From Deltaproteobacteria bacterium (lineage in GTDB: Bacteria; Desulfobacterota; Desulfarculia; Desulfarculales; Desulfarculaceae), in the NCBI GenBank assembly GCA_020444165.1, contig JAHLLK010000021.1, positions 12,931 through 76,930 on the forward strand: a stretch of DNA of 64,000 nucleotides, given 5' to 3'. Shown piece after piece: positions 1 to 64,000 of the stretch; within the stretch, counting starts at the first letter, position 1, and each line of letters begins with the position of its first letter. The notes under the pieces were generated by a model, which did not search any database, was not told where the DNA came from, and was given only the letters and a program-made list of their open reading frames with translations. The translations under genes were made by a program, and so were the position numbers.

Positions 1-2256
1 CAGGCCCCGCTGGCCTCGCTGACCGGAGCCCTCACCTCCCTGCCGGCCTGGGCCGCCGCCTTCCGGCCCCTGGCCCCGGCGGCCCTGGCCGACCTGGCCC
101 TGGCCGGCCCGGATATCCCCTTTCATCTGGCCACCCGGGACCAAGGCCGCCTCGCCGGCGGGCTGACCCTGGACGGCCTCGGCCTGGTCTGGCCCTCCCA
201 GGGGCTCAAGGCGGTGCTGGGAGGTCAGGTGACCCTCACCGGGGCCTTGGCCGAGGCTGGGGCCGGGCTGGGGTCGCTGACCCTGGGCGGCGGGCTGAGC
301 CTCACCGGCGAACTGGCCCAAGCGCCCTGGCGGCTGGCCGGCTTCTCCCTGGAACTGCCCCTGGCCGGCTCCCTGGCCGCGCCGGCCAGCCCGGGGCTCA
401 GCCTGGTGTTGCCCCCGGGAGGCCTGGCCTACGGCGGACGCACCGCCCCCCTGGGCCGGGTGGTGCTGGCGGGCCAGGCCCGCCTGACCCCGGAGGGCGC
501 GGTGGACCTGGCCGGGGCCTCCCTGGACCTGCCTCGCCTGGGCAGGCTCACCGGCGATCTGCACCTGGCCGGCGACGCCACCCGGGGCAGCCTCGCCGCC
601 CGGGACCTGGCCGTGGACGCGGTGCGGCCCTGGCTGGCCGCGGTGTGGCCGCCCCTGGCCGCCTACACCGGCCAGGGCCGGGCCGGCCTGGACCTGAGCG
701 TCACGCCCGCGCCTGGCGGCCCCCGGCTGGCCGCCAACCTCACCCTGGCCAAGCTGGGCTTTGCCTCGCCCGACGGCAATCTCCTGGCCCAGGACCTGGA
801 CGCCAGCCTCAGCCTCACGGGCTCCCTGGCCGCGGCCGGCCGCCTGGAGGCCGCGTTGCAGGTGAGGGCCGGCCAAGCCCTGTACCAGACCGTGCTCCTG
901 GACCTGGGCGCCCATCCCCTGGAGCTCCGCCTGGCCGGGGTCCCGACCGGCTGGACCGACTTCCCCGATCTGGCGCTCACCCTCCGCTGGCCGGGCCTGC
1001 TCACCCTCACCGGCCGGGGCGGGGTGAGCCGGGGCCGGGCCGGCTGGCAGGCCCGGGGCTCGGCGGCCCTCAGCCAGGGCAACCTGGCCGCCCTCTACGC
1101 CACCCTGGTGCGCGATCCCCTGTCCGCGGCCCACCCCGGCCTGTCCGGCACCACGGCCCTGGGCGATCTGGCCGGGAAATTCACCTGTGCCCTCACCCCC
1201 GGCGCGGCCCGGGTGGAGGGCCGTCTCCAACTGAGCCGCGGCTCCTTCGCCCAGGGCGAGGTGACTTTTGTGGAAGGCCTGGACCTGGACCTGCCCCTTT
1301 CCTATCAATGGGGCGGCAAACCCCCTACGCCCTCCCCGCCCCGGGACGCTGCCTGGGGCCATCTCCGGCTGGCCCACCTGAACCTGGGCGGCTTCTCCCT
1401 GGGCCCCTGGGACCTGCGGGCCGCCCTGGCCGCTAACCGTCTCTATCTTCCGGACCCTCTGACCCTGCCCCTGGCCGGCGGCCGGGTGGTCCTGAGCCAG
1501 CTCACGGTGGACCAGCCCCTCTCGCCAGACTTCGCCGCCCACGGCGAGGTGGCGGTCCAAAAGCTCGACCTGGCCCAACTGCCCACCGGCTCGCTCACCC
1601 TGGAGGGCTCCCTGGAGGGGCGGTTGGGACCCTTCACCTTCACCCTGGCCGGCCTGGTCTGCCCCGGCCGGCTCACCGGCCGCCTTTTCGGCGGGACCCT
1701 GCAGGTGGACCACCTGTCGGTGCACCGCCCCTTCAGCCTGGACCGCAGCTTCGGGGCCGATATCCAGCTCCGCCTGGTGGACCTCTACCGCCTGAGCCAG
1801 GCCCTGGGCGTGGGCATGGTCACGGGCCGGGTGGACATCGCCTGCCGCGACCTGGTGGTGGCCTATAACCAGCCCCAGGCCTTCCAACTGGAGGTGCGTT
1901 CCCAGAAGGTCTCCGGCGTGCCCCAGGAGGTGAGCCTCCAGGCGGTGAACACCATCAGTGTGGTGGGCACCGGCTCGGGGCTTTCCGGCTTCGGGGTGCA
2001 GCTCATGGCCGCCCTGATCCGCGCCTTCCCCTATCAGGCCATCGGCTTTTCCTGCGCCCTGAAAAACGATGTTTTCACGGTGAGGGGTCTTATCTCCGAC
2101 GACGGAGTGGAGTATCTTGTTAAGAAACCGCCCCTCATGGGCATCAATGTAATAAACCGCAACCCGGACAACCGCATTGCCTTTTCCGACATGCTGGACC
2201 GGCTTAAGCGGGTGACCGCGCCGCCCAGCGAAAAGGCCCAGCCTTCCGGAAACTGA
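1..2256 (+). CDS. YdbH/AsmA-like envelope protein, 3' part
   Basis: The reading frame is open from base 1, so the 5' end lies outside the window and about 750 residues are visible. The protein is a long Ala/Gly/Leu-rich chain of alternating short hydrophobic stretches, as in AsmA-like and YdbH-type repeating beta-groove proteins, and it ends in a more conserved block of about 150 residues (from roughly base 1740) resembling the YdbH C-terminal region. YdbH-family proteins bridge inner and outer membrane and are linked to phospholipid transport. The next gene, 20 bases downstream, is a DUF1318 (YdbL-type) protein, which is the usual neighbour of ydbH and supports the call. The family assignment rests on composition, the C-terminal block and context, not on a catalytic motif. 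Confidence 0.65.
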   Translation, partial: QAPLASLTGALTSLPAWAAAFRPLAPAALADLALAGPDIPFHLATRDQGRLAGGLTLDGLGLVWPSQGLKAVLGGQVTLTGALAEAGAGLGSLTLGGGLSLTGELAQAPWRLAGFSLELPLAGSLAAPASPGLSLVLPPGGLAYGGRTAPLGRVVLAGQARLTPEGAVDLAGASLDLPRLGRLTGDLHLAGDATRGSLAARDLAVDAVRPWLAAVWPPLAAYTGQGRAGLDLSVTPAPGGPRLAANLTLAKLGFASPDGNLLAQDLDASLSLTGSLAAAGRLEAALQVRAGQALYQTVLLDLGAHPLELRLAGVPTGWTDFPDLALTLRWPGLLTLTGRGGVSRGRAGWQARGSAALSQGNLAALYATLVRDPLSAAHPGLSGTTALGDLAGKFTCALTPGAARVEGRLQLSRGSFAQGEVTFVEGLDLDLPLSYQWGGKPPTPSPPRDAAWGHLRLAHLNLGGFSLGPWDLRAALAANRLYLPDPLTLPLAGGRVVLSQLTVDQPLSPDFAAHGEVAVQKLDLAQLPTGSLTLEGSLEGRLGPFTFTLAGLVCPGRLTGRLFGGTLQVDHLSVHRPFSLDRSFGADIQLRLVDLYRLSQALGVGMVTGRVDIACRDLVVAYNQPQAFQLEVRSQKVSGVPQEVSLQAVNTISVVGTGSGLSGFGVQLMAALIRAFPYQAIGFSCALKNDVFTVRGLISDDGVEYLVKKPPLMGINVINRNPDNRIAFSDMLDRLKRVTAPPSEKAQPSGN

Positions 2257-2276
2257 AACGCTTATAAGGAGCAGCC

Positions 2277-2864
2277 ATGCCCGTCTGGCGACGTAAACTG
2301 ACCTTGACCCTGGCCGCCCTCTTGTTGTTGACCGCTGCCTGCATCACCGTGAACATCTACTTCCCCGCCGCCAAGGTGCAGCAGGCGGCCGAAAAGATCG
2401 TGGACGACGTGTACCAGAACCCCGGCCAGAAGGACGGCACCCCCACCCCCGGCTCCTCGGGGCTCCTCCGCTATCTGGCTTGGTTGGGCCCGCGGCAGGC
2501 CCTGGCCGCTGACGCCACCACCGTGAGCAATCCCACCATCCGGGCCCTGAAGGACCAGCTCGCCGCCCGCCACCGGGAGCTCTTGCCCTTCTACCAGGGC
2601 GGCCAGGTGGGCATCAACCGCGACGGCTACCTGGAGGTGCGGGGCACCGGCGGCCTGAACCTGGGCCAGGTGGCCCAGCTCAAGCGCCTGGTGGCGGCCG
2701 ACAACCAGGCCCGCCGGAGCCTCTACCAGGAAGTGGCCGCGGCCCTGGGCCTCAAGCCCCAGCAGGTGCCCCAGGTGCAGAAGATCTTCGCCGACACCTG
2801 GCGGGCCCGCGCCCAGGGCGGCTGGTGGGTGCAGGACGACGCCGGCACCTGGCGCAAGAAGTAG
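2277..2864 (+). CDS. DUF1318 (YdbL/YnbE-like) lipoprotein
   Basis: A 195-residue protein with a basic start, a hydrophobic segment (about 8-20) and Cys22 after Thr-Ala-Ala, a plausible though not ideal lipobox. Just after the cysteine comes an ITVNIYFP stretch typical of YnbE/DUF1318 lipoproteins. The C-terminal half (about 95-195) has the DUF1318 pattern, including GLLEVR-like, LVAADN-like and a Trp-rich end (GGWWVQDDAG). It follows the YdbH-like gene by 20 bases and has a good ribosome binding site (AAGGAG), so the two are likely co-transcribed. In E. coli YnbE and YdbL are separate; here one protein appears to carry both the lipoprotein head and the DUF1318 domain. Molecular role is inferred from the neighbour: outer-membrane partner of the envelope bridge. 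Confidence 0.8.
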   Translation: MPVWRRKLTLTLAALLLLTAACITVNIYFPAAKVQQAAEKIVDDVYQNPGQKDGTPTPGSSGLLRYLAWLGPRQALAADATTVSNPTIRALKDQLAARHRELLPFYQGGQVGINRDGYLEVRGTGGLNLGQVAQLKRLVAADNQARRSLYQEVAAALGLKPQQVPQVQKIFADTWRARAQGGWWVQDDAGTWRKK

Positions 2865-2941
2865 CCGGCCCCCGCGCCGGAGCTTGCCCCCCGGGCGGGC
2901 CGGTCCGCCGGCCCGCCTCCCCCCTCACCCCCCACGGGCGG

Positions 2942-3945
2942 ATGTCCTTGGCCGAAAAGCTGCTGCAAATTGAGGAACTGACCACCGTTTTCCCCCACCG
3001 GGACGGTGACGTGGCCGCGGTGGACGGCCTGGACCTGGCCCTGGACGCCGGCGAAATCGTGGGCCTGGTGGGCGAGAGCGGCTGCGGCAAATCGCTGACC
3101 GCGCTGTCCATCATGCGCCTGTTGCCCCCGCCCGGCCGCCTGGTCCACGGCCAGGTCCGCTTCGCCGGCGAGTCCCTCCTGGCCGCCTCCACCAGCCGTA
3201 TGCGCGAGATCCGCGGCGCCGGCATCGCCATGATCTTCCAGGAGCCCATGACCAGCCTGAACCCGGTGTTCACCGTGGGCCGCCAGATCGCCGAGGGCAT
3301 CCGGGCCCACGCTGACGTGCCCCGGGAACAGGCCTGGGCCCAGTCCGTGGAGGCCCTGGCCCGGGTCGGCATCCCCGACCCCGCCCGCCGCGCCGCCGCC
3401 TTCCCGCACCAGCTCTCCGGCGGCATGCGCCAGCGGGCCATGATCGCCATGGCCCTGGCCATGAACCCCCGCCTGCTCCTGGCCGACGAGCCCACCACCG
3501 CCCTGGACGTCACCATCCAGGCCCAGATCCTGGGGCTCATGCAACAACTCCAGGCCGAGATCAACGCCGGGGTCCTCCTGATCACCCATGACCTGGCCGT
3601 GGTGGCCCAGATGGCCCGCCGGGTCGCCGTGATGTACACCGGCCGCCTGGTGGAGGAGTCCCCGGTGACCGAACTGTTCCAGAAGCCCCTGCACCCCTAC
3701 ACCCAGGGCCTGTTGGCCTGCCTGCCCTCCCGCGCCTCCCGCCGGGAGACCCGCCTGCCCACCATCGGCGGGGTGGTGCCCCCGCTGACCTCCCTGCCCC
3801 CGGGCTGCAAATTCTCCGACCGCTGCCCCCATTGCTTCAACCTCTGCACCCAGGCCGAACCGGCCCTGGTGGAGGTGGCCCCGGGCCACCGGGTCCGCTG
3901 CTATCTCCATCACCACGAGGTGCGGGTCACCAACTGGAGGGCCGC

Positions 3946-3949
<4 letters not shown>
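2942..3949 (+). CDS. dppD: Dipeptide/oligopeptide ABC transporter ATPase (DppD-like)
   Basis: 335 residues with the complete ABC ATPase motif set: Walker A GESGCGKS, Q-loop in FQEPMTSLNP, signature LSGGMRQR and Walker B LLLADEPTTALD followed by the H-loop in THD. The C-terminal extension with spaced cysteines (KFSDRCPHC...) is the oligopeptide-transporter (oligo_HPY) tail. The frame is open upstream to 2825 but the ATG at 2942 matches the family N-terminus. It overlaps the next ATPase gene by four bases (ATGA). The protein would power import of peptides, nickel or similar solutes through a DppB/DppC-type pore, but no permease or binding protein gene lies on either side, so the partners must be elsewhere. 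Confidence 0.9.
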
Positions 3950-4914
<965 letters not shown>

Positions 4915-4938
4915 GAGAGGGAAGAGGAAGAATAAGAT

Positions 4939-4989
4939 TGTGGGGGAAACCCTTTCCTTTTGAAGCCAAAAGGAAAGGGTTCCCCCACA
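4939..4989. repeat. Dispersed palindromic hairpin, copy 1
   Basis: Two 23-24-base arms (4939-4962 and 4967-4989) pair almost perfectly, with one extra A in the left arm and a 4-base loop. The arms read as G-run, AAACCC, then T/C-run on the left. Related hairpins occur at 21417-21458 and 28493-28540, and all three are followed by a C-rich then A-rich stretch (CCCCCTT...AAA). Here it may also serve as the transcription terminator after the ABC genes, although the following T-run is poor. It is best read as one member of a dispersed intergenic palindrome family. Confidence 0.75.
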
Positions 4990-5205
4990 CCCCCTTCCTA
5001 AAGGAAAAGCATAGGTTAGGGGATGTTGAGCCGGTGATGGCGTCGTAGATTTTGTGGTTATTGCCGGCCGGGGGTTGGGGGGAGAGAGCGCTGGGCCTTG
5101 GTTCCCGGGGCTGGGGATGTAATAATTGGAAGACCGTGGGGAAAAAAGAGAAAGAACTTTCAGCCGGCCCCGGCAGGTTGCCCCTTTGCTTGGAAAGGAT
5201 CATCC

Positions 5206-7125
5206 GTGGAACCAGTTTTCTACGACTTCAGCCTCCTGACTGATTACGACCTCTATCTTTTCAACGAGGGCAGCCACCTCAGCATCTACGAAAAGATGGG
5301 CTGCCACCTGGCCGAACGCCAAGGGGAGGCCGGCGCCTATTTCGCCGTCTGGGCCCCCAACGCCCACGCGGTCTACGTGTTCGGCGATTTCAACGACTGG
5401 GACAAATGGAGCCGCCCCTTGAAGGCCCGGGGCAGTTCCGGCATCTGGGAAGGCTTCCTCCCCGGCATCACCAAGGGTCAGCGCTACAAGTTCCTGGTGG
5501 AGTCCAAGTTCGATGCCTACAAGGCCGACAAGGCCGACCCCTTCGGCATCCTGCACGAGGTTCCGCCCCTGACCGGCAGCGTGGTCTGGGACCTGGACTA
5601 CACCTGGGGCGACGAGGCCTGGCTGGCCGGCCGCGCCGCCCAGCCCCTCCAGACCTCGCCCATGGCCATCTACGAGGTGCACGCCCCCTCCTGGCGGCGC
5701 GGCGAGGCCGGGCGCCTGCTCTCCTACCAGGAGCTGGCTCCCCTGTTGGCCGACTACCTCCTGGAGATGGGCTACACCCACGCCGAGTTCCTGCCCGTGA
5801 TGGAGCACCCCTTTGGCGGCTCCTGGGGCTACCAGGTCACCGGCTTCTTCGCCCCCACCAGCCGCCAGGGCGCCCCCCAGGACTTCATGTTCCTGGTGGA
5901 CCACCTGCACCAGCGCGGCCTGGGAGTCATCCTGGACTGGGTGCCCAGTCACTTCCCCCAGGATGAGCACGGGCTCAACTATTTCGACGGCACCCACCTC
6001 TATGAGCACGCCGACCCCCGCCAGGGCCATCACCCCGACTGGGACAGCATGATCTTCAACTACGGCCGGGCCGAGGTGCGCTCCTTCCTCCTGGCCTCCG
6101 CCTGCTTCTGGCTGAAGGAGATGCACGTGGACGGCCTCCGGGTGGACGCCGTGGCCTCCATGCTCTATCTCGATTATTCCCGCCAGGATGGCGAGTGGAT
6201 TCCCAACGTCTACGGCGGCCGCGAAAACCTGGAGGCCATCGATTTCCTGCGGCGCATGAACACCGAGATCTACGGCCAATTCCCCGGCACGGTGACCATC
6301 GCCGAGGAATCCACCGACTGGCCCCTGGTCAGCCGCCCCACCTACACCGGCGGCCTGGGCTTCGGCTTCAAGTGGGACATGGGCTGGATGCACGACACCC
6401 TGGAGTACTTCCGCCACGAACCCGTGCACCGCAAATTCCACCACAACGAGATTACCTTCCGCCAACTCTACGCCTTTCACGAGAACTTCGTCCTGGCCCT
6501 GTCCCACGACGAGGTGGTGCACGGCAAGGGCAGCCTCATCGGCAAGATGCCCGGCGACGACTGGCAGAAGTTCGCCAACCTCCGGCTGCTCTACGCCTAC
6601 ATGTACGGCCAGCCCGGCAAGAAGCTGTTGTTCATGGGTTGCGAATTTGCCCAGTGGCGGGAATGGAACAACGAGGGCGAGTTGGATTGGGAGCTGTTGC
6701 GGTGGGGTCCCCACCGGGGCATGCAGCGGCTGGTGGCCGACCTGAACCGGCTCTACCAGGCTGAACCGGCCCTCTACCAGAGCGACCACCACTACAAGGG
6801 CTTCGAGTGGGTGGACTGCTCCGACGTGCCCCAGAGCATCATCTCGTTTCTCAGGTTCAACAAGGGGCACACCCGGCGCGTGCTGGTGGTGGCCAACTTC
6901 ACCCCCGTGGTGCGCGAAGGCTACCGCATCGGGGTGGATCAACCCGGGTTCTGGCGGGAGTCGGTGAACACCGACGCGGAGGTCTATGGCGGCTCCGGGG
7001 TGGGCAACCTGGGCGGCCTGGCCGCCGAGGACATCCCCCACCACGGCCGGCCCTGGTCCTTGAACCTCACCCTGCCCCCCCTGGGAGCCCTGCTGTTGCA
7101 GCCCGCGGACCAGCTTTCGGAGTAG
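5206..7125 (+). CDS. glgB: 1,4-alpha-glucan branching enzyme
   Basis: 639 residues from a GTG at 5206; the frame is open further upstream, but the ribosome binding site GGAAAGGA at 5192-5199 and the family N-terminus (FSLLTDYDLYLF) favour this start. An N-terminal CBM48 domain (FAVWAPNAHAVYVFGDFNDW) is followed by a GH13 barrel with the catalytic signatures GLRVDAV (nucleophile Asp), IAEES (acid/base Glu) and LSHDEVVHGK (transition-state Asp), then an all-beta C-terminal domain. The enzyme introduces alpha-1,6 branches in glycogen in the cytoplasm. It lacks the long extra N-terminal module of E. coli GlgB. No other glycogen gene adjoins it. Confidence 0.95.
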   Translation: MEPVFYDFSLLTDYDLYLFNEGSHLSIYEKMGCHLAERQGEAGAYFAVWAPNAHAVYVFGDFNDWDKWSRPLKARGSSGIWEGFLPGITKGQRYKFLVESKFDAYKADKADPFGILHEVPPLTGSVVWDLDYTWGDEAWLAGRAAQPLQTSPMAIYEVHAPSWRRGEAGRLLSYQELAPLLADYLLEMGYTHAEFLPVMEHPFGGSWGYQVTGFFAPTSRQGAPQDFMFLVDHLHQRGLGVILDWVPSHFPQDEHGLNYFDGTHLYEHADPRQGHHPDWDSMIFNYGRAEVRSFLLASACFWLKEMHVDGLRVDAVASMLYLDYSRQDGEWIPNVYGGRENLEAIDFLRRMNTEIYGQFPGTVTIAEESTDWPLVSRPTYTGGLGFGFKWDMGWMHDTLEYFRHEPVHRKFHHNEITFRQLYAFHENFVLALSHDEVVHGKGSLIGKMPGDDWQKFANLRLLYAYMYGQPGKKLLFMGCEFAQWREWNNEGELDWELLRWGPHRGMQRLVADLNRLYQAEPALYQSDHHYKGFEWVDCSDVPQSIISFLRFNKGHTRRVLVVANFTPVVREGYRIGVDQPGFWRESVNTDAEVYGGSGVGNLGGLAAEDIPHHGRPWSLNLTLPPLGALLLQPADQLSE

Positions 7126-7263
7126 CCGCCGGAGCCGCCGGCAATGGGGAGGCTGCCGGGGTGGGGGTGGCCCTGGCGCCCCACCGCCGGCTTCCGGCCG
7201 CCCGATTGGCCACCACCGGCCCCCCTCCGGCCCCCCACCGCCCTCCCCCGGGCTAGGCCGGGA

Positions 7264-7566
7264 TTACTGGCCCAGGTTCCACTCGTTGGAGCGGCCCTGG
7301 GGGTTGGCCGAAGGCAGCTCGCCGCTATAGCCCTTTTCCTGGCGCGCCCGGTTGGGCCGCGCGTTCTTGGCCTCGGGCCCCTTCTCATACACCGGGATGC
7401 CCCACTCGTCACTCTGGGTGCGGACCCCCATATTGCGGCTGTTGCCCTGGTTGGAAGAGCCGGGAATGGGTTGCCCCCATTCGTCGAACTGTTCCCCGAA
7501 CACCGCCGGCGGCGCCGCGCAGGACGCCATCACCAACGCCAGCAGGATCACTGCCCAACCTCGCAT
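7264..7566 (-). CDS. Small lipoprotein with two DEWG motifs
   Basis: A 100-residue product with a hydrophobic signal (about 4-15) and a lipobox-like Met-Ala-Ser-Cys16. The mature part is hydrophilic and contains FDEWGQPI and SDEWGIPV, a repeated aromatic DEWG signature, and a Gln/Asn/Arg-rich tail ending in NEWNLGQ. No catalytic motif is visible and I do not recognise the family. It is convergent with the branching enzyme and divergent from the flagellin cluster, so it looks like a single-gene unit. Likely a periplasmic-facing membrane-anchored protein; function unknown. Confidence 0.6.
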   Translation of the reverse strand: MRGWAVILLALVMASCAAPPAVFGEQFDEWGQPIPGSSNQGNSRNMGVRTQSDEWGIPVYEKGPEAKNARPNRARQEKGYSGELPSANPQGRSNEWNLGQ

Positions 7567-7706
7567 GATTTAAGCTCCGTTCCGCCGCGTTAGCCGCGGC
7601 GCAGGGATTATCTTAACTAGAATTATACCAGAATCGTATAAACAACCTCGCTCCCCTGCTGTTCCGGCCCCTCCCGCCTCCCGGCGCAAAAAAATAAAAA
7701 AACCCT

Positions 7707-7733
7707 TAAGGCCCCGCCCCCCAATGCCGATGG
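7707..7733 (+). promoter_or_regulatory. Sigma-28-like promoter of the short flagellin gene
   Basis: TAAG at 7707-7710, 15 bases, then GCCGATGG at 7726-7733. This matches the flagellar sigma-28 pattern TAAA-N15-GCCGATAA with exact spacing and three mismatches. It lies about 250 bases upstream of the short flagellin-type gene at 7981. Confidence 0.5.
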
Positions 7734-7938
7734 GATACTCGAAGCCAGGCGACGGCGACGGTCGTCCCACCCGCGAGGGGAAAAGGCTTCGGGAACCAAA
7801 TGGCTTGGGGTATTGGTGCGCCCCGGCAAGGGAAAGATGTCTCCGGCATGGGAACCGGCGGCATCCGCCGGACGCCCCGCTGACCCCCAAGCCCGCGGAG
7901 GAGAAGACCGCTTTTACCAGCGGCACGCCACTCCTCCC

Positions 7939-7980
7939 CGGCGCCAAAGGAAGGGCGCCGCACATCCTAAGGAGGGGACC
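7939..7980 (+). promoter_or_regulatory. Flagellin leader: hairpin with AAAGGA loop plus Shine-Dalgarno
   Basis: CGGCGCC (7939-7945) pairs with GGCGCCG (7954-7960), displaying AAAGGAAG in the loop. The run CCTAAGGAGGGGA (7966-7978) follows directly before the TTG start at 7981. The same arrangement precedes both full-length flagellin genes. A GGA-bearing hairpin loop next to a GGA-containing ribosome binding site is the arrangement bound by CsrA in the Bacillus hag leader; binding here is inferred. Confidence 0.6.
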
Positions 7981-8517
7981 TTGAGTGTCATTGTTTACCC
8001 CCCAATAAGGACGCCTTTGGCCGCACGTGAACCGGGCGAAAGCTCTCCCGGGCAGGATGATTCTGCCTGGGGCTCCGCCCCGGCCCCCGGCCTGTGTCCT
8101 TCCCCCGGCAGCGCCGGAGCCGCCGATTTCCGCGACTACCTGCGCCTGCATCTCGTCACTCCCAACCCACCCCCCCGCGCCGGGGAGACAGAGGCCTCAC
8201 CCGGGGCCTCCCCACCCGGCCCGGCCGACTGGGAGGACCCCCTGCTCCGGGCTTTGCCCCGCGAGGCCCGGGTCCCCTTGGTCTGGGGCTCCTCCGGCGG
8301 GTCCGGGGCTTCGCCCCCGCTCCCGGATTCATCCCTGACCAGCCGGCAGATTCAGGCTGAAAATCTGCGGGCCGCGGCCAGTCGGTTAGCCGACGTGGAC
8401 CAGGCCGCCGGGATGACCGCGCTCACCCGGGACTACATCGTGGCCCAGGCGGCGGTGGGCATGTTGGCCCAGGCCAACAGCCTGCCCCGGCTGGCCCTGT
8501 CCTTGGTGGGAGCCTAG
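7981..8517 (+). CDS. Short flagellin-like protein with only a C-terminal flagellin end
   Basis: 178 residues from a TTG start that sits at the position of the flagellin ATG relative to the shared leader. The first five residues (MSVIV) echo the flagellin start MSLIV, then the sequence becomes Pro/Gly/Ala-rich and unlike flagellin. The last roughly 55 residues (from IQAENLRAAASRL) are a clear flagellin C-terminal D0/D1 helix: they line up with the ends of the two full-length flagellins, including MLAQANSLP and LALSLVGA. There is no N-terminal D0/D1 helix and no D2/D3. It may be a decayed flagellin that kept its ends, or a specialised filament or cap-proximal protein. The intact frame, leader and sigma-28-like promoter argue that it is still expressed. 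Confidence 0.6.
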   Translation: MSVIVYPPIRTPLAAREPGESSPGQDDSAWGSAPAPGLCPSPGSAGAADFRDYLRLHLVTPNPPPRAGETEASPGASPPGPADWEDPLLRALPREARVPLVWGSSGGSGASPPLPDSSLTSRQIQAENLRAAASRLADVDQAAGMTALTRDYIVAQAAVGMLAQANSLPRLALSLVGA

Positions 8518-8607
8518 GCTCATCCGCGGCCCTGGCGTCCGTGGCGGCTTTGCCGCCCCGGCCCGGCGCCGGCAATGACCACGGCTCCCAGCGGGTGAGG
8601 TCCGGAG

Positions 8608-8623
8608 TTTTCCGGCCGGAAAA
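8608..8623. other. Perfect 16-base palindrome after the short flagellin gene
   Basis: TTTTCCGGCCGGAAAA is fully self-complementary and lies 90 bases beyond the stop codon at 8517. It could be part of a transcription terminator, but there is no loop and only a short A/T run, so the role is uncertain. Confidence 0.35.
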
Positions 8624-8750
8624 AAGCTGAACTGGCAACATTTAATTGAGTTGCTCCCGCTAGAATTGCGCCATCTTTATGGCAGATTCAAAGGGATTTG
8701 TTTGCCAATTTTCTGGGTGAATTAAATTTAAAAAAAATTGATTTTGCGAT

Positions 8751-8778
8751 TAATGAAAGTAGCGTACCCGGCCGATTA
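8751..8778 (+). promoter_or_regulatory. Sigma-28-like promoter upstream of first full-length flagellin
   Basis: TAAT (8751-8754), 16 bases, then GCCGATTA (8771-8778). The -10 box is one base from the sigma-28 consensus GCCGATAA; the spacing is one base longer than the enteric optimum. A predicted start near 8786-8790 would give a leader of roughly 245 bases that includes a terminator-like hairpin at 8884-8902 and two further hairpins. Confidence 0.45.
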
Positions 8779-8883
8779 AGTTAATAACAAGAACGAAAGA
8801 CCAATTAGCCAGTAGACTGTTAACCTTATATAAAATGCAGCAACCACCAAGGATGTGCTCCTGACTGACAGACAATATGCGCT

Positions 8884-8902
8884 AAGCCGTTAGCGGCTTT
8901 TT
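8884..8902 (+). terminator. Terminator-like hairpin inside the flagellin leader
   Basis: AAGCCG (8884-8889) pairs with CGGCTT (8894-8899) around a TTAG loop and runs into five T residues (8898-8902). It lies between the sigma-28-like promoter at 8751-8778 and the flagellin start at 9033, so it could end a short RNA of about 115 nt or act as an attenuator. Confidence 0.5.
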
Positions 8903-8947
8903 ATAGACGATAAACCTTGCATTGGGAGATGCTTTCGCAGCTGACCC

Positions 8948-8983
8948 GGGAAAAGTTTGCTCAAGAGGGGACAAACTTTTCCC
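8948..8983 (+). promoter_or_regulatory. Leader hairpin upstream of first full-length flagellin
   Basis: GGGAAAAGTTTG (8948-8959) is perfectly complementary to CAAACTTTTCCC (8972-8983); the 12-base loop contains AAGAGGGGA. It directly precedes the GCGCC/GGCGC hairpin of the shared flagellin leader and is absent from the other two flagellin leaders. Confidence 0.55.
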
Positions 8984-8990
8984 AAAAGTG

Positions 8991-9030
8991 GCGCCAAAGG
9001 ATGTGGCGCTTTAAATACCTAAGGAGGGGA
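8991..9030 (+). promoter_or_regulatory. Flagellin leader: hairpin with AAAGGA loop plus Shine-Dalgarno
   Basis: GCGCC (8991-8995) pairs with GGCGC (9005-9009), the loop showing AAAGGATGT. AAGGAGGGGA at 9021-9030 is the ribosome binding site of the flagellin ATG at 9033. Hairpin, loop motif and ribosome binding site are shared with the leaders at 7939 and 11138. Confidence 0.6.
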
Positions 9031-9032
9031 TC

Positions 9033-10790
9033 ATGAGCTTGATTGTTAATCACAATCTTATGGCGCAGAATGCCGCCCGCAACCTGGGCATCATCTACCA
9101 GCGTTTGGGCAATTCCACCCAGCGGTTGTCTTCGGGCATGCGCATCAACTCCGCCGCCGACGACGCGGCCGGTCTCGCCATCCGCGAATTTATGCGTTCG
9201 GAAATTTCGACCCTCAACCAGGGCATACGCAACGCCTCCGACGGCATCAGTATGGTGCAGACGGCGGAAGGCGGCATGCAGGTCATTGACGAGAAGCTGA
9301 TCCGCATGAAGGAGCTGGCCGAGCAGGCCGCCACCGGCACCTACACCACGGCGCAGCGCGAGATCATGAACTCCGAGTTCCAGGCCATGGCCGCGGAAAT
9401 CGACCGTATCGCCAACGCCACCGACTTCAACGGCGTCAAGCTCCTGGACGGCAGCCTGTCCTACCAGCACGCGGGCAGCGGCATGAAGATCCACTTCGGC
9501 ACGGGCAACGACGCGTCCGAGGACTACTACTTCATCAACACCAGCGACATGCGGGCCACCGCCTCCACCGGCCTCCGGGTGGGCAACTCCGACCCCCGGG
9601 ACACGCTCAGGACCACCGGCCTCAACGCCATCTCGGCCACCAGCGCCCTGGGCGAAGGCACGGGGCTCTCCACCACGGCCAACGACGGCATGTTCGGCAT
9701 CCGCTACTCCAACGACTTCGACTCCGAAAACGCCAGCAACGCCACCTGGGACGTGTACGGCTACGTGGACGTGGACGCCTCCCGCACCTCCATCAACGAC
9801 ATCGTGCAGAACATCAACCAGGGGCGCCAGGCCACCGGCACCCTCACCTTCGCGGCCATGGCCGACTCCACCGAGATGGCCACCCAGAGCCTGACCATCA
9901 ACGGCAACATCTTCACCTTCGCCTCGGCCGCCGGCGTGGGCACCTACGACGCCACCAACAAGACCGGCGTGATCAACATCAGCGCGCCCAATATCAGCGC
10001 GGCCTCCCTCTCCTTGGAGGTGTCGGCCTACCTGAACGTGCACAACACCTCCATCGGGGTGAACGCGGTGTACAGCGGCTCCACCCTGAACCTCTTCGCC
10101 ACGGAATGGGGCGAGGACGGCAACAACATCGACACCACGGTCACCGGCTCCTTCACGGCCGGCCAGACCAGCCTGCAGCACGGCGGCGAGAAGCAGATGA
10201 CCGCCAGCGTGTTCTACGACGAGGCCAACGGCCAGTACGAGCTGCAGATTCAGATGGACCGCGGCGGCGAGAAGAACCAGGTGCAGATCTTCAACCTGAA
10301 CTTCAACGGCGGCACCAGTGACCCGCAGGTGGTCGGCGGCGCCATCACCGGCACCTCCATGAACGGCCAGTACGGGGTCATGTACACCGATGACGCCGGC
10401 ACCGCGGTGAACAGCTTCAACCTGGTGGACGAAACCACCGAGTGGGCCCAGCCCCAGAACGGCACCGGCAACACCGACTGGGACGGCGCGGACATCCTGA
10501 CCCAGTCCGCGGCCCAGCGCTCGCTCGCCGCCATGAACGAGGCCATCGCCCGCAAGGACGTGGCCCGGGCCAACCTGGGCGCCATCCAGAACCGCCTGGA
10601 GAACACCATCACCAACCTGCAGATCCAGGCCGAGAACCTGCAGGCCTCGGAGTCCCGCATCAGCGACGTGGACGTGGCCACCGAGATGACCGAGTTCACG
10701 AGGAACAACATCCTGGCCCAGGCCGCGGTGTCCATGCTGGCCCAGGCCAACAGCCTGCCCCAGCTGGCTCTCTCCCTCCTGGGCGGCTGA
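9033..10790 (+). CDS. fliC: Flagellin, first tandem copy
   Basis: 585 residues. The N-terminal D0/D1 region (about 1-150: SLIVNHNLMAQNAARN, QRLSSGMRINSAADDAAGLAI) and C-terminal D1/D0 region (about 490-585, ending LALSLLGG) are canonical, enclosing a variable D2/D3 insert of about 330 residues rich in Thr, Ser, Gly and Asp. The product is exported by the flagellar type III apparatus and polymerises into the filament. The ATG is set by AAGGAGGGGA seven bases upstream. From base 9873 to 10774 I could find no difference from the second copy, while the 5' part differs at many positions. The leader carries several hairpins and a possible internal terminator, so post-transcriptional control is likely. 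Confidence 0.95.
   Translation: MSLIVNHNLMAQNAARNLGIIYQRLGNSTQRLSSGMRINSAADDAAGLAIREFMRSEISTLNQGIRNASDGISMVQTAEGGMQVIDEKLIRMKELAEQAATGTYTTAQREIMNSEFQAMAAEIDRIANATDFNGVKLLDGSLSYQHAGSGMKIHFGTGNDASEDYYFINTSDMRATASTGLRVGNSDPRDTLRTTGLNAISATSALGEGTGLSTTANDGMFGIRYSNDFDSENASNATWDVYGYVDVDASRTSINDIVQNINQGRQATGTLTFAAMADSTEMATQSLTINGNIFTFASAAGVGTYDATNKTGVINISAPNISAASLSLEVSAYLNVHNTSIGVNAVYSGSTLNLFATEWGEDGNNIDTTVTGSFTAGQTSLQHGGEKQMTASVFYDEANGQYELQIQMDRGGEKNQVQIFNLNFNGGTSDPQVVGGAITGTSMNGQYGVMYTDDAGTAVNSFNLVDETTEWAQPQNGTGNTDWDGADILTQSAAQRSLAAMNEAIARKDVARANLGAIQNRLENTITNLQIQAENLQASESRISDVDVATEMTEFTRNNILAQAAVSMLAQANSLPQLALSLLGG
9873..10774 (+). repeat. Block identical between the two flagellin genes, copy 1
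   Basis: This 902-base block appears identical to 12021-12922: the flanking mismatches are at 9872/12020 and 10775/12923, and I found no mismatch between them by eye. It covers the distal variable domain and the C-terminal D1/D0 domain. Confidence 0.85.
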
Positions 10791-11137
10791 GAGACCAACC
10801 GGCCGCTCCGGGGGGTCCCGGGGCGGCCGCCAAGGATATGGACAGCGATAGAAGGCTTAGGTAAACGAAACAGTTTTGCAAAACGTAGGCTTGGACCTCG
10901 GCTTGGACCGAGCCTGGGAAGGGGGATTCCAAACAAGGGCGCCAAGCACCCAAACCCCAGGACCCCGCGCCGGTCAAGAGCGGCCTCCGCCGCCGGCGCT
11001 CCCCAGAACCTCTAACCCGCCCGGCGAGACCGGGACGGCCGGACCGCCAGGGAACCCCGAAGCAGAGGGCGGGAGCCCGCTTCGGACGGCGGCCGGCCCG
11101 GGCGGACGGCGACGGCCGCTTCCGCCACACCCAAGGA
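10791..11137. other. Spacer between the flagellin genes
   Basis: GC-rich spacer. Near the stop codon a long G/C-rich inverted repeat (about 10801-10828: GGCCGCTCCGGG pairing with CCCGGGGCGGCC, one G-T pair) may terminate transcription, though no T-run follows. A 12-base palindrome GTTTTGCAAAAC lies at about 10873-10884. I see no convincing sigma-28 or sigma-54 promoter for the second flagellin; it may depend on read-through. Confidence 0.4.
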
Positions 11138-11178
11138 CGGCGCCAAAGGATAAGGCGCTGAAAAACCTAAGGAGGGGA
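11138..11178 (+). promoter_or_regulatory. Flagellin leader: hairpin with AAAGGA loop plus Shine-Dalgarno
   Basis: CGGCGCC (11138-11144) pairs with GGCGCTG (11154-11160, one G-T pair), with AAAGGATAA in the loop. AAGGAGGGGA at 11169-11178 precedes the ATG at 11181. The sequence outside the hairpin and ribosome binding site differs from the other two leaders, so these two parts are selectively conserved. Confidence 0.6.
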
Positions 11179-11180
11179 TC

Positions 11181-12935
11181 ATGAGTTTGATAGTCAACCA
11201 CAACCTGATGGCTCAGAACGCCGCCCGCAACTTGGGCATCGTGTACGATCGCTTGGGCGCTTCCACCCAGCGGCTGTCTTCCGGCTTGCGGATCAACTCC
11301 GCGGCCGACGACGCGGCCGGCCTGGCCATCCGCGAGTTCATGCGCTCGGAGATCGCCACCCTGAACCAGGGCATAAGGAACGCCTCGGATGGCATCAGCC
11401 TGATCCAGACGGCGGAAGGCGCCATGCAGGTCATCGATGAAAAGCTCCTCCGGATGAAGGAGCTTTCCGAGCAGGCCGCCACCGGCACCTACACCACGGC
11501 CCAGCGCGAGATCATGAACTCCGAGTTCCAGGCCATGGCCTCGGAGATCGACCGGATCGCCAACGCCACGGACTTCAACGGCGTCAAGCTCCTTGACGGC
11601 AGCCTGGCCTACCAGCACTCCGGCAGCGGCATGAAGATCCACTTCGGCGCGGGCAACGACGCGGCCGAGGACTACTACTTCATCAACACCAGCGACATGC
11701 GGGCCACCGCCTCCACCGGCCTCCGGGTGGGCAATTCCGACCCGCGGGACACGCTCAGGACCACCGGCCTCAACGCCCTTTCGGCCACCAGCGCCCTGAG
11801 TGAGGGCACCGGGCTCTCCACCACGGCCAACGACGGCATGTTCGGCCTCCGCTTCAGCAACGACTTCGACTCGCAGGACGCCGGCAGCGCCTCTTGGACC
11901 GTGTACGGCTACGTGGACGTGGACGCCTCCAAGACCTCCATCAACGACATCGTCCAGAACATCAACCAGGGCCGCCAGGCCACCGGCACCATCACCTTCG
12001 CGGCCATGGCCGACACCACGGAGATGGCCACCCAGAGCCTGACCATCAACGGCAACATCTTCACCTTCGCCTCGGCCGCCGGCGTGGGCACCTACGACGC
12101 CACCAACAAGACCGGCGTGATCAACATCAGCGCGCCCAATATCAGCGCGGCCTCCCTCTCCTTGGAGGTGTCGGCCTACCTGAACGTGCACAACACCTCC
12201 ATCGGGGTGAACGCGGTGTACAGCGGCTCCACCCTGAACCTCTTCGCCACGGAATGGGGCGAGGACGGCAACAACATCGACACCACGGTCACCGGCTCCT
12301 TCACGGCCGGCCAGACCAGCCTGCAGCACGGCGGCGAGAAGCAGATGACCGCCAGCGTGTTCTACGACGAGGCCAACGGCCAGTACGAGCTGCAGATTCA
12401 GATGGACCGCGGCGGCGAGAAGAACCAGGTGCAGATCTTCAACCTGAACTTCAACGGCGGCACCAGTGACCCGCAGGTGGTCGGCGGCGCCATCACCGGC
12501 ACCTCCATGAACGGCCAGTACGGGGTCATGTACACCGATGACGCCGGCACCGCGGTGAACAGCTTCAACCTGGTGGACGAAACCACCGAGTGGGCCCAGC
12601 CCCAGAACGGCACCGGCAACACCGACTGGGACGGCGCGGACATCCTGACCCAGTCCGCGGCCCAGCGCTCGCTCGCCGCCATGAACGAGGCCATCGCCCG
12701 CAAGGACGTGGCCCGGGCCAACCTGGGCGCCATCCAGAACCGCCTGGAGAACACCATCACCAACCTGCAGATCCAGGCCGAGAACCTGCAGGCCTCGGAG
12801 TCCCGCATCAGCGACGTGGACGTGGCCACCGAGATGACCGAGTTCACGAGGAACAACATCCTGGCCCAGGCCGCGGTGTCCATGCTGGCCCAGGCCAACA
12901 GCCTGCCCCAGCTGGCTCTCTCGCTCTTGGGTTAA
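11181..12935 (+). CDS. fliC: Flagellin, second tandem copy
   Basis: 584 residues with the same domain plan as the first copy: N-terminal D0/D1 (about 1-150), long variable insert and C-terminal D1/D0 ending LALSLLG. Residues up to about 280 differ from copy 1 at scattered positions (for example YDRLGAS for YQRLGNS near the start); from there to the last few residues the proteins are identical. It carries the same leader hairpin and ribosome binding site. Two G/C-rich hairpins follow the gene, the second a bidirectional terminator. Two near-identical filament proteins could form a mixed filament; retention of both with a homogenised 3' end suggests ongoing recombination between them. Confidence 0.95.
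   Translation: MSLIVNHNLMAQNAARNLGIVYDRLGASTQRLSSGLRINSAADDAAGLAIREFMRSEIATLNQGIRNASDGISLIQTAEGAMQVIDEKLLRMKELSEQAATGTYTTAQREIMNSEFQAMASEIDRIANATDFNGVKLLDGSLAYQHSGSGMKIHFGAGNDAAEDYYFINTSDMRATASTGLRVGNSDPRDTLRTTGLNALSATSALSEGTGLSTTANDGMFGLRFSNDFDSQDAGSASWTVYGYVDVDASKTSINDIVQNINQGRQATGTITFAAMADTTEMATQSLTINGNIFTFASAAGVGTYDATNKTGVINISAPNISAASLSLEVSAYLNVHNTSIGVNAVYSGSTLNLFATEWGEDGNNIDTTVTGSFTAGQTSLQHGGEKQMTASVFYDEANGQYELQIQMDRGGEKNQVQIFNLNFNGGTSDPQVVGGAITGTSMNGQYGVMYTDDAGTAVNSFNLVDETTEWAQPQNGTGNTDWDGADILTQSAAQRSLAAMNEAIARKDVARANLGAIQNRLENTITNLQIQAENLQASESRISDVDVATEMTEFTRNNILAQAAVSMLAQANSLPQLALSLLG
12021..12922 (+). repeat. Block identical between the two flagellin genes, copy 2
   Basis: Second copy of the 902-base block described at 9873-10774. 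The sharp boundaries inside coding sequence suggest gene conversion rather than simple duplication of whole genes. Confidence 0.85.
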
Positions 12936-12942
12936 TCCTTGC

Positions 12943-12970
12943 CGGGGCCCTCTCGACGGGGAGGGCCCCG
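12943..12970 (+). terminator. Hairpin after second flagellin
   Basis: CGGGGCCCTC (12943-12952) pairs perfectly with GAGGGCCCCG (12961-12970), eight bases after the stop codon. There is no T-run directly after it, so it may stabilise the mRNA 3' end rather than terminate on its own. Confidence 0.5.
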
Positions 12971-13014
12971 CCTCGGCTTGCGCTTCTTGGTGAGACAAAC
13001 CTGTCGTCCTGCCC

Positions 13015-13056
13015 AAAAAACCGCCGGCCGCCCGAGAAGGGCGGCCGGCGGTTTTT
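13015..13056. terminator. Bidirectional intrinsic terminator
   Basis: A 13-base G/C stem (13021-13033 with 13039-13051, loop GAGAA) is flanked by six A on the left and five T on the right. It serves the flagellin genes on the plus strand and the ferritin-like gene on the minus strand. Confidence 0.85.
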
Positions 13057-13147
13057 GGCGTCACGAGAAAACCCGGCCACCCCGTCGCCGGGTTCTGGCA
13101 AGGCAAGGGGGCCGCGGCTGGAAACCGGGTTGCTTCCGGGGGTTAGC

Positions 13148-13603
13148 TTAGTTCTCCACCAGGATGGCGCCTTCGTACTCCAGCTCCAGGTACAGCTTGT
13201 GCTTGGCCTCTTCCTGGGCCAGGGCCTCGAAGGCCTCCTTGATCCGTGGATCCTTGGCCCGGGTGCCCAGGTCGGTGTACAGGCGGAAGGCAGCCTTTTC
13301 CCGCTTCATGGCCACGGTCAGGGCGTCCTGGTAGTCCATCTGGGGTTTGATCTCGGCGGGCACCAGGTAATCGGCGATCTTCAGGTCGGTGACCTTGACC
13401 TCGGAAGGCTTCAGCTCCCCGCCCTCCTTCACCTGCTGGAGCTTGGTCTTGTGCCGGATCTCCTGGGCGGCGAAGTCCTTGAAGACTTGCTTCATCCAGG
13501 GTTTTTCCACCCGGTTGGCCATGGAAATGTAGAATTGGGTGGCCTCGTCTTCTTTATCAATGGCGAAATCCAGAATCTCGTCCACCGAACCGAAGGTGCT
13601 CAT
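13148..13603 (-). CDS. Ferritin-like (rubrerythrin-domain) protein
   Basis: 151 residues, all helical in character, with two ExxH-type di-iron motifs (QEIRH near 47-51 and QEEAKH near 129-134) and paired acidic helices (DKEDEATQFY, MKREKAAFRLY). It matches the rubrerythrin/ferritin-like superfamily but lacks the C-terminal rubredoxin domain of classical rubrerythrins. Members bind a di-iron centre and usually act in peroxide reduction or iron handling in anaerobes. A strong ribosome binding site (AAGGAGG) precedes the ATG. The gene stands alone between the flagellin terminator and the metal transporter operon. Peroxidase activity is an inference. Confidence 0.85.
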   Translation of the reverse strand: MSTFGSVDEILDFAIDKEDEATQFYISMANRVEKPWMKQVFKDFAAQEIRHKTKLQQVKEGGELKPSEVKVTDLKIADYLVPAEIKPQMDYQDALTVAMKREKAAFRLYTDLGTRAKDPRIKEAFEALAQEEAKHKLYLELEYEGAILVEN

Positions 13604-13842
13604 GAACTTCCTCCTTGTAAGCGGGCGGTGCGTGCGCGTCCGGTGAGCCCCGCGAATTTCAGCGGGGGATAGGCTTCCCCCGGCAAATGCTTGACAAGTC
13701 GGCGGTCACCCGCCGGGTCAGGAGACCGGCCGCGGCAGAGAGGTATCCCTCCATCGGCGGCCGACTGCCTGAAGTCTACCACAACCGGAGCGAGGGTAAA
13801 AAAATTGACTGGGCGGTTCCAGCCGGAGTTGTGCGGTGTGGC

Positions 13843-14688
13843 TCAGGCCCGGCGGTCCCGCACCGCCCGGCCCAGACTCACCACCAGATACACCGCCCCG
13901 GCCAGGAGGATGATCACCGCGCCGGGAGGCAGGTCCGGGGTGTAGGACAGGGCCAGGCCGCTGGTGGTGAACACCGCCGAGAGCACCACCGACCACAGCA
14001 TGATCATCGACAGGCTCTTGGTGAAATTGGAAGCGATGCCGGCCGGCAGGGTCAAAAGGGCGATGACCATGATCAGCCCCACCACGCTGGAGAGTACCAC
14101 CACCGTGAGCGCGGTCATGGCCAGGAGCACCAGGTAGTAGCCCTCCACGGCCAGGCCCCTGAGGCGGGCGAATTCCTGGTCAAAGCACACCGCCACCAGC
14201 TTGTGCCGCCAGCCCAGGCCCACGACCAGGACCAGGACGTCCAGCCACACCAGGAGCCAGAGATCGTCCGGCCCCACCATGAGGATGTTGCCGAAGAGAT
14301 AGCTCATCAGGTTCACGCTGTAGCCCGGGGTGTGGGCCATGAAGATCACCCCCAGGGCCACCCCGGTGGCCCAGATGGCCCCGATGATGGTGTCCTCGCG
14401 CTGGCGGGCCTTGAGGCTCACCAGCCCGATGACCAGGGCGGCGGCCAGGGCGGCGACCAGGGCGCCATAAAGGGGGCTGAGCCAGGTCCAGCCCTGGACC
14501 ACGGCCAAATAGCGGGCCGCGCCCATGCCGCCCAACACCGAGTGGGCGATGGCCCCGGCCAGGTAGGTGATGCGCTTGACCACCACGTAAGGCCCCACCA
14601 CCCCGCAGGCCAGGCTGGCCAACAGCCCGGCCGCCAGGGCGTACTGCAAAAAGCCGTAGGTTCCCACGGCCTCGAAAAACTCAAACAT
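13843..14688 (-). CDS. znuB: Metal ABC transporter permease (ZnuB-like)
   Basis: 281 residues with eight or nine hydrophobic segments, of the ABC-3 (zinc/manganese/iron) permease family; GGMGAARYL, GAIWATGVALGVIF and the LLTLPAGIASNF stretch are typical. The ATG at 14688 gives the family N-terminus and overlaps the ATPase gene by eight bases, although the frame is open further upstream. It would form the membrane pore for zinc or a similar divalent metal. No periplasmic ZnuA-type binding protein gene is in the operon, which is unusual; it may be elsewhere. Confidence 0.9.
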   Translation of the reverse strand: MFEFFEAVGTYGFLQYALAAGLLASLACGVVGPYVVVKRITYLAGAIAHSVLGGMGAARYLAVVQGWTWLSPLYGALVAALAAALVIGLVSLKARQREDTIIGAIWATGVALGVIFMAHTPGYSVNLMSYLFGNILMVGPDDLWLLVWLDVLVLVVGLGWRHKLVAVCFDQEFARLRGLAVEGYYLVLLAMTALTVVVLSSVVGLIMVIALLTLPAGIASNFTKSLSMIMLWSVVLSAVFTTSGLALSYTPDLPPGAVIILLAGAVYLVVSLGRAVRDRRA

Positions 14689-15439
14689 GTTCGCATTCCG
14701 GGCCGCAGGGGGCGTGGATCTGGTCGTGGCGCACCAGGCGCGCGCCGGGGCCATAGATGGCCTCCAGCACCTCACCGTGGATGGCCTCGGTGGGGTGCAT
14801 GGAGAGCTTCTGGTTCACGCAGGCCACGTGGCGCACGTGGGGGGGCACGAAACCCAGGTCATGGGTGACCATTACCAGGGTCATCTTTTGTCGCAACTGG
14901 CCCAGAAGCTCGTAGAGCTCCTTCTCGGCCTGGGGGTCCAGGTTGGAGGTGGGCTCGTCCAGGAGCAAAATCTCCGGCGCGGAGACCAGGGCCCGGGCGA
15001 TGAGCACCCGCTGGCGCTGGCCCCCGGAGAGCTCGGCCAAATGCCGCCGCGACAAGTCCGGCAGGCCCACCGCGGCCAGGGCCTGGCGGGCGGCCTCGTG
15101 GTCGGAGCGGCGGGGCCAGGCCCAGGGCCCGCCCGCCAGGCGGCCCATCTCCACCACCTCGCCCACGGTGATGGGAAAGGCCAGGTCCAGGTGGCTCTGC
15201 TGGGGCAGATAGCCCAGGCGCTGGCAGATCTTGGCCGGGGGCTGGCCCAGCACCTTCACCACCCCGCCATTGGGGGCCAGGAGCCCCAGCATGATCTTCA
15301 AGAGGGTGCTCTTGCCCCCGCCATTGGGGCCCACCACGGCCAGGAAATCGCCGGCCTGCACCGTGAGGTCCACATCGGAGAGCACCTGGCGGCCGTTGTA
15401 GGCAAAGCTTACGTTATCCAGGCTGATGACCACGCTCAT
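14681..15439 (-). CDS. znuC: Metal ABC transporter ATPase (ZnuC-like)
   Basis: 252 residues. Walker A GPNGGGKS, Q-loop in YLPQQ, signature LSGGQRQR and Walker B ILLLDEPTSNLD are intact, and the H-loop His is in VTHDLG. The C-terminal tail (HDQIHAPCGPECEHV) is His/Cys-rich, which might bind metal. Start ATG at 15439 overlaps the stop of the upstream ribbon-helix-helix gene by four bases. Together with the downstream permease this is the energy-coupling half of a ZnuABC-type importer. Confidence 0.9.
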   Translation of the reverse strand: MSVVISLDNVSFAYNGRQVLSDVDLTVQAGDFLAVVGPNGGGKSTLLKIMLGLLAPNGGVVKVLGQPPAKICQRLGYLPQQSHLDLAFPITVGEVVEMGRLAGGPWAWPRRSDHEAARQALAAVGLPDLSRRHLAELSGGQRQRVLIARALVSAPEILLLDEPTSNLDPQAEKELYELLGQLRQKMTLVMVTHDLGFVPPHVRHVACVNQKLSMHPTEAIHGEVLEAIYGPGARLVRHDQIHAPCGPECEHV

Positions 15440-15762
15440 GCTTCTTCCTCCTGCCCCGGCGCCGCCGGGACGTGGCCCAGGCTCTCCAGGGGGAGGGGCC
15501 CGTTCTGGTGGCAGACCAGGTGGAAGGCCTCGCACTCCTCGCAACGGGCCAGTTCGTGGGTGCGGGCGAACTGGGCCCAGTGCCGCCGCTGCTGGGGCGA
15601 GAGGATGCCCGTACCCTGGCACAGGGGACAGACGCCCTCCAGGGCCGAGATGATGGCCCGCCGGATGAACTGGGAGCGGTTGGGGATGCCCTCCATGGCC
15701 GTCAGGAGGGCCGGGTCGGCCTTGAAGCTGATCACGGTTTCCGATTTTCTTTTGGGAGCCAT
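15436..15762 (-). CDS. Ribbon-helix-helix regulator with Cys/His metal-site tail
   Basis: 108 residues. The N-terminus (about 7-43, ETVISFKADPALL...RSQFIRRAIISAL) is a ribbon-helix-helix DNA-binding fold. The C-terminal part carries C45-x2-C48, then C74-x2-C77-x3-H81-x2-C84-H85, a likely zinc or similar metal site. It is the first gene of the operon with the ZnuC/ZnuB-like genes, overlapping znuC by four bases. The ATG at 15762 is preferred over an upstream in-frame start because it begins the conserved fold. Three GTA(N)TAC boxes lie inside the predicted promoter upstream, so it is probably an autoregulating metal sensor that controls the transporter; this is inference from layout. Confidence 0.75.
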   Translation of the reverse strand: MAPKRKSETVISFKADPALLTAMEGIPNRSQFIRRAIISALEGVCPLCQGTGILSPQQRRHWAQFARTHELARCEECEAFHLVCHQNGPLPLESLGHVPAAPGQEEEA

Positions 15763-15835
15763 GCTCTTAATTCCTGGGGCCCTCCGCTCCGGCCGCGGAG
15801 GCGGCCGGGGGCGAGGCGAAAGGGGTACTGAACCC

Positions 15836-15864
15836 AGTATACGTACTACTTGGTAATACGACAA
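15836..15864 (-). promoter_or_regulatory. Promoter and candidate operator of the regulator-znuCB operon
   Basis: On the minus strand TTGTCG (15859-15864), 17 bases, TATACT (15836-15841). Three palindromic boxes GTATAC (15837-15842), GTACTAC (15843-15849) and GTAATAC (15853-15859) fill the spacer, the last two ten bases apart. A ribbon-helix-helix protein bound here would block RNA polymerase. Confidence 0.6.
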
Positions 15865-16065
15865 GCGCCGCCCGCCAGCCCCGTCCGCAGCGGCCTCCCC
15901 CGCCCCTCGGCCGGGGCGCCCACCGCGTTCCCCTGGACGCCAACCGGGAGATTGATGGTATAAATATACTTATTGCCCCAAATGCAACTCGTGAGACAGG
16001 CCCCGCGCGGGACGCGGGCACCCAGTTTCGGCGCTGTGCGCGCGCTTCCGCAAGGGGGAGACTTA

Positions 16066-16449
16066 ATGCTCAAAAAGATCCTGGTGGTGGATGACGAAGA
16101 AGCCATAAGGGAGATATTCAGTCGGGCTTTGCGCAGTTCGGGGTTCGAGGTCATCACCGCGCCCAGCGCGGAGGACGCCTTGGAGCTGTTGAAAAAAGAA
16201 ACCCCGCAAGTGATGTTTCTGGATTTGAACCTGCCGGGCATGGACGGGGTGGAACTGGCCCGCCGGGTGCGGGCGAGCAACCCCATGACCCTGTTGTATG
16301 CCTTCACGGGCTATGTGTCGCTGTTCGAACTGGCCAACTGCCGCGAGGCCGGGTTCGACGACTACTTCACCAAACCGGTGGACATGGGCCTCTTGCGCCG
16401 AGTGGCGGCGGAGGCTTTTGAGAAAGTGGAGCGCTGGCGCCGCCAGTGA
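16066..16449 (+). CDS. Single-domain response regulator (CheY-like)
   Basis: 127 residues, a stand-alone receiver domain. The acidic pair Asp9-Asp10, phospho-acceptor Asp53 (MFLDLNLPGMDG), Thr in AFTGY and Lys in FTKPVD are all present. The ATG is set by GGGGGAG at 16054-16060, though the frame is open further up. No output domain, so it must signal by protein contact, as CheY or Spo0F do. It is divergent from the metal-transport operon; a TATAAA/TATACT-like stretch at 15959-15970 could be part of its promoter. The cognate kinase is not adjacent. Confidence 0.9.
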   Translation: MLKKILVVDDEEAIREIFSRALRSSGFEVITAPSAEDALELLKKETPQVMFLDLNLPGMDGVELARRVRASNPMTLLYAFTGYVSLFELANCREAGFDDYFTKPVDMGLLRRVAAEAFEKVERWRRQ

Positions 16450-16569
16450 TCATCCCGCCGGCGGGGGCCCTGGCCCGGCCGGCGGTGGAGGCCATCATCC
16501 CTCGCGGGCCGGGTCGCCCGGCTCACGGGGGCTTTTGTTGCGGGCGGGGGGCCCGCCGGGAGTGCAAAC

Positions 16570-17124
16570 ATGGAGTTGTCTGACCTGCCCCGGGACCTGC
16601 AGGAGACCGTGAAGTTTCACGGCCACCTCTGTCCGGGTTTGTTGATAGGTTACCGGACGGCCAAGGCGGCTTTGGCCCGCCTGGGGGCCGGCCGGTCGGA
16701 GGATGAGGAACTGGCCGTGGTGGCGGAGAACAACAGCTGCAGCGTGGACGCCATGCAGGTGCTGTTGGGAGCCACCTTTGGCAAGGGCAACCTCAAATGG
16801 CGGGACTACGGCAAGCAGGTGTTCTTCATCTACGACCGCAAACGCGAGCAGGCGCTCAGGGTGAGCTTTGTGGGCGATCATCTGCGCACCGACGGGCCGG
16901 ATGGGCAGCCCGACCGCGAGGGCTTCAGCCGGGCCCTGTTGGCCGCGCCGGATGAGGAGCTGTTCAAGTTCCGCGAGGTGGACTTTTTCCCCCCGCCCGA
17001 GGCGGTGATCGAACCGGGCATCGTTTGCGACGCTTGCGGCGAGCGCACCCAGGAGAGCCGCTTGGTGGTGCGGAGCGGCCGGTCCCTGTGCCGCTCCTGC
17101 GCGGCCCGGGAGGGCGTGTCTTGA
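16570..17124 (+). CDS. FmdE family protein with C-terminal zinc finger
   Basis: 184 residues. The N-terminal domain has the FmdE signature FHGHLCPG (His17, His19, Cys21) and a following NNSCSVDA element, as in the formylmethanofuran dehydrogenase subunit E family. The C-terminal 35 residues contain two Cys pairs (CDAC and CRSC), a TraR/DksA-type zinc finger common in this family. FmdE proteins occur in methanogens and in many sulphate reducers and may aid molybdenum/tungsten enzyme maturation or regulation, but the biochemical role is not settled. The stop codon overlaps the start of the next gene, so the two are translationally coupled. Confidence 0.85.
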   Translation: MELSDLPRDLQETVKFHGHLCPGLLIGYRTAKAALARLGAGRSEDEELAVVAENNSCSVDAMQVLLGATFGKGNLKWRDYGKQVFFIYDRKREQALRVSFVGDHLRTDGPDGQPDREGFSRALLAAPDEELFKFREVDFFPPPEAVIEPGIVCDACGERTQESRLVVRSGRSLCRSCAAREGVS

Positions 17125-17714
17125 AAGGGGTGACCGAGCTGGTGTTCGAGGCCGGCATGCTGAAAAAAATGCGCCGCACCGGCTACCCCTTTTTGGGCAG
17201 CGGCGGCGAGTCGGTGGCGGACCATTGTTTCCGGGCGGCGCTTTTGGGCTATTGGCTGGCCCTGGAGCATGGGACGGAACTGGGCGTGGAAGATCCGGCC
17301 CAGGTGGCGCTTTTGCTGTTGCACCACGACTTGGCCGAGGCCCGCACCGGCGATCTGAACTACATGAACAAGCGCTACTGCGTGGCTGACGAGGCCAAGG
17401 CCCTGGACCATCAGGTGCGGGACCTGCCCCCGGTCCTGGCGGGGCGGGTGCGGGCCCTGGTGGAGGAGTTCAACGAGTCGGCCACGCCGGCCGCCCGCCT
17501 GGCCCACGACGCGGACCAACTGGACCTTCTCGTGGAGCTGAAGGAGCAGCAGGACCTGGGCAACCCCTACGCGCAGAAGTGGATTCACTACGCCCTGAAG
17601 CGCCTGACCACCGCGCCGGCCCAGCGGCTGGCGGCCGAGATCCTGGGCACGGATTGGACCGACTGGTGGTTCGAGAAGCGCGAGGAGCTGTGGGTGCACC
17701 ACAACGGGAAATGA
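17121..17714 (+). CDS. HD-domain phosphohydrolase (HDDC2/YfbR-like)
   Basis: 197 residues from a TTG that overlaps the FmdE stop; a GTG at 17130 is an alternative start. The HD superfamily metal ligands are visible: SVADHCFR (His), LLHHDLAEARTGD (His-Asp) and HDADQLDLL (Asp). This pattern fits the YfbR/HDDC2 subgroup, whose characterised members are 5'-deoxynucleotidases. It likely acts on a nucleotide in the cytoplasm; the substrate is not deducible. A strong intrinsic terminator follows. Confidence 0.85.
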   Translation: MKGVTELVFEAGMLKKMRRTGYPFLGSGGESVADHCFRAALLGYWLALEHGTELGVEDPAQVALLLLHHDLAEARTGDLNYMNKRYCVADEAKALDHQVRDLPPVLAGRVRALVEEFNESATPAARLAHDADQLDLLVELKEQQDLGNPYAQKWIHYALKRLTTAPAQRLAAEILGTDWTDWWFEKREELWVHHNGK

Positions 17715-17736
17715 GGGCGAAGGAGTCCGAGCGAGA

Positions 17737-17770
17737 CGGAGGCGGCCGGTTGGCCGCCTCCGTTTCTTTT
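17737..17770 (+). terminator. Intrinsic terminator of the fmdE-HD unit
   Basis: CGGAGGCGGCC (17737-17747) pairs perfectly with GGCCGCCTCCG (17752-17762), loop GGTT, followed by TTTCTTTT. It separates the plus-strand genes from the minus-strand sRNA array. Confidence 0.85.
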
Positions 17771-17774
17771 GGCC

Positions 17775-17844
17775 AAAAGGAAAGGCGCCCACTGGGGAGG
17801 TGGGCGCCTTCAAGGAAAGGAGAAAAGGGTGTTTAGCTGGTCGC
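17775..17844 (-). ncRNA. Predicted sigma-54-dependent small RNA, unit 1
   Basis: About 70 nt on the minus strand. It begins GCGACCAGC exactly 12 nt after the C of the promoter TTGC, continues as a C/U-rich stretch containing CUCCUUUCC, and ends in an 11-bp hairpin (17782-17810, loop CUCCCCA) followed by a broken T-run (TTTCCTTTT). Unit 2 is nearly identical; units 3-6 keep the same start, C/U stretch and covarying hairpin. No reading frame of note. Existence is inferred from promoter, terminator and conservation. Confidence 0.75.
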
Positions 17845-17855
17845 CCTATGAATAA

Positions 17856-17870
17856 GCAACTATGATGCCA
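17856..17870 (-). promoter_or_regulatory. Sigma-54 promoter of sRNA unit 1
   Basis: TGGCATCATAGTTGC on the minus strand: GG-N10-GC with TGGCA and TTGC boxes. Confidence 0.75.
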
Positions 17871-17892
17871 ACCCCCGGGGCGGGGGACAGGG

Positions 17893-17962
17893 CAAGGAAA
17901 AGGCGCCCACTGGGGAGGTGGGCGCCTTCAAGGAAAGGAGAAAAGGGTGTTTAGCTGGTCGC
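17893..17962 (-). ncRNA. Predicted sigma-54-dependent small RNA, unit 2
   Basis: Second unit, 118 bases from unit 1 and nearly identical to it including the flanks, so a recent tandem duplication. Starts GCGACCAGC; terminator stem 17900-17910 with 17918-17928, loop CUCCCCA, then TTTTCCTT. Confidence 0.75.
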
Positions 17963-17973
17963 CCTATGAATAA

Positions 17974-17988
17974 GCAACTATGATGCCA
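17974..17988 (-). promoter_or_regulatory. Sigma-54 promoter of sRNA unit 2
   Basis: Same 15-base TGGCATCATAGTTGC core as unit 1, with GG-N10-GC spacing. Confidence 0.75.
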
Positions 17989-18011
17989 ACCCCCGGGGCG
18001 GGGGACAGGGC

Positions 18012-18080
18012 AAAGAAAAGGCGCCCACTGGGGAGGTGGGCGCCTTCATAGGAAGGAGAAAAGGGTGATTAGCTGGTCGC
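18012..18080 (-). ncRNA. Predicted sigma-54-dependent small RNA, unit 3
   Basis: Third unit, 118 bases further. Starts GCGACCAGC, has AAUCACCC in place of AAACACCC, keeps the CUCCUU part of the C/U motif, and ends in the stem 18018-18028 with 18036-18046. The 11 bases between promoter and start differ from units 1 and 2, while the transcript itself is conserved. Confidence 0.75.
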
Positions 18081-18091
18081 ACGTAGATTAA

Positions 18092-18106
18092 GCAAGGACG
18101 GTGCCA
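18092..18106 (-). promoter_or_regulatory. Sigma-54 promoter of sRNA unit 3
   Basis: TGGCACCGTCCTTGC on the minus strand, a consensus -24/-12 element. Confidence 0.8.
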
Positions 18107-18143
18107 AACCGCCCGCCCCCGTGACTTTGGCTGCTGGTCGAGC

Positions 18144-18217
18144 AAAAAAAAGGAAAGACGCCCATTGGGGAGATGGGCGTCTTCAAGGAAAGGAGAAAAG
18201 GGTGTTTAGCTGGTCGC
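18144..18217 (-). ncRNA. Predicted sigma-54-dependent small RNA, unit 4
   Basis: Starts GCGACCAGC and carries CUCCUUUCC. The terminator stem (18155-18165 with 18173-18183) has changed to AAGACGCCCAT/ATGGGCGTCTT: both bases of two pairs are altered relative to unit 1, so pairing is preserved. The loop CUCCCCA is kept and an eight-T tract follows after TTTCC. This unit is the best-formed intrinsic terminator of the array. Confidence 0.8.
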
Positions 18218-18228
18218 CCTGTAATTAA

Positions 18229-18243
18229 GCAAGGACGGTGCCA
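18229..18243 (-). promoter_or_regulatory. Sigma-54 promoter of sRNA unit 4
   Basis: TGGCACCGTCCTTGC on the minus strand, identical to units 3 and 5. A 12-base palindrome TTGGCCGGCCAA lies upstream at 18288-18299. Confidence 0.8.
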
Positions 18244-18356
18244 ACAAGGCCATTGGTCGAGGAGGCCCAGGATGGGGCCGCGGTGCGTTGGCCGGCCAAC
18301 CAGCTAAATTAAATAGTCTTTACCTAAAACTGCCAATGCCTGGCGCACCGGAGAAT

Positions 18357-18428
18357 AAAAAAGGAAAGACGCCCACTGGGGAGGTGGGCGTCTTCATGGA
18401 AAGGAGAAAAGGGTGTTTAGCTGGTCGC
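18357..18428 (-). ncRNA. Predicted sigma-54-dependent small RNA, unit 5
   Basis: Starts GCGACCAGC, has the C/U stretch CUCCUUUCC, stem 18366-18376 with 18384-18394, loop CUCCCCA, then TTTCCTTTTTT. Spacing to unit 4 is 211 bases, so the array is not a simple tandem repeat: only promoter and transcript are conserved. Confidence 0.8.
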
Positions 18429-18439
18429 CCTGTAATTAA

Positions 18440-18454
18440 GCAAGGACGGTGCCA
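18440..18454 (-). promoter_or_regulatory. Sigma-54 promoter of sRNA unit 5
   Basis: TGGCACCGTCCTTGC on the minus strand. An 11-base inverted repeat (18510-18520 with 18542-18552) lies 56-112 bases upstream of the promoter core, a fitting distance for an activator site. Confidence 0.8.
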
Positions 18455-18591
18455 ACCCCAGGCGGCCGGCCGGTTTCCTCCGGGCCACCGGCCTTTCGCC
18501 CCCTGGGTCCTGGCGGGATATTTTGAACTATATTACCTCGTTATCCCGCCAGAGCCCTCCGGGACGCCGCCCTGCCGCGCGCCCTAAAAAA

Positions 18592-18652
18592 AAGACGCCC
18601 ACTGGCTGGTGGGCGTCTTCCTGGAAAGGAGAAAAGGGTGTTAGCTGGTCGC
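18592..18652 (-). ncRNA. Predicted sigma-54-dependent small RNA, unit 6
   Basis: Most diverged unit. It still starts GCGACCAGC 12 nt after the promoter and keeps CUCCUUUCC, but one A is missing from the AAACACCC stretch and the loop is CAGCCA. The stem AAGACGCCCAC/GTGGGCGTCTT (18592-18602 with 18609-18619) is intact; the stem's own T residues extend into an eight-T tract whose last six bases (18586-18591) lie just beyond the listed end. Confidence 0.75.
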
Positions 18653-18663
18653 GTGAAAAAATA

Positions 18664-18678
18664 GCAAGAAGCATGCCA
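18664..18678 (-). promoter_or_regulatory. Sigma-54 promoter of sRNA unit 6
   Basis: TGGCATGCTTCTTGC on the minus strand, GG-N10-GC. Confidence 0.75.
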
Positions 18679-18910
18679 CCCTTCGCCTTTTAGCGGGCAT
18701 CAAGAATTATCACTTTAATTACCGATACTTGGCTCAGATAATGTTCCCAAGACCCCCGGGGGCCTTGGTCGGGGCGGCCCCGCCCCGGTTCAAAAATTTG
18801 AACCCGCCGCGGGGCGCGGCGGGTTACAGTTCTGTGATCCTATTGTTTTCAGAGGCAATTTGGCGGTTGAAAAAATTGAACCGCCCTTTGGCCCGGGGCG
18901 TCGCAATTTT
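18679..18910. other. Hairpin-rich spacer after glyA
   Basis: Contains three inverted repeats downstream of glyA: GGCGGTT/AACCGCC around an A/T-rich loop (about 18861-18884), AACCCGCCGC/GCGGCGGGTT (about 18801-18825) and GTTCAAA/TTTGAAC (about 18788-18803). One or more probably end glyA transcription before the sRNA array. The 5' side (18690-18730) is A/T-rich and could hold an activator site for sRNA unit 6. Confidence 0.45.
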
Positions 18911-20152
18911 TTAACCCAGGCCGGGCGCCGGAAATTTAGCACACATTTCGGCGACTTCCCCGCGGACGACCGCCAGGGCCGCCTCGTCGCCCACCAGAGT
19001 GGCCACGCGGGATATCAGCTCGGCCACGCGGGCCATCTCCGCCTCGCCCATGCCGCGGCTGGTCAGGGCCGGGGTGCCGAAGCGCACGCCGCTGGGGTCG
19101 TTGGCCGAGCGGGGGTCAAAGGGGATCTTGTTGGCGTTGGCCACGATGCCGGCCTGTTCCAGGGCGCTGGCCAGCACCTTGCCGGTGAGCCCCTTTTGGC
19201 CGGCGTCCAGGAGCACCAGGTGGTTGTCCGTGCCGCCGGTGACCAGGCTGAAGCCCTGCTCCAACAGGCCCTCGGCCAGGGCCCGGGCGTTCTTGGCCAC
19301 CTGGTGACAGTAGTCGTGGAACTCCTGGCCCGAGGCTTCCTTGAGGGCCACGGCGATGGCCGCAGTGATGTGGTTGTGCGGGCCGCCCTGCAGGCCGGGG
19401 AACACGGCCTTGTCGATCTTGGCGGCCAGGTCCTGGCGGCAGATGATGAGGCCGCCCCGGGGGCCGCGGAGGAGCTTGTGGGTGGTGGAGGTCACCACGT
19501 CGGCGTGGGGCAGGGGGTGGGGATGGTCGCCGCTGATGCACAGGCCCGAAATGTGGCTGATGTCCGCCACCAGGTAGGCCCCCACCTCGCGGGCGATTTC
19601 GCCGAAGATGGCGAAATCGATGGCGCGGGGGTAGGAGGAAGCGCCGCAGAACAGGAGTTGGGGCTCGAAGTCCAACACCTCGCGCCGCACCTGGTCATAA
19701 TCCAGGCGGCCGGTGTCCCGGTTCAAATGGTAGCCCCGCACGTCGTAGTAAGTGCCGGAAAAGCTGGCTTTGGTCCCATGGGTCAGGTGGCCGCCCGCGG
19801 CCAGGTCCATGCCCATCACCCGCCCGGATTTGCCCAACAGCCCCAGGTATACGGCCATGTTGGCCGGGCTGCCGGAGTAGGGCTGCACGTTGATGTGCTC
19901 GCCGCCGAACACCTGTTTGGCCCTTTGGATGGCCAGCTCTTCCACCTGGTCGATGTTTTCCTGACCTTGGTAGTAGCGGTGCCGGGGGTAGCCCTCCGAG
20001 TATTTGTTGCACAGAATGGAGCCGGTGGCCTCCAGGACCGCCTGGGAGGCGTAGTTTTCCGAGGGGATCATGCGCAGACTGGCCTTTTGCCGGGCGGTCT
20101 CGGCCTCGATGAGGGCCGCCAGCTCCGGGTCCACGCGCTTCAACTCTTCCAT
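18911..20152 (-). CDS. glyA: Serine hydroxymethyltransferase
   Basis: 413 residues, the usual length. Conserved landmarks include IPSENYAS near the N-terminus, the cofactor-lysine motif VVTSTTHKLLRGPRGG and the substrate-binding TDNHLVLLD region. It converts serine and tetrahydrofolate to glycine and 5,10-methylene-tetrahydrofolate with pyridoxal phosphate in the cytoplasm. The ATG at 20152 is favoured by GGGAAAGGAA eight bases upstream and by the family N-terminus (MEELKRVDPEL), although the frame is open further. A sigma-70 promoter lies just upstream. The ribosome binding site includes GGAAAGGA, complementary to the C/U motif of the neighbouring small RNAs. Confidence 0.97.
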   Translation of the reverse strand: MEELKRVDPELAALIEAETARQKASLRMIPSENYASQAVLEATGSILCNKYSEGYPRHRYYQGQENIDQVEELAIQRAKQVFGGEHINVQPYSGSPANMAVYLGLLGKSGRVMGMDLAAGGHLTHGTKASFSGTYYDVRGYHLNRDTGRLDYDQVRREVLDFEPQLLFCGASSYPRAIDFAIFGEIAREVGAYLVADISHISGLCISGDHPHPLPHADVVTSTTHKLLRGPRGGLIICRQDLAAKIDKAVFPGLQGGPHNHITAAIAVALKEASGQEFHDYCHQVAKNARALAEGLLEQGFSLVTGGTDNHLVLLDAGQKGLTGKVLASALEQAGIVANANKIPFDPRSANDPSGVRFGTPALTSRGMGEAEMARVAELISRVATLVGDEAALAVVRGEVAEMCAKFPAPGLG

Positions 20153-20187
20153 GGCATAAATTCCTTTCCCATTGCTCGAAGTCAATG

Positions 20188-20216
20188 AATATGTCACAGG
20201 CGGGAAAGGTTGTCAA
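20188..20216 (-). promoter_or_regulatory. Sigma-70 promoter of glyA
   Basis: On the minus strand TTGACA (20211-20216), 17 bases, CATATT (20188-20193). Flanking TGTCACA (20192-20198) and TGTGACA (20220-20226) form an inverted repeat across the promoter, a possible operator. Confidence 0.65.
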
Positions 20217-20344
20217 CGTTGTGACACTTAAGTCCAGCGCACCCGGCCTTGGCCCCAGCCGGGTTTTGCGGTACAACAACTTCATGACCCCCGGTCCCCG
20301 GCCGCGCCACGGACCGGGATCATCTTTATCCAGAGGGAGAATGC

Positions 20345-21235
20345 ATGCTGCTGGAGGGATACCGTGATTTGGAGCTGGAGCACAAGAGCGGGGTGCAAGC
20401 CTTCCTGACCGCTGATCCGCCGCTTACTTCGGAGCTGACCTTCACCAATCTTTATATGTGGCGGCATCACTACCTGCCACAGTGGCGTGAGGAGGCGGGC
20501 TGCCTGTTGGTGGTGGTCTCCCCGCCGGACACCGCGCCGTTTGGCCTGCCCCCGGTGGGCCGGGGCGATCATGCCGCCGCGGTGGCGGCGCTGGGCCGGG
20601 ATCTGGCCGCCGCCGGCCTGACCCCGCGGTTGGCCCGGGTGGGCCGGGATCTGGCTCAGAGCCTACCGGCCGAGCAATACCTGGTGGAGCACGAGCGCGA
20701 CCAGGACGACTACGTGTACCTGGCCCAGGACCTCCGAGAGCTGAAGGGCCGCAAATACCACCGCAAGAAGAACCACCTGAACAAGTTTCTCCGGGCCCAC
20801 CCCCGCCACGAGTACCAGCCCCTGACCGCGGAGATCTGCCGGAAGGTCCTGGACATGCAGGAGCATTGGTGCCGGCTCCGGGGCTGCGAGGACGACCCCG
20901 GCCTGGCCAGCGAGGACCTGGCCATCTGCGAGGCCATCCTGGCCCGGGAGGCGCTGGGCCTCACCGGCGGGGTGATCCTGTTGGACGGCCGGGTGGAGGC
21001 TTTCAGCCTGGGGGAGATGCTGAACCCCCAGACCGCGGTGATCCACGTGGAAAAGGCCAACCCCGAGATCGACGGCCTGTACACGGCCATCAACCAGCGC
21101 TTCTGCCAGGAGGCCTGGTCCGGAGCGGAATTCATCAACCGGGAGCAGGACCTGGGCTTGGAGGGGCTGCGGGCGGCCAAGGAGTCCTATCTGCCGCACC
21201 ATCTGGAGGAAAAGTTCCGGGTGACCTGGCGCTAG
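20345..21235 (+). CDS. DUF2156 (LPG synthase C-terminal domain) protein
   Basis: 296 residues resembling the soluble DUF2156 family: LTFTNLYMWRHHY near the N-terminus, the KYHRKKNHLNKFLR block near 140-155, and INREQDLGLEGLRAAKESYLP near the C-terminus. The fold is a pair of GNAT-type acyltransferase domains related to the aminoacyl-transferring domain of lysyl-phosphatidylglycerol synthase. Here there is no membrane part, so membrane lipid is not an obvious substrate; a role as an aminoacyl- or acyl-transferase is an inference. AGAGGGAGA precedes the ATG. The stop codon abuts an inserted repeat element. Confidence 0.8.
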   Translation: MLLEGYRDLELEHKSGVQAFLTADPPLTSELTFTNLYMWRHHYLPQWREEAGCLLVVVSPPDTAPFGLPPVGRGDHAAAVAALGRDLAAAGLTPRLARVGRDLAQSLPAEQYLVEHERDQDDYVYLAQDLRELKGRKYHRKKNHLNKFLRAHPRHEYQPLTAEICRKVLDMQEHWCRLRGCEDDPGLASEDLAICEAILAREALGLTGGVILLDGRVEAFSLGEMLNPQTAVIHVEKANPEIDGLYTAINQRFCQEAWSGAEFINREQDLGLEGLRAAKESYLPHHLEEKFRVTWR

Positions 21236-21388
21236 CAGGATGCTGAAAAAGCCCCTCCATGGCCTTTTTCAACCAAACCTGACAAAAGCGCGGTTTTGTC
21301 GAGTTTGGCAAATTACTCGCTTTTTCAACGCCGCGCGATTTGGCGCCCCATCCCTGGCGCGCCTAGCCGGCTGTTTTTCAACAGCCTG
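21236..21388. mobile_element. 153-bp MITE-like element, copy 1
   Basis: Begins CAGGATGCTGAAAAAG and ends CTGTTTTTCAACAGCCTG; the ends are imperfect inverted repeats (about 13 of 15 bases). The inside holds further TTTTTCAAC/GTTGAAAAA arms, GCGCGGTTTTGTC and a GGCGCGCC-like segment. A second copy of 152 bp lies at 40525-40676. The element starts at the base after the upstream TAG stop. It has no coding capacity. Confidence 0.7.
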
Positions 21389-21416
21389 CTGGAGTCTGGC
21401 GGAGAAATTGGAAGAT

Positions 21417-21458
21417 GGGGTGCAACCCCTTTTTGTGAGCAAAAAGGGGTTGCACCCC
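21417..21458. repeat. Dispersed palindromic hairpin, copy 2
   Basis: A perfect 19-bp stem (21417-21435 with 21440-21458, loop TGAG), G-rich then T-rich on the left arm. It belongs with the hairpins at 4939 and 28493. A C-rich stretch and AAAAAACTT follow at about 21499-21522. Confidence 0.75.
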
Positions 21459-21640
21459 AGAAAAGCGCGGTTTTTCTGGGGACTCCGCTGGTTTTCCCCC
21501 ACCCCCTTTGCCCAAAAAACTTTATAACCCTCTGGGTTCAGTGATAGCCATCCTTCCCCGGAACACCTGCCTGAAACTGGGAAATGGCTAACAACCGTGA
21601 TGGCGCGAATCCTCCAACAAACTCCCGGGAGAAGCCAGCT

Positions 21641-22117
21641 ATGACCAAGTTTTTGGAAGCCGTGCGCTGGGTGGCGCCCGGGGTGGGCCTGTATTTGGCC
21701 TTGTGGCTGGGGCAAGACGCGATGGAGCAGTTCAGTTGGCTGTGCGGCTTCACCGTGGCGCCCATCGCCGGGCTCACCGCCTTGGAGAGCCTGTTCTGGG
21801 GACAACGGGCGGCCGGGGAGTCGGGCTACGGCGCGGGCGGCCGGGGCTACCAGCGGCAATCCGCGTTCAACAACCTGGCCATGGCCCTGACCTGCCTGCC
21901 GGTGTACCTCTTGCATTGGGGGGTCTACGCCCAGGCGGCCCTGACCACGGTGTTTCTCACCTTTTTCGGGCTCTCGGCCCTGAACCACCTGTACTCGGCC
22001 GTGCGGGAGCGGAATTTCACCTTCCGCAACCTGGCCCGGCCGGTGCTCTCGGCCGCTTTGCTCGCCCTGGTCCTGCCTTTCCTCTGGGCCGCCCTGGTCC
22101 AGGCGGCAGGTTCCTGA
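21641..22117 (+). CDS. Small membrane protein of unknown function
   Basis: 158 residues with about four hydrophobic segments (near 12-30, 37-50, 82-118 with a break, and 133-152). The loop around 55-75 is Gly/Arg/Tyr-rich. The ATG at 21641 follows GGGAGAAG and gives a sensible start; an ATG 57 bases upstream is in frame but adds only a polar tail. I do not recognise the family. Placed between a repeat element and the mosaic repeat array, with no evident partner. Confidence 0.6.
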   Translation: MTKFLEAVRWVAPGVGLYLALWLGQDAMEQFSWLCGFTVAPIAGLTALESLFWGQRAAGESGYGAGGRGYQRQSAFNNLAMALTCLPVYLLHWGVYAQAALTTVFLTFFGLSALNHLYSAVRERNFTFRNLARPVLSAALLALVLPFLWAALVQAAGS

Positions 22118-22146
22118 GCCGGGAGCGGTGGCGGCTTTAGACCCAA

Positions 22147-22825
22147 CTTTCAGGCTGGCTACCAAGCCACCTTCGGGAGCGCGCGAGCTTGGCTTGAATG
22201 ATGGCCCCGCTCGACACGCAATGCCAGCAGCGGCACGCTGCCGCGAGTGCATTGGTTCATTACCAAGCCAACTTCGGGAGTACGCGAGCTTGGCTTGAAT
22301 GATGGCCCCGCCCGACACGCAATGCCAGCAGCGGCACGCTGCCGCGTTGGCCAGGGTATTTGCCAGCCCACCTACGGGAGCGCGCGGCATTGGCTTGAAT
22401 GATGGCCTTCCCCGACACGATACGCCAGCAGCGGCACGCTGCCGGCACGCTGCCCAGACCCCTGCTTTCAGGCTGGCTACCAAGCCACCTTCGGGAGCGC
22501 GCGAGCTTGGCTTGAATGATGACCTTCCCCGACACGATACGCCAGCAGCGGCACGCTGCCACGACACGCAATGCCAGCAGCGGCACGCTGCCGCGTTGGC
22601 CAGGGTATTTGCCAGCCCACCTACGGGAGCGCGCGGCATTGGCTTGAATGATGGCCTTCCCCGACACGATACGCCAGCAGCGGCACGCTGCCCCGACACG
22701 ATACGCCAGCAGTGGCACGCTGCCCCGAGTGCATTGGTTCATTACCAAGCCAACTTCGGGAGCGTTTGGCCTTGGCTTGAATGATGGCCCCGCTCGACAC
22801 GTAATGCCAGCAGTGGCACGCTGCC
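22147..22825. repeat. Mosaic intergenic repeat array
   Basis: About 680 bases built from two alternating modules. Module A (six copies, for example near 22160, 22262, 22487) is CCAAGCCA...TGGCTTGAATGATGGCC, able to fold by CAAGCCA/TGGCTTG. Module B (eight or nine copies, for example near 22322, 22420, 22789) is CGACACG...GCCAGCAGCGGCACGCTGCC, folding as GCAGCG-GCA-CGCTGC. Three linker variants are shuffled between them (GTGCATTGGTTCATTA, GGCCAGGGTATTTGCC, TTTCAGGCTGGCTA). Some copies have G-T pairs that keep the module B stem. An open frame across the minus strand is a by-product of the repeat. Confidence 0.75.
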
Positions 22826-22828
22826 CGC

Positions 22829-23260
22829 TCAAACCGCTAGTTTCTTAATATTTTCCAAGGCTTGGCGGGCCAATTCGTTTTTTTCCTGCTGACGCTGGGC
22901 CAGGGCCTCGGTTTTGGCCCGCAGGAAGTAGTAGAGGTCTTCCCGGTCCTGGGCCGGCAGGAGGGCCACCAGGGCGGCCAGTTCGCGGCCCAGGCCTTCC
23001 AGGCCCAGGGCCAGGCCGCCCGGGGGGTCCGGGGGTGGGGGTGGGGGCCCGAACACCATTTGCTCCGGGTCCAGGCCGGCCAAGCCGGCGGCCAGCTCCA
23101 GGAGCCGGTCGGGCATGAGGCGGGTCCCGGTCTCGTAGCGATTGTACTGGGCCTGACTGAGGCCGAGGCGGGCGGCGTAATCGGCCTGGGTCTCGGCGCC
23201 GCGCAGTTCCTTCAGGCGCTGTCCCACGCGCAGGGCGATGTGACGGTGTGACTCCCGCAT
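22829..23260 (-). CDS. XRE-family transcriptional regulator
   Basis: 143 residues. An N-terminal helix-turn-helix (about 8-65: VGQRLKELRGAETQADYAARLGLSQAQYNRYETGTRLMP) is followed by a Pro-rich hinge and a C-terminal, Glu/Ala-rich likely helical tail (about 85-143). The domain resembles the Cro/CI family, though SQAQYNRYE replaces the more usual SQxxISxxE. Targets are unknown. It lies right next to the mosaic repeat array, its stop codon being four bases beyond the array. Confidence 0.85.
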   Translation of the reverse strand: MRESHRHIALRVGQRLKELRGAETQADYAARLGLSQAQYNRYETGTRLMPDRLLELAAGLAGLDPEQMVFGPPPPPPDPPGGLALGLEGLGRELAALVALLPAQDREDLYYFLRAKTEALAQRQQEKNELARQALENIKKLAV

Positions 23261-23558
23261 AAACTACCGTACCTTTGTTTAGCGTATTGTAAACCGCCCC
23301 AACCCCGCCGTCCAGTGCTAAAAGCGCTCGTCTCCGCCGGATTCGCGGCCCGGGCCCGGAGGGGCCACGATTTCCCGGATGGCCTTCCTGGCTCAGCTTA
23401 CTTGTCCCCCGGGCGGGAAGGTTTTAACATGCCGAGGGGAGCTTGCCCCGTGAAGTATTTTTACCAACAGATGACCCGGGGTGATCATTTTTTGGTGGGT
23501 CGGCGGGGGCGGGAGCGACGGGACGGGCCCTCAGGAAAAGGCCCGGGCAGAGGGGGCG

Positions 23559-24821
23559 ATGGCGGCAGCGCGCAAACCAGGGAGATGGGCTCGGCTGGTG
23601 GCCCTCTGGGTGGCCGGGTGCCTGGTGGCGGGGGTGGGCTGCGGCGAGCTGGGCCTGGCCGTGCAGGACCAGGCGCAGTCGGCGCAGGCGTGCCTTTTGT
23701 TCGGACGGGTGCGGAGCCCGAACCACCCCGGGGCGCCGGTGGTGGTGGCGGCCTACACCCCGTCCCAGGAGGGCCGGGACCTGGAGGGCTGGGCCCTGAC
23801 CCGGGAGGGCGAGTTGTTTCTTTTGCATCTGCCGGCTGGGCGCTACTTTTTGGTGGCCTTGGTGGATCTGAACCACAACCATACCCCCGACGCCGGGGAG
23901 CCCCTGGGCATTTACGGCGAGGAGGGGGTGATGGTGGCTTCCCCGGGCGAGGCGGTGGGCGAGCTGACCCTCACGGTGGACAACGGCAAGCTCCCCAAGG
24001 GTTTTCCGGCCCTGGGGGAGAAGATCAAGGCCCGGGCCGAGGATTTGCCCGACCCGCGGCCCGGCGCCGTGGCCGACCTGAACAGCCCTTACTTCGCGGC
24101 TGCCTATGGCGAGGTGGGCCACTGGGCCCCCGGGCAGTTTTGGGAGGAGGTGGGGGGCAACATCTTTTTCCTGGAGCCCTATGACCCGGCCCGCACCCCG
24201 CTGTTGTTCGTGCATGGGGCAGGGGGCTCGCCCCAGGATTTCCGGGAGTTCTTCCGCCGCCTGGACCGCCCCAAATACCAGGCGTGGTTCTTTAATTATC
24301 CCTCGGGCTTGGGCCTGGAGGGCATGGCCCGCCTGCTCTCGGAAAAGCTGGTGGACCTGCACGAGCGCTACGCCTTTTCGCGGTTGGTGATCGTGGCCCA
24401 CGGCATGGGCGGCCTGGTGGTGCGCTCCTTTCTGGTGGATTATGGCCTGCTGCATCCTTATGTGAAGGTGTTCGTGTCCATCTCCACCCCCTGGGGCGGC
24501 GAGGACCTGGCGGCCACCGGGCGGTCGCTCTGGCCGGTGGCGCCGCGCTCCTGGGAGGACGTGGCCCCGGGCAGCCCCCTTCTGCGGCATATCTATGCCA
24601 AGCGCCTGCCGGGCCCGGTGAAGTTTTATCTCATTTTCGGCTACACCCCGGAGGCCAGCCTGCTCAGGCCGACCAACGATGGGGCGGTGACCCTGGCCAG
24701 CCAGACCGATCCCCGGGCCCTCAAGGAGGCCAAGGGCAGCTACGGCTTCCGGGAGGACCACCTGAGTATCTTGGCCAGCCACGACGTGTTGGTGTTTACC
24801 GAGAGCTTGTGGGGCAAGTGA
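23559..24821 (+). CDS. Lipoprotein with alpha/beta-hydrolase fold lacking the nucleophile Ser
   Basis: 420 residues. The start has a basic patch, a hydrophobic run and the lipobox Val-Ala-Gly-Cys21, so the protein is probably membrane-anchored outside the cytoplasm. A beta-rich domain (about 40-150) contains a DLNHNHTPDAGEP stretch that looks like a calcium-binding loop. The hydrolase part (from about 215) has LLFVHGAGGSPQDF for the oxyanion hole and a lipase-like nucleophile elbow. The elbow, however, reads AHGMGG (residues 280-285) where active lipases have GHSMGG, so the catalytic serine is Gly282. It may be a non-catalytic relative or use another residue. ATG at 23559 with AGGGGG close by. 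The next gene (flavodoxin) follows 31 bases later. Confidence 0.8.
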   Translation: MAAARKPGRWARLVALWVAGCLVAGVGCGELGLAVQDQAQSAQACLLFGRVRSPNHPGAPVVVAAYTPSQEGRDLEGWALTREGELFLLHLPAGRYFLVALVDLNHNHTPDAGEPLGIYGEEGVMVASPGEAVGELTLTVDNGKLPKGFPALGEKIKARAEDLPDPRPGAVADLNSPYFAAAYGEVGHWAPGQFWEEVGGNIFFLEPYDPARTPLLFVHGAGGSPQDFREFFRRLDRPKYQAWFFNYPSGLGLEGMARLLSEKLVDLHERYAFSRLVIVAHGMGGLVVRSFLVDYGLLHPYVKVFVSISTPWGGEDLAATGRSLWPVAPRSWEDVAPGSPLLRHIYAKRLPGPVKFYLIFGYTPEASLLRPTNDGAVTLASQTDPRALKEAKGSYGFREDHLSILASHDVLVFTESLWGK

Positions 24822-24852
24822 GGCCCGGCCGGGCCAGGGAGAATGGGTTATC

Positions 24853-25314
24853 TTGATTAAAATCCTGGTGATTTATCATTCGCAGGGCGGGAACACCCGC
24901 CGTCTGGCCGAGGCCGCGGCCGCCGGCGCGGCGGCGGTGGAAGGCGTGAGCGTGATGCTGAAGACCGCGGGCGAGGCCGGGCTGGCCGATCTGGCCGGGT
25001 GCCGGGGCCTCCTGTTGGGCTCGCCGGAGTACTTCGGCTACATGGCCGGGGCCTTGAAGGACTTCTTCGACCGGACCTATGAGGCCGGGCGGGAAAGGCG
25101 CGAGGTGTTCAAGAAACCCTACGCCGTGTTCATCAGCGCGGGCAACGACGGCAGTGGGGCCTTGGCCTCCATCGAGCGCATCGCCCGGGGCTATCCTCTC
25201 AAAAAGGTGCAGGAGGCCGTGGTGATCCAGGGGCCGCCGGACCAGGCCGCGCTGGAGCGGGTGCGGGAGCTGGGCCAGACCCTGGCCGCGGGGTGCGAGG
25301 CCGGGATCTTCTGA
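24853..25314 (+). CDS. Flavodoxin/WrbA-type flavoprotein
   Basis: 153 residues from a TTG start (preceded by GGGAGA). The N-terminal strand and phosphate loop IYHSQGGNTRRLA bind FMN phosphate; SPEYFGYMAGALKDFFDRTYE is the second FMN-contact region seen in WrbA/NAD(P)H-dependent reductase relatives. Size and motifs fit a flavodoxin-like electron carrier or small oxidoreductase of the cytoplasm. It is probably co-transcribed with the upstream lipoprotein gene, but no functional link is evident. Confidence 0.85.
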   Translation: MIKILVIYHSQGGNTRRLAEAAAAGAAAVEGVSVMLKTAGEAGLADLAGCRGLLLGSPEYFGYMAGALKDFFDRTYEAGRERREVFKKPYAVFISAGNDGSGALASIERIARGYPLKKVQEAVVIQGPPDQAALERVRELGQTLAAGCEAGIF

Positions 25315-25332
25315 GCCGTGTGCCTCCCCGGC

Positions 25333-26676
25333 TCAGTCCAGGGACACTTCCACCCGGTCGCGGCCGTTCTCCTTGGCCCGGTACAGGGCTTGGTCGGCCC
25401 GATTGAGGGTCTGCTCCAGGGGCTCGCTGGCCGGGCGGCACAGGGCCACCCCCAGGCTGATGGTGAAGCCGAAGCTCTGGCCCTCCCAGTCCAGTTCCAG
25501 GCCGGCCACCGCCCGCCGCAGCCGCTCGGCCGCTTCCCGGGTCTGGTCCAGGCCGGTCTCCGGCAGGATAATCGCGAACTCCTCTCCGCCCAGGCGGCCC
25601 AACAGGTCGGCTTCCCGCAAGAACCGGCGCAGGCAGTGGCACAGCCCCTTCAGGGCCAGGTCCCCGGCCCCGTGGCCCAGGGTGTCGTTGAGGTACTTGA
25701 AATGGTCCACGTCCAACTGGATCACGGCCAGGTCCCGGCCGTAGCGGGCAGCGCGCTCCATCTCGGTGGCCGCGGCCTCGAAAAAGGCCCGGCGGTTCAG
25801 CGCCGCAGTGAGGGGGTCAGTGGCGGCCATGGTCCGCAGGCGGTTCTCCAGGTCCTTGCGGAGGGAGATGTCGCGAAAGAACCAGATGCGCCCGCCGCTG
25901 GTGCGGTCGGGGTTGGTCAGGGCCTTGGAGTGCACGGTGAACACCTGCCCGGTGGCGAGGCCGGTTTCATCCCCGGCCAGCTCCCGGTCCGGCTGGCGCA
26001 ACAGCTCCAGGGTCAGCTCGCGGAAGGCCGCGGGGTCGTTGGCGTGCTCGGCCATGATCTCCAGGAGCGCCCGGCCGTCGCCCGGGGGGAAGTCCCGGGT
26101 GGTCAGGCCCCAGAGACGCAACAAGCGGCGGTTGTGCCGCCGCAGCCGGCCGGCCGCGTCCAGGGCCAGGATGCCGTCGGGCGAGGTTTCCTGCTCGGTC
26201 TCCAGCCAGAGGTTCAGCTCGCGGAGTTTTTGGTTGGTTTGGGACAAATCCAGGGCCATTTTTTCCAGGTGCTGTTCCCGCTCCTTGCGGCGGTCCATCT
26301 CGCGCTTCAGGTTCAGGGCCGAATTCACCCGCGCGGCCAACTGCACCGGGTGGGGCGGCTTGAACACGTAATCCATGGCCCCGGCCAGGAAAGCGTCCCG
26401 CAGGCTGGCGGGGTCGACCACCTGGGTGACCATGATGATGGGGATGTGGGCCAGCTCGGGGCGGCTTTTGATGAGGTGACAAGCCTCCAGGCCGGTGATG
26501 TCGGGCATCTCGATGTCCAGGAGCACCAAGTCGAAGTCCTGGGGGCTGCCCTGCAACACCACCAAGGCCTCGCCGGCCGAGGCGGCCCCCACCACCTGCT
26601 GGTGGCCTTGGTCGTGCAACATGGCTATCAGGGCGCTGCGCTGGAATTTGGAGTCATCCACCACCAATAAGGGCAT
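25333..26676 (-). CDS. Response regulator with receiver, PAS and GGDEF domains (diguanylate cyclase)
   Basis: 447 residues. An N-terminal receiver domain (about 1-120) has DDS, LLDIEMPDITG (phospho-acceptor Asp) and FKPPHP (Lys). A helical linker leads to a PAS domain (about 155-275). The C-terminal GGDEF domain (about 285-447) has an active-type GGEEF motif and an RxxD inhibitory site (READ) at the expected position just upstream. It should make cyclic di-GMP when phosphorylated. The ATG at 26676 is fixed by GGAGGT. The PilZ protein at 52959 is a possible downstream receptor. Confidence 0.93.
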   Translation of the reverse strand: MPLLVVDDSKFQRSALIAMLHDQGHQQVVGAASAGEALVVLQGSPQDFDLVLLDIEMPDITGLEACHLIKSRPELAHIPIIMVTQVVDPASLRDAFLAGAMDYVFKPPHPVQLAARVNSALNLKREMDRRKEREQHLEKMALDLSQTNQKLRELNLWLETEQETSPDGILALDAAGRLRRHNRRLLRLWGLTTRDFPPGDGRALLEIMAEHANDPAAFRELTLELLRQPDRELAGDETGLATGQVFTVHSKALTNPDRTSGGRIWFFRDISLRKDLENRLRTMAATDPLTAALNRRAFFEAAATEMERAARYGRDLAVIQLDVDHFKYLNDTLGHGAGDLALKGLCHCLRRFLREADLLGRLGGEEFAIILPETGLDQTREAAERLRRAVAGLELDWEGQSFGFTISLGVALCRPASEPLEQTLNRADQALYRAKENGRDRVEVSLD

Positions 26677-26937
26677 AGCACCTCCGGGTCGGGTTCCAAC
26701 GGCAAAGGCCGCAGGCCCGGTACGGGGGAATTCAGGGGAGGCAAACTGGGTTCTGCGCGGCCGCGCGCCACAGGGGGCGGCCGGGAGGGGCGGCAGGTCT
26801 TCCGGGGCAACGGTTATTTTTACCAAGTAGAGCGAGGTATGGACAACGGTTATTTGTCTTGCCCGCGCGGCGCGGCTCCCGGGAGCCGGCGCGAACCGGA
26901 GCCAGGAGGCTGTCGGTGCGATTTCTCCGACACTCTC

Positions 26938-27432
26938 CTAAACTTCGCTCTCCCGGGCCGCCTCCACCGGCACCGGGGCCAGGGTGCGGACCAGCTCGGC
27001 CGGGTCCAGCTCCAAGAGGAGGCCCCGCCTGCCGCCGTTGATGATGAGGCGGGGCAGGTCCAGGATGGTCTTCTCCACGTATACCGGGAGCTTCTGGCGG
27101 GTGCCAAAGGGCGAGATGCCGCCCACCTGGTAGCCGGTGAGGCGGAGCGCCTCCTTGGGGTCCACCGGGTGTACGCTGCGGACCCCCAGGGTGCGGGCCA
27201 GGGTCTTGGTGGAGACCTCGCGGTCGCCGTGCATCAACACCACCAGGGGCGCGCCATGCTCGTCGGCCATGATCAGGGTCTTGATCACCCGATGCTCCTC
27301 CACCCCCAACTCCCGGGCGGCCACCCGGGTGCCGCCTTTTTCCTCGTAGGCATAGGCATGGGGCAGAAACGCCACCCCGGCCTCCCGCAGGAATCGCACC
27401 GCCGGGGTCACGGGGGTCTTGTCCTTGGCCAT
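26938..27432 (-). CDS. ybaK: Cys-tRNA(Pro)/Cys-tRNA(Cys) deacylase YbaK-like
   Basis: 164 residues, the normal YbaK length. Features are TPAVRFLREAGV at the start, VIKTLIMADEHGAPLVVLMHGDREVSTKTLA in the middle, and the YQVGGISPFGTRQKLPVYVE block with the conserved GGISPFG. These proteins hydrolyse misacylated Cys-tRNA(Pro) in trans. An open 250-base region separates it from the diguanylate cyclase gene downstream. Confidence 0.92.
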   Translation of the reverse strand: MAKDKTPVTPAVRFLREAGVAFLPHAYAYEEKGGTRVAARELGVEEHRVIKTLIMADEHGAPLVVLMHGDREVSTKTLARTLGVRSVHPVDPKEALRLTGYQVGGISPFGTRQKLPVYVEKTILDLPRLIINGGRRGLLLELDPAELVRTLAPVPVEAARESEV

Positions 27433-27759
27433 GGAAACTCCTGCCTCCTCCTCGCCCCGGCCGGGACGCCGCCGGGGACCGCGGAAAAACGCTCTGCCCC
27501 GAGCTTACTCCGCCCGGCCGGGAAACTCAACGCGCCGGGTTGGGGACCGACAAAGGACCAAGCAGGGGCCGTCCGGGGCCGCAACCCGGATTTGGCGGCC
27601 CCGCTCCCCCCGGACATTACGAGCTTGCGCCCACCCCGGCCACACTCCCCCTCCCCCCCGGAGGCGGGCTGATGCTACAATACCCCAGCCTTTGCGGGGG
27701 ACGCCGGGGAACCACCTTGCGGCCGGCGTTGGACCCGCCAAGCTGTGGGAGACCTGCCT
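27433..27759. other. Intergenic region, nothing clear
   Basis: GC-rich gap between divergent genes. I see no ORF with codon-like structure, no convincing promoter and no strong hairpin. The plus-strand ribosome binding site of the next gene (GTGGGAGA at 27745-27752) lies at its end. Confidence 0.4.
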
Positions 27760-28458
27760 ATGACCATACCTGTCAAACCCAAAGACCCCCAAGTGGTGGC
27801 CCCCGGCGTATTCCTGGTGGGAGGGCCGGATTTCACCGACTCCCGGGACTGCCTCTGCTATCTGGCCGTGGGCAATGACGCCCGGGTGCTCCTCGATTTC
27901 GGGGCCGGACCCAGCGCGGAGCGCATCCTGGAGCTGGCCTGCCAGGCCGGCGGCGCCCCGCCCACCCATTTGCTGTTGACCCACGCCCACATCGACCACG
28001 CGGGCGGCGCGGCGCACCTGGCCCAGGAGACCGGCTTGCCGATCATGGTGCATCGCCTGGACGCCCAGACCCTGGCCCAGGGCGACCCCCACCGCAGCGC
28101 CGCCACCTGGTACGGCCTGCAGCTCACGCCGGTCGAGAACCTGACCATCCTGACCGGGGGAGAAACCCTTCCCCTGGACCCCGGCCGGCTCTTGACCATC
28201 CTGCACGCCCCCGGCCACACCCCCGGCTCCCTGGCGGCCTGGTGCCCGGCCGGGGATTACAAGGTGCTGTTCGCCCAAGACCTGCACGGGCCCTTCCTGC
28301 CCGAGTTCGGCTCGGACCTGGAAGACTGGCGGCGCAGCATGGACGCCCTCCTGGAACTCAGAGCCGACGTGCTGTGCGAAGGACACTTCGGAGTGTACCG
28401 CCCGCGGGAAAAAGTGGAGGCCTACATCCGCCACCACCTGCGCCTGCAAGGCCACTAG
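27760..28458 (+). CDS. Metallo-beta-lactamase-fold hydrolase
   Basis: 232 residues. The metal-binding motif THAHIDHAGG (HxHxDH) is followed by a His in HAPGHTPGS, an Asp in FAQDLHG and a final His in CEGHFGVY, the full metal-ligand set of the glyoxalase II-like superfamily. ATG at 27760 is chosen over a GTG at 27745 because the spacing from GGGAGA is better. The substrate is not evident; thioester hydrolases and sulphur dioxygenases share this fold. A palindromic repeat follows it. Confidence 0.88.
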   Translation: MTIPVKPKDPQVVAPGVFLVGGPDFTDSRDCLCYLAVGNDARVLLDFGAGPSAERILELACQAGGAPPTHLLLTHAHIDHAGGAAHLAQETGLPIMVHRLDAQTLAQGDPHRSAATWYGLQLTPVENLTILTGGETLPLDPGRLLTILHAPGHTPGSLAAWCPAGDYKVLFAQDLHGPFLPEFGSDLEDWRRSMDALLELRADVLCEGHFGVYRPREKVEAYIRHHLRLQGH

Positions 28459-28492
28459 CGGCGGACGGGGAGTTTTCTTGGAGGAAGAAGAA

Positions 28493-28540
28493 TGTGGGGG
28501 GAAACCCTTTTTTGTTCACAAAAAAGGGTTTCCCCCCACA
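28493..28540. repeat. Dispersed palindromic hairpin, copy 3
   Basis: A perfect 23-bp stem (28493-28515 with 28518-28540). The right arm is followed by CCCCCCTTCCCC and seven A, then CTTCATG, the same tail pattern as copies 1 and 2. Confidence 0.8.
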
Positions 28541-28698
28541 CCCCCCTTCCCCAAAAAAACTTCATGTGTTTAAACAGGATGGGCGGCAGCCATCCACAAG
28601 CAGGAATAACCGCCGAAAGTGGGGGATTGGCTGGAAACAATGAGAAGCCTGACGGAGAAATGGTTCCGACAGGCTCCTAAGCAGGTCGGGAGGAGACC

Positions 28699-28947
28699 TT
28701 GGCTGAGATGATCTGCTACTGTTTTGGCTACACCCGGGAGGATCTGGCCCAGGACCTGGGGCCCCGGGGCGAGTCGCCCATTGCCGAGCGCATTGCCGCC
28801 GCCAAACGGGCCGGCGGCTGCGACTGCGCGGTGAAAAACCCCAAGGGGCGCTGATGCCTGGCCGAGGTCCGCCAGGTGGTGGACCAACTGCGGCGCGAAC
28901 GGGGCTTCACCCCGCCTGGCGCGCCGCCGGCCCTGCCCCAGCTCTGA
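28699..28947 (+). CDS. CopZ/BFD-like [2Fe-2S] protein, probable selenoprotein (in-frame TGA at 28852)
   Basis: 82 residues if the TGA codon at 28852-28854 is read as selenocysteine (Sec52). The start is TTG at 28699, five bases after GGGAGG; ATG at 28708 is possible. The N-terminus has C6-Y-C8, then C41-x-C43 and NPKGR followed by Sec52-Cys53 and LAEVRQVVDQLRRERG. CopZ-type [2Fe-2S] domains have the pattern CYC...C...NPSGRCC, so Sec52 takes the place of the first Cys of the CC pair. The 30 codons after the TGA keep coding character and a conserved helix, which would be lost if translation stopped. A hairpin with AGGTC in the loop follows the TGA closely. Likely an Fe-S redox or metal-trafficking protein. 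If the TGA is a real stop, this would be a decayed gene. Confidence 0.72.
28852..28890 (+). promoter_or_regulatory. Candidate bacterial SECIS element
   Basis: Two overlapping hairpins follow the TGA. CCTGGC (28857-28862) pairs with GCCAGG (28871-28876), loop CGAGGTCC, which contains the AGGTC found in the E. coli fdhF SECIS loop but lies closer to the TGA. Alternatively CAG-G-TGG (28873-28879) pairs with CCA-A-CTG (28884-28890) around TGGA at a more usual distance. Confidence 0.45.
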
Positions 28948-28989
28948 AGCCGGCGGGGCCGGTCACCTGGCCCCCCAAAAGTCCCGGAC

Positions 28990-30291
28990 CTACGCCCCCG
29001 CGGGCCGGGAGTCCCGCACCCGCACGGCTTTGCCCTCGGCCGCGGGCAGGCTGCCCAGGGGGGCCAGCTCCACCCGGGGGGTGACCAGAATCTCGTCCTT
29101 GAGCGCCGCGGTGAGTTTCCTGGCCAGGCCCAGGCCCTCCTCGCCGGTCGCTTCGCGGCCTTCCCGCAGCTCGGCCCGCACGGTCACCACGTCGTCGGGG
29201 CCGCGCCGGTCCAGCTCGATCAGGTAATTGCCGGCCAGCTCGCCAAAGGTCATGAGCACCGCTTCCACCTGCATGGGGAAGATGTTCACCCCCTTGACGA
29301 TGAACATGTCGTCCGAGCGCCCGGTGATGCGCGAGATGCGGCGGTGATTCCGGCCGCAAGCGCAGCGGCCGGGCAGCACGCTGGCCAGGTCCCGGGTGCG
29401 GTAGCGGACCAAGGGCATGGCCTCCCGCTCCAGGGTGGTGAGCACCAGCTCGCCCACCTCGCCCGGGGCCACCGGGGCCAGGGTCACCGGGTCCACCACC
29501 TCCAGGAGGTAGGCGTCCTCCCACAGGTGCAGCCCGTTCTGCTCCGGGCACTCAAAGGCCACGCCGGGGCCGTTCATCTCCGAAAGCCCGTAGCAATTCA
29601 TGGCCCGGGCGCCGTAGATCTCCTCCAGGCGGCGGCGGGTGGCCTCGCTGTGGGGCTCGGCCCCCACCACCAACAGCCGCAGATCGCTGTCCCGGGCCGG
29701 GTCCAGGCCCAGCTCGCCAAAGGTCTGGGCCAGCTTCAGGGCGTAGCTGGGGATGATGTGGGCCGCGGTGGTGTGAAACTGGCGCATGAGGCTGATCTGG
29801 CGGCGGGAGTTGCCCACCCCCGAGGGGATGACCAGGGCGCCCAGCTTCTCGGCCCCGTAATGCAGGCCCAGGCCGCCGGAGAACAGCCCGTAACCCACCA
29901 TGTTCTGGAACACGTCCGCGGGCCGGAGCCCCACCATCCACAGGCAGCGGGCCACCAGCCCGGCCCAGCGGTCCAGGTCACCGGCCGTATGGTACACCGC
30001 GGTGGGAGCGCCGGTGGTGCCCGAGGACACGTGCACCCGCACCACCTCCTCGCGGGGCACGGCCAAGAACCCGTCCGGGAACCCGGCCCGCAGGTCGTGC
30101 TTGGTGGTGAAGGGCAAGCGGCCGATATCCTCGGGCCCCCGGATTTGGGCCGGGTCCAGGCCCGCGGCTTGCCACTGCGCACGGTAAAAAGGAGCCGCCG
30201 CGGCCCGGGTCAGGGTCACCCGCAGCCGGGCCGTTTGGAGAGCGGCCAACTCGTCGTTGGACAGGAAATCTTTGGTTTGATCCCAGGGCAT
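28990..30291 (-). CDS. paaK: Phenylacetate-CoA ligase
   Basis: 433 residues, the usual PaaK length. The AMP-binding signature is VHVSSGTTGAPTAV, followed by YGLSEMNGPG, the ATP-contact YRTRDLA and the hinge ITGRSDDMFIVKGVNIFPMQVE. The C-terminal AMP-binding domain ends with the AEGKAVRV catalytic-lysine region. It activates phenylacetate or another aryl acid to its CoA thioester. The gene is alone; no other phenylacetate genes adjoin it, so an aryl-acid uptake or indolepyruvate-type degradation role is open. It is convergent with the selenoprotein gene. Confidence 0.93.
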   Translation of the reverse strand: MPWDQTKDFLSNDELAALQTARLRVTLTRAAAAPFYRAQWQAAGLDPAQIRGPEDIGRLPFTTKHDLRAGFPDGFLAVPREEVVRVHVSSGTTGAPTAVYHTAGDLDRWAGLVARCLWMVGLRPADVFQNMVGYGLFSGGLGLHYGAEKLGALVIPSGVGNSRRQISLMRQFHTTAAHIIPSYALKLAQTFGELGLDPARDSDLRLLVVGAEPHSEATRRRLEEIYGARAMNCYGLSEMNGPGVAFECPEQNGLHLWEDAYLLEVVDPVTLAPVAPGEVGELVLTTLEREAMPLVRYRTRDLASVLPGRCACGRNHRRISRITGRSDDMFIVKGVNIFPMQVEAVLMTFGELAGNYLIELDRRGPDDVVTVRAELREGREATGEEGLGLARKLTAALKDEILVTPRVELAPLGSLPAAEGKAVRVRDSRPAGA

Positions 30292-30464
30292 GATCCATCC
30301 ACCCCAAAAAAATACACGCCGCCGGGCGGCGCGGATGTTCCGGTTTGCACAAGCACGGCAATAGTAGCCAAGGGGCGGCGGGGCCGCAACCGCTTTGCGG
30401 CCGGCCGGGGGTGGAAGGCGGGGTGGAGCGCCCCGCGGGCCGGGCTGTCGTCCCGGTGAGGCCC

Positions 30465-30791
30465 TTACATGGTCACCACGTAGGCGAAGAAGGTGCCCCG
30501 GGCGGTCCGGGACGGCTCAAGACCGGCCTCGTCCAGCCAGAGCTTGGCGTCCCAGCTCCGGAGCCGGCTGGCCATGACCCCGGCCTGCCCCGGGCACTTG
30601 GTGGCCCACAACAGCTTCATCACCTGCCAGGGCTGGCTCCGGGCCAGACGGCGCCCCGCTTCGGCTGGATCGCCGGTGAGGCCCACCCGCAGGCTGGGCA
30701 CCCGGTAGGTCAGAGCCCCCACCCGGCCGGTGAGCCGCTCCCACACCGCCTCCGCCGGCCCAATGCTTATTTCGGAGTAATCCAGGTCCAT
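30465..30791 (-). CDS. Hypothetical protein
   Basis: 108 residues, no signal or membrane segment. I do not recognise the family. The middle has the stretch RVPSLRVGLTGDPAEAGRRLARSQPW, followed by basic and Trp-rich segments (WQVMKLLW, SWDAKLWLDEAG). Codon use resembles its neighbours and the frame is intact. It lies between paaK and a short plus-strand gene, and no neighbour suggests a role. Confidence 0.5.
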   Translation of the reverse strand: MDLDYSEISIGPAEAVWERLTGRVGALTYRVPSLRVGLTGDPAEAGRRLARSQPWQVMKLLWATKCPGQAGVMASRLRSWDAKLWLDEAGLEPSRTARGTFFAYVVTM

Positions 30792-30842
30792 ACTTTTATT
30801 TTACGACCGTGGGAACCGGCCCAGGGCTTTTTACGCCACCCC

Positions 30843-30870
30843 TTGACTACGGGGGTTTTGTGCTTATGTT
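30843..30870 (+). promoter_or_regulatory. Sigma-70-type promoter of the 58-residue protein
   Basis: TTGACT (30843-30848), 16 bases, TATGTT (30865-30870), 60 bases before the ATG at 30930. Confidence 0.6.
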
Positions 30871-30929
30871 TAAATCAAACAGAGAAACGGGAGCGAGCAA
30901 GTGCCCGTCCCCTTACAAAGGGGGTCGTT

Positions 30930-31106
30930 ATGGCCGAGAGAGATTATGGATATCGTGACTATCATCCCGAACCCGTGGGTGATGTCTTTACGGATAGGCT
31001 GAACCCGGAATGGCCTCGCATGAAGGGTTACGAAATCACCGAGGAAGAGTTCCGCGAGGAAGAAGCCAAGATTTTGGCGGAAGGGCGCGGGTGCGTGACC
31101 CAGTAA
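30930..31106 (+). CDS. Small acidic hypothetical protein
   Basis: 58 residues, MAERDYGYRDYHPE at the start, then acidic and Tyr/Glu-rich (YEITEEEFREEEAKIL). No signal, no cysteine motif beyond one Cys near the end. The ATG follows AAAGGGGG with tight spacing, a sigma-70-type promoter lies upstream and three hairpins including an intrinsic terminator lie downstream. That complete transcription unit supports a real gene. I do not recognise the family. Confidence 0.65.
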   Translation: MAERDYGYRDYHPEPVGDVFTDRLNPEWPRMKGYEITEEEFREEEAKILAEGRGCVTQ

Positions 31107-31215
31107 ATGAGTAACGCAGGCAAGCAAATAAAAATATGGTTGGTTGAGACGCCCGCCAGAGGGCGGGAACAAGGCCCCGGAGCTGGATAGCCCCGGGGCA
31201 AATGATTTCATGGGT

Positions 31216-31247
31216 CCGGGTGCTCCTGGCGGAGCACCCGGTTTTTT
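31216..31247 (+). terminator. Intrinsic terminator
   Basis: CCGGGTGCTC (31216-31225) pairs perfectly with GAGCACCCGG (31232-31241), loop CTGGCG, followed by TTTTTT. Two more hairpins precede it (CCCGCC/GGGCGGG near 31151-31167, and GCCCCGG/CCCCGGGGC near 31173-31199). Confidence 0.9.
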
Positions 31248-31264
31248 ATCCGTCCCTGGCGAGG

Positions 31265-32878
31265 TTAAGCCACAGCCGAGGAGAGATCCCGGGGCAGGGA
31301 ATCGATGATCTCCAGGGCCTCCTGGCGGTAGGCGTCCATGATGTAGGGCAGCGCGGTGACCCGGGCGCAGTCGTCGGTGAGGCAGGCCAGGTCCCGGCGG
31401 CTGATCAGGTCGGTGCGCCACTTGCGCGCGCCGGCCATGAGCTGCTGCAGGCCCACCCGGAGCTTCTCGCCGGCCGAGTAGATGCCCACCGCGCCCAGGG
31501 GGAAGTTGTCGACCTCGGCGCCGAACTGGGCCTTCAGATCCTCGTAGCACACGAAGATCTCTTCCTTGCTGGCGCCGTATTTGGCCACGGTGGAGGGCAG
31601 GCCGCCGTCCTCGCCGGCCAGCCAGCGGGCGATGTTCTTGCCCACCATGCCGGGGATCATCAGCGCGCGGCCCATGCACACGGCCTTGGTGTAGGGCGCG
31701 CCCAGGGCCAGGGCCTTGAAGATATGGTCCTCGCTGGAGAAGCCGCCGGCAAAGGCGATGTCCGGCACCCAGCCGCCGCGGCGGTCCAGGCGGGAGCACA
31801 GCTCATAGGCCATGGCGTGCAGGTACAGGGCCGGGATGCCCCACTCGCACATCATGCGCCAGGGGCTCATGCCGGTGCCGCCGGGCGCGCCGTCGATGGT
31901 CAAAAGGTCCAGCTTGGCGTCGCTGGCCCAGCGGATGGCCATGGCCAGCTCGCGCATGGGGTAGGCCCCGGTTTTCAGGGTAACCCGCTTGGCGCCCAGG
32001 CTCCGGAGGCGCTCCACCTCTTTCATGAAGCCTTCCTGCTCGATGAAGCCGAGCCGGCTGTGGCGCTCGAACTCCTTGATGGCCCCGTCGCGGTAGGCGG
32101 CCTGCACGGCGGGGTCCTGGGGATCGGGGGTGACGATGTAGCCCCGGCGCTGCAACTCCTGGGCCCGCTCCAGGCTGGCCACCTTGATCTCGCCGCCGAT
32201 GCACTTGGCCCCCTGGCCCCATTTCAGCTCGATGGTTTCCACCCCCAATTTGTCGATGACGTACTCGGCCACGCCCAGGCGGGTGTCTTCCACGTTCATC
32301 TGCACCAGGATGTCGCCGTAGCCCTGGTGATAGCGGCGGTACAGCTCCACCCGGCGGCGCATGTCCGGGGCCTCGGCCACCTTGCCGTGTTTGTCGAACT
32401 CTAGCCCCGGGTCGATGCCGCAGACGTTCTCGCCGCAGACCAGGCTGATGCCGGTGATGGCCGCGCCAATGGCGAAGTGCTCCCAATTCTTGCGGGCGAT
32501 CTCGGTGGAGCCCAGGGCGCCGGTGAACATGGGGATGCGCTGCTTGATCTTGTCAGCCACCCCGAAAGCGCACTCGGTGCTGACCCGGGGGAAAGTGGCC
32601 TGGTCGGGGTTGGCCGGAGAGCCCTCGGCCCCCAGGGCGTAGCCCATGATCTGCAAATGGGAGTAGTCCACCGGGTAGTCCTTGTCCGCCCCGGCGGTGA
32701 TGTCGCCAAAGGGCGAAGGATACAGGAGTTCGCGGCTTCGGAAGGTGGCGTTGAACAGGTCGCAGTTGCCCTTGCAGCCGTCCACGCAGCGCGAGCAGAT
32801 GCCCGACTGGGGAGCCACGTTGCGGGAGCGGTTTTTGGTTTGCAGGGCCTCGTTGGCATTGGGTTGGTGCAGGTTCAT
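31265..32878 (-). CDS. Glutamate synthase-like FMN-dependent protein
   Basis: 537 residues. It contains the glutamate synthase FMN-binding alpha/beta barrel, seen in GVETIELKWGQGAKCIGGEIKV, TIDGAPGGTGMSPW and the FAGGFSSEDHIFKALALGA stretch. The N-terminus has Cys-rich CSRCVDGCKGNC, a possible Fe-S site. It lacks the amidotransferase domain of full GltB, so it belongs to the short archaeal-type or glutamate synthase-related group. In members of that group ammonia or a partner supplies nitrogen. A sigma-70-like promoter is upstream. The exact reaction is uncertain. Confidence 0.8.
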   Translation of the reverse strand: MNLHQPNANEALQTKNRSRNVAPQSGICSRCVDGCKGNCDLFNATFRSRELLYPSPFGDITAGADKDYPVDYSHLQIMGYALGAEGSPANPDQATFPRVSTECAFGVADKIKQRIPMFTGALGSTEIARKNWEHFAIGAAITGISLVCGENVCGIDPGLEFDKHGKVAEAPDMRRRVELYRRYHQGYGDILVQMNVEDTRLGVAEYVIDKLGVETIELKWGQGAKCIGGEIKVASLERAQELQRRGYIVTPDPQDPAVQAAYRDGAIKEFERHSRLGFIEQEGFMKEVERLRSLGAKRVTLKTGAYPMRELAMAIRWASDAKLDLLTIDGAPGGTGMSPWRMMCEWGIPALYLHAMAYELCSRLDRRGGWVPDIAFAGGFSSEDHIFKALALGAPYTKAVCMGRALMIPGMVGKNIARWLAGEDGGLPSTVAKYGASKEEIFVCYEDLKAQFGAEVDNFPLGAVGIYSAGEKLRVGLQQLMAGARKWRTDLISRRDLACLTDDCARVTALPYIMDAYRQEALEIIDSLPRDLSSAVA

Positions 32879-32950
32879 GGCGTTCGCTTTCTCCGGGGCG
32901 GCGGGGACGCGCTCCGGTGTAGTTAGTTTTACTTATTTTTGTTTGGTGCA

Positions 32951-32979
32951 TTTTTATTTATCCTAACAGAAAGTGTCAA
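32951..32979 (-). promoter_or_regulatory. Sigma-70-like promoter of the glutamate synthase-like gene
   Basis: On the minus strand TTGACA (32974-32979), 17 bases, TAAAAA (32951-32956). The -35 is perfect and the -10 weak. The gene starts about 70 bases downstream. Confidence 0.5.
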
Positions 32980-33092
32980 CAGTTTTTTGCCGTGGCTTTT
33001 TTCGCGCCAACATCTACGTTTATTACGTTATATCGCTAAGATATCAGGATAGGTCTAGCGTTTTGGCAGGATTTGTCTTGTCCGGTATTTTA

Positions 33093-33147
33093 CGGCAATA
33101 TTGCCGCTTATTTGGCTTCTACTGGCGAATACAACGGCAGTTTGCCG
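33093..33147. promoter_or_regulatory. Pair of CGGCAA-type inverted repeats in an A/T-rich region
   Basis: CGGCAATATTGCCG (33093-33106, perfect palindrome) and CGGCAGTTTGCCG (33135-33147), centres about 42 bases apart, roughly four DNA turns. The surrounding 32880-33200 is far more A/T-rich than the rest of the window. They may be operators for the regulator downstream (33459-34760) or for the divergent gene; no other content is seen in this 580-base gap. Confidence 0.4.
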
Positions 33148-33458
33148 GCTAAAATGCAGTCTGTTTTTTATATGTACTTATTTTTTGCCAGCCAACTGAG
33201 CCCCTGGCGGCGGCTCCCCACCCCGCAGGCAAGCGAAAATCGGCCCTGACCGGGCGGAGGTGCGGGCGGTCGCCGCGGCCGCACAGAGCGCGCCATATCC
33301 GCGGCCTGTCTGGCTTAATCTGCTTAATTTCTGGGATTTTTCTGAAGGATCGCCCCGCCGGTCCCGTAGCGGGGACACGGCGGGCGATTAATTAAAGCTA
33401 ACAACTGACCACGGCTCGCGCTGGGGAGGAGCGGCCATGGCCGCGGGAGTTAGCGGCG

Positions 33459-34760
33459 CTACTTGAGCTTCAGCCACAACAGGCGGGCCGGATTACGGCC
33501 GGGATTGGTCCAGGAGGCGGGCATCTCGCTGGTCAGGTAGACCGTGTCGCCGGCCTTGAGGTTGTGCACCGTGCCCCCCACCTTCATTTGCAGGCGGCCG
33601 GCCAACAGATAGCCCAGCTCCTCACCCTTGTGCACGAAGAAATGGGCCGGCAGGCTCCCCTTGGCCGCGATCTCCACCACAAAGGGCTCGGCCCGGGTCT
33701 CCAGGTCCACCGGGGTGAGCCGCCACACGGCCAGGCTCTTTTCCGGGGCCTCGCCCTGGCGCACCTGTTCGGCCTCGGGCCCGGCGAACACCACCCGCCG
33801 GGCCCCGCCGGGCCCCTCCTGGAAAAAGGAGCTGATCTCCACCCCCAGGACCTCGGCCATTTTGAGCAGGGCCGGCAGGGAGGGGTAGATGTGGTTGCTC
33901 TCCACCTGGCTGATGGTGGAGGGGGTCACTCCCACCAGCTTGGCCAGTTCGGTCTGGGAAAGGCCTTTCTTGCCGCGGAGGTCCCGGAGCCGTTGCCCCA
34001 GGTCCACCCGGCCGGCGGTGCGGCGCTGGCTGTCAAAGGTGACCGTGAGGTCGCGGGTCCAGTAGTTGTGCGGCTGGTGCAGGGAGGCCTCGGCCCGGCC
34101 CTCGGCCTTGACCAGGGTCAGGCTGGTGGTGCCCCGCTTGATGCCCAAGTCGATGACCACCTGGGCGATCTGGTTGATCTGGGCCCGCAGCCGGGGGGAG
34201 TGGGCCTCCCGCTCCATGACCCAGTAGGCCACGGTGTCCAGCTCGTAGAGCCGGGGGCAGGAGTGGGAGTAGAACTTCAGGATGGCTTCCTCACCGCCCC
34301 ACAACTCGGCCATGCCGGTGAGGCTCTCGAAGATGAAGCGCACGTCTCCCGTGAACTCGCCGTGCAGCTCGTAGAGCCGTTGGGTGACCTCCTCCATGTC
34401 CTGGGGCCGGGCCACCGGAGCCAGGCGGCAGGCCGCCCGCTCCCCGCCGTCCTCCTCATAAAAGCGCAGGAACACCTCCGAACCCAAGCCCTTGCCCCAG
34501 GTGAAGCAATCCAGGATCACCAGGTCGTCGTAGTCGGCCAGGGGCCCCAGCTTGTCCAGGAGGTTCTTGGGGGAGCGGTCAAAGGTGGCATAGATGAGGG
34601 GGCGGCCCCCGTTTTCCGAGGCGGCCAGGAAATTCTGACAAAACACCTGGGCCAGGGAGCCGGCGGCGTCGTGCCACACCACGTTGTCGCCCACGAACAG
34701 CCCGTCCAGGAGACGGTCCAACTCGGCGACTCCGCTGGGCACTCTGACGGGTTCGTTCAT
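33459..34760 (-). CDS. RecA/KaiC-like, XRE and cupin three-domain regulator
   Basis: 433 residues in three parts. The first about 235 residues resemble the KaiC/RecA-like ATPase fold (SGVAELDRLLDGLFVGDNVVW, LIYATFDRSPKNLL, LVILDCFTWG) but the Walker A position reads VVWHDAAGS with no GKT, so ATP binding is doubtful. The middle (about 254-315) is an XRE helix-turn-helix (GLSQTELAKLVGVTPSTISQVESNHIYPS). The end (about 345-433) is a cupin-2 barrel (HKGEELGYLLAGRLQMKVGGTVHNLKAGDTVYL). HTH-cupin regulators are common, but the added degenerate RecA-like domain is not familiar to me. ATG at 34760 with AGGGAAAAG. It may sense a ligand with the cupin and control the genes to either side. Confidence 0.85.
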   Translation of the reverse strand: MNEPVRVPSGVAELDRLLDGLFVGDNVVWHDAAGSLAQVFCQNFLAASENGGRPLIYATFDRSPKNLLDKLGPLADYDDLVILDCFTWGKGLGSEVFLRFYEEDGGERAACRLAPVARPQDMEEVTQRLYELHGEFTGDVRFIFESLTGMAELWGGEEAILKFYSHSCPRLYELDTVAYWVMEREAHSPRLRAQINQIAQVVIDLGIKRGTTSLTLVKAEGRAEASLHQPHNYWTRDLTVTFDSQRRTAGRVDLGQRLRDLRGKKGLSQTELAKLVGVTPSTISQVESNHIYPSLPALLKMAEVLGVEISSFFQEGPGGARRVVFAGPEAEQVRQGEAPEKSLAVWRLTPVDLETRAEPFVVEIAAKGSLPAHFFVHKGEELGYLLAGRLQMKVGGTVHNLKAGDTVYLTSEMPASWTNPGRNPARLLWLKLK

Positions 34761-34775
34761 GTGGCTTTTCCCTGC

Positions 34776-35032
34776 CCCGGATATTTCAGGGGGGCCGGGT
34801 GGTCAGGTCGGCGCCGATCTGATTTGGTTTGGTTTTTCAATTGATGATTTCCGATTTTACCGATCACGTTTTGCGCCCTGGACCGGCACCGCCAGAGGGC
34901 GGCCGGCAAGGCGACGGACCAGCGACAACCGAGAGGCGCAGCCAGAGCTGCGTCGAGGTTGGAGCGAGGTCCGTGGGCGCAGCCGGGGGCATCCGGCGCA
35001 GCCGGACGCCCGGTCTTCCTGAAATACCCGGG
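34776..35032. mobile_element. 257-bp element with terminal inverted repeats, copy A
   Basis: The left end CCCGGATATTTCAGG (34776-34790) and the right end CCTGAAATACCCGGG (35018-35032) match as inverted repeats at 14 of 15 bases. The inside shares long segments with the reverse complement of 60467-60722: GATCTGATTTGG, CCCTGGACCGGC, GGCAAGGCGACGGAC, GACAACCGAGAGGCG and GCCGGACGCCCGGTC. The two copies differ in length by one base. No ORF of note, so it is MITE-like. Confidence 0.8.
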
Positions 35033-35105
35033 TCAATCCCGCCGGTCCGGACCCGCCGGCCACCCCTGCTCCCCTTGCGTGGGTGGGTCTGCCGACGCCC
35101 GGGGC

Positions 35106-35582
35106 TCAGCGCATGCTGCGGCCCCAGTTGTAGCGCTGCCGCATCTCGGTGATGGTGTCCGCGGCCAGGGCCAGGGAGGGCTGGGGGTCCGGGCCGGTGA
35201 GGATCACGTGCAGCCGGGGCGGGCGGCGCTCGATGTCCTGCATGGCCGCCAAGGCGTCCACCTGGGCCTCCCGGAACCAGGGCACCACCCCGTCCAGGAT
35301 CACCAGCCCACGCTCCAGGGTGGCGAGGGTTTGGCGGACTTCCTCCCACACCTGGCCGGTGGCCGCGGCGTCGTCCAGGGGCACCTCGCCCACAAAGCGG
35401 AACTGCACCCCCACCCGCCCCATGAGCTCCTTTTGGCCGGCCGGATAGTCCTCGCAGTAGAAGCGGTACACCACCACCTTGAGCCCCTGGCCCACGGCGC
35501 GCACCGCCGTGCCCATGGCCGCCGCGGTGGAGAACTCCGTCTCCCGGCCGGAATTGATCACGAATCGTCCAGTGTGTCTCAT
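35106..35582 (-). CDS. CobO-like protein with degenerate P-loop
   Basis: 158 residues resembling the cob(I)yrinic acid a,c-diamide adenosyltransferase (CobO/BtuR) fold: LKVVVYRFYCEDY, LERGLVILDGVVPWF and PRLHVILTGPDP. In active CobO enzymes the N-terminus has GNGKGKTTAALG; here the aligned segment is NSGRETEFSTAAAMG with Phe17 in place of the P-loop lysine, and Asp-Gly replaces the usual Asp-Glu of Walker B. ATP-dependent adenosyl transfer is therefore unlikely as such. It overlaps the upstream polyferredoxin gene by four bases, so the two proteins probably work together in a redox or regulatory task. Confidence 0.7.
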   Translation of the reverse strand: MRHTGRFVINSGRETEFSTAAAMGTAVRAVGQGLKVVVYRFYCEDYPAGQKELMGRVGVQFRFVGEVPLDDAAATGQVWEEVRQTLATLERGLVILDGVVPWFREAQVDALAAMQDIERRPPRLHVILTGPDPQPSLALAADTITEMRQRYNWGRSMR

Positions 35583-36709
35583 CGCTTGAGCGCCAGGGCC
35601 CGGTCCAGTTTGGATTTCAGCTGCATTTTGGCCAGGGACGCCGGACCCAGTTTGCCCCGGGCCTTACCCAGATTGAGGAACGTGTTAACAATGCTCGCCG
35701 GCACTTCCTTCTGCTCGCGGTCGGGCTTGCGGGCCAGCCGCAGGGAGCCGGTGGGGCAGGTGGAGACGCACAGGCCGCAGCCGATGCAGCGGCCGGCGTC
35801 GTAGCGGAGTTCCTTGTCTTCCAGGTGGAAGGCCTCCATCTGGCAGCGCTTCACGCACAGCCCGCAGGCTTTGCACTCGTCGGGCACGAACTCGGCCACA
35901 AAGGGGGAGGACACCACCTCGGCCGGCCGGGGGTGCTTTTTCAGCGATTTCAGAATACCGCAGCAGCAACCGCAGCAAAGGCAGATATTGATGATCTTCT
36001 GGGAGTTGCTGGGCTGCACCACCAGGCCCTGTTTGTCGGCTTGCCGCAGGATCCCGAGCGCCTCGGCCGCGTCGATGCGGCGGCCGATGCCGGCCCGCTC
36101 GTAATAATCCGCCCCGCCGCCGAAGACCAGGCAGGTCTCCACCATGCGGTCGCAACCGTCGCCCATGATCTGGTGCTCCCGGCGGCAGATGCACGGCGCC
36201 ACCAGGATCTTCTTGGCCCCGGCCACCAGGGTCTCCACTTCCTCGTAGGGGAGGGTGCGGGCTTCGGCCGAGAGGCTCCTTTGCACGGGGATGGTGCGGA
36301 TCTGGGGGGATTTGCTCCAGGCCTGGTGGTCGAAGAGTTGGGGCATATACTCGCGCATGTCCCGGATCAGGTCTTCGTCCAACTGGTTGACGTGGTACTC
36401 CCAAATGCCCACCACGTACTGCGCGGCCATGTACAGGGGCGGTTTCTCCCCGGGATGAATGCTGTAGATGAGGCCATTCCTGGCCATGTCCGCCAACAGC
36501 TCCGCCGTGGCCCCCAGGGGCTTCTTCAGGCGGCGGGCGATGACCCCGGCTTCTTCGGGAATCAAGGTGGTGCACAGGGCCGCCGCCGCCTCCTCCGGGG
36601 TGAACAGCCGCTGCAGAATGCGTAGCTCCACCCCGCTCTCGGTGGGGGGGTAGCCGCCGGGCAGTTCGTCCAGATGGCGGGCCAGCTTTTTATAAATATC
36701 TTCGGGCAT
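35579..36709 (-). CDS. Polyferredoxin-type 4Fe-4S protein
   Basis: 376 residues. The N-terminal half (about 1-180) resembles a helical or winged-helix region with TTLIPEEAGVIARRLKKPLGATAELLADMARNGLIY. Next comes a Cys-rich middle (CICRREH, and ICLCCGCCCGILK near 247-259). Two ferredoxin CxxCxxCxxxC sets follow near 285-335 (CKACGLCVKRCQ and CIGCGLCVSTCP). Such proteins feed electrons to or from partner enzymes and are common in sulphate reducers and syntrophs. It is the first gene of a two-gene unit with the CobO-like gene. The partner enzyme is not identified. Confidence 0.85.
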   Translation of the reverse strand: MPEDIYKKLARHLDELPGGYPPTESGVELRILQRLFTPEEAAAALCTTLIPEEAGVIARRLKKPLGATAELLADMARNGLIYSIHPGEKPPLYMAAQYVVGIWEYHVNQLDEDLIRDMREYMPQLFDHQAWSKSPQIRTIPVQRSLSAEARTLPYEEVETLVAGAKKILVAPCICRREHQIMGDGCDRMVETCLVFGGGADYYERAGIGRRIDAAEALGILRQADKQGLVVQPSNSQKIINICLCCGCCCGILKSLKKHPRPAEVVSSPFVAEFVPDECKACGLCVKRCQMEAFHLEDKELRYDAGRCIGCGLCVSTCPTGSLRLARKPDREQKEVPASIVNTFLNLGKARGKLGPASLAKMQLKSKLDRALALKR

Positions 36710-36804
36710 GAAGGTCCCTTCCCCGGGCGGGCGCTACGAGGCTGGTCAAATTTAACACGAGTTGGCTTCTCTGGTAAGCAGTTTCGCGGCAGGGGGTCTG
36801 GTCC

Positions 36805-36839
36805 TAAAAGGACCCCGGGGCTGGGAGCCCCGGGGTCCT
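36805..36839 (-). terminator. Intrinsic terminator of the cheW-mcp unit
   Basis: AGGACCCCGGGGCT (36809-36822) pairs perfectly with AGCCCCGGGGTCCT (36826-36839), loop GGG; on the minus strand it runs into TTTT. It lies about 45 bases past the mcp stop codon. Confidence 0.8.
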
Positions 36840-36884
36840 GACTGGCGGCCGCCCGTGGATTACAGGCGCAAGTGTTTCAAGCGT

Positions 36885-38921
36885 TTAGAAATCCGCGAAG
36901 TCGTCGTCTTCCAAGGGAATGACCTCCTCGGGCTTCTTGGTCTTGCCCTTCAGCGCCAGCGGCGGGGCCGCAGCCTTGCCGGCGGCAGAGCTCCGGCCCG
37001 CCCGGGAGGCGGGGGGTGCGGGAGAGTAGGCCAGTTGGGGCACGTGCTCGGCCTGCTTGGCTTTGCGGGCCTTCGCCTTTGGCTCCTTGCGGCTCTTCTT
37101 GAAGCCGTCCGAGCCTCTGCTGCCCACCAGGCCCACCAGATCGTCCACAAAGCCCTGCATGGTGCTGGCCTGGGCCGAAAGCTCCTCGGCCGAGGCCGCG
37201 GACTCCTCGGCGTTGGCCGCCACCTGCTGGGTCACCTTGTCCATCTCGGTGGCGGCCTTGTTCACCTGGTCGATGCCCTGGGCCTGCTCGGTGGAAGCGG
37301 CGGCGATCTCGCCCACCAGTTCGGTCACCTTTTCCGAGGAAGCGGCCACCTCGCTGAAGGCCTGGTTGGTGCGGCCCACCAGTTCGCTGCCCCGCTTGAT
37401 GTTGTTCACCGAGCTTTCGATGAGGTTGGAGGTGTTCTTGGCCGCCTCGGCCGCGCGCATGGCCAGGTTCCTTACCTCGTCGGCCACCACGGCGAACCCG
37501 GCCCCGGCCTCGCCCGCCCGGGCCGCCTCCACCGCCGCGTTCAGGGCCAGGAGGTTGGTCTGGAAAGCGATTTCGTCGATGGTCTTGATGATCTTGGAGG
37601 TCTCCTCGCTGGTCTTCTGGATCTGGTCCATGGACTGGGTCAGCTCGGTCATGGCCCCGTTGGCCTTTTTGACCACGGCGTTGGTCTCGGTGGTCAGGCC
37701 GTTGGCCTGGTTGGCGTTGTCGGCGTTCTGCTTGGTCATGGAGGCCATCTCCTCCAGGGAGGAGGAGGTTTCCTCCAGGGCCGCCGCCTGCTCCGCCGCG
37801 CCTTCGGCCAGGGCCTGGCTGGCGTTGGCCACCTGGCCCGAAGCCGCGGCCACCTGCTGGGAGCCCTGGGACAGGCCGTCGATGACCAAGCCGATGGGCC
37901 GGGTGATGGACAGGGTGATGACCACGGCCAGGACCACGCCCAGGACCAGGGCGATCAACAGCCCCACGATAAGCACCCAGGAGGCGCTGGCGAGGTGGCT
38001 GACGGAGTCTTCGGAGATGCCCCCCATGGCCATCAGACCGGCTTCGTTGGTCTGCCGGGCCAGGGCCAGCACCTCGTCGCCCGCCGCGTTCCTGGTCTTG
38101 TCCAGGGAACGGGCTTCATTCCAGGTGGACAGGAACCCGGCCATGGCCTGGCCGTAGGTCATGCCCGCGTTCTCAATGGCGGAAAGTTGTTGCTTGTTGC
38201 CCTCTTGGCGGGTGGTTTTCAGCAATTCCTGCATCTTGGGATCCACCTCGTCCAGCTTGGCGAGGGCTTGCTCCATCAGGGCCGGATCCCAGAAGGTCTG
38301 GGCCTTGAAGTTCAGCACCCGGACGTTGTTGCCGACATCAATGACCTCGTTGATCAAATTGATTTTCCGGTGCCGCGGGTGCAACTGCTCGGGCCCCGCC
38401 CCGGAATCCATTTCCACACTCATCGTGTCGTTCATGTCTCGGAGGTATTTGAAACATTGCTCCATGTAAGCGCCGGCTGATTTGTCCATTTCGTTGCGGA
38501 AATCAGCCATCTTCTTATTCAGGGCCACGGAATCGCCCACCAGCTTTTCGTACTGGGCCACCTTGCCCTGGGCGGTCTCCACGTTGGCTTGGAGCTTGGC
38601 CAGGGCCGGGTATTTGGCGGCCAGCTCCTGGCCCCGGCTCAGGTCGGACTTGACTTTTTCCAGGGAGGCTTCGGCCTGTTTCAGACCCTCTTGGTCCTCC
38701 CGCAGAGCATAAGCCCGCATGTGGAACATGGTCACCAGGGCGTCCCGTTCCAGGTTGGAGGTGATTTCCACTTCCTTCACATATTGGTCGTTGAGCCTCT
38801 GGCTCTGGCCCTGCACTTCCAGCATGCTGTAAACCGCCATGCCGCCCAGGGCCAGGGAAATGGCGATCAAAAGCCCGAAGCCCAGGCTGATCTTGCCGGC
38901 CAGTTTCATCTTCTTCATCAT
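36885..38921 (-). CDS. Methyl-accepting chemotaxis protein
   Basis: 678 residues. A first transmembrane segment lies at about 12-32, then a periplasmic helical sensor of roughly 280 residues, a second transmembrane segment at about 312-337 ([20 protein letters not shown]) and a cytoplasmic part. The signalling tip [48 protein letters not shown] is intact, so it should bind CheA/CheW. The C-terminal tail is basic then ends in acidic DDDFADF; it is not the classical NWETF tether. The double-ATG start at 38921/38918 follows GGGGAGG. cheW lies 30 bases upstream in the same operon under a sigma-54 promoter. The ligand is unknown. Confidence 0.95.
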
Positions 38922-38951
38922 GCTTCCTCCCCTGAGCAATGAGATTCAGAC

Positions 38952-39437
38952 TTAAAGCGCCTCGGCTCCAAGCACTCTCTCGATATCCATGAGAATCTTC
39001 ACCGATCCCCCGATCTTGGCAATGCCGGTGATGAATTGCATGTCCACGGCGGCGATGCCGAAATCCGGGCAATCTTCGATGTCTTGGGGTTTTATGGGCA
39101 GGACTTCCGAAACCGCGTCCACCACCACGCCCATGGTGTTGGGCCCGTTTTCGCCAGGCACCTCCACCACCACGATGCAGGTGCGGTCGCTGTATTCGAG
39201 GGGAGGCATGGCAAACCGGAGGCGCAGGTCCACCACTGGAATGACCTTGCCCCGGAGGTTGATCACCCCCTTGACTTGCGGCGGGGTTTGGGGCACCGGC
39301 CGGATGGGGATCATGCCGATGATCTCTTTGACTTTGCATATGCCGATGCCATACTCTTCGGCATCCAAGGCAAAAGTAAGGTATTTACCTTCCCTGGCCC
39401 CATCCTCGGGTAAAGTTCTGGCAGGCTGTGGACTCAT
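38952..39437 (-). CDS. cheW: Chemotaxis coupling protein CheW
   Basis: 161 residues. Typical CheW features are YLTFALDAEEYGIGICKVKEIIGMIPIRPVPQTPPQVKGVINLRGKVIPVVDLRLRFAM and the DAVSEVLPI segment. It links receptors to the CheA kinase. The ATG at 39437 is set by GGGGGGAGGAA; the frame extends further up but without family sequence. The gene is the first of a cheW-mcp operon with a consensus sigma-54 promoter about 140 bases upstream. The CheA partner is not in this window. Confidence 0.93.
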   Translation of the reverse strand: MSPQPARTLPEDGAREGKYLTFALDAEEYGIGICKVKEIIGMIPIRPVPQTPPQVKGVINLRGKVIPVVDLRLRFAMPPLEYSDRTCIVVVEVPGENGPNTMGVVVDAVSEVLPIKPQDIEDCPDFGIAAVDMQFITGIAKIGGSVKILMDIERVLGAEAL

Positions 39438-39576
39438 GCGATTCCTCCCCCCTAGGGTATTGTCATGGATGATGTGCGGGCAGAACGCACAAACCGGCGC
39501 GACCGCAGCCGCGTATCTGTCTTGGGCAACTGGGCAGGGGAAACTTGACGCGGTGCTCATCGATCCACCCAGGAGT

Positions 39577-39592
39577 TGCAAGGGCGGTGCCA
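39577..39592 (-). promoter_or_regulatory. Sigma-54 promoter of cheW-mcp
   Basis: TGGCACCGCCCTTGCA on the minus strand, a perfect -24/-12 element (GG-N10-GC). It differs from sRNA promoters 3-5 at only two of 16 bases. Predicted start near 39565, leaving a leader of about 130 nt before cheW. The remaining gap up to 39785 shows no other feature. Confidence 0.8.
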
Positions 39593-39785
39593 GAACTGGC
39601 GAGGCCAGGTTGAATCGGTATTTTGGCTGGATTACAGCGGCTTTACCAGGACACCTCTCACGGGGAATACGGAGGGTCGTCCGGCTGGTCGGTAATTACA
39701 AGGATATGTCCCGCTTCCTGGGATGGGCCGTTCTCGGATTCGGGACTATGTCCATAATAAGCAGACACGCCCAACAACTCAGCAA

Positions 39786-40496
39786 TCATTCTTTTTCAGG
39801 CGAACCTCCGGCCAGTTCCGCCACCATGCGCCGCACCAGGGGATAGATGTTGTCCACGATCACCACCACCCCCTTGCCGTTGGGGTGCAGACCGTCAGGG
39901 AGGTTCAGCTCCGGCTTGCCAGCCACCCCGGTCAGGAAAAAGGGGTAAAATTCCACTTTGTGCTTGGCGGCCAAACGGGGGAACACCGCCTTGAAGCGGT
40001 CGGTGAATTCGAAGCCCAGGTTGGGCGGAGCCAGCATGCCGGTGAACAGCACTTTGACCCCGGCCTTTTGCAGCTGGGTGAGGATGGCGTCCAGGTTGGC
40101 CTCGGTGAGGGCCGGGTCGGTGCCAGCCAGGCCGTCGTTGGCCCCCAGCTCCACAATGGCCATCTGGGGTTTCTCGGCCAACAGCCAGGAAAGCCGGTCC
40201 AGGCCGCCGGCCGTGGTGTCCCCGGACACCCCGGCGTTGATCACCTGCACCCGGAAGCCGTCGGCGGTGAGCCGCCTGGCCAGCACCGCGGGAAAGGCCC
40301 GGTCCTCGGGCAGGCCCAAGCCGGCGGTGAGGCTGTCCCCCAGGGCCAGGATCACCACCGCACGGCCGGCGCCCGCGGGCGCGGCGAGCGCGGGCCTGGC
40401 GAGCGCGGCCAGGCTCGCCAGCCAAACCAAACCCACGGCCCAAAACGTCACCGCGCCCAGTTTGCCAAAACCCCGCCCATGCTTCATCCTATACAT
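39786..40496 (-). CDS. tesA: GDSL esterase/thioesterase (TesA-like)
   Basis: 236 residues. An N-terminal hydrophobic signal (about 14-38) suggests export. The SGNH-hydrolase blocks are present: LALGDSLTAGLG (catalytic Ser), NAGVSGDTTAG, ELGANDGL and the C-terminal LPDGLHPNGKG (Asp-x-x-His). This matches TesA/arylesterase. It is divergent from a YbbA/YbbP-type ABC transporter, as tesA-ybbA-ybbP is in E. coli, which supports the name. ATG at 40496; AGGAGGAG lies a rather long 13 bases upstream, and a second ATG at 40487 is an alternative. Confidence 0.92.
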   Translation of the reverse strand: MYRMKHGRGFGKLGAVTFWAVGLVWLASLAALARPALAAPAGAGRAVVILALGDSLTAGLGLPEDRAFPAVLARRLTADGFRVQVINAGVSGDTTAGGLDRLSWLLAEKPQMAIVELGANDGLAGTDPALTEANLDAILTQLQKAGVKVLFTGMLAPPNLGFEFTDRFKAVFPRLAAKHKVEFYPFFLTGVAGKPELNLPDGLHPNGKGVVVIVDNIYPLVRRMVAELAGGSPEKE

Positions 40497-40524
40497 GACG
40501 CCAACCCAACTCCTCCTGGCCTGA

Positions 40525-40676
40525 CAGGATGTTGAAAAAGTCCATCCTGGCCTTTTTCAACCAAATTTGGCAAAAACGCGGTTTTGTCAAATTCGGCGAA
40601 TTGCTTGCTTTTTCAACGCCGCGCAATTTGACGCGCCCTCCTTGGCGCGCTTGGCAGGCTATTTTTCCACAGCCTG
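40525..40676. mobile_element. 152-bp MITE-like element, copy 2
   Basis: Begins CAGGATGTTGAAAAAG and ends TTTTTCCACAGCCTG; ends and interior match the element at 21236-21388, including TTTTTCAACCAAA, GCGGTTTTGTC and TTTTTCAACGCCGCGC. It sits between tesA and the ABC exporter ATPase gene, where their promoters would be expected. Confidence 0.7.
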
Positions 40677-40696
40677 CCAAGGTGGAAAGTCAACCC

Positions 40697-41431
40697 ATGC
40701 CGCCCCTGAGCCAGCCCGCCGCCCTGCCCGTTTCCGCAGCCCCACCGCTGATCGAAATGGCAGACGTTCATTTGACGTTAACCGGCCCCAGCGGTCCGGT
40801 CAAGATACTAGCGGGGATTGATTTGCAAGTGGCTCCGGGCGAGACCCTGAGCGTGGCCGGGCCCTCGGGCTCGGGCAAGACCACCCTCTTGATGGTCATG
40901 GCCGGGCTGGAGAAAGCCACCTCCGGCCGGGTGCTCCTGGCCGGCCAGGATCTGGGGCGGCTGGACGAGGACGCCCTGGCCCGACTCCGGCGGGAGCGGG
41001 TGGGGGTGGTGTTCCAGTCCTTCCACCTGGTCTCCACCATGACCGCCCGGGAGAACGTGGCCCTGCCCCTGGAATTCGCCGGCCGAGATGACGCCTGGGA
41101 AGAGGCGGCCCAGGGCCTGGCCGCGGTGGGCCTGACCCTTCGCCAGGATCACTACCCCTCCCAGCTCTCGGGCGGCGAGCAGCAGCGGGTGGCCATTGCC
41201 CGGGCCCTGGCCGCCCGGCCGGCGCTTCTGTTGGCCGACGAGCCCACCGGCAACCTGGACCAGGAGACCGGCCGCCTGGTGGCCGACCTGTTGTTCTCCC
41301 TGGCCGCGGCTTCCGGCGCGGCCCTGGTCCTGGTGACCCACGACCCGGCCCTGGCCGTCCGCTGCCGCACCACCCGCCACATGCTGGACGGCCGCCTGCG
41401 CCCAGCCCCTCTTCCGGGGGCGGGGGTATGA
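40697..41431 (+). CDS. ABC exporter ATPase (YbbA/LolD-like)
   Basis: 244 residues. Walker A GPSGSGKT, signature LSGGEQQR and Walker B LLLADEPTGNLD are those of the LolD/MacB/FtsE branch. The frame is open back into the inserted element, but ATG at 40697 is the first start beyond it and the family core begins near IEMADVHLTL. The gene overlaps the permease by four bases. It pairs with the FtsX-type permease as a YbbAP-like complex. Confidence 0.9.
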   Translation: MPPLSQPAALPVSAAPPLIEMADVHLTLTGPSGPVKILAGIDLQVAPGETLSVAGPSGSGKTTLLMVMAGLEKATSGRVLLAGQDLGRLDEDALARLRRERVGVVFQSFHLVSTMTARENVALPLEFAGRDDAWEEAAQGLAAVGLTLRQDHYPSQLSGGEQQRVAIARALAARPALLLADEPTGNLDQETGRLVADLLFSLAAASGAALVLVTHDPALAVRCRTTRHMLDGRLRPAPLPGAGV

Positions 41432-43968
41432 GTATCCGCAACCTCGGCCTGGCCTTCCGCCTGGCCCGGCGGGAGGCCCGCGGCTCCCTGGCCGGTTTCG
41501 CCGTGTTCCTGGCCTGCCTGGCCCTGGGGGTGGGGGCCATGGCCTGGGTGCTCACCCTCTCGGCCTCGGTGGAGGCGGGCCTGGCCCGGGATGCCCGGGC
41601 GCTCTTGGGCGGTGACCTGGAGATCCGGCGGCGCTACCGCCCCCTGCCGGCCCCGGTGCTGGCGCGCCTGGAGCGGGCGGGCCGGGTGTCCCAGGTGATC
41701 CGGCTCCGGGCCATGGCCCAGGGCCCGGACGAGCAGCCCCGGTTGGTGGAGGTGAAGGCCGTGGACCCGGCCTATCCCCTGGTGGGCCGGGCGGAAATGG
41801 CCGGCGGCGGGGAACTGGCCCAGGCCCTGGCCCCCCGGGGCGGGGCGCCCGGGGCGGCGGCGGCGCCGGAGCTGGCGCTGCGGCTGGGCCTCAAACCCGG
41901 CCAGGAGTTCCTGCTGGGCGGCCGGACCTTCCGCCTGGGCGGCATCCTGGCCAAGGAGCCGGACCGGGCCGGCGATTTCTACGACCTGGGCCCCCGGGTG
42001 CTGGTCACCCGCCAGAGCCTGGCCGGCACGGAGATGCTGGCTCCCGGCGCCCTGGCCACCTATCGCTACCGCCTGGTTTTGCCCCCCGGCCCGGTCGCCG
42101 CCCGCCTGGCGGACCTGGCCCGGCTGCAAGAGGACCTGTCCCGGCAATATCCCAAGGCTGATTGGCGGGTGCGGGACTTCCGGGACCGGCACACCCCCCT
42201 GGGCCGCACCCTGGACAACCTGACCCTGTACCTGACCCTGGCCGGCCTGGCCTCGCTGTTGGTGGGCGGGGTGGGGGTGGCCGCCGCGGTCCGGAACCAC
42301 CTGGCCGGCCGGCTGGAGGACCTGGCCGTGCTCAAATGCCTGGGGGCGGAGCGCTCCCTGGCCGCCGGGGCCCAGCTCATCCTCTGCCTGGGCCTGGCCC
42401 TGGCCGGCGGCCTGTTGGGCCTGGGGGCCGGGGTGCTCCTGGCCTGGGCCTCCCTGGGGCTCTTGGCCGGCCTGGTGACCCTGGAGCTGGGGCTGATTCT
42501 CCCTCCGGCCGGCCTGGCCCTGTGCCTGGCCGCGGGGCTGTTGACCGCTTTGGCCTTCACCCTGCCCCCCCTTTCCTCGGCCGCGGCGGTGTCCCCGGCC
42601 CGCCTGTTCCGGGGCTACGGCGATCCCCGGCCCCGCCGCCCCGGCCTCCTGGCCCTGGCCTGCTCCGCTTTGGCCCTGGCCGCCCTGGCCGGGTTGATCC
42701 TGGCCGCCACGGGCAACCCTCGCATCACCCTGGGCTTCCTGGGCCTGGCCGGGCTGGCGGCCGGGGTCTTGTGGGCCGCGGCCCAGGGGCTCATCTGGCT
42801 GGCCCGCCGCCTGCCCCGCCCCCGGGACCCCCGCTGGCGGCACGCCCTCACCAGCCTCCACCGTCCGGGCAGCTCGGCCGCCCGGGTGATGGTCTCCCTG
42901 GGGCTGGGGCTCACCGCCCTGGTGACCGTGGCCCTGGTGGACGGCAACCTGCAGAACCAGATCAACCGCCGCCTGCCGGACTCCGCGCCGTCGTACTTTT
43001 TCCTGAACCTCCGCCCGGCCGACTTGCCGGCCTTCCGCAAGCTGGCCGCCAGCCTGCCCGGGGTGACCCGGGTGGAGGCCGAGCCCACCCTGCGGGGCCG
43101 CATCACCCGGGTGGCGGGCCGGCCGGCCAGCGAGGTGCAGCCCGACCCCCAGGTGGCCTGGGCGCTCCGGGGCGACGAGGGGCTGTCCTTCCAGACCGCG
43201 CCGCCGGCCCGGCCCCTGGCCGCCGGCAGCTGGTGGCCGCCGGACTACCACGGCCCGCCCCTGGTCTCCTTTGACGCCAAGGTGGCCCGCGGCCTCGGGG
43301 TGGGGGTGGGCGACACGCTCACCTTCAACATCCTGGGCCGGGAGATCACCGCCAAGATCGCCAGCCTCCGGGACATCGACTGGGAGTCCCTGGCCCTGAA
43401 CCATCTGGCCATCTTCGACCCCGCGGTGCTGGCGCACGCGCCCTACAGCTATGTGGCCACCGCTTATGCCGTCCCCAACGCCGAGGCGCCTTTGGCCGTG
43501 GCGGTGACCAAGGCCTTCCCCCAGGTGGCGGCCATCTACGTGCGGGACGTGCTGGGCCAGGTGGCGCGGCTGTTGTCCCGGGTGGGCCTGGCCATCCGGC
43601 TCATGGCCCTGGCCACCCTGGTGGCCGGGCTGTTGGTCCTGGGCGAAACGGTGCGGGCCGGGCTCACCGAGCGCCGGCACCAGGCCGTGGTTTTCAAAGT
43701 GCTGGGCGCTTCGCGCCGGGACGTGGTGTGGTCCTTGGGGGCCGAGTTCCTGGGGCAGGGGCTGTTGGCCGCCCTGTTGGCCGCGGGCCTAGGGGCCCTG
43801 GTGTCACGCTGGTTCGTGAACCGGCTCCTGGAAGGGGCCTGGGCGTTTTTGCCTTGGCCGGTGCTGTTGGTCACCGCCGGGGGGGCGGCCGCGGCCCTGA
43901 TCCTGGGCCTGGCCGGGGTGCGCCGCGCGCTCCGGGCCCGGGCCTGGCCGGTGTTGCGAAACGAATGA
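41428..43968 (+). CDS. FtsX-family ABC permease (YbbP-like)
   Basis: 846 residues with about ten transmembrane segments and two large extracytoplasmic domains. An N-terminal segment (GFAVFLACLALGVGAMAWV) precedes the first periplasmic domain; membrane bundles lie near 265-470 and at the end (near 715-840), with the FtsX pattern in LVAGLLVLGETVRAGLTERRHQAVVFKVLGASRRDVV. This long form with two FtsX domains matches YbbP. Together with the ATPase it probably extracts lipids or proteins from the inner membrane; substrate unknown. The ATG overlaps the ATPase stop. Confidence 0.9.
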   Translation: MSIRNLGLAFRLARREARGSLAGFAVFLACLALGVGAMAWVLTLSASVEAGLARDARALLGGDLEIRRRYRPLPAPVLARLERAGRVSQVIRLRAMAQGPDEQPRLVEVKAVDPAYPLVGRAEMAGGGELAQALAPRGGAPGAAAAPELALRLGLKPGQEFLLGGRTFRLGGILAKEPDRAGDFYDLGPRVLVTRQSLAGTEMLAPGALATYRYRLVLPPGPVAARLADLARLQEDLSRQYPKADWRVRDFRDRHTPLGRTLDNLTLYLTLAGLASLLVGGVGVAAAVRNHLAGRLEDLAVLKCLGAERSLAAGAQLILCLGLALAGGLLGLGAGVLLAWASLGLLAGLVTLELGLILPPAGLALCLAAGLLTALAFTLPPLSSAAAVSPARLFRGYGDPRPRRPGLLALACSALALAALAGLILAATGNPRITLGFLGLAGLAAGVLWAAAQGLIWLARRLPRPRDPRWRHALTSLHRPGSSAARVMVSLGLGLTALVTVALVDGNLQNQINRRLPDSAPSYFFLNLRPADLPAFRKLAASLPGVTRVEAEPTLRGRITRVAGRPASEVQPDPQVAWALRGDEGLSFQTAPPARPLAAGSWWPPDYHGPPLVSFDAKVARGLGVGVGDTLTFNILGREITAKIASLRDIDWESLALNHLAIFDPAVLAHAPYSYVATAYAVPNAEAPLAVAVTKAFPQVAAIYVRDVLGQVARLLSRVGLAIRLMALATLVAGLLVLGETVRAGLTERRHQAVVFKVLGASRRDVVWSLGAEFLGQGLLAALLAAGLGALVSRWFVNRLLEGAWAFLPWPVLLVTAGGAAAALILGLAGVRRALRARAWPVLRNE

Positions 43969-44103
43969 TCTCAGGGAGAGCGGCCCCGTTCCCCGCGCCG
44001 GTTGGTTTTCTTTCTCATGCTCATTTTAGCGGTATACAGGACCCTGAAATCAGGTTAGGTTGACCCTGGGAGGGGAGCCCTCCTGTGTGTCCAACCTTCG
44101 TCG

Positions 44104-45414
44104 ATGCAAGGAATGACCACGCGCCCGCCCGTCAAGCCCCACGATGATATCAGTGATATGGCCCGTCGCCCGCGGCAGGACCGAGAGGAAATCGCGTCCC
44201 TGCGGGAGGAGAACCTGAAGCTCCGGGCCGAGCTGGCCCAGCGGGACAGCCTGGAAGAAGACCTTCACCGCCGGCTGTTCCACGTTGAGAGCCTCCTGGA
44301 AAACGCCCGCAACTTTGCGGTGATGCGTCAGACCGTCAACCCCGACAACCCGGACCGCACCAAGGTCGTCCTGGTCAGCCCCTCTTTTCAGGAGCTGACG
44401 GCCATCGCTGATCCCCTGAACCAGAACAGTTGGTTCGAGGTGGTGCACCCCGATGACCAGGAGTGGTTGTTGCAGGCCCAGCGGGACGCCATGGCCACCG
44501 GCCTTTTCGACGTGGAGTTCCGGCTCTTTCACAGCGGCCTGGCGGAGTGGCGCTGGATGCATGTCCTGTGCAGCGGCCGCCTGGAGCAGGACGGCAAACC
44601 ACATTTCCTGGACGCCGTGGTGCAGGACGTCACCGACCGCAAGCGGGCCGAGCTGGAGCTGGCCCGCCACCGCGAGCACTTGGAGGAGTTGGTGGAGGAA
44701 CGCACCCGGGAACTGAAGCGCGAGGTGGCCAGGCGCCAGCGCCGCGAGGAAGAAGTCTCGGCCGCCCTGGCCGAGAAGGAGGTGCTGCTCAGGGAAGTGC
44801 ACCACCGGGTGAAGAACAACCTGCAAAGCATCGCCAGCCTCTTGGATTTACAGGCCTTGCACGGGGCCACGGATTTGGTGGCCGACTCCTTCCAGGAATG
44901 CCGCGACCGGGTGCGGGCCATGTGCCTGATCCACCAGCAACTCTACCGGGCCGACGACCTGGCCCTGGTGGCCCTGGGCCCCTATCTGGAAAACCTGGCC
45001 TCCTCCCTGTTCCGGGCCTACGGCGCCGGCGAGGGCGGACCGGAGTTTTTCCACGACGCCGGCGACCTCTGCCTGGACCTGGACCGGGGGGTGGCCTGCG
45101 GACTCATGTTCAACGAGCTTCTTTCCAACTCCCTCAAGCACGCCTTTCCCGCGGGCCGGCCCGGCCGGGTCACCATCCTGGCCCGCCAATCGGAGCGGGA
45201 GATGGTGGAAGTGATCTTTGCCGACAACGGGGTGGGCCTGCCGCCGGGCCTGGACCTGGACTTGGCCCCCTCCCTGGGGCTCCGCCTGGTGCGGCTGTTG
45301 GCCGAGGGCCAACTGGGCGGCCGGCTGGAGATTTTGCCCGGTCCCGGGGCGGTGTTCCGCTTCACCTTCCCGCGCCAAGGCCCGGAACTCCAGGGAACGC
45401 CGGCCTTGTGCTGA
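44104..45414 (+). CDS. PAS sensor histidine kinase, first tandem copy
   Basis: 436 residues, no transmembrane segment, so cytoplasmic. A coiled-coil start (EEIASLREENLKLRAELAQRDSLEEDL) is followed by a PAS_3 domain (about 60-185), a second coiled coil and a HisKA_2-type dimerisation domain with phospho-acceptor His in EVHHRVKNNLQSIASLLDLQA. The HATPase_c domain has N box MFNELLSNSLKHAF, and G boxes FADNGVGLP and SLGLRLVRLL. Start ATG at 44104 or 44113. The response regulator partner is not adjacent. The C-terminal part shares a 544-base block with the second copy. Confidence 0.92.
   Translation: MQGMTTRPPVKPHDDISDMARRPRQDREEIASLREENLKLRAELAQRDSLEEDLHRRLFHVESLLENARNFAVMRQTVNPDNPDRTKVVLVSPSFQELTAIADPLNQNSWFEVVHPDDQEWLLQAQRDAMATGLFDVEFRLFHSGLAEWRWMHVLCSGRLEQDGKPHFLDAVVQDVTDRKRAELELARHREHLEELVEERTRELKREVARRQRREEEVSAALAEKEVLLREVHHRVKNNLQSIASLLDLQALHGATDLVADSFQECRDRVRAMCLIHQQLYRADDLALVALGPYLENLASSLFRAYGAGEGGPEFFHDAGDLCLDLDRGVACGLMFNELLSNSLKHAFPAGRPGRVTILARQSEREMVEVIFADNGVGLPPGLDLDLAPSLGLRLVRLLAEGQLGGRLEILPGPGAVFRFTFPRQGPELQGTPALC
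44717..45260 (+). repeat. Block identical between histidine kinases 1 and 2, copy 1
   Basis: 544 bases that I find identical to 46178-46721, ending where copy 1 has CTTGGCC and copy 2 has GACGCTC. It spans the end of the linker, the dimerisation domain and most of the ATPase domain, while the PAS region differs. Confidence 0.8.
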
Positions 45415-45579
45415 ACTCCGGGGAGGTCGGGGCCGGTCCTGTTTCCTACCCTCTGGTAAGAGAATTCCCTTGTTCGCCTTGTCTCGCCGTTCTATATTTT
45501 TGGGCCAACTTTGTTCTGCATAAACAGGCCCGCTTGGGGACGGAGCCACTCCGCTCCCCCAGCCCATGGGGGTCCAGAC

Positions 45580-46875
45580 ATGCCCGCTGACAAACCCGCC
45601 CGGACTGACCGCACGTCCGCCAAATCGGCAGCCGGCGAGCCCAGCCGTCTTGCCGCCCTGGAAGAGGAGAACCTGAAGCTCCGGGCCGAGCTGGCCCAGC
45701 GGGACAGCCTGGAGGAAGACCTCCGCCGCCGTCTGTTTCATCTGCAAAGCCTCATGGACAATGCCCGCAACTTCGCGGTTTACCGCCTGGCGGTGGCGGC
45801 CGATGAGACCAAGCGCGCCGCCCGGGTGATTTTTGTCAGCCGTTCTTTTCCGGAAATTTTTCCCGTGGCCGAACCTCTGGACGGAGAATCCTGGTTTCAC
45901 ATAGTGCATCCTGATGACATCGAACTGCCCGTGCGGGCTCAGCAAGAGGCTTTGCTCACCGGCCTGTTGGATGTCACCTGCCGCATCTTCCACCCCGGCA
46001 GGAACGAATGGCGCTGGGTCCACGTCCTGGCCAGTTCCCAGATGGAGCCCGGCGGCCACACCCGTTTTTTCGATGGGGTCATCCAGGACATCACCGAGCG
46101 CAAGCGGGCGGAGCTGGAGCTGGCCCGCCACCGCGAGCACCTGGAGGAGTTGGTGGAGAATCGCACCCGGGAGCTGGAGCGCGAGGTGGCCAGGCGCCAG
46201 CGCCGCGAGGAAGAAGTCTCGGCCGCCCTGGCCGAGAAGGAGGTGCTGCTCAGGGAAGTGCACCACCGGGTGAAGAACAACCTGCAAAGCATCGCCAGCC
46301 TCTTGGATTTACAGGCCTTGCACGGGGCCACGGATTTGGTGGCCGACTCCTTCCAGGAATGCCGCGACCGGGTGCGGGCCATGTGCCTGATCCACCAGCA
46401 ACTCTACCGGGCCGACGACCTGGCCCTGGTGGCCCTGGGCCCCTATCTGGAAAACCTGGCCTCCTCCCTGTTCCGGGCCTACGGCGCCGGCGAGGGCGGA
46501 CCGGAGTTTTTCCACGACGCCGGCGACCTCTGCCTGGACCTGGACCGGGGGGTGGCCTGCGGACTCATGTTCAACGAGCTTCTTTCCAACTCCCTCAAGC
46601 ACGCCTTTCCCGCGGGCCGGCCCGGCCGGGTCACCATCCTGGCCCGCCAATCGGAGCGGGAGATGGTGGAAGTGATCTTTGCCGACAACGGGGTGGGCCT
46701 GCCGCCGGGCCTGGACCTGGAGACGCTCCCCTCCCTGGGGCTGCGGCTGGTGCGGTTGTTGACCGAGGGCCAACTGGGCGGCCGGCTGGAGATTTTGCCC
46801 GGGCCTGGGGCGGTGTTCCGCCTCACCTTCCCCCGCCAGGGCCCGCCCCAGCGAGGCGCCGCGGCCCTGTGTTGA
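45580..46875 (+). CDS. PAS sensor histidine kinase, second tandem copy
   Basis: 431 residues with the plan of the first copy: N-terminal coiled coil, PAS_3 domain (RNEWRWVHVLASS...DGVIQDITERKRAELEL), HisKA_2 with EVHHRVKNNLQ, and HATPase_c. The PAS domain differs strongly from copy 1 (RVIFVSRSFPEIFPVAEPLDGESWF), so the input differs while the output is the same. The ATG at 45580 gives the matching N-terminus; upstream frame is not family-like and the ribosome binding site is weak. Probable duplication with later conversion of the kinase half. Confidence 0.9.
   Translation: MPADKPARTDRTSAKSAAGEPSRLAALEEENLKLRAELAQRDSLEEDLRRRLFHLQSLMDNARNFAVYRLAVAADETKRAARVIFVSRSFPEIFPVAEPLDGESWFHIVHPDDIELPVRAQQEALLTGLLDVTCRIFHPGRNEWRWVHVLASSQMEPGGHTRFFDGVIQDITERKRAELELARHREHLEELVENRTRELEREVARRQRREEEVSAALAEKEVLLREVHHRVKNNLQSIASLLDLQALHGATDLVADSFQECRDRVRAMCLIHQQLYRADDLALVALGPYLENLASSLFRAYGAGEGGPEFFHDAGDLCLDLDRGVACGLMFNELLSNSLKHAFPAGRPGRVTILARQSEREMVEVIFADNGVGLPPGLDLETLPSLGLRLVRLLTEGQLGGRLEILPGPGAVFRLTFPRQGPPQRGAAALC
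46178..46721 (+). repeat. Block identical between histidine kinases 1 and 2, copy 2
   Basis: See 44717-45260. The constant offset of 1461 bases along the whole block shows no insertion or deletion. Confidence 0.8.
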
Positions 46876-47014
46876 GGCCCCGGGCGGCTGGCCGGCGGGG
46901 TCTCGACTGGCGGGGTCTCGACTTGTCCCCCTTCCCGGTGATGTTTTATATTTTTAGCGTCTGATTTTCCCCGGCTTGGTTTGCCCGGTTCCTGATTGCC
47001 AGCGAGGTTGCCCG

Positions 47015-48307
47015 ATGCCCGACGGCCCCAAATCCCCGGACATGAATGCCTTGCGCCAAGCCCTGCGGGAGGCCCGAGCCCAGAACGCGTCTTTGGAAGA
47101 AGACATCCTGAAGCTGCGGGCGGAGCTGCGCCAGCGGGACGACCACGAGCAAACCCTGGGCCGCCGCCTGCACAACCTGGAAAGCCTTTTGGTGAACGCC
47201 CGCGATTTTGCGCTGTACCGCTTGGCCGCCAACCCCGACAACACCGACCGCAGCCGGGTCATCTTCGCCAGCCGCTCCTTTTCGGAAATCACCTGTGCCC
47301 GCGACCCCTTGGACCAGGACACCTGGTTCCAGGTGATCCATCCCGACGACCAGGAGCTGGTACTGCAAGCTCAGCGGAACTCCGCGGACAACGGCCTGTT
47401 CGAAGTGGAGTTCCGCATTTTCCACCCCGGCAAGGGGGAATGGCGCTGGCTGCACGTCCTGGCCAACGGCGGGTTGGACCCTGACGGCAAACCGCATCTC
47501 TTCGACGGAGTGGTGCAGGACGTCACCCCGCGCAAGCGGGCGGAGCTGGAGCTGGCCCGCTACCGCGACCACCTGGAGGAGTTGGTGGCCGCGCGCACCC
47601 GGGAGCTGGAGTGCGAAGTGGCCGAGCGCCAGCGGAGGGAATTGGAGCTTTCGGCCGCCCTGGCCGCGAAGGAGGTGCTCCTCCGGGAGGTGCACCACCG
47701 GGTGAAAAACAACCTGCAAAGCATCGCCGGGCTGTTGGATTTGCAGGCCTTGCACGGGGCCACGGACCTGGTGGCCGACTCCTTCCAGGACTGCCGCGAC
47801 CGGGTGCGGGCCATGTGCCTGATCCACCAGCAGCTCTACCAGGCCGATGACTTGGCCCTGGTGGCCCTGGGCCCTTATCTGGAGAACCTGGCCGCGTCCC
47901 TGTTCCGGGCTTACGGGGCCGGGGAGCGCTGCCCGGAGTTTTTCCACGACGCCGGGGACCTCTGCCTGGACCTGGACCGGGGGGTGGCCTGTGGGCTGTT
48001 GTTCAACGAACTGCTCTCCAACACCCTGAAGCACGCCTTCCCCCGGGGCGGGCCCGGCCGGGTCACCGTGCTGGCCCATCTCTCGGGCCGGGAGACAGTG
48101 GAGATCATCTTCGCCGACAACGGCGTGGGCCTGCCGCCGGGCCTGGACCTGGACACGGTGCCCTCCCTGGGGCTGCGGCTGGTGCGGCTGTTGGCCGAGA
48201 ACCAGTTGGGGGGGCGGCTGGAGATTCTGCCCGGCCCCGGGGCGGTGTTCCGCCTCACCTTTCCCCGTCAGGTCCCGCCCCGGAAAGGCACCCCGGCTCT
48301 GTGCTGA
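47015..48307 (+). CDS. PAS sensor histidine kinase, third tandem copy
   Basis: 430 residues, third paralogue in the row. The same coiled coil, PAS_3, HisKA_2 (EVHHRVKNNLQSIAGLLDLQA) and HATPase_c domains are present, all diverged from copies 1 and 2 by scattered changes over the full length, with no identical block. Its PAS (FEVEFRIFHPGKGEWRWLHVLANG) is closer to copy 1. All three lack membrane segments. ATG at 47015; ribosome binding site weak. A tandem-repeat and terminator region follows. Confidence 0.9.
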   Translation: MPDGPKSPDMNALRQALREARAQNASLEEDILKLRAELRQRDDHEQTLGRRLHNLESLLVNARDFALYRLAANPDNTDRSRVIFASRSFSEITCARDPLDQDTWFQVIHPDDQELVLQAQRNSADNGLFEVEFRIFHPGKGEWRWLHVLANGGLDPDGKPHLFDGVVQDVTPRKRAELELARYRDHLEELVAARTRELECEVAERQRRELELSAALAAKEVLLREVHHRVKNNLQSIAGLLDLQALHGATDLVADSFQDCRDRVRAMCLIHQQLYQADDLALVALGPYLENLAASLFRAYGAGERCPEFFHDAGDLCLDLDRGVACGLLFNELLSNTLKHAFPRGGPGRVTVLAHLSGRETVEIIFADNGVGLPPGLDLDTVPSLGLRLVRLLAENQLGGRLEILPGPGAVFRLTFPRQVPPRKGTPALC

Positions 48308-48350
48308 GGTGGGGGGTCAAAAACCTCGCCTCGCCTCGCGCCAAGGTGAG

Positions 48351-48555
48351 AGGGCGACAAAAAAAACCGGCCTGAGCGCAGGGTCACACAAAAGGGCGAC
48401 AAAAAAACCGGCCTGAGCGCAGGGTCACGCAGAAGGGCGACAAAAAAACCGCCCAACCTCGGGGTCACGCGGGAGGGCGACAAAAAAACCCGCCCAACCT
48501 GGTAGTCACGCAGAAGGGCGACAAAAAAACCCGCCCGGCTGCATGCCGCGCGGGG
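48351..48555. repeat. Five 41-base tandem repeats
   Basis: AGGGCGACAAAAAAA recurs at 48351, 48393, 48434, 48474 and 48515, spacing 40-42 bases, with a G/C-rich middle (CCGGCCTGAGCGCAGGGTCACGC or variants). On the minus strand each has a seven-T tract, so it may be an amplified terminator remnant between the convergent kinase and dehydratase genes. Confidence 0.75.
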
Positions 48556-48560
48556 TTTTT
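48522..48560. terminator. Terminator-like hairpin at the end of the tandem repeats
   Basis: AAAAACCCGC and GCGCGGGGTTTTT flank a G/C-rich imperfect stem (about 48530-48554). A-run on the left and T-run on the right would end transcription from both sides. Confidence 0.55.
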
Positions 48561-48578
48561 CTTGGGGGCTGTCGGGCG

Positions 48579-50033
48579 TTAGCTGTGGGCCAGGTCCAGC
48601 ATCCGGGCCACGCGGTCGATCTTGGCCTCCAGGTCCGCCTGCCGGCCGATCATGATCCGCTGGGCCGTGGGCGGCCCGGCCCCGTGCATGGACTCGATGA
48701 GGTAGCCCACCGCGCCGGCCCCGGCCACCAGGTTCTCGATGAGCCGGAGCACCTTGATGCGGTCCACCACCGGGTAGGCTGGATTGGCGGCCAGGTATTT
48801 CTGGATGTAGGGCCCGGCCACCGGGTCGGCCAGGTCCGCCGCCGAGGGCATGGTGCCCAAGAGCCCCCCGGCGATGTCCGTGGCCAGGCGGGCCAGCTCA
48901 AAGGGGAAGCGGGTCACGTTCAGCTTGCACACGTTGGCCAGGAGCAGGTTCACCTGGTAGTTGCCGGCCGGGGTGGCCGCGCCGGTGGCCGAGCAGGCGA
49001 TGCCGCAGGCGTAGATGGTCTCGTTGAGGTGGATCATCTCCACCAGCTTGTCCTTGATGTGGCTGGCCCGCTCCACCCCGTTCATGCGGGCGATCAGGGC
49101 CGCCGCCCCGATGAGGGCGTCGCCCACCCCCACCTTGCAGCCGCCGTAGCTCTGGCGGTGGTAGGAGGCGAAGCGCTCCACCAGGGCGCCGGAGAAGTCC
49201 ACCTGCCCGTCCAGGAACACCCGCTCGTCCGGCACGAACACGTCCTCGAACACGGTCATGACTTCCTGGCCCCCGAACACCGGGTTGCCCACGTCCAGGC
49301 GCGAGGCCTCCAGCTTGCGGGTGTCCGAGGCCTGGCGGCCGTAGATGTAGCGCACCCCGGGCTCGTTGGTGGGCACGGCGCAGCACACGGCCCAGGGCTC
49401 CTCGCCGGGCCGCAGGGTGATGGTGGGCATCACCAGGATCTCGTGGGAGTTCAGCATGCCGGTCTGGTGCAGCTTGGCCCCGCTGATCACCACCCCGCCC
49501 GGCCGGCGCTCCTTCACCCGCAGGTAGAGGTCCGGGTCCACCTGCTCGGACGGCCGTTTGCCCCGATCGCCCTTGGGGTCGGTCATGGCCCCATCCACCA
49601 CCAGGTCCTGTTGCTGCACCCAGGTCCAGTAGGCGCGGAAGCGCTGGTGGAAATTGGTGCCGTGCCGGGCGTCGCAGTCAAAAGTGGTGCTGAACACCGC
49701 GTTGGCCGCGTCCAGGCCCACGCAGCGCTGGAAGCAGCAGGCCGTGGCCGCGCCGCAGTGCCGCTGCATGCGCACCTTGTTCACCAGGTCCGCAGTGCTC
49801 TGGTGCAGGTGGGTGAAGCGGTTCACCTCGTCCCCGCACAGGTTGGACTCGGCCCGGAACAGCTCCCGGCAGGCGGGGTCGTGGGCCGCGTCATAAGTGT
49901 AGGCCACGGCTGCCTGGCTGGGTTTCACCAGGCCGTGCCCCGCGGTCTCCCCGGTTTCCTGGCCCATGATGTGGGCCTTCAGCCCCAGGGACTTGATGGA
50001 CTCCCGATACTCCGCGCCGGTTTTCAGCGCCAT
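48579..50033 (-). CDS. abfD: 4-hydroxybutyryl-CoA dehydratase/vinylacetyl-CoA delta-isomerase
   Basis: 484 residues of the 4-hydroxyphenylacetate hydroxylase/4-hydroxybutyryl-CoA dehydratase family. The four ligands of the [4Fe-4S] cluster are in place: CFQRC gives C100 and C104, and YHRQSYGGC gives His292 and C299, matching the Clostridium aminobutyricum enzyme (C99, C103, H292, C299). FAD-binding elements (GAKLHQTGMLNSHEILV) are also present. It would convert 4-hydroxybutyryl-CoA to crotonyl-CoA in anaerobic metabolism. Downstream of a TetR regulator by 42 bases and of an acyl-CoA ligase-like gene, so an acid-degradation unit is likely. Confidence 0.88.
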   Translation of the reverse strand: MALKTGAEYRESIKSLGLKAHIMGQETGETAGHGLVKPSQAAVAYTYDAAHDPACRELFRAESNLCGDEVNRFTHLHQSTADLVNKVRMQRHCGAATACCFQRCVGLDAANAVFSTTFDCDARHGTNFHQRFRAYWTWVQQQDLVVDGAMTDPKGDRGKRPSEQVDPDLYLRVKERRPGGVVISGAKLHQTGMLNSHEILVMPTITLRPGEEPWAVCCAVPTNEPGVRYIYGRQASDTRKLEASRLDVGNPVFGGQEVMTVFEDVFVPDERVFLDGQVDFSGALVERFASYHRQSYGGCKVGVGDALIGAAALIARMNGVERASHIKDKLVEMIHLNETIYACGIACSATGAATPAGNYQVNLLLANVCKLNVTRFPFELARLATDIAGGLLGTMPSAADLADPVAGPYIQKYLAANPAYPVVDRIKVLRLIENLVAGAGAVGYLIESMHGAGPPTAQRIMIGRQADLEAKIDRVARMLDLAHS

Positions 50034-50075
50034 GTGCCTTCTCCTCTCGGTCGACGGCCCCGGGGGCGGGCCGGC

Positions 50076-50723
50076 TCACCAGGCTCCGGACGCCTCGGGC
50101 CCGGCCGGGGCCGGCGCCCCGCCCGGGGCGTGGCCCAGCCCCGCCAAGGCGAAGCGCCAGATGAAATCCGCCAGCTCCTCCACGCTCATCGGCCCCTCGG
50201 GCGTGTACCACACCCGGCAGCGGGTGATGAGGTTGGCAATCATGAACCCGGCCAACTTGGGGTCCAAGGGGGCGAACACCCCGCGCGCCGCGCCCCGGCG
50301 GAGAATCCCCCGCACCAGGTGATCGTAGCGGTCCCGCAGCGCCACCACCTCGGCCCGGTGCGCAGGGGTGAGGTGATCCAGGGCCACGTCGAAGAGCATC
50401 TTGGCCGAGCGGCGGTGGCCCAGGGTGACCGCCAGGTGGTGGTGGATCAGCCGCCGGAGCTGCTCCGCCGGATCGTCCGGCGGGTCGTCCTCCGGCTCGG
50501 CCAGGGGCAAGACGATCTCCTCCATCTCCTCCCGGAGCACCTGATGGAGGATGGCCTCCTTGTTGGGGAAGAAGTTGTACACGTTGGCCGGCTGGCAGCC
50601 GTAGGCCCGGGCCAGGTCCCTGAGGCTGGTGCCGTGGAACCCCTGGGCCCAGAACAGGCGGCGGGCTTCGGCCAGCATGCGCGCCTTGCCGGGGGAGGTG
50701 TCGCCGGCCGGGGGGCTGGCCAT
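50076..50723 (-). CDS. TetR-family regulator
   Basis: 215 residues. The N-terminal helix-turn-helix is ARMLAEARRLFWAQGFHGTSLRDLARAYGCQPANVYNFFPNKEAIL, typical of TetR. The C-terminal ligand-binding region is Leu/Arg-rich, with a Pro/Gly-rich tail. It lies between the ligase-like gene and the dehydratase gene, both in the same direction, and an inverted repeat 44 bases upstream of its start is a candidate site. Probably an acyl-CoA-sensing repressor of this unit, by context only. Confidence 0.9.
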   Translation of the reverse strand: MASPPAGDTSPGKARMLAEARRLFWAQGFHGTSLRDLARAYGCQPANVYNFFPNKEAILHQVLREEMEEIVLPLAEPEDDPPDDPAEQLRRLIHHHLAVTLGHRRSAKMLFDVALDHLTPAHRAEVVALRDRYDHLVRGILRRGAARGVFAPLDPKLAGFMIANLITRCRVWYTPEGPMSVEELADFIWRFALAGLGHAPGGAPAPAGPEASGAW

Positions 50724-50766
50724 GGCGGGCGGCCCTTTCCGCCGGGTATGGCCCGGCTTAAGGTTA

Positions 50767-50778
50767 ATGAGCGTTCAT
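50767..50778 (-). promoter_or_regulatory. Candidate TetR operator
   Basis: ATGAGCGTTCAT, one base pair short of a perfect palindrome (two symmetric mismatched positions), resembles the ATGAACGTTCAT boxes of fatty-acid/aryl-acid TetR regulators. It lies just upstream of the tetR start (50723) in an A/T-rich stretch. Confidence 0.5.
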
Positions 50779-50874
50779 GAACCTAATTATTAACCCACCC
50801 GCACCCCGCGTGTCAAGCCCGGCCTCGTCGGCCCGGCTCCGGGGCGGGTCCCCAGCCCGGGTCGGGGGCCGGGT

Positions 50875-52587
50875 TCAGCTGGGGGGCAAGAGGTGCACGT
50901 CGCCCGGGGGCAGGCCCAGGTCCAGGGCCCGGAGGGCCCGGCGGATCACCCGGCCCGCCTGGTTTCGGGGCAGCTCCGGCAGCATGGTGATGGCGGCGAG
51001 GTGCACGTCCGGGGCCAGGCGGTTGGTGAGCCACTGGGTAAGCGCGCCGTGGGTTTCCGGGGTGAAGGCGGCGCCGGGGGCCAGGGTTACGTAGAGGTGC
51101 AGCCCGGGGCGCTCGCCCACCGCGGCCACGGCCGCGGCCTCCCGCACCAGGGGCAACTGGCGCGCCAGGCTCTCCACCTCCCAGGGGCTGATCATGCGCC
51201 CCTGGCCGCGCACCAAATCGTCGCCGCGGCCTTGCAGGAAAAAGAACCCCTCCTCGTCGGTGAAGGCGTAGTCGCCGCTCCGCCACCAACCCGGGCAAGC
51301 CTCCCGGGGGGCCAGGGGGGCGCCGGCCAGGTCCCGGGGCAGGGAGGGCCAACTGGGACAGAGGGCCAGCTCGCCCTGGGTCAGGAGCCGGCGCGGCTCC
51401 CCGGCCTGGTCCACCACCTGGGCGTTCACCCCGGGCAAGGGCACCCCGATGGAGCCCTGCTTCAGGGGCAGCACCGCCAGGTTGGCCAGGGTGATCATGC
51501 CGGTCTCCACGGTCCACCAGTTCTCGTGGGGCGGCCGGTCCAGGGCCTTGCGCACCCAGAAGAACTCCTCCAGGTTGAGCGCGCGGCCCACCGTGGCCAC
51601 GAATTTCAGGTGCGGCAGGTCGGCCGGCTCCTCCGGCTCGCCCAGTTCGTCCATGAGCTGGTCCAGCACCGGGGGGCTGGTGTAGAGCACGTTCACCTTC
51701 TGGCGGGCCAGGGTGGGGATGAAGTCCCGGGGCGCCAGCGGGGTCAGGGGCACCACCCCGGTTCCGCCCAACAGCCAGGGGGCCAGGGCGCCGTAAAGGG
51801 TGACCAGGGCGCTGGCCGGGTGCCCCGCCACCAGGATGGTGTCCCGCTCCGAGAGGTCCAGGGCGTAGTGGGCGCTGTAGTAGAGCCCCAACATGGCCCG
51901 CTGGGGATGCACCACCGCCCGGGGGGGCCCATCCTGCCCGGCGGCGTGGGTCAGATAAAGGGGGTCATCGGGCTTTCGCCAGGTGACGGGGCGGGCGGCT
52001 TCCTGGGCGCTCACGGCCTCGGGGGTGAGGGTCAGGCCCGGCACGGGGCCGGCCTCGGCCCACCAGATCACCTGCTCCACCCCGTCCCAGGCCTGGGGCG
52101 GCAGGCCCACCGCGGCCCGGCGGGTGGTCACGAGGGCCCGGGGCCGGTCGCGCTCCAGGACCGCGGCCAACAGATGGTCCGAGAGCCCGGCCCGCCAAAG
52201 ACAGGGCACCAGCCCGGCCCGGAGCGCCCCGGCCAAGGCCTCGAACTGGGTGGCGCCCGCCGCGGGTTCCAGCACCAGGAAGATCACGTCCCCCGGCGCC
52301 AGTCCGGCTTGGTCGAAGATCCGGGCCCAGCGGCAGGAGGCCTGGGCCAATTGGGCATAGGTGTAGGTTGCCGCCCCCTCCGGCCCCAGGAGCACCAGGG
52401 CCGGCCGCCGCGCGAAGCCGGGGTCCGCGATCCGCCGGTCCATAGCCTCGTGCAGGAGGTTGCAGCGGCCGTTGGCCGCCCAATCGAATACCCGGACGGC
52501 CTCGTCCCAGGAAAATTCCCGGCGGGCGGCCGCATAATCCGTAAGGTTGGCCCGCTGGCGAACGGCGGGCAGTCTGGCCTGGGCCAC
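50875..52587 (-). CDS. Acyl-CoA synthetase-like protein with altered active-site motifs
   Basis: 570 residues of the AMP-forming acyl-CoA synthetase superfamily, with the FSWDEAVRVFDWAANGRCNLLHEAMD start of the acetyl-CoA synthetase/benzoate-CoA ligase branch. The AMP-binding loop, normally SGTTGKPKG, reads THAAGQDGPPRAV (near 215-227), and the C-terminal motif normally containing the catalytic lysine (GKI) reads RNQAGRVIRR. GWWRSGDYAF and FLQGRGDDLVRGQGRMISPWEVE are kept. Adenylation activity is therefore doubtful; it may have a different role or use the neighbouring residues. GTG start at 52587 with GGAG nearby. First gene of the ligase-tetR-abfD set. Confidence 0.8.
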   Translation of the reverse strand: MAQARLPAVRQRANLTDYAAARREFSWDEAVRVFDWAANGRCNLLHEAMDRRIADPGFARRPALVLLGPEGAATYTYAQLAQASCRWARIFDQAGLAPGDVIFLVLEPAAGATQFEALAGALRAGLVPCLWRAGLSDHLLAAVLERDRPRALVTTRRAAVGLPPQAWDGVEQVIWWAEAGPVPGLTLTPEAVSAQEAARPVTWRKPDDPLYLTHAAGQDGPPRAVVHPQRAMLGLYYSAHYALDLSERDTILVAGHPASALVTLYGALAPWLLGGTGVVPLTPLAPRDFIPTLARQKVNVLYTSPPVLDQLMDELGEPEEPADLPHLKFVATVGRALNLEEFFWVRKALDRPPHENWWTVETGMITLANLAVLPLKQGSIGVPLPGVNAQVVDQAGEPRRLLTQGELALCPSWPSLPRDLAGAPLAPREACPGWWRSGDYAFTDEEGFFFLQGRGDDLVRGQGRMISPWEVESLARQLPLVREAAAVAAVGERPGLHLYVTLAPGAAFTPETHGALTQWLTNRLAPDVHLAAITMLPELPRNQAGRVIRRALRALDLGLPPGDVHLLPPS

Positions 52588-52958
52588 GGCGTCTCCGGAT
52601 TTTGCAGGAGGTGGGCAGGGGAGCGGTCCCCAGGTGTTTCATTATCCTTGACTATTTGGTAAAAGCTTGTCAAAACAAAAGCGTAAGCATTCAAGTTTGC
52701 CGCGGAGAAAGCCGCCCCTGGCTTTTTCCCCGGGGGGGCCTGCCCCAGGTTACCCGGGCAAGTTCACGAAACCCCCGACGATCCTCCGGATGGCGGGAGC
52801 GCCGTGGGCGGAGTCCGGGACCGTTCTCCCGCCGGTATTTTCGCGGAAACCAGGCCGCGCCGGCCCGGTTTCCCACCATCAGACCCAGCGGACCGGCCCG
52901 CACCCCGGGCTGGCCGGCCGGGGGAATTCTGACGCCAAACCAACCTGGGGATACAGCC

Positions 52959-53708
52959 TTGGCTGAAGCGATTGGCAAGAAAGCGGCCCCCGCCGGCAAA
53001 GCAGCCGGCGCCGCGGCCGACCCCCCCGGCAAGCAGCCGGAGCGGACCATCCTGAGCGACGTCACCCTGCCCATCACTCCGGGCTGGCCGGTGACCCTGG
53101 AGCTCAGCGAGGTCAAGACCCCCCTGAGAAGCACCTTCGTGGGGCAGCAGGAAAAGGAGTGCATCATCCTGCGCTTGCCGGCCATGGAAGGCGCCGGCTT
53201 CCGCTTCTCCGACGGAGCGGGAGCCAAGATGCTGTTCTTGAACGAGGGGCGGGTCTATGGGTTCCAGACCAACATCGTGGGCAAGTACGTCAAGGGACAC
53301 CTCCGCTATTTGTTTCTGACCTACCCCCGCCGAGTGGAGACCCTGAACGTGCGCAAGCACCAACGGGTGAGTTGCCTGTTCCCCAGCCTGGCCAAGCTGC
53401 CCGAGCTGGAACTCAAGGGCATGGTGTTGGACATCGCCCCGGGCGGGCTCAGGTTCGTGCACCACACCGCCGGCCCGGACCAGGAGCCGCCCTTGATCCC
53501 CATCGGCGAGGAAGCCGTGGTGGAGGTGCGGCTGCCCGGGGTGGAGGGGGTGCAACATCTGGTCTGCGACGTGCGCAACCTGAACCAGGACAAGGTGCGC
53601 ACCGAGCTCGGCTTCCGCTTCCTGCGCCAGGACGACGCGGCCGTGCGGTGCGCCCAGGCTTACGTGGAAGAGGTGCTGAGCTTTTTGGAGTCCAACGCCC
53701 CTTGGTGA
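52959..53708 (+). CDS. YcgR-like PilZ-domain protein
   Basis: 249 residues from a TTG at 52959 (GGGGA eight bases upstream). An N-terminal Ala/Lys-rich stretch (1-30) and a YcgR-N-like barrel (about 35-125) are followed by a PilZ domain (about 125-235) with the cyclic di-GMP motif RKHQR (R-x3-R) and the LDIAPGGLRF element, close to the D/NxSxxG consensus with Ala for Ser. It would slow or tune flagellar rotation, or another output, in response to cyclic di-GMP. The diguanylate cyclase at 25333 is a possible source. Standing alone between the ligase-like and type VI secretion genes. Confidence 0.85.
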   Translation: MAEAIGKKAAPAGKAAGAAADPPGKQPERTILSDVTLPITPGWPVTLELSEVKTPLRSTFVGQQEKECIILRLPAMEGAGFRFSDGAGAKMLFLNEGRVYGFQTNIVGKYVKGHLRYLFLTYPRRVETLNVRKHQRVSCLFPSLAKLPELELKGMVLDIAPGGLRFVHHTAGPDQEPPLIPIGEEAVVEVRLPGVEGVQHLVCDVRNLNQDKVRTELGFRFLRQDDAAVRCAQAYVEEVLSFLESNAPW

Positions 53709-53757
53709 GAGGGCAGCCCGGGCAGCCGGGAGCGCATTAAAGTAAAAACTTGAATTA

Positions 53758-53788
53758 GGTGGTCCTCCCCAGAGGGCCGCCTTTTTTT
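53758..53788 (+). terminator. Intrinsic terminator of the PilZ gene
   Basis: GGTGGTCCTC (53758-53767) pairs with GAGGGCCGCC (53772-53781, two G-T pairs), loop CCCA, then seven T. Confidence 0.85.
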
Positions 53789-54101
53789 GGGGGTGGCCGC
53801 CCGCGGACTATGGTGGACGGGAATTGGGGCGGACGGGAACTGGGGCGGACGGAGGCCGCGGCGGGGAGCCCGCCCCCGGGGCAGGGTTCCACCCGACGCG
53901 GAGTGGGGCGCTCCGCGTCGGGGAGAGGTCTCTAATAGCTCGGGATCGAGGCACAGGGCGGGCGCACCCGGCCTCGCTTTCAGCTTGGGGCAGCCCCGGC
54001 GCCGCCCCGGGAAGGGCGGCCAAGCCCCGGAGAGTCCGGCGGAACCCGGCTCCGCCAGACCCCGGGGCCCCAAACCGGGCCAGGAGAAACGTCAGGCCGA
54101 C
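53789..54101. other. Gap between PilZ gene and hcp
   Basis: GC-rich. A short tandem GGACGGGAATTGGGGC/GGACGGGAACTGGGGC repeat lies near 53816-53849, and an inverted repeat CCCGACGCGGAG/CTCCGCGTCGGG near 53891-53921 may end hcp transcription. No gene is apparent. Confidence 0.4.
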
Positions 54102-54575
54102 TCAGGAAGCGGGCTTCTTCCATTCGTCGCTGAACTCGATGTTGCCATCGTGGATGGTCCAGGTGATCTTCTCATACCTGAGGCCATAGTCGGCCATGTG
54201 CTTGTAGGTCGACGTGGCCGCGTCGTCCACGTTGGGAATCCAGGTCTTGATGTCGGTGACCCGGGCGTTTTCCAGTTTGATGGTGAAGTACTTCTTCTGT
54301 TGGCCCTGATCGTCGATCTGGTAGAAGTCGGCGGTCACGGTCTTGATGGCCTGCGAGGTGCAGCAGGACTTCATCAGGTTGGGGAAAGCCTTGTCCACGT
54401 TGGCCGTCATGGTCATGGCGCCGTGCTGGCGGGCGCCCGTGGCGCTGGCGTCCTTGACATCCACGGGGATGTGCACCAGGTGGTCCAGGGCCAACACCTG
54501 CACGGTGTTCTCCCGGCCCTGCACCTGGCAACTGCCGTCAATGCCGTCGAACTTGACGTAAATGGGAAGTGGCAT
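54102..54575 (-). CDS. hcp: Type VI secretion tube protein Hcp
   Basis: 157 residues of the Hcp family: MPLPIYVKFDGIDGSC at the start, a beta-barrel pattern, and YEKITWTIHDGNIEFSDEW near the end. Hexameric rings of Hcp stack into the inner tube of the type VI apparatus. It is the last gene of the visible set, 53 bases after tssH, with AAAAAGGAG before the ATG. A possible terminator follows. Two adjacent cysteines (SCCTSQ) are notable. No VgrG or effector gene is in the window. Confidence 0.93.
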   Translation of the reverse strand: MPLPIYVKFDGIDGSCQVQGRENTVQVLALDHLVHIPVDVKDASATGARQHGAMTMTANVDKAFPNLMKSCCTSQAIKTVTADFYQIDDQGQQKKYFTIKLENARVTDIKTWIPNVDDAATSTYKHMADYGLRYEKITWTIHDGNIEFSDEWKKPAS

Positions 54576-54628
54576 TTCATCACTCCTTTTTACAAGGGTT
54601 TACGGGGACATCCCCAAGCAACCACCAG

Positions 54629-57211
54629 TTATTGATCAAACTGGTAGGTGAAGCCTTCCTCAGTGTAACCCAAAGTCAGTTGGCTGGGCTTCCGGCCTTG
54701 GGCCATGGCCTCCAAAATCTCGGTGGAGATGCGGGGCATGATGCTCTGGGCCAGGATGTGGTCGATGTTGCGGGCGCCCTCTTCCACCTCGGTGCAGCGG
54801 TCGGTGATCGCGGCTACCGCCTCGGGGCCGTAGACCAGCTTCAGGCGCTGGCCCTCGTAGAGCCGCGCGGCCAACTGGTTCAGCTTGAGCTGCACGATCT
54901 CCTTGATGGAGTCCTGGCCCAGGGTCAAATAGGGCACCACGGTCATGCGGGCCAACAAGGCCGGCTTGAAATACTGCGACAGCTCGGGCCGGATGGTCTC
55001 CAGCACCTCGGCGGCCTCGGGCCGCACCGGGCTCTCGGCCAACTTGGTGATGGTGTCGGTGGCCAGGTTGGAGGTCAAAAGTATGAGTGTGTTCTTGAAG
55101 TCTATCTCGCGGCCCTCGCCGTCGTTCAGGATGCCCTTGTCGAACACCTGGTAGAACAGGTTCAGCACGTCGGGATGGGCCTTTTCGGTCTCGTCCAACA
55201 GCACGATGGAGTAGGGCCGCTGGCGCACCGCCTCGGTGAGGCGGCCGCCCTCGCCATAGCCCACGTAACCGGGAGGCGAGCCGATGAGCCGGCTCACCGT
55301 GTGGCGCTCCTGGAACTCGGACATGTTGATGGACACCACGAAGCGCTGCCCGCCGAACAGCTCGTCAGCCATGACCAGGGCCGTCTCGGTCTTGCCCACG
55401 CCGCTGGGCCCCACCAGGAGGAACACGCCGGTGGGGCTGTTGGGCGACTTGACCCCGGCCTTGGAGGCCCGGATCCCCTTGGCCAGGGTCTCCAGGGCCC
55501 AGTCCTGGCCCTTGATGCGCTCCTTCATGCGCGCCTCCAGGTCCAGCATCACCCGGGCCTCGTCGGAAACCATCTTGGACAGGGGGATGCCGGTCCAGTC
55601 GGTGACCACGCTGCCCACGCAGTCGGCGTCCACCTCCAGTTTCACCAGGCCGTCCCTGCCCTGGAACTCCTTCAGCGCGACTCGGGCCGCGTGGTCCTGG
55701 GCCTCGTCATTGGCCTCGGCCGCGGCCTGCACCTGGGCCACGAATCCCTTTTCCTTTTCCCAGCGCTCGGTCAGCTCGGCCACCTGGCCGGCCAGGTCTT
55801 CCCGCTTCTGCTTGGCCTCTTCCAGCTCCTCCAACTCGTCGGTGGTGGGCTCCTTTTCGGCGGTAAGCGCGTTGATCTCCCGGTCCAGGCTGGCCAGCCG
55901 GCGCTCCAGGTCGTCCAGGCGGCCCGGCTTGGAGGTGAGGCCGATGCGCACCCGGGCCGCGGCGGTGTCGATGAGGTCCACGGCCTTGTCCGGAAGCTGA
56001 CGGCCGGAGATGTAACGGGCCGAGAGGTTGGCCGCCGCCACCACGGCCTGGTCCAGGATGCTGACCTTGTGGGCCTCCTCGTACTTGGCCTTGAGCCCCC
56101 GGAGCATGTCCACCGTGGCCGCGGGGCTGGGCTCGTCCAGCTTCACCAGCTGGAAACGCCGGGCCAGGGCCACGTCTTTTTCGAAGTATTTCTTGTACTC
56201 CGACCAGGTGGTGGCCGCGATGGTGCGAAGCTCGCCGCGGGCCAGGGGCGGCTTCAGGAGGTTGGCCGCGTCCGAGCCGCCGGCCGGGCCGCCGGCCCCG
56301 ATGATGGTGTGGGCCTCGTCGATGAACATGATGATGGGGGTCTCGGAGGCCTTCACCTCGTCGATCACTCCCTTGAGCCTTTTCTCGAACTCGCCCTTGA
56401 CGCCGGTGCCGGCCTGCAACAAGCCCATGTCCAAGCCATGGATGGACACCCCGGTCAGCACGTCGGGCACGTCGCCCTCGGTGACGCGGAGCGCCAGGCC
56501 CTCCACCACCGCGGTCTTGCCCACGCCGGCCTCGCCCACCACGATGGGGTTGTTCTTGCGGCGGCGGGCCAGGATGTCGATCATCTCCCGGATTTCCCGG
56601 TCACGGCCGAACACCGGGTCGATCTTGCCGGCGGCCGCCTGGGCGGTGAAGTCGATGGTGTACTGGGCCAGGAAGGACTCGCCGCCCGCCCCGCCGGGCC
56701 GGGCCCCGGACGCGGCCTTGGCCGCCTTGGGCTTGTTCTCGGTGGAGTCCTTGGTGATGGCGTCGTAGTTCTTGATGAGGTCGGCGATCTCCACCCGGCC
56801 CAGGAGCTGGCCATAGGTGCGGGTGGCCAGGAAGCCCTGGTCCTTGCACAGGGCCAGGAGCACGTAACCGGAGCGGACCTCGTTGTCGGACAGGTCCACG
56901 CTGGCCACCAGCCAGGACTGCTCCATGAGATCCAGGAGATGGGGGCTGAAGGCCGGCCGGCCGCTGTTGCCGGTGGGGAAGTCCTCCAGGGTGGCCAAGA
57001 GTTCCTGCTGCAGGCGGCCCGGGTCCACCTCGTAATACCGGAGGATCGGCACGATGTCGCCGCCGGCGTCCTCGATGGCCTTCAAGAGGAAATGCTCCAC
57101 GCCCACCTGATACTGCGTGCGGGTGAGGGTGAACCCGGCGGCCTCGTCCAACAGCCGCACGGTCAACCGCCCCAGCTTGGACATTAGAACCTTGGTGTTG
57201 CTGATGAGCAT
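54629..57211 (-). CDS. tssH: Type VI secretion ATPase TssH (ClpV)
   Basis: 860 residues, the usual ClpV length. An N-terminal Clp-like domain is followed by the first AAA+ domain with Walker A GEAGVGKT, the coiled-coil middle domain and the second AAA+ domain with GPSGVGKT. Both Walker B motifs are present (IIMFIDEAH and IVLLDETEKAH). It disassembles the contracted TssB/TssC sheath. It follows tssG by 22 bases. Nothing unusual in the motifs. Confidence 0.95.
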   Translation of the reverse strand: MLISNTKVLMSKLGRLTVRLLDEAAGFTLTRTQYQVGVEHFLLKAIEDAGGDIVPILRYYEVDPGRLQQELLATLEDFPTGNSGRPAFSPHLLDLMEQSWLVASVDLSDNEVRSGYVLLALCKDQGFLATRTYGQLLGRVEIADLIKNYDAITKDSTENKPKAAKAASGARPGGAGGESFLAQYTIDFTAQAAAGKIDPVFGRDREIREMIDILARRRKNNPIVVGEAGVGKTAVVEGLALRVTEGDVPDVLTGVSIHGLDMGLLQAGTGVKGEFEKRLKGVIDEVKASETPIIMFIDEAHTIIGAGGPAGGSDAANLLKPPLARGELRTIAATTWSEYKKYFEKDVALARRFQLVKLDEPSPAATVDMLRGLKAKYEEAHKVSILDQAVVAAANLSARYISGRQLPDKAVDLIDTAAARVRIGLTSKPGRLDDLERRLASLDREINALTAEKEPTTDELEELEEAKQKREDLAGQVAELTERWEKEKGFVAQVQAAAEANDEAQDHAARVALKEFQGRDGLVKLEVDADCVGSVVTDWTGIPLSKMVSDEARVMLDLEARMKERIKGQDWALETLAKGIRASKAGVKSPNSPTGVFLLVGPSGVGKTETALVMADELFGGQRFVVSINMSEFQERHTVSRLIGSPPGYVGYGEGGRLTEAVRQRPYSIVLLDETEKAHPDVLNLFYQVFDKGILNDGEGREIDFKNTLILLTSNLATDTITKLAESPVRPEAAEVLETIRPELSQYFKPALLARMTVVPYLTLGQDSIKEIVQLKLNQLAARLYEGQRLKLVYGPEAVAAITDRCTEVEEGARNIDHILAQSIMPRISTEILEAMAQGRKPSQLTLGYTEEGFTYQFDQ

Positions 57212-57233
57212 GCCTACCTCTCCCTTGACCCGG

Positions 57234-58244
57234 TCAGTCCGGGGTAATGGTGGTGGAGGCGGTGCGGCCCCGGGGCCGGCCCAGCCAGCTGTAACGCCCC
57301 AAGGGGTGCTCCGGGCTGGCGGCCGAGAGGCGGAGCGGCTCCACGTCCTCGCTTTTGAGTATTAGCTCCAATTCGAAATTGACCCGCTGCCGGGTGTAGA
57401 GACGGACCAGAAACACCAACTCAGTAAAGGCCTGGCCCCCGGGCAAAAGGCTCCAAAAGGCGGGCAGGGACAAGGGCCCCAGGGTGAGCCGGAACAGGCC
57501 GGCCACGTCGCGCACCCAGTTGCCCAGGACCAGGGACTCGCCCAGGCGGTGGTGCCGTCCATTCACTCCCACCCGGCTCTGGTTCGCGGCTCCCACCCGC
57601 ACCCAGCGGGGCACGAAGGTGGTTACCCGCACCTTGTCGATGCCGAAGAAATCGCCGATAAAAAATTCCAGCCCGCCGGGGGGCCGGTTCCGCCCGGCCA
57701 AGAGGGAGGCATAGCGCACCAGCCGGAGCGGAGCCACCCGCCAGTCCTCCTCCGGCAGCCCTTCCTGCCGGCCCAACAGGGCCAAGAGCCCCTGGGTGAT
57801 CTTGTCGGGCCGGGTGGGGTCCACCGCGGCGGACAAGCGGTACTTTTTCCAGGCGCGGTAGTACAGGGAGATGAGCCGGTGGTTGAAGATGTCCAGAAAA
57901 TCCCGGAGGGGGTCCTCCTCCAGGTAGGTCTGGGCGATCATCTCGGAGAAATAGGCCGGCAGGGGCGAGGTCACGCCGTAGAGCCCCAGGAAGTTCTGGG
58001 TGATGCGCCAGACCTCCCTTTGGGCCTGCCGGCGGCCCGCGGGGCTCAACTGCTCGATGAGCCGCACGTCGCCCGGAGGGAAGCCCAGGCTGCGGCTGGG
58101 CCGGAGCCGCACCGGCTCCTGGCTGTAGGGCCCGTTCTCGCCCACCCGGGGCGTGCCGGGGAAGCGCTTTTCCAACAGCCGCACGGCCTGGAAAAACTCA
58201 AAGGCGAACCCCCGCCGCCGCAGTTTCTCCTCGAGGCTGATCAC
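57234..58244 (-). CDS. tssG: Type VI secretion baseplate protein TssG
   Basis: 336 residues matching TssG/VasB: FAFEFFQAVRLLEKRFPG near the start, the LGLYGVTSPLPAYFSEMI segment, and GVNGRHHRLGESLVLGNWVRD with TLGPLSLPAFWSLLPGG near the end. It is part of the baseplate wedge with TssE and TssF. Its ATG overlaps the tssF stop by four bases, so it is translationally coupled. Confidence 0.93.
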   Translation of the reverse strand: MISLEEKLRRRGFAFEFFQAVRLLEKRFPGTPRVGENGPYSQEPVRLRPSRSLGFPPGDVRLIEQLSPAGRRQAQREVWRITQNFLGLYGVTSPLPAYFSEMIAQTYLEEDPLRDFLDIFNHRLISLYYRAWKKYRLSAAVDPTRPDKITQGLLALLGRQEGLPEEDWRVAPLRLVRYASLLAGRNRPPGGLEFFIGDFFGIDKVRVTTFVPRWVRVGAANQSRVGVNGRHHRLGESLVLGNWVRDVAGLFRLTLGPLSLPAFWSLLPGGQAFTELVFLVRLYTRQRVNFELELILKSEDVEPLRLSAASPEHPLGRYSWLGRPRGRTASTTITPD

Positions 58245-60016
58245 AGGACCTTCTCACGGCCAAAGGTGCGGCCCAGCATGATCTTGCGGCCCGAGGGCAA
58301 GAGGGTCACCTCCAGGCGCAGGAAGCAGTTGATGGAGGCAAAGGCCTCCAAAAACGCCCCCAGGACCTTGGCAAAGAGCTGGGTATCGCCCTGGCCGCCG
58401 AAATGGTCCTCATCCACCACCACCTTCAGGCGATGGCCCGAGACCAACGAGCCAAAGACCCGCTCCCGCACGTCTTCCAGCTTCACGGTGCGGATGCCGG
58501 TCAGCCGGCGCTGGTTGGCCTCGTCCTGGCCCGGCTCGAACATGGCCAACAGGGCCCGCAGCCGGTCGGGGTTGGCCAGGTTCAGGAAGTTCAGGGAGGC
58601 GATGCCGAGCCAACTCCACACCGAGCGCCCCTGGGTCTGGGGAAAGATGGGCTGGCTGGGCTGGTTCAGGTTCACCGGCTTCAACAGGTCCGGCGCCCCG
58701 GCCAGGGTCTGGCGGATGCGCCCGGCCGGCGGCCGCCCGCCCTGGCCGCCGTTGCTGCAGGTGAGGGAGAGGGAGAGGGTCTCCTCCTCGGGGAACACTC
58801 CCTTGCCCGCCGGGTCCACCAGGCCCAGGGTCAGGTCGCTGCCGCCCCCCGGCGCCCGCGTGCGCCCCAGCACGTAATAGGGGCCTTCCAACTGCTCCCG
58901 GGGGCCCTCCAGGCGGTGGCGCACCGCGTACAGCGGCTGGTAGATGCGGCGGCGGCCGTCGGAGAGGCTGATGCCTTCCACCTTGTCCACGGTGTAGATG
59001 AGGAACGCCTCGGGGTTTTGGATGTCCACCTTGATGCGGTAGGAGCTCCTAAGGTGGTCGGCCCGGATCGGCTCGCCGTCCATGCGGAACAGGTTCACCG
59101 CCGGCACCACCCCCAGACGGAAGTTGTCCTGGGTCAGCGAGAGGTCCGTGGGCCAGGCGTGCTCCACCCGGCACTCCACCTCGAACTTCTCGATCTTCGG
59201 ATAGCGGGCCAGGACCGCGCCCAGGTTCAGGTTGAAGGCCAGGAACTTGTCCGGGAAGACGAAGTAGTCCTGCAACAGGGTGAATCCCCAGAACAGGTCG
59301 TTGCCCGAGGGGAAAAGGGACTCCTCCTGGGAGAGCCCGCAGGAGGTGATGGTCGTGTCCGGGTCCAGGGAGATGGTCTCCTCCTGGCCTCCGCTGGTGA
59401 CCTTCAACACCACCTGGCGCAGGTAGCGGCGGTCGCCCTCCTGGCCCAGGAGAAGGTTGCAAGCCTCCTGGCAGGAATGGGATTCGCCGAACATCTGCAC
59501 CCGGAGAGGGTGGTCGGCCAGCGTGGCCGGCTGGACGCCGGCGGCCGGCTTGAAGGAGAGGGACAGCCGGCAGGCCGTGCCCAGGGACTCGGCCGCGAAG
59601 CCGGTGATGGTCACGGGCGGGACCCACAGGGGGAAGCAGGTGCTGTAGCGGCAGCGCAGCCCGCTCTGCAAGGCGTCGGACACCACCACGGCCCCGGCCG
59701 GCACGGTGAGCCCTTCGGCCAGCTCGCCGGCCTGGGGCCGGAACTGCATCAGGCAGAAGCTGGGAATGTGGCGGCCGTAGTGGGGCCACAAGAGCGACAA
59801 CAGCCCGTCGGCCAGTTGGGGCATGTCGTCGTCCAGACGCATCTGGATGCGGCTGGTGAGAAAGGCGAAGCCTTCCAGGAGGCGCTCCACGTTGGGATCG
59901 CGCCCCCGGCTGTCGGTGAGGTTTAGCTGCCAAGCCAGGTCCGGATAGCGCTCCGAGAATTCCCGGCCTTCCTCCACCAGGTAATTGAACTCCTGCCTGT
60001 AGTAACGGTCGCTCAC
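58241..60016 (-). CDS. tssF: Type VI secretion baseplate protein TssF
   Basis: 591 residues matching TssF/VasA: YYRQEFNYLVEEGREFSERYPDLAWQLN at the start, MPQLADGLLSLLWPHYGRHIPSFCLMQF and the C-terminal FLRLEVTLLPSGRKIMLGRTFG. It forms the baseplate wedge with TssG and TssE. Overlaps both tssE and tssG by four bases each. Confidence 0.95.
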   Translation of the reverse strand: MSDRYYRQEFNYLVEEGREFSERYPDLAWQLNLTDSRGRDPNVERLLEGFAFLTSRIQMRLDDDMPQLADGLLSLLWPHYGRHIPSFCLMQFRPQAGELAEGLTVPAGAVVVSDALQSGLRCRYSTCFPLWVPPVTITGFAAESLGTACRLSLSFKPAAGVQPATLADHPLRVQMFGESHSCQEACNLLLGQEGDRRYLRQVVLKVTSGGQEETISLDPDTTITSCGLSQEESLFPSGNDLFWGFTLLQDYFVFPDKFLAFNLNLGAVLARYPKIEKFEVECRVEHAWPTDLSLTQDNFRLGVVPAVNLFRMDGEPIRADHLRSSYRIKVDIQNPEAFLIYTVDKVEGISLSDGRRRIYQPLYAVRHRLEGPREQLEGPYYVLGRTRAPGGGSDLTLGLVDPAGKGVFPEEETLSLSLTCSNGGQGGRPPAGRIRQTLAGAPDLLKPVNLNQPSQPIFPQTQGRSVWSWLGIASLNFLNLANPDRLRALLAMFEPGQDEANQRRLTGIRTVKLEDVRERVFGSLVSGHRLKVVVDEDHFGGQGDTQLFAKVLGAFLEAFASINCFLRLEVTLLPSGRKIMLGRTFGREKVL

Positions 60017-60459
60017 ATCGCCACCTGGGTGCGGCCGGTGCCGCTGACCACGGTTTGGAACTTGATGACGGTTTCGGGCTCGTCCAGGGACTCCAGGGTG
60101 CCCTCGATGGTGAAGGTCGCCTCGAAATGGTTGGCCGCCGTGCTGCTCAAATAGACCTTCACGTCGGCCAAGCGGGGCTCATAGCGGGCCACGGTATCCT
60201 TGATGGCCCGGCCCAAGGGCTCCAAGGAGTCGGGAAAGCCCTTGTAATACTCGGAAAGGTCCGGCAGCCCGTAGTCCGGCAGCTGGCGCACGCTGCCTTG
60301 GCGGGTGTTGAACAGGAGAATCAGATGCTCCCGCACCGCCTCGGCCAGGGTGGTGGGCGGCGCGGCGTCCGGGTTCAGGGCCGAACGTCCGGCGATGGTT
60401 TCCAGAAAGGCGAACTCGATGGCCAACGTCGTTTGCTCCCGCCAGTAGGCGCGCCACAT
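60013..60459 (-). CDS. tssE: Type VI secretion baseplate protein TssE
   Basis: 148 residues of the gp25/lysozyme-like family: LFNTRQGSVRQLPDYGLPDLSEYY is the TssE signature, and the protein is beta-rich at the end (FTIEGTLESLDEPETVIKFQTVV). It attaches the sheath to the baseplate. Overlaps tssF by four bases. The inserted element at 60467-60722 lies eight bases upstream of its start and probably supplies or replaces the normal ribosome binding region; GAGGT-like sequence is not evident. Confidence 0.92.
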   Translation of the reverse strand: MWRAYWREQTTLAIEFAFLETIAGRSALNPDAAPPTTLAEAVREHLILLFNTRQGSVRQLPDYGLPDLSEYYKGFPDSLEPLGRAIKDTVARYEPRLADVKVYLSSTAANHFEATFTIEGTLESLDEPETVIKFQTVVSGTGRTQVAM

Positions 60460-60466
60460 GCTCTAG

Positions 60467-60722
60467 CCCGGAAATTTCAGGAAGACCGGGCGTCCGGCGG
60501 CGCCAGATGTCCCCCGGCTGCGTTGCGGACTTCGCTCCAACCTCGCCGTAGGGTTGGCTACGCCTCTCGGTTGTCACTTGTCCGTCGCCTTGCCGGTCGC
60601 CATCTGGCTGGGCCGGTCCAGGGGACAAAACGTCACCTGACAAACGGGTAGATTTGAATTGAACAAGCAATCCAAATCAGATCCTCGTCGATTCAGCCGC
60701 CCGCCCTCATGAAATATCCGGG
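60467..60722. mobile_element. 256-bp element with terminal inverted repeats, copy B (inverse of copy A)
   Basis: Left end CCCGGAAATTTCAGG (60467-60481), right end CATGAAATATCCGGG (60708-60722); 13 of 15 bases are complementary. Relative to copy A at 34776 it is inverted. It lies between tssC and tssE, an otherwise tightly packed operon, so insertion there is probably secondary. Confidence 0.8.
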
Positions 60723-60779
60723 CTTGGGATTCACGAGGCCGGGGCGGGAGACGGCCGGGCCGTCTCCCGCCGGGGTGGG

Positions 60780-62291
60780 TTACTTCGCCTTGGGCATCTG
60801 GGAGACCAGGGACAGGTCCACGTCCACGCCTTCCACCTGGAAGTGGGGACGGACCTTCATGGTCACCCGGTAGAAGCCGGGGCTGTCGGCCAGGGCTTCC
60901 ACCTTGATGGACGCGGATTTCAGGGGGCAGCGCGCCTTCAGCTCCGGCCCGGGGTTGGGCATCTCGGTAACCAACTTGCTGATCCAGTCGTCCAGTTCCA
61001 TCTGCAGGTCATCGGCTTCCTTGGCCGCGCCGATGTTCTCGCGCTGGATCACCTTGAGGTAATGGGCCAGGCGGGAGACCAGGAACAGGTAGGGCAGGTT
61101 GGCGGAGAGCTTGGCGTTGGCCGTGGCCTCGTCGGTGGAGTACTTCTTGGGCCGCTGCACGCTCTGGGCGCTGAAGAAGCAGGCGTAGTTCTTGTTCTTG
61201 TAGAAGGACAAGGGGATGAAGCCCTGCTGGGCGAACTCGAACTCGCGGCGGTCCGGGATCAGGATCTCGGTGGGGATCTTGGTCTCGGTCTCGCCGCCGG
61301 CCTGGAACAGGTGCAAGGGCAGGTCCTCCACCAGACCGCCGGCCTGGGGACCGCGGATGTTCACGCACCAGCCGTTTTTGGCAAACGACTCGGTGAGCCG
61401 CGAGGCAAAGGCGAACGAGGCGTTGCCCCACAGGTACTTGGAGTGCTCGGCCCCGGTCACGTCCTCCTCGAAGTCGAACTCCTTCACCGGGGTGGTGTCC
61501 TTGCCATAGGGCAGGCGCAACAGGAAGCGGGGCACGGTGAGCCCGATGTAGCGCGAGTCCTCGGACTCCCGGAAGGCGTTCCACTTGGCGTAGTCGGCCT
61601 GCTCGAACAACGAGGCCAAATCCGGTACGTTGGGCAGGTCCAACACCGACTTCAGGCCGAACATCTCCGGACCGGCCGACCCGATGAAGGGGCAGTGGGT
61701 GGCCGCGGCGATCTTGGCCAGGCTCTGCAACAGGCCGATGTCCTGGGGGCCCCGGCCGAACTCGTAGCTGGAGATCAGGGCGCCGTAGGGCTCGCCGCCG
61801 GGCTGGTCGTACTCCATGGTGTAGATCTGTTTGTAGAGGCCGCTCTGCACCGGCTCGGGAGCGTCCTCGAAGTCATCCATGATGTCCTGCTTGCTGACGT
61901 TCAGCATGTCGATCTTGATGTTCCGCCGGAAATCGGTGCGGTCCACCAGGAACTTCAGGGACCGCCAGTTCGACTCCATCTCCTGGAACTGGTCGTTGTG
62001 CAGGATGGCCGCGATCTGGTTGGACAGCCGCGCGTCGATCTCGCTGATGGCCTGGTCCACCACCACCTTGTCCAGCTTGTCCACCGCCTGGCCGCTGGCC
62101 GCGATGGCGTGCAGGAAATGGTTCACCGCCACCGACAGCTTGGCCGAGGACGACTCCATCTGCTGCTGGTTTTCCAGGTTCACCGCCTCGGACGGCGGGG
62201 TGAGGTCCACTTTGGAGAACAACGCGTCCAGCGGCGACTCCTCCGCCGCGGCCTGCGTGGTGGCTGCTTGTTCCTTCTGTTCTTCTGCCAT
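60780..62291 (-). CDS. tssC: Type VI secretion sheath protein TssC
   Basis: 503 residues of the ImpC/VipB family: FQEMESNWRSLKFLVDRTDFRRNIKIDMLNVSKQDIMDDFEDA, then RFLLRLPYGKDTTPVKEFDFEE and the C-terminal VTMKVRPHFQVEGVDVDLSLVS. It is the large subunit of the contractile sheath together with TssB. AGGAGAT precedes the ATG. The gap before tssE is 320 bases because of the inserted element. Confidence 0.96.
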   Translation of the reverse strand: MAEEQKEQAATTQAAAEESPLDALFSKVDLTPPSEAVNLENQQQMESSSAKLSVAVNHFLHAIAASGQAVDKLDKVVVDQAISEIDARLSNQIAAILHNDQFQEMESNWRSLKFLVDRTDFRRNIKIDMLNVSKQDIMDDFEDAPEPVQSGLYKQIYTMEYDQPGGEPYGALISSYEFGRGPQDIGLLQSLAKIAAATHCPFIGSAGPEMFGLKSVLDLPNVPDLASLFEQADYAKWNAFRESEDSRYIGLTVPRFLLRLPYGKDTTPVKEFDFEEDVTGAEHSKYLWGNASFAFASRLTESFAKNGWCVNIRGPQAGGLVEDLPLHLFQAGGETETKIPTEILIPDRREFEFAQQGFIPLSFYKNKNYACFFSAQSVQRPKKYSTDEATANAKLSANLPYLFLVSRLAHYLKVIQRENIGAAKEADDLQMELDDWISKLVTEMPNPGPELKARCPLKSASIKVEALADSPGFYRVTMKVRPHFQVEGVDVDLSLVSQMPKAK

Positions 62292-62386
62292 GGCTTGTAT
62301 CTCCTAATGCCCCGTCAGGCAGCGCTCCGCCGCCCGGGGAGGTCGGTGAATGGGCACGCTAGCCACAAGGGATCCGGCAAAGGCGC

Positions 62387-62905
62387 TCAGCCTTCCTGGT
62401 CGGAGCCCCCGCCCATGGGCGCGATCTTGTCCAACTGGGACATCACCGCCTCCATCTGGCTCTTGTCCTTCAAGATTTTCTCCAGCTCCTTGCGGAACTC
62501 CCGGTTGCTGATCACCCGGGCCTTCAGGTCCTTCAAGAGGTTCCTCACCTCCATCATGGTGTTGAGCTGGGGGATCTGCCGGGCGATGCCGGTGGGGCTG
62601 AAGTCGTCCATGGTCTCGAAGTTCAGCTTGACGGCCATTTCGTTGTCGCCGCCCTGCAGGGTGTCGGGCACCACCAAGTCCAGGCCCAGGTGCTGCTCCC
62701 GGAACACGTCCTTGAAGTTGTTCTTGTCGATGGAGATCTTCTTGCGGTCCTCCAAGGGGGTGGCGTCTTGGCGCATGGTAAAGTCACCCGTGACCAAAAG
62801 CTTCAGGGGCAGCTCGACTTCCTCCCGCGCTCCCCCGGTGTCTTTCACGTAGCGGATGTTTACCCGCGAAGGCGGAATCTCGTTCTGGAAGCTTTCACCG
62901 GCCAT
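62387..62905 (-). CDS. tssB: Type VI secretion sheath protein TssB
   Basis: 172 residues of the ImpB/VipA family: PPSRVNIRYVKDTGGAREEVELPLKLLVTGDFTMRQD and MDDFSPTGIARQIPQLNTMMEVRNLLKDLKARVISNREFRKELEKIL. It pairs with TssC to build the sheath. Its ribosome binding site is GGAAAGGAG, nine bases perfectly complementary to the CUCCUUUCC of the predicted small RNAs at 17775-18678; regulation by them is a hypothesis. Confidence 0.95.
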   Translation of the reverse strand: MAGESFQNEIPPSRVNIRYVKDTGGAREEVELPLKLLVTGDFTMRQDATPLEDRKKISIDKNNFKDVFREQHLGLDLVVPDTLQGGDNEMAVKLNFETMDDFSPTGIARQIPQLNTMMEVRNLLKDLKARVISNREFRKELEKILKDKSQMEAVMSQLDKIAPMGGGSDQEG

Positions 62906-63011
62906 TTTTCACTCCTTTCCAAGTGATTCCGGGTATGGCTGCAATCTTTTTCCTCCCCCACCGGGGGCCTGCCGGGCCCTGGCGCGGGCAGACTGGGGGG
63001 ACCCCGGCCGC

Positions 63012-64000
63012 TTAGTCGGCGGGGGCCAGCTTGGCGGCCAGCGCCAGGTCGGTCTGAAACAAGCGGTCCCGGGCCCGGGCCAACCGCTCCCGGTCCTCGG
63101 GGGTGGGCTGGGGCGCGGCGGACACCGCCGCCTGGCGCACCCGCACCAGGCCCCCCCAAACCCGGGCCGCCAGGCCGGGCGTGGCCACGGCCAGGGTGAG
63201 GTGGTCCAGGTCCTGGGCCAAGCCCTCCAGGATGGGCCCTGCCCACTTGGGCCGCCCGAAATCCAAGCAAAGCTCGGCGCCGGCCAAGCGGCACTCCAGG
63301 GCGCTGCGGGGGTCCGGCGCCCGCCTGGCCGCCTCCTGCACCACGGCCAAGCCCCCGGCCAGATCACCACCGCCGGCCTTGGTCAGGGCCTCGCCCCGCC
63401 AGGCCTCCTCTTGGCCGCCCGCGGCCCCGCTGCCCCGGGCCGCCGCGGACTGGGCTCCACTGAGCCACTGCCGGGTCTGGGGATCGGCAAAGGGACGCCC
63501 GCTGGCAAAGGTCATCGTGGCCAGCTCAGGCAGCCGGTTCAGGAAGGCTCCGGTTTCCAGGGTGACGGTGTCGGCGGCCTGCTCAAATCCTTGCCCCTTC
63601 AAGGCTTCCACGATCAGACGTTGCAGGTCCAGGAGAAAGGTTCCCCCCGGGGCCAGAAACTGGGCTTCGGCCGCCTGCACCAAAGCCGGCCAATTTTTGG
63701 CCTGGGCCATGAGGGACAACGGCTGGATCTCACTGTCCCGCGGACCGGGGACCAAGGTCTTGCCGGCGGCATCTCCCTGAGGCAGTTCAGATATGGGCTC
63801 CCACTTTATAACACGCCCCAATCTGTAGGGTAAAGGGGAAGACGGGGCCAGGCCGCGCAACAGGTCCACCACCCGGCGCACCGCCTCCAGGCCCTCCTCC
63901 ATCCCCCCCAGCTTGTCCGGCAGGGGAGGCATGGCCGGCGCCGCGCCGGCCGGGGCGGCGGCCGGCGTGGCCGGGGCCGCGGCCGCGGCCGCGGGAGCCG
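63012..64000 (-). CDS. tssA: Type VI secretion protein TssA, C-terminal part
   Basis: The frame continues past the window end, so the N-terminal part is missing; about 329 residues are visible. A long Ala/Pro-rich linker (about 25 residues next to the window edge) leads to a helical C-terminal domain of the VasJ/TssA type (LGRVIKWEPISELPQ, WPALVQAAEAQFLAPGGTFLLDLQRLIVEALKGQGFEQAADTV). TssA caps or primes sheath assembly. The gene ends about 106 bases before tssB and is the most upstream gene of the cluster seen here. Confidence 0.8.
   Translation of the reverse strand, partial: APAAAAAAPATPAAAPAGAAPAMPPLPDKLGGMEEGLEAVRRVVDLLRGLAPSSPLPYRLGRVIKWEPISELPQGDAAGKTLVPGPRDSEIQPLSLMAQAKNWPALVQAAEAQFLAPGGTFLLDLQRLIVEALKGQGFEQAADTVTLETGAFLNRLPELATMTFASGRPFADPQTRQWLSGAQSAAARGSGAAGGQEEAWRGEALTKAGGGDLAGGLAVVQEAARRAPDPRSALECRLAGAELCLDFGRPKWAGPILEGLAQDLDHLTLAVATPGLAARVWGGLVRVRQAAVSAAPQPTPEDRERLARARDRLFQTDLALAAKLAPAD

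Follow-up and report, generated by a model that had tools for sequence, protein, structure and literature searches.

A putative array of six sibling small RNA genes with sigma-54-type promoters and a probable anti-Shine-Dalgarno stretch in a Desulfarculaceae-like bacterium

Six similar units lie on the minus strand within less than 1 kb between glyA (18911-20197, minus strand) and a convergent HD-hydrolase gene (17025-17714, plus strand), and the locus raises the question of whether these units are genes, how they would be transcribed and what their products would do. An earlier note, made from the letters alone, had read them as sigma-54-dependent small RNA genes; in the present analysis the observation was confirmed and the interpretation was supported in part. 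The window, i.e. the whole stretch of DNA analysed, has a length of 64 kb and a GC content of 67%, and besides the array it carries flagellin, cheW and MCP genes, genes for GGDEF and PilZ proteins and a T6SS cluster. For the HD-hydrolase 7998 candidates were scored, 2385 proteins were related at E<=1e-3, and the best 120 of these 2385 included relatives from Thermodesulfobacteriota, Desulfarculaceae, Desulfarculus and Dethiosulfatarculus with 68-75% identity; the source is accordingly likely to be a Desulfarculaceae-like bacterium, and a kinship with sulfate reducers is probable. Elsewhere in the window three PAS-HisKA_2 histidine kinase genes stand in tandem (44104-48307), a histidine kinase gene and an HpaB-family gene flank a 41-bp tandem repeat of 4.5 copies (48351-48536), and 22160-22826, where no gene was picked, holds tandem repeats with periods of 101 bp (84% matches) and 132 bp (81% matches).

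All six units were recovered at the places given in the note, with the first base of the start word GCGACCAGC at 17844, 17962, 18080, 18217, 18428 and 18652 of the minus strand. No other exact copy of the word occurs in the window; 39 more sites carry it with one mismatch (34.8 expected with up to one mismatch). The features of the array are given below, together with the scores of a covariance model, R1, which are high by construction as the six units were its training set.

17771..17844, minus strand: unit 1, predicted small RNA of about 70 nt, predicted +1 at 17844; short T tract; R1 103.1 bits; basis also the fold
17856..17870, minus strand: sigma-54-type promoter of unit 1, TGGCATCATAGTTGC; exact match
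17889..17962, minus strand: unit 2, predicted small RNA, predicted +1 at 17962; short T tract; R1 101 bits; its repeat copy and the one holding unit 1 are 98% identical
17974..17988, minus strand: sigma-54-type promoter of unit 2; exact match
18007..18080, minus strand: unit 3, predicted small RNA, predicted +1 at 18080; CU-rich variant CUCCUUCCU; short T tract; R1 98.5 bits
18092..18106, minus strand: sigma-54-type promoter of unit 3; exact match
18144..18217, minus strand: unit 4, predicted small RNA, predicted +1 at 18217; long T tract; R1 102.5 bits; flagged by the terminator scan
18229..18243, minus strand: sigma-54-type promoter of unit 4; exact match
18355..18428, minus strand: unit 5, predicted small RNA, predicted +1 at 18428; long T tract; R1 104 bits; flagged by the terminator scan
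18440..18454, minus strand: sigma-54-type promoter of unit 5; exact match
18581..18652, minus strand: unit 6, predicted small RNA, the most diverged copy, predicted +1 at 18652; R1 86.7 bits
18664..18678, minus strand: sigma-54-type promoter of unit 6, TGGCATGCTTCTTGC; exact match
18187..18195, minus strand: anti-Shine-Dalgarno-like stretch CUCCUUUCC of unit 4; its complement stands on the plus strand
17814-17822, 17932-17940, 18398-18406 and 18623-18631, minus strand: CUCCUUUCC in the other units that carry it
18505..18557: inverted repeat of 16 nt around an AT-rich centre of 21 nt, upstream of the unit 5 promoter (18500-18562 as RNA, -29.5 kcal/mol)

No gene-like ORF was picked by codon-position GC between 17715 and 18910. 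Mechanical ORFs of at least 80 aa do overlap the array, none of them gene-like by this measure, and a protein search with the antisense ORF across unit 5 gave three candidates, none at E<=10. A peptide-coding reading was rejected, as no start codon is common to all six units: at RNA position 32 an ATG or TTG is found in five, and unit 6 is without one. A leader of a downstream gene was also rejected, since every unit closes with a hairpin of its own and the gene that follows runs the opposite way. In our judgement the units are very probably six sibling small RNA genes, and the anatomy on which this judgement rests was read directly from the sequence.

The note had described a GG-N10-GC promoter in each unit. 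An exact TGGCAY-N5-TTGC element was indeed found before all six, and in all of them the distance from its final C to the conserved start, itself a predicted one, is 12 nt. Exact sites of this kind number seven in the window, six of these in the array, compared with a mean of 0.37 and a maximum of 2 in 60 first-order Markov sequences of window length. At both elements and with the correct spacing the words match the sigma-54 consensus, and on account of these exact -24/-12 elements at the correct distance it is highly likely that the six RNA genes depend on sigma-54. The seventh exact site, TGGCACCGCCCTTGC at 39578-39592 (minus strand), stands ahead of cheW, the likely start of which is an ATG near 39437, well within the listed ORF; sigma-54 serves motility genes, and the site fits this role.

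A different sigma factor acting at these promoters was also considered, as was a repeated protein-binding site in their place. Such a reading would agree with the sites with one mismatch, which show no excess (8 found, 10.5 expected), and with the Pfam scan of 53 window ORFs, in which neither a sigma-54 activator domain nor rpoN was seen, the window being a small fraction of the genome. Against it stand the fit to the sigma-54 consensus, the variation of N5 and of the flanks around constant words, and the recurrence of the same exact element before cheW, and it is regarded as quite improbable. The region 17000-19500 gave no sigma-70-type promoter, which tells little because only 0.3 were expected. 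Regarding a shared activator site, nothing convincing was found upstream of units 4-6 after three tries: the best three-way match was reached by shuffles in 1/100 cases for the 16-mer, 11/100 for the 12-mer and 4/100 for the 8-mer. The inverted repeat at 18505-18557 is possibly an activator site or an extra hairpin. Upstream of the unit 3 promoter, at 18133-18141 (minus strand), the word TCGACCAGC differs by one base from the RNA start word, and CGACCA words resembling it occur upstream of units 4 and 6.

The predicted transcripts were compared with the bases that separate them from the promoter. That this spacer is free to vary and the transcript conserved, as claimed in the note, was borne out across the six copies: 9 of the 11 spacer columns are variable, against 2 of the 28 columns of RNA positions 1-28 (Fisher p=1.3e-5). 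Elsewhere, variable columns amount to 4/5 in N5, 0/4 in TTGC, 1/6 in TGGCAY and 4/5 in the 5-nt linker before the stem. Because the copies share ancestry, single pairs were also compared. Units 5 and 6 differ at 11 of 16 promoter-spacer positions and at 1 of 28 in the RNA 5' part (p=5.9e-6), and units 2 and 3 at 8/16 and 1/28, respectively (p=5e-4); the 11-nt spacer is identical between units 1 and 2 and between units 4 and 5.

The stem of the terminal hairpin was examined in the same manner, as compensated changes had been taken in the note to show selection on RNA pairing. All cells of its 12 pairs are paired (100%), 10 pairs are invariant, and 2 of the 12 are changed on both sides. The controls for selection were mixed: of 500 shuffles, 40 reached the number of doubly changed pairs, 5 the covariation score and 477 the further pair types, and sliding the stem partner by +2 gave the same covariation score of 0.156, but with 70.8% of the cells paired and no doubly changed pair. 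The compensation is weak and supports at most that a hairpin is kept, and for this a terminator alone would be reason enough.

The distances between units (118, 118, 137, 211 and 225 bases) had been used to argue that the array is not a mere tandem repeat. They were reproduced except for the last, which measures 224 from start to start and 225 from one CU-rich block to the next, owing to a base missing from unit 6. The argument itself needs to be qualified: units 3-6 differ in spacing and flanks, but units 1 and 2 form a recent 118-bp duplication. The copies 17776-17893 and 17894-18011 are 98% identical and Tandem Repeats Finder reported 17776-18095 as an array of 2.7 copies of 118 bp; part of the array therefore arose by recent tandem duplication. 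The same data, with the weak T tracts of units 1-3, can be taken further, to a recent expansion of one promoter-terminator cassette in which most copies are silent or redundant. This is considered unlikely, as units 3-6, apart in spacing, in flanks and mostly in promoter spacers, have kept the promoter words, RNA positions 1-28 and a paired stem, and as the strong contrast between spacer and RNA is given by the most diverged pair, units 5 and 6.

In the predicted transcripts of 72-74 nt a strong terminal hairpin was found in all six units (z -4.1 to -6.6, with 0/200 shuffles as good in each case), with 11 stem pairs plus a closing G-U and with the loop CUCCCCA in five of the six, as had been noted. 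By eye, a T-rich tail follows the hairpin on the minus strand; the T tract is long in units 4-6 and short or interrupted in units 1-3. The proposal of an intrinsic terminator with an 11-bp stem was thus upheld for the hairpin in every unit, but the terminator scan flagged units 4 and 5 only, and its terminator-like sites in the region number 6 against 3.7 expected. Given such ends, polymerase may read on from unit 3 to unit 2 and from unit 2 to unit 1.

In the centroid structures positions 1-33 (1-30 in unit 6) are unpaired, apart from two base pairs that close the 5' end. At about positions 23-31 this open part holds CUCCUUUCC in five units and CUCCUUCCU in unit 3, and CUCCUU is present in all six, in agreement with the note. 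The word UUUUCUCCUU is unpaired in the centroid of every unit; in the lowest-energy fold of unit 6 it is partly paired, part of the CU-rich stretch pairing there with bases past the T tract, and the centroid leaves the stretch open. In unit 4, the opening of RNA positions 20-32 costs about 0 kcal/mol. CUCCUUUCC resembles the anti-Shine-Dalgarno 3' tail of 16S rRNA, and by this likeness pairing with Shine-Dalgarno regions is the most likely use of the stretch. Action by base pairing, probably with Shine-Dalgarno sequences, is accordingly plausible as a prediction from the letters, and repression of mRNAs in this way is somewhat favoured over its absence.

Candidate targets were sought among the ribosome sites of 51 window genes. 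Outside the array GGAAAGGAG has one copy, at 62912-62920 (minus strand), in the ribosome-binding site of vipA/tssB, 6 nt before the ATG; this single copy is no excess, because 0.82 are expected in the whole window. The vipA/tssB site, a 9-nt perfect complement, sits inside the T6SS cluster (54102-63932). Complements to the RNA of 8 nt and 7 nt were found for glyA, with its start taken by judgement at the ATG 45 nt into the listed ORF, and for hcp, respectively, and hcp fell outside the best 12 of the 51 genes by ribosome-site pairing. The best hybrid energies were -13.3 for vipA, -13.0 for the HpaB-family gene (48579-50033) and -12.3 for glyA, and the totals after opening costs -7.5, -11.1 and -7.9, respectively. 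RNA positions 20-32 make 9 of the best 12 ribosome-site contacts. However, 55 of 100 mononucleotide-shuffled RNAs reached the best binding energy over these sites, and therefore no target can be claimed. A cruder duplex ranking, in which vipA was 9th of 51 by energy (z -1.42) and the mean z over genes was +0.53, was discarded, being dominated by GC-rich contacts away from the ribosome site. An SD-like word stands at only 10 of the 51 mechanically chosen gene starts.

Predicted pairing with mRNAs of the window does not surpass that of shuffles, which would also suit sigma-54-dependent RNAs that serve as decoys or sponges, for another RNA, Hfq or a protein, and do not repress mRNAs directly. RNAs that, like these, come in several nearly identical copies, are unstructured in the 5' part and have a C-rich loop would lend themselves to a role as sponge, and a 10-nt complement of the RNA 5' end, TTTAGCTGGT, lies inside the array between units 5 and 4 (18299-18308, minus strand), where it is possibly a decayed or antisense element. 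This alternative is held to be unlikely: the conserved single-stranded part contains a classical anti-Shine-Dalgarno word, and anti-Shine-Dalgarno motifs are reported for alphaR8 and alphar14 sRNAs in the excerpts consulted of PMC12559287 and PMC7143759.

Relatives of the RNAs were searched for by covariance models, patterns and alignment. As the note had supposed that no named family has this sequence, the whole window was compared with Rfam, and no family reached its gathering score. The Qrr family is present in Rfam, and its model was among neither the matches at gathering score in the window nor the weak matches in the array. With relaxed thresholds over the array the nearest family was suhB/MmgR (alphaR8, RF00519), with 24.5, 23.5, 19.8 and 15.6 bits on units 3, 2, 1 and 6 (E 0.013 to 2.3; cutoff 41 bits) and units 4 and 5 not among the matches. 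This is a resemblance and not membership, because the part in common in the best alignment is UUU-CUCC and a GC-rich terminator and the match of units 2 and 1 extends into the promoter. Weak matches of weev_FSE, 6C, ar14, CcsR1, sX13 and others were all below cutoff and were dismissed. R1 gave 11 matches in the window at E<=10: the six training units at 87-104 bits, then a match at 18.1 bits, antisense to a hairpin and one of two such matches at 17-18 bits. A match at 12992-13061 (plus strand; 13.5 bits, E 0.095), behind a flagellin gene, was taken as the probable terminator of that gene.

A pattern of the exact core over genome contigs had one match, in Paenibacillus, by eye lacking promoter words, hairpin and T tract, and judged to be chance. 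Four scans of viral contigs returned 0, 9 and 1 pattern matches and 0 confirmed glyA relatives, and in none of the 10 matches do the next 130 bases, by eye, continue with the remainder of the unit. With blastn at E<=1, matches were obtained to 6 plasmid and 2 phage records, the best of them 31-37 bases long, and none was taken as real. The negatives of the pattern scans are weak because exact words were demanded. As these scans yielded no homologue, conservation rests on the paralogues. A limited search of open-licence PMC literature found, among the matches listed, no sRNA study on Desulfarculaceae-like bacteria.

From these data we infer the following course of events. An enhancer-binding protein, its gene lying outside the window, would activate sigma-54 RNA polymerase at each unit; the transcript would begin 12 nt beyond the C of the -12 element and end, some 70 nt later, at the hairpin of that unit. 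Most of the first 33 nt would be left single-stranded and expose CUCCUUUCC, which would pair with Shine-Dalgarno regions of mRNAs and block ribosome loading, possibly with Hfq; the multiplication of the gene would raise the dose. Taken as a whole, this reading of six sibling small RNA genes, read by sigma-54, with hairpin ends of their own and repression by Shine-Dalgarno pairing, is the one we consider reasonably likely. A bolder version is improbable, in which a new Desulfarculaceae-like family of six anti-Shine-Dalgarno RNAs, with own sigma-54 promoters and a shared signal, mimics the 16S tail and dose-tunes strong ribosome-binding sites including that of the T6SS sheath gene vipA/tssB, convergent with Qrr control of T6SS. 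If expressed as predicted, the array would constitute a new sibling sRNA family, in which six self-contained sigma-54 transcription units fit into less than 1 kb, and would provide a compact natural test of why sRNA genes multiply and of how one sigma-54 activator serves promoters 118-224 bp apart.

Among known systems, the Vibrio Qrr RNAs had been named as precedent. The analogy of multi-copy sigma-54-dependent genes stands, but Pxr, with its tandem copies, and alphaR8, with its anti-Shine-Dalgarno siblings, are closer. Qrr genes are scattered and linked to LuxO. For V. fluvialis, the parts drawn on of PMC11443567 describe four Qrr copies with conserved -24 and -12 regions and four predicted stem-loops each, unlike the single strong terminal hairpin found here, and Qrr4 base-pairs to the 5' UTR of both tssB2 (vipA) and tssD2_a (hcp) and represses the two genes. 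The myxobacterial sRNA Pxr has an apparent sigma-54 promoter and, in Cystobacter, three tandem paralogues, each said to have a sigma-54 promoter of its own, an arrangement shared with the array (excerpts of PMC5568312). As described there, Pxr differs in its two or three predicted stem-loops, against one terminal hairpin and six copies here (a comparison of structure and not of sequence), and in its place in M. xanthus downstream of the regulator nla19, whereas no activator was seen in the window. An sRNA of a sulfate reducer, Dv_sRNA2 of Desulfovibrio vulgaris, adjoins the gene of the two-component response regulator DVU0679 and is a target of it, and is likened here by description only (PMC3333781, in part). 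The alphar14 sRNA NfeR1 of Sinorhizobium meliloti shares the six genome copies and the anti-Shine-Dalgarno motifs, placed there in each loop of three hairpins; according to the sections used of PMC7143759, it has a sigma-70 promoter and only one copy was reliably detected. The ar14 model gave 17.4 bits against a cutoff of 58.8. The alphaR8 RNAs (suhB/MmgR, SisA-D) occur in several copies in some genera, some of them adjacent (PMC7143759, PMC12559287, both in part), and the exposed anti-Shine-Dalgarno motif and the sibling copies are common to them and the array. In the same part of PMC7143759 MmgR is 77 nt long, is induced by NtrC, is tabulated with both RpoD and RpoN, and has three predicted stem-loops with the motif in the first loop, in contrast to the single strong hairpin here, and alphaR8 is alphaproteobacterial. 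Given Qrr, Pxr and alphaR8 as precedents the device is of limited surprise, and the array probably represents a sequence family that is new within a known kind, that of sibling sRNAs with sigma-54-type promoters and, in this case, a probable anti-Shine-Dalgarno stretch.
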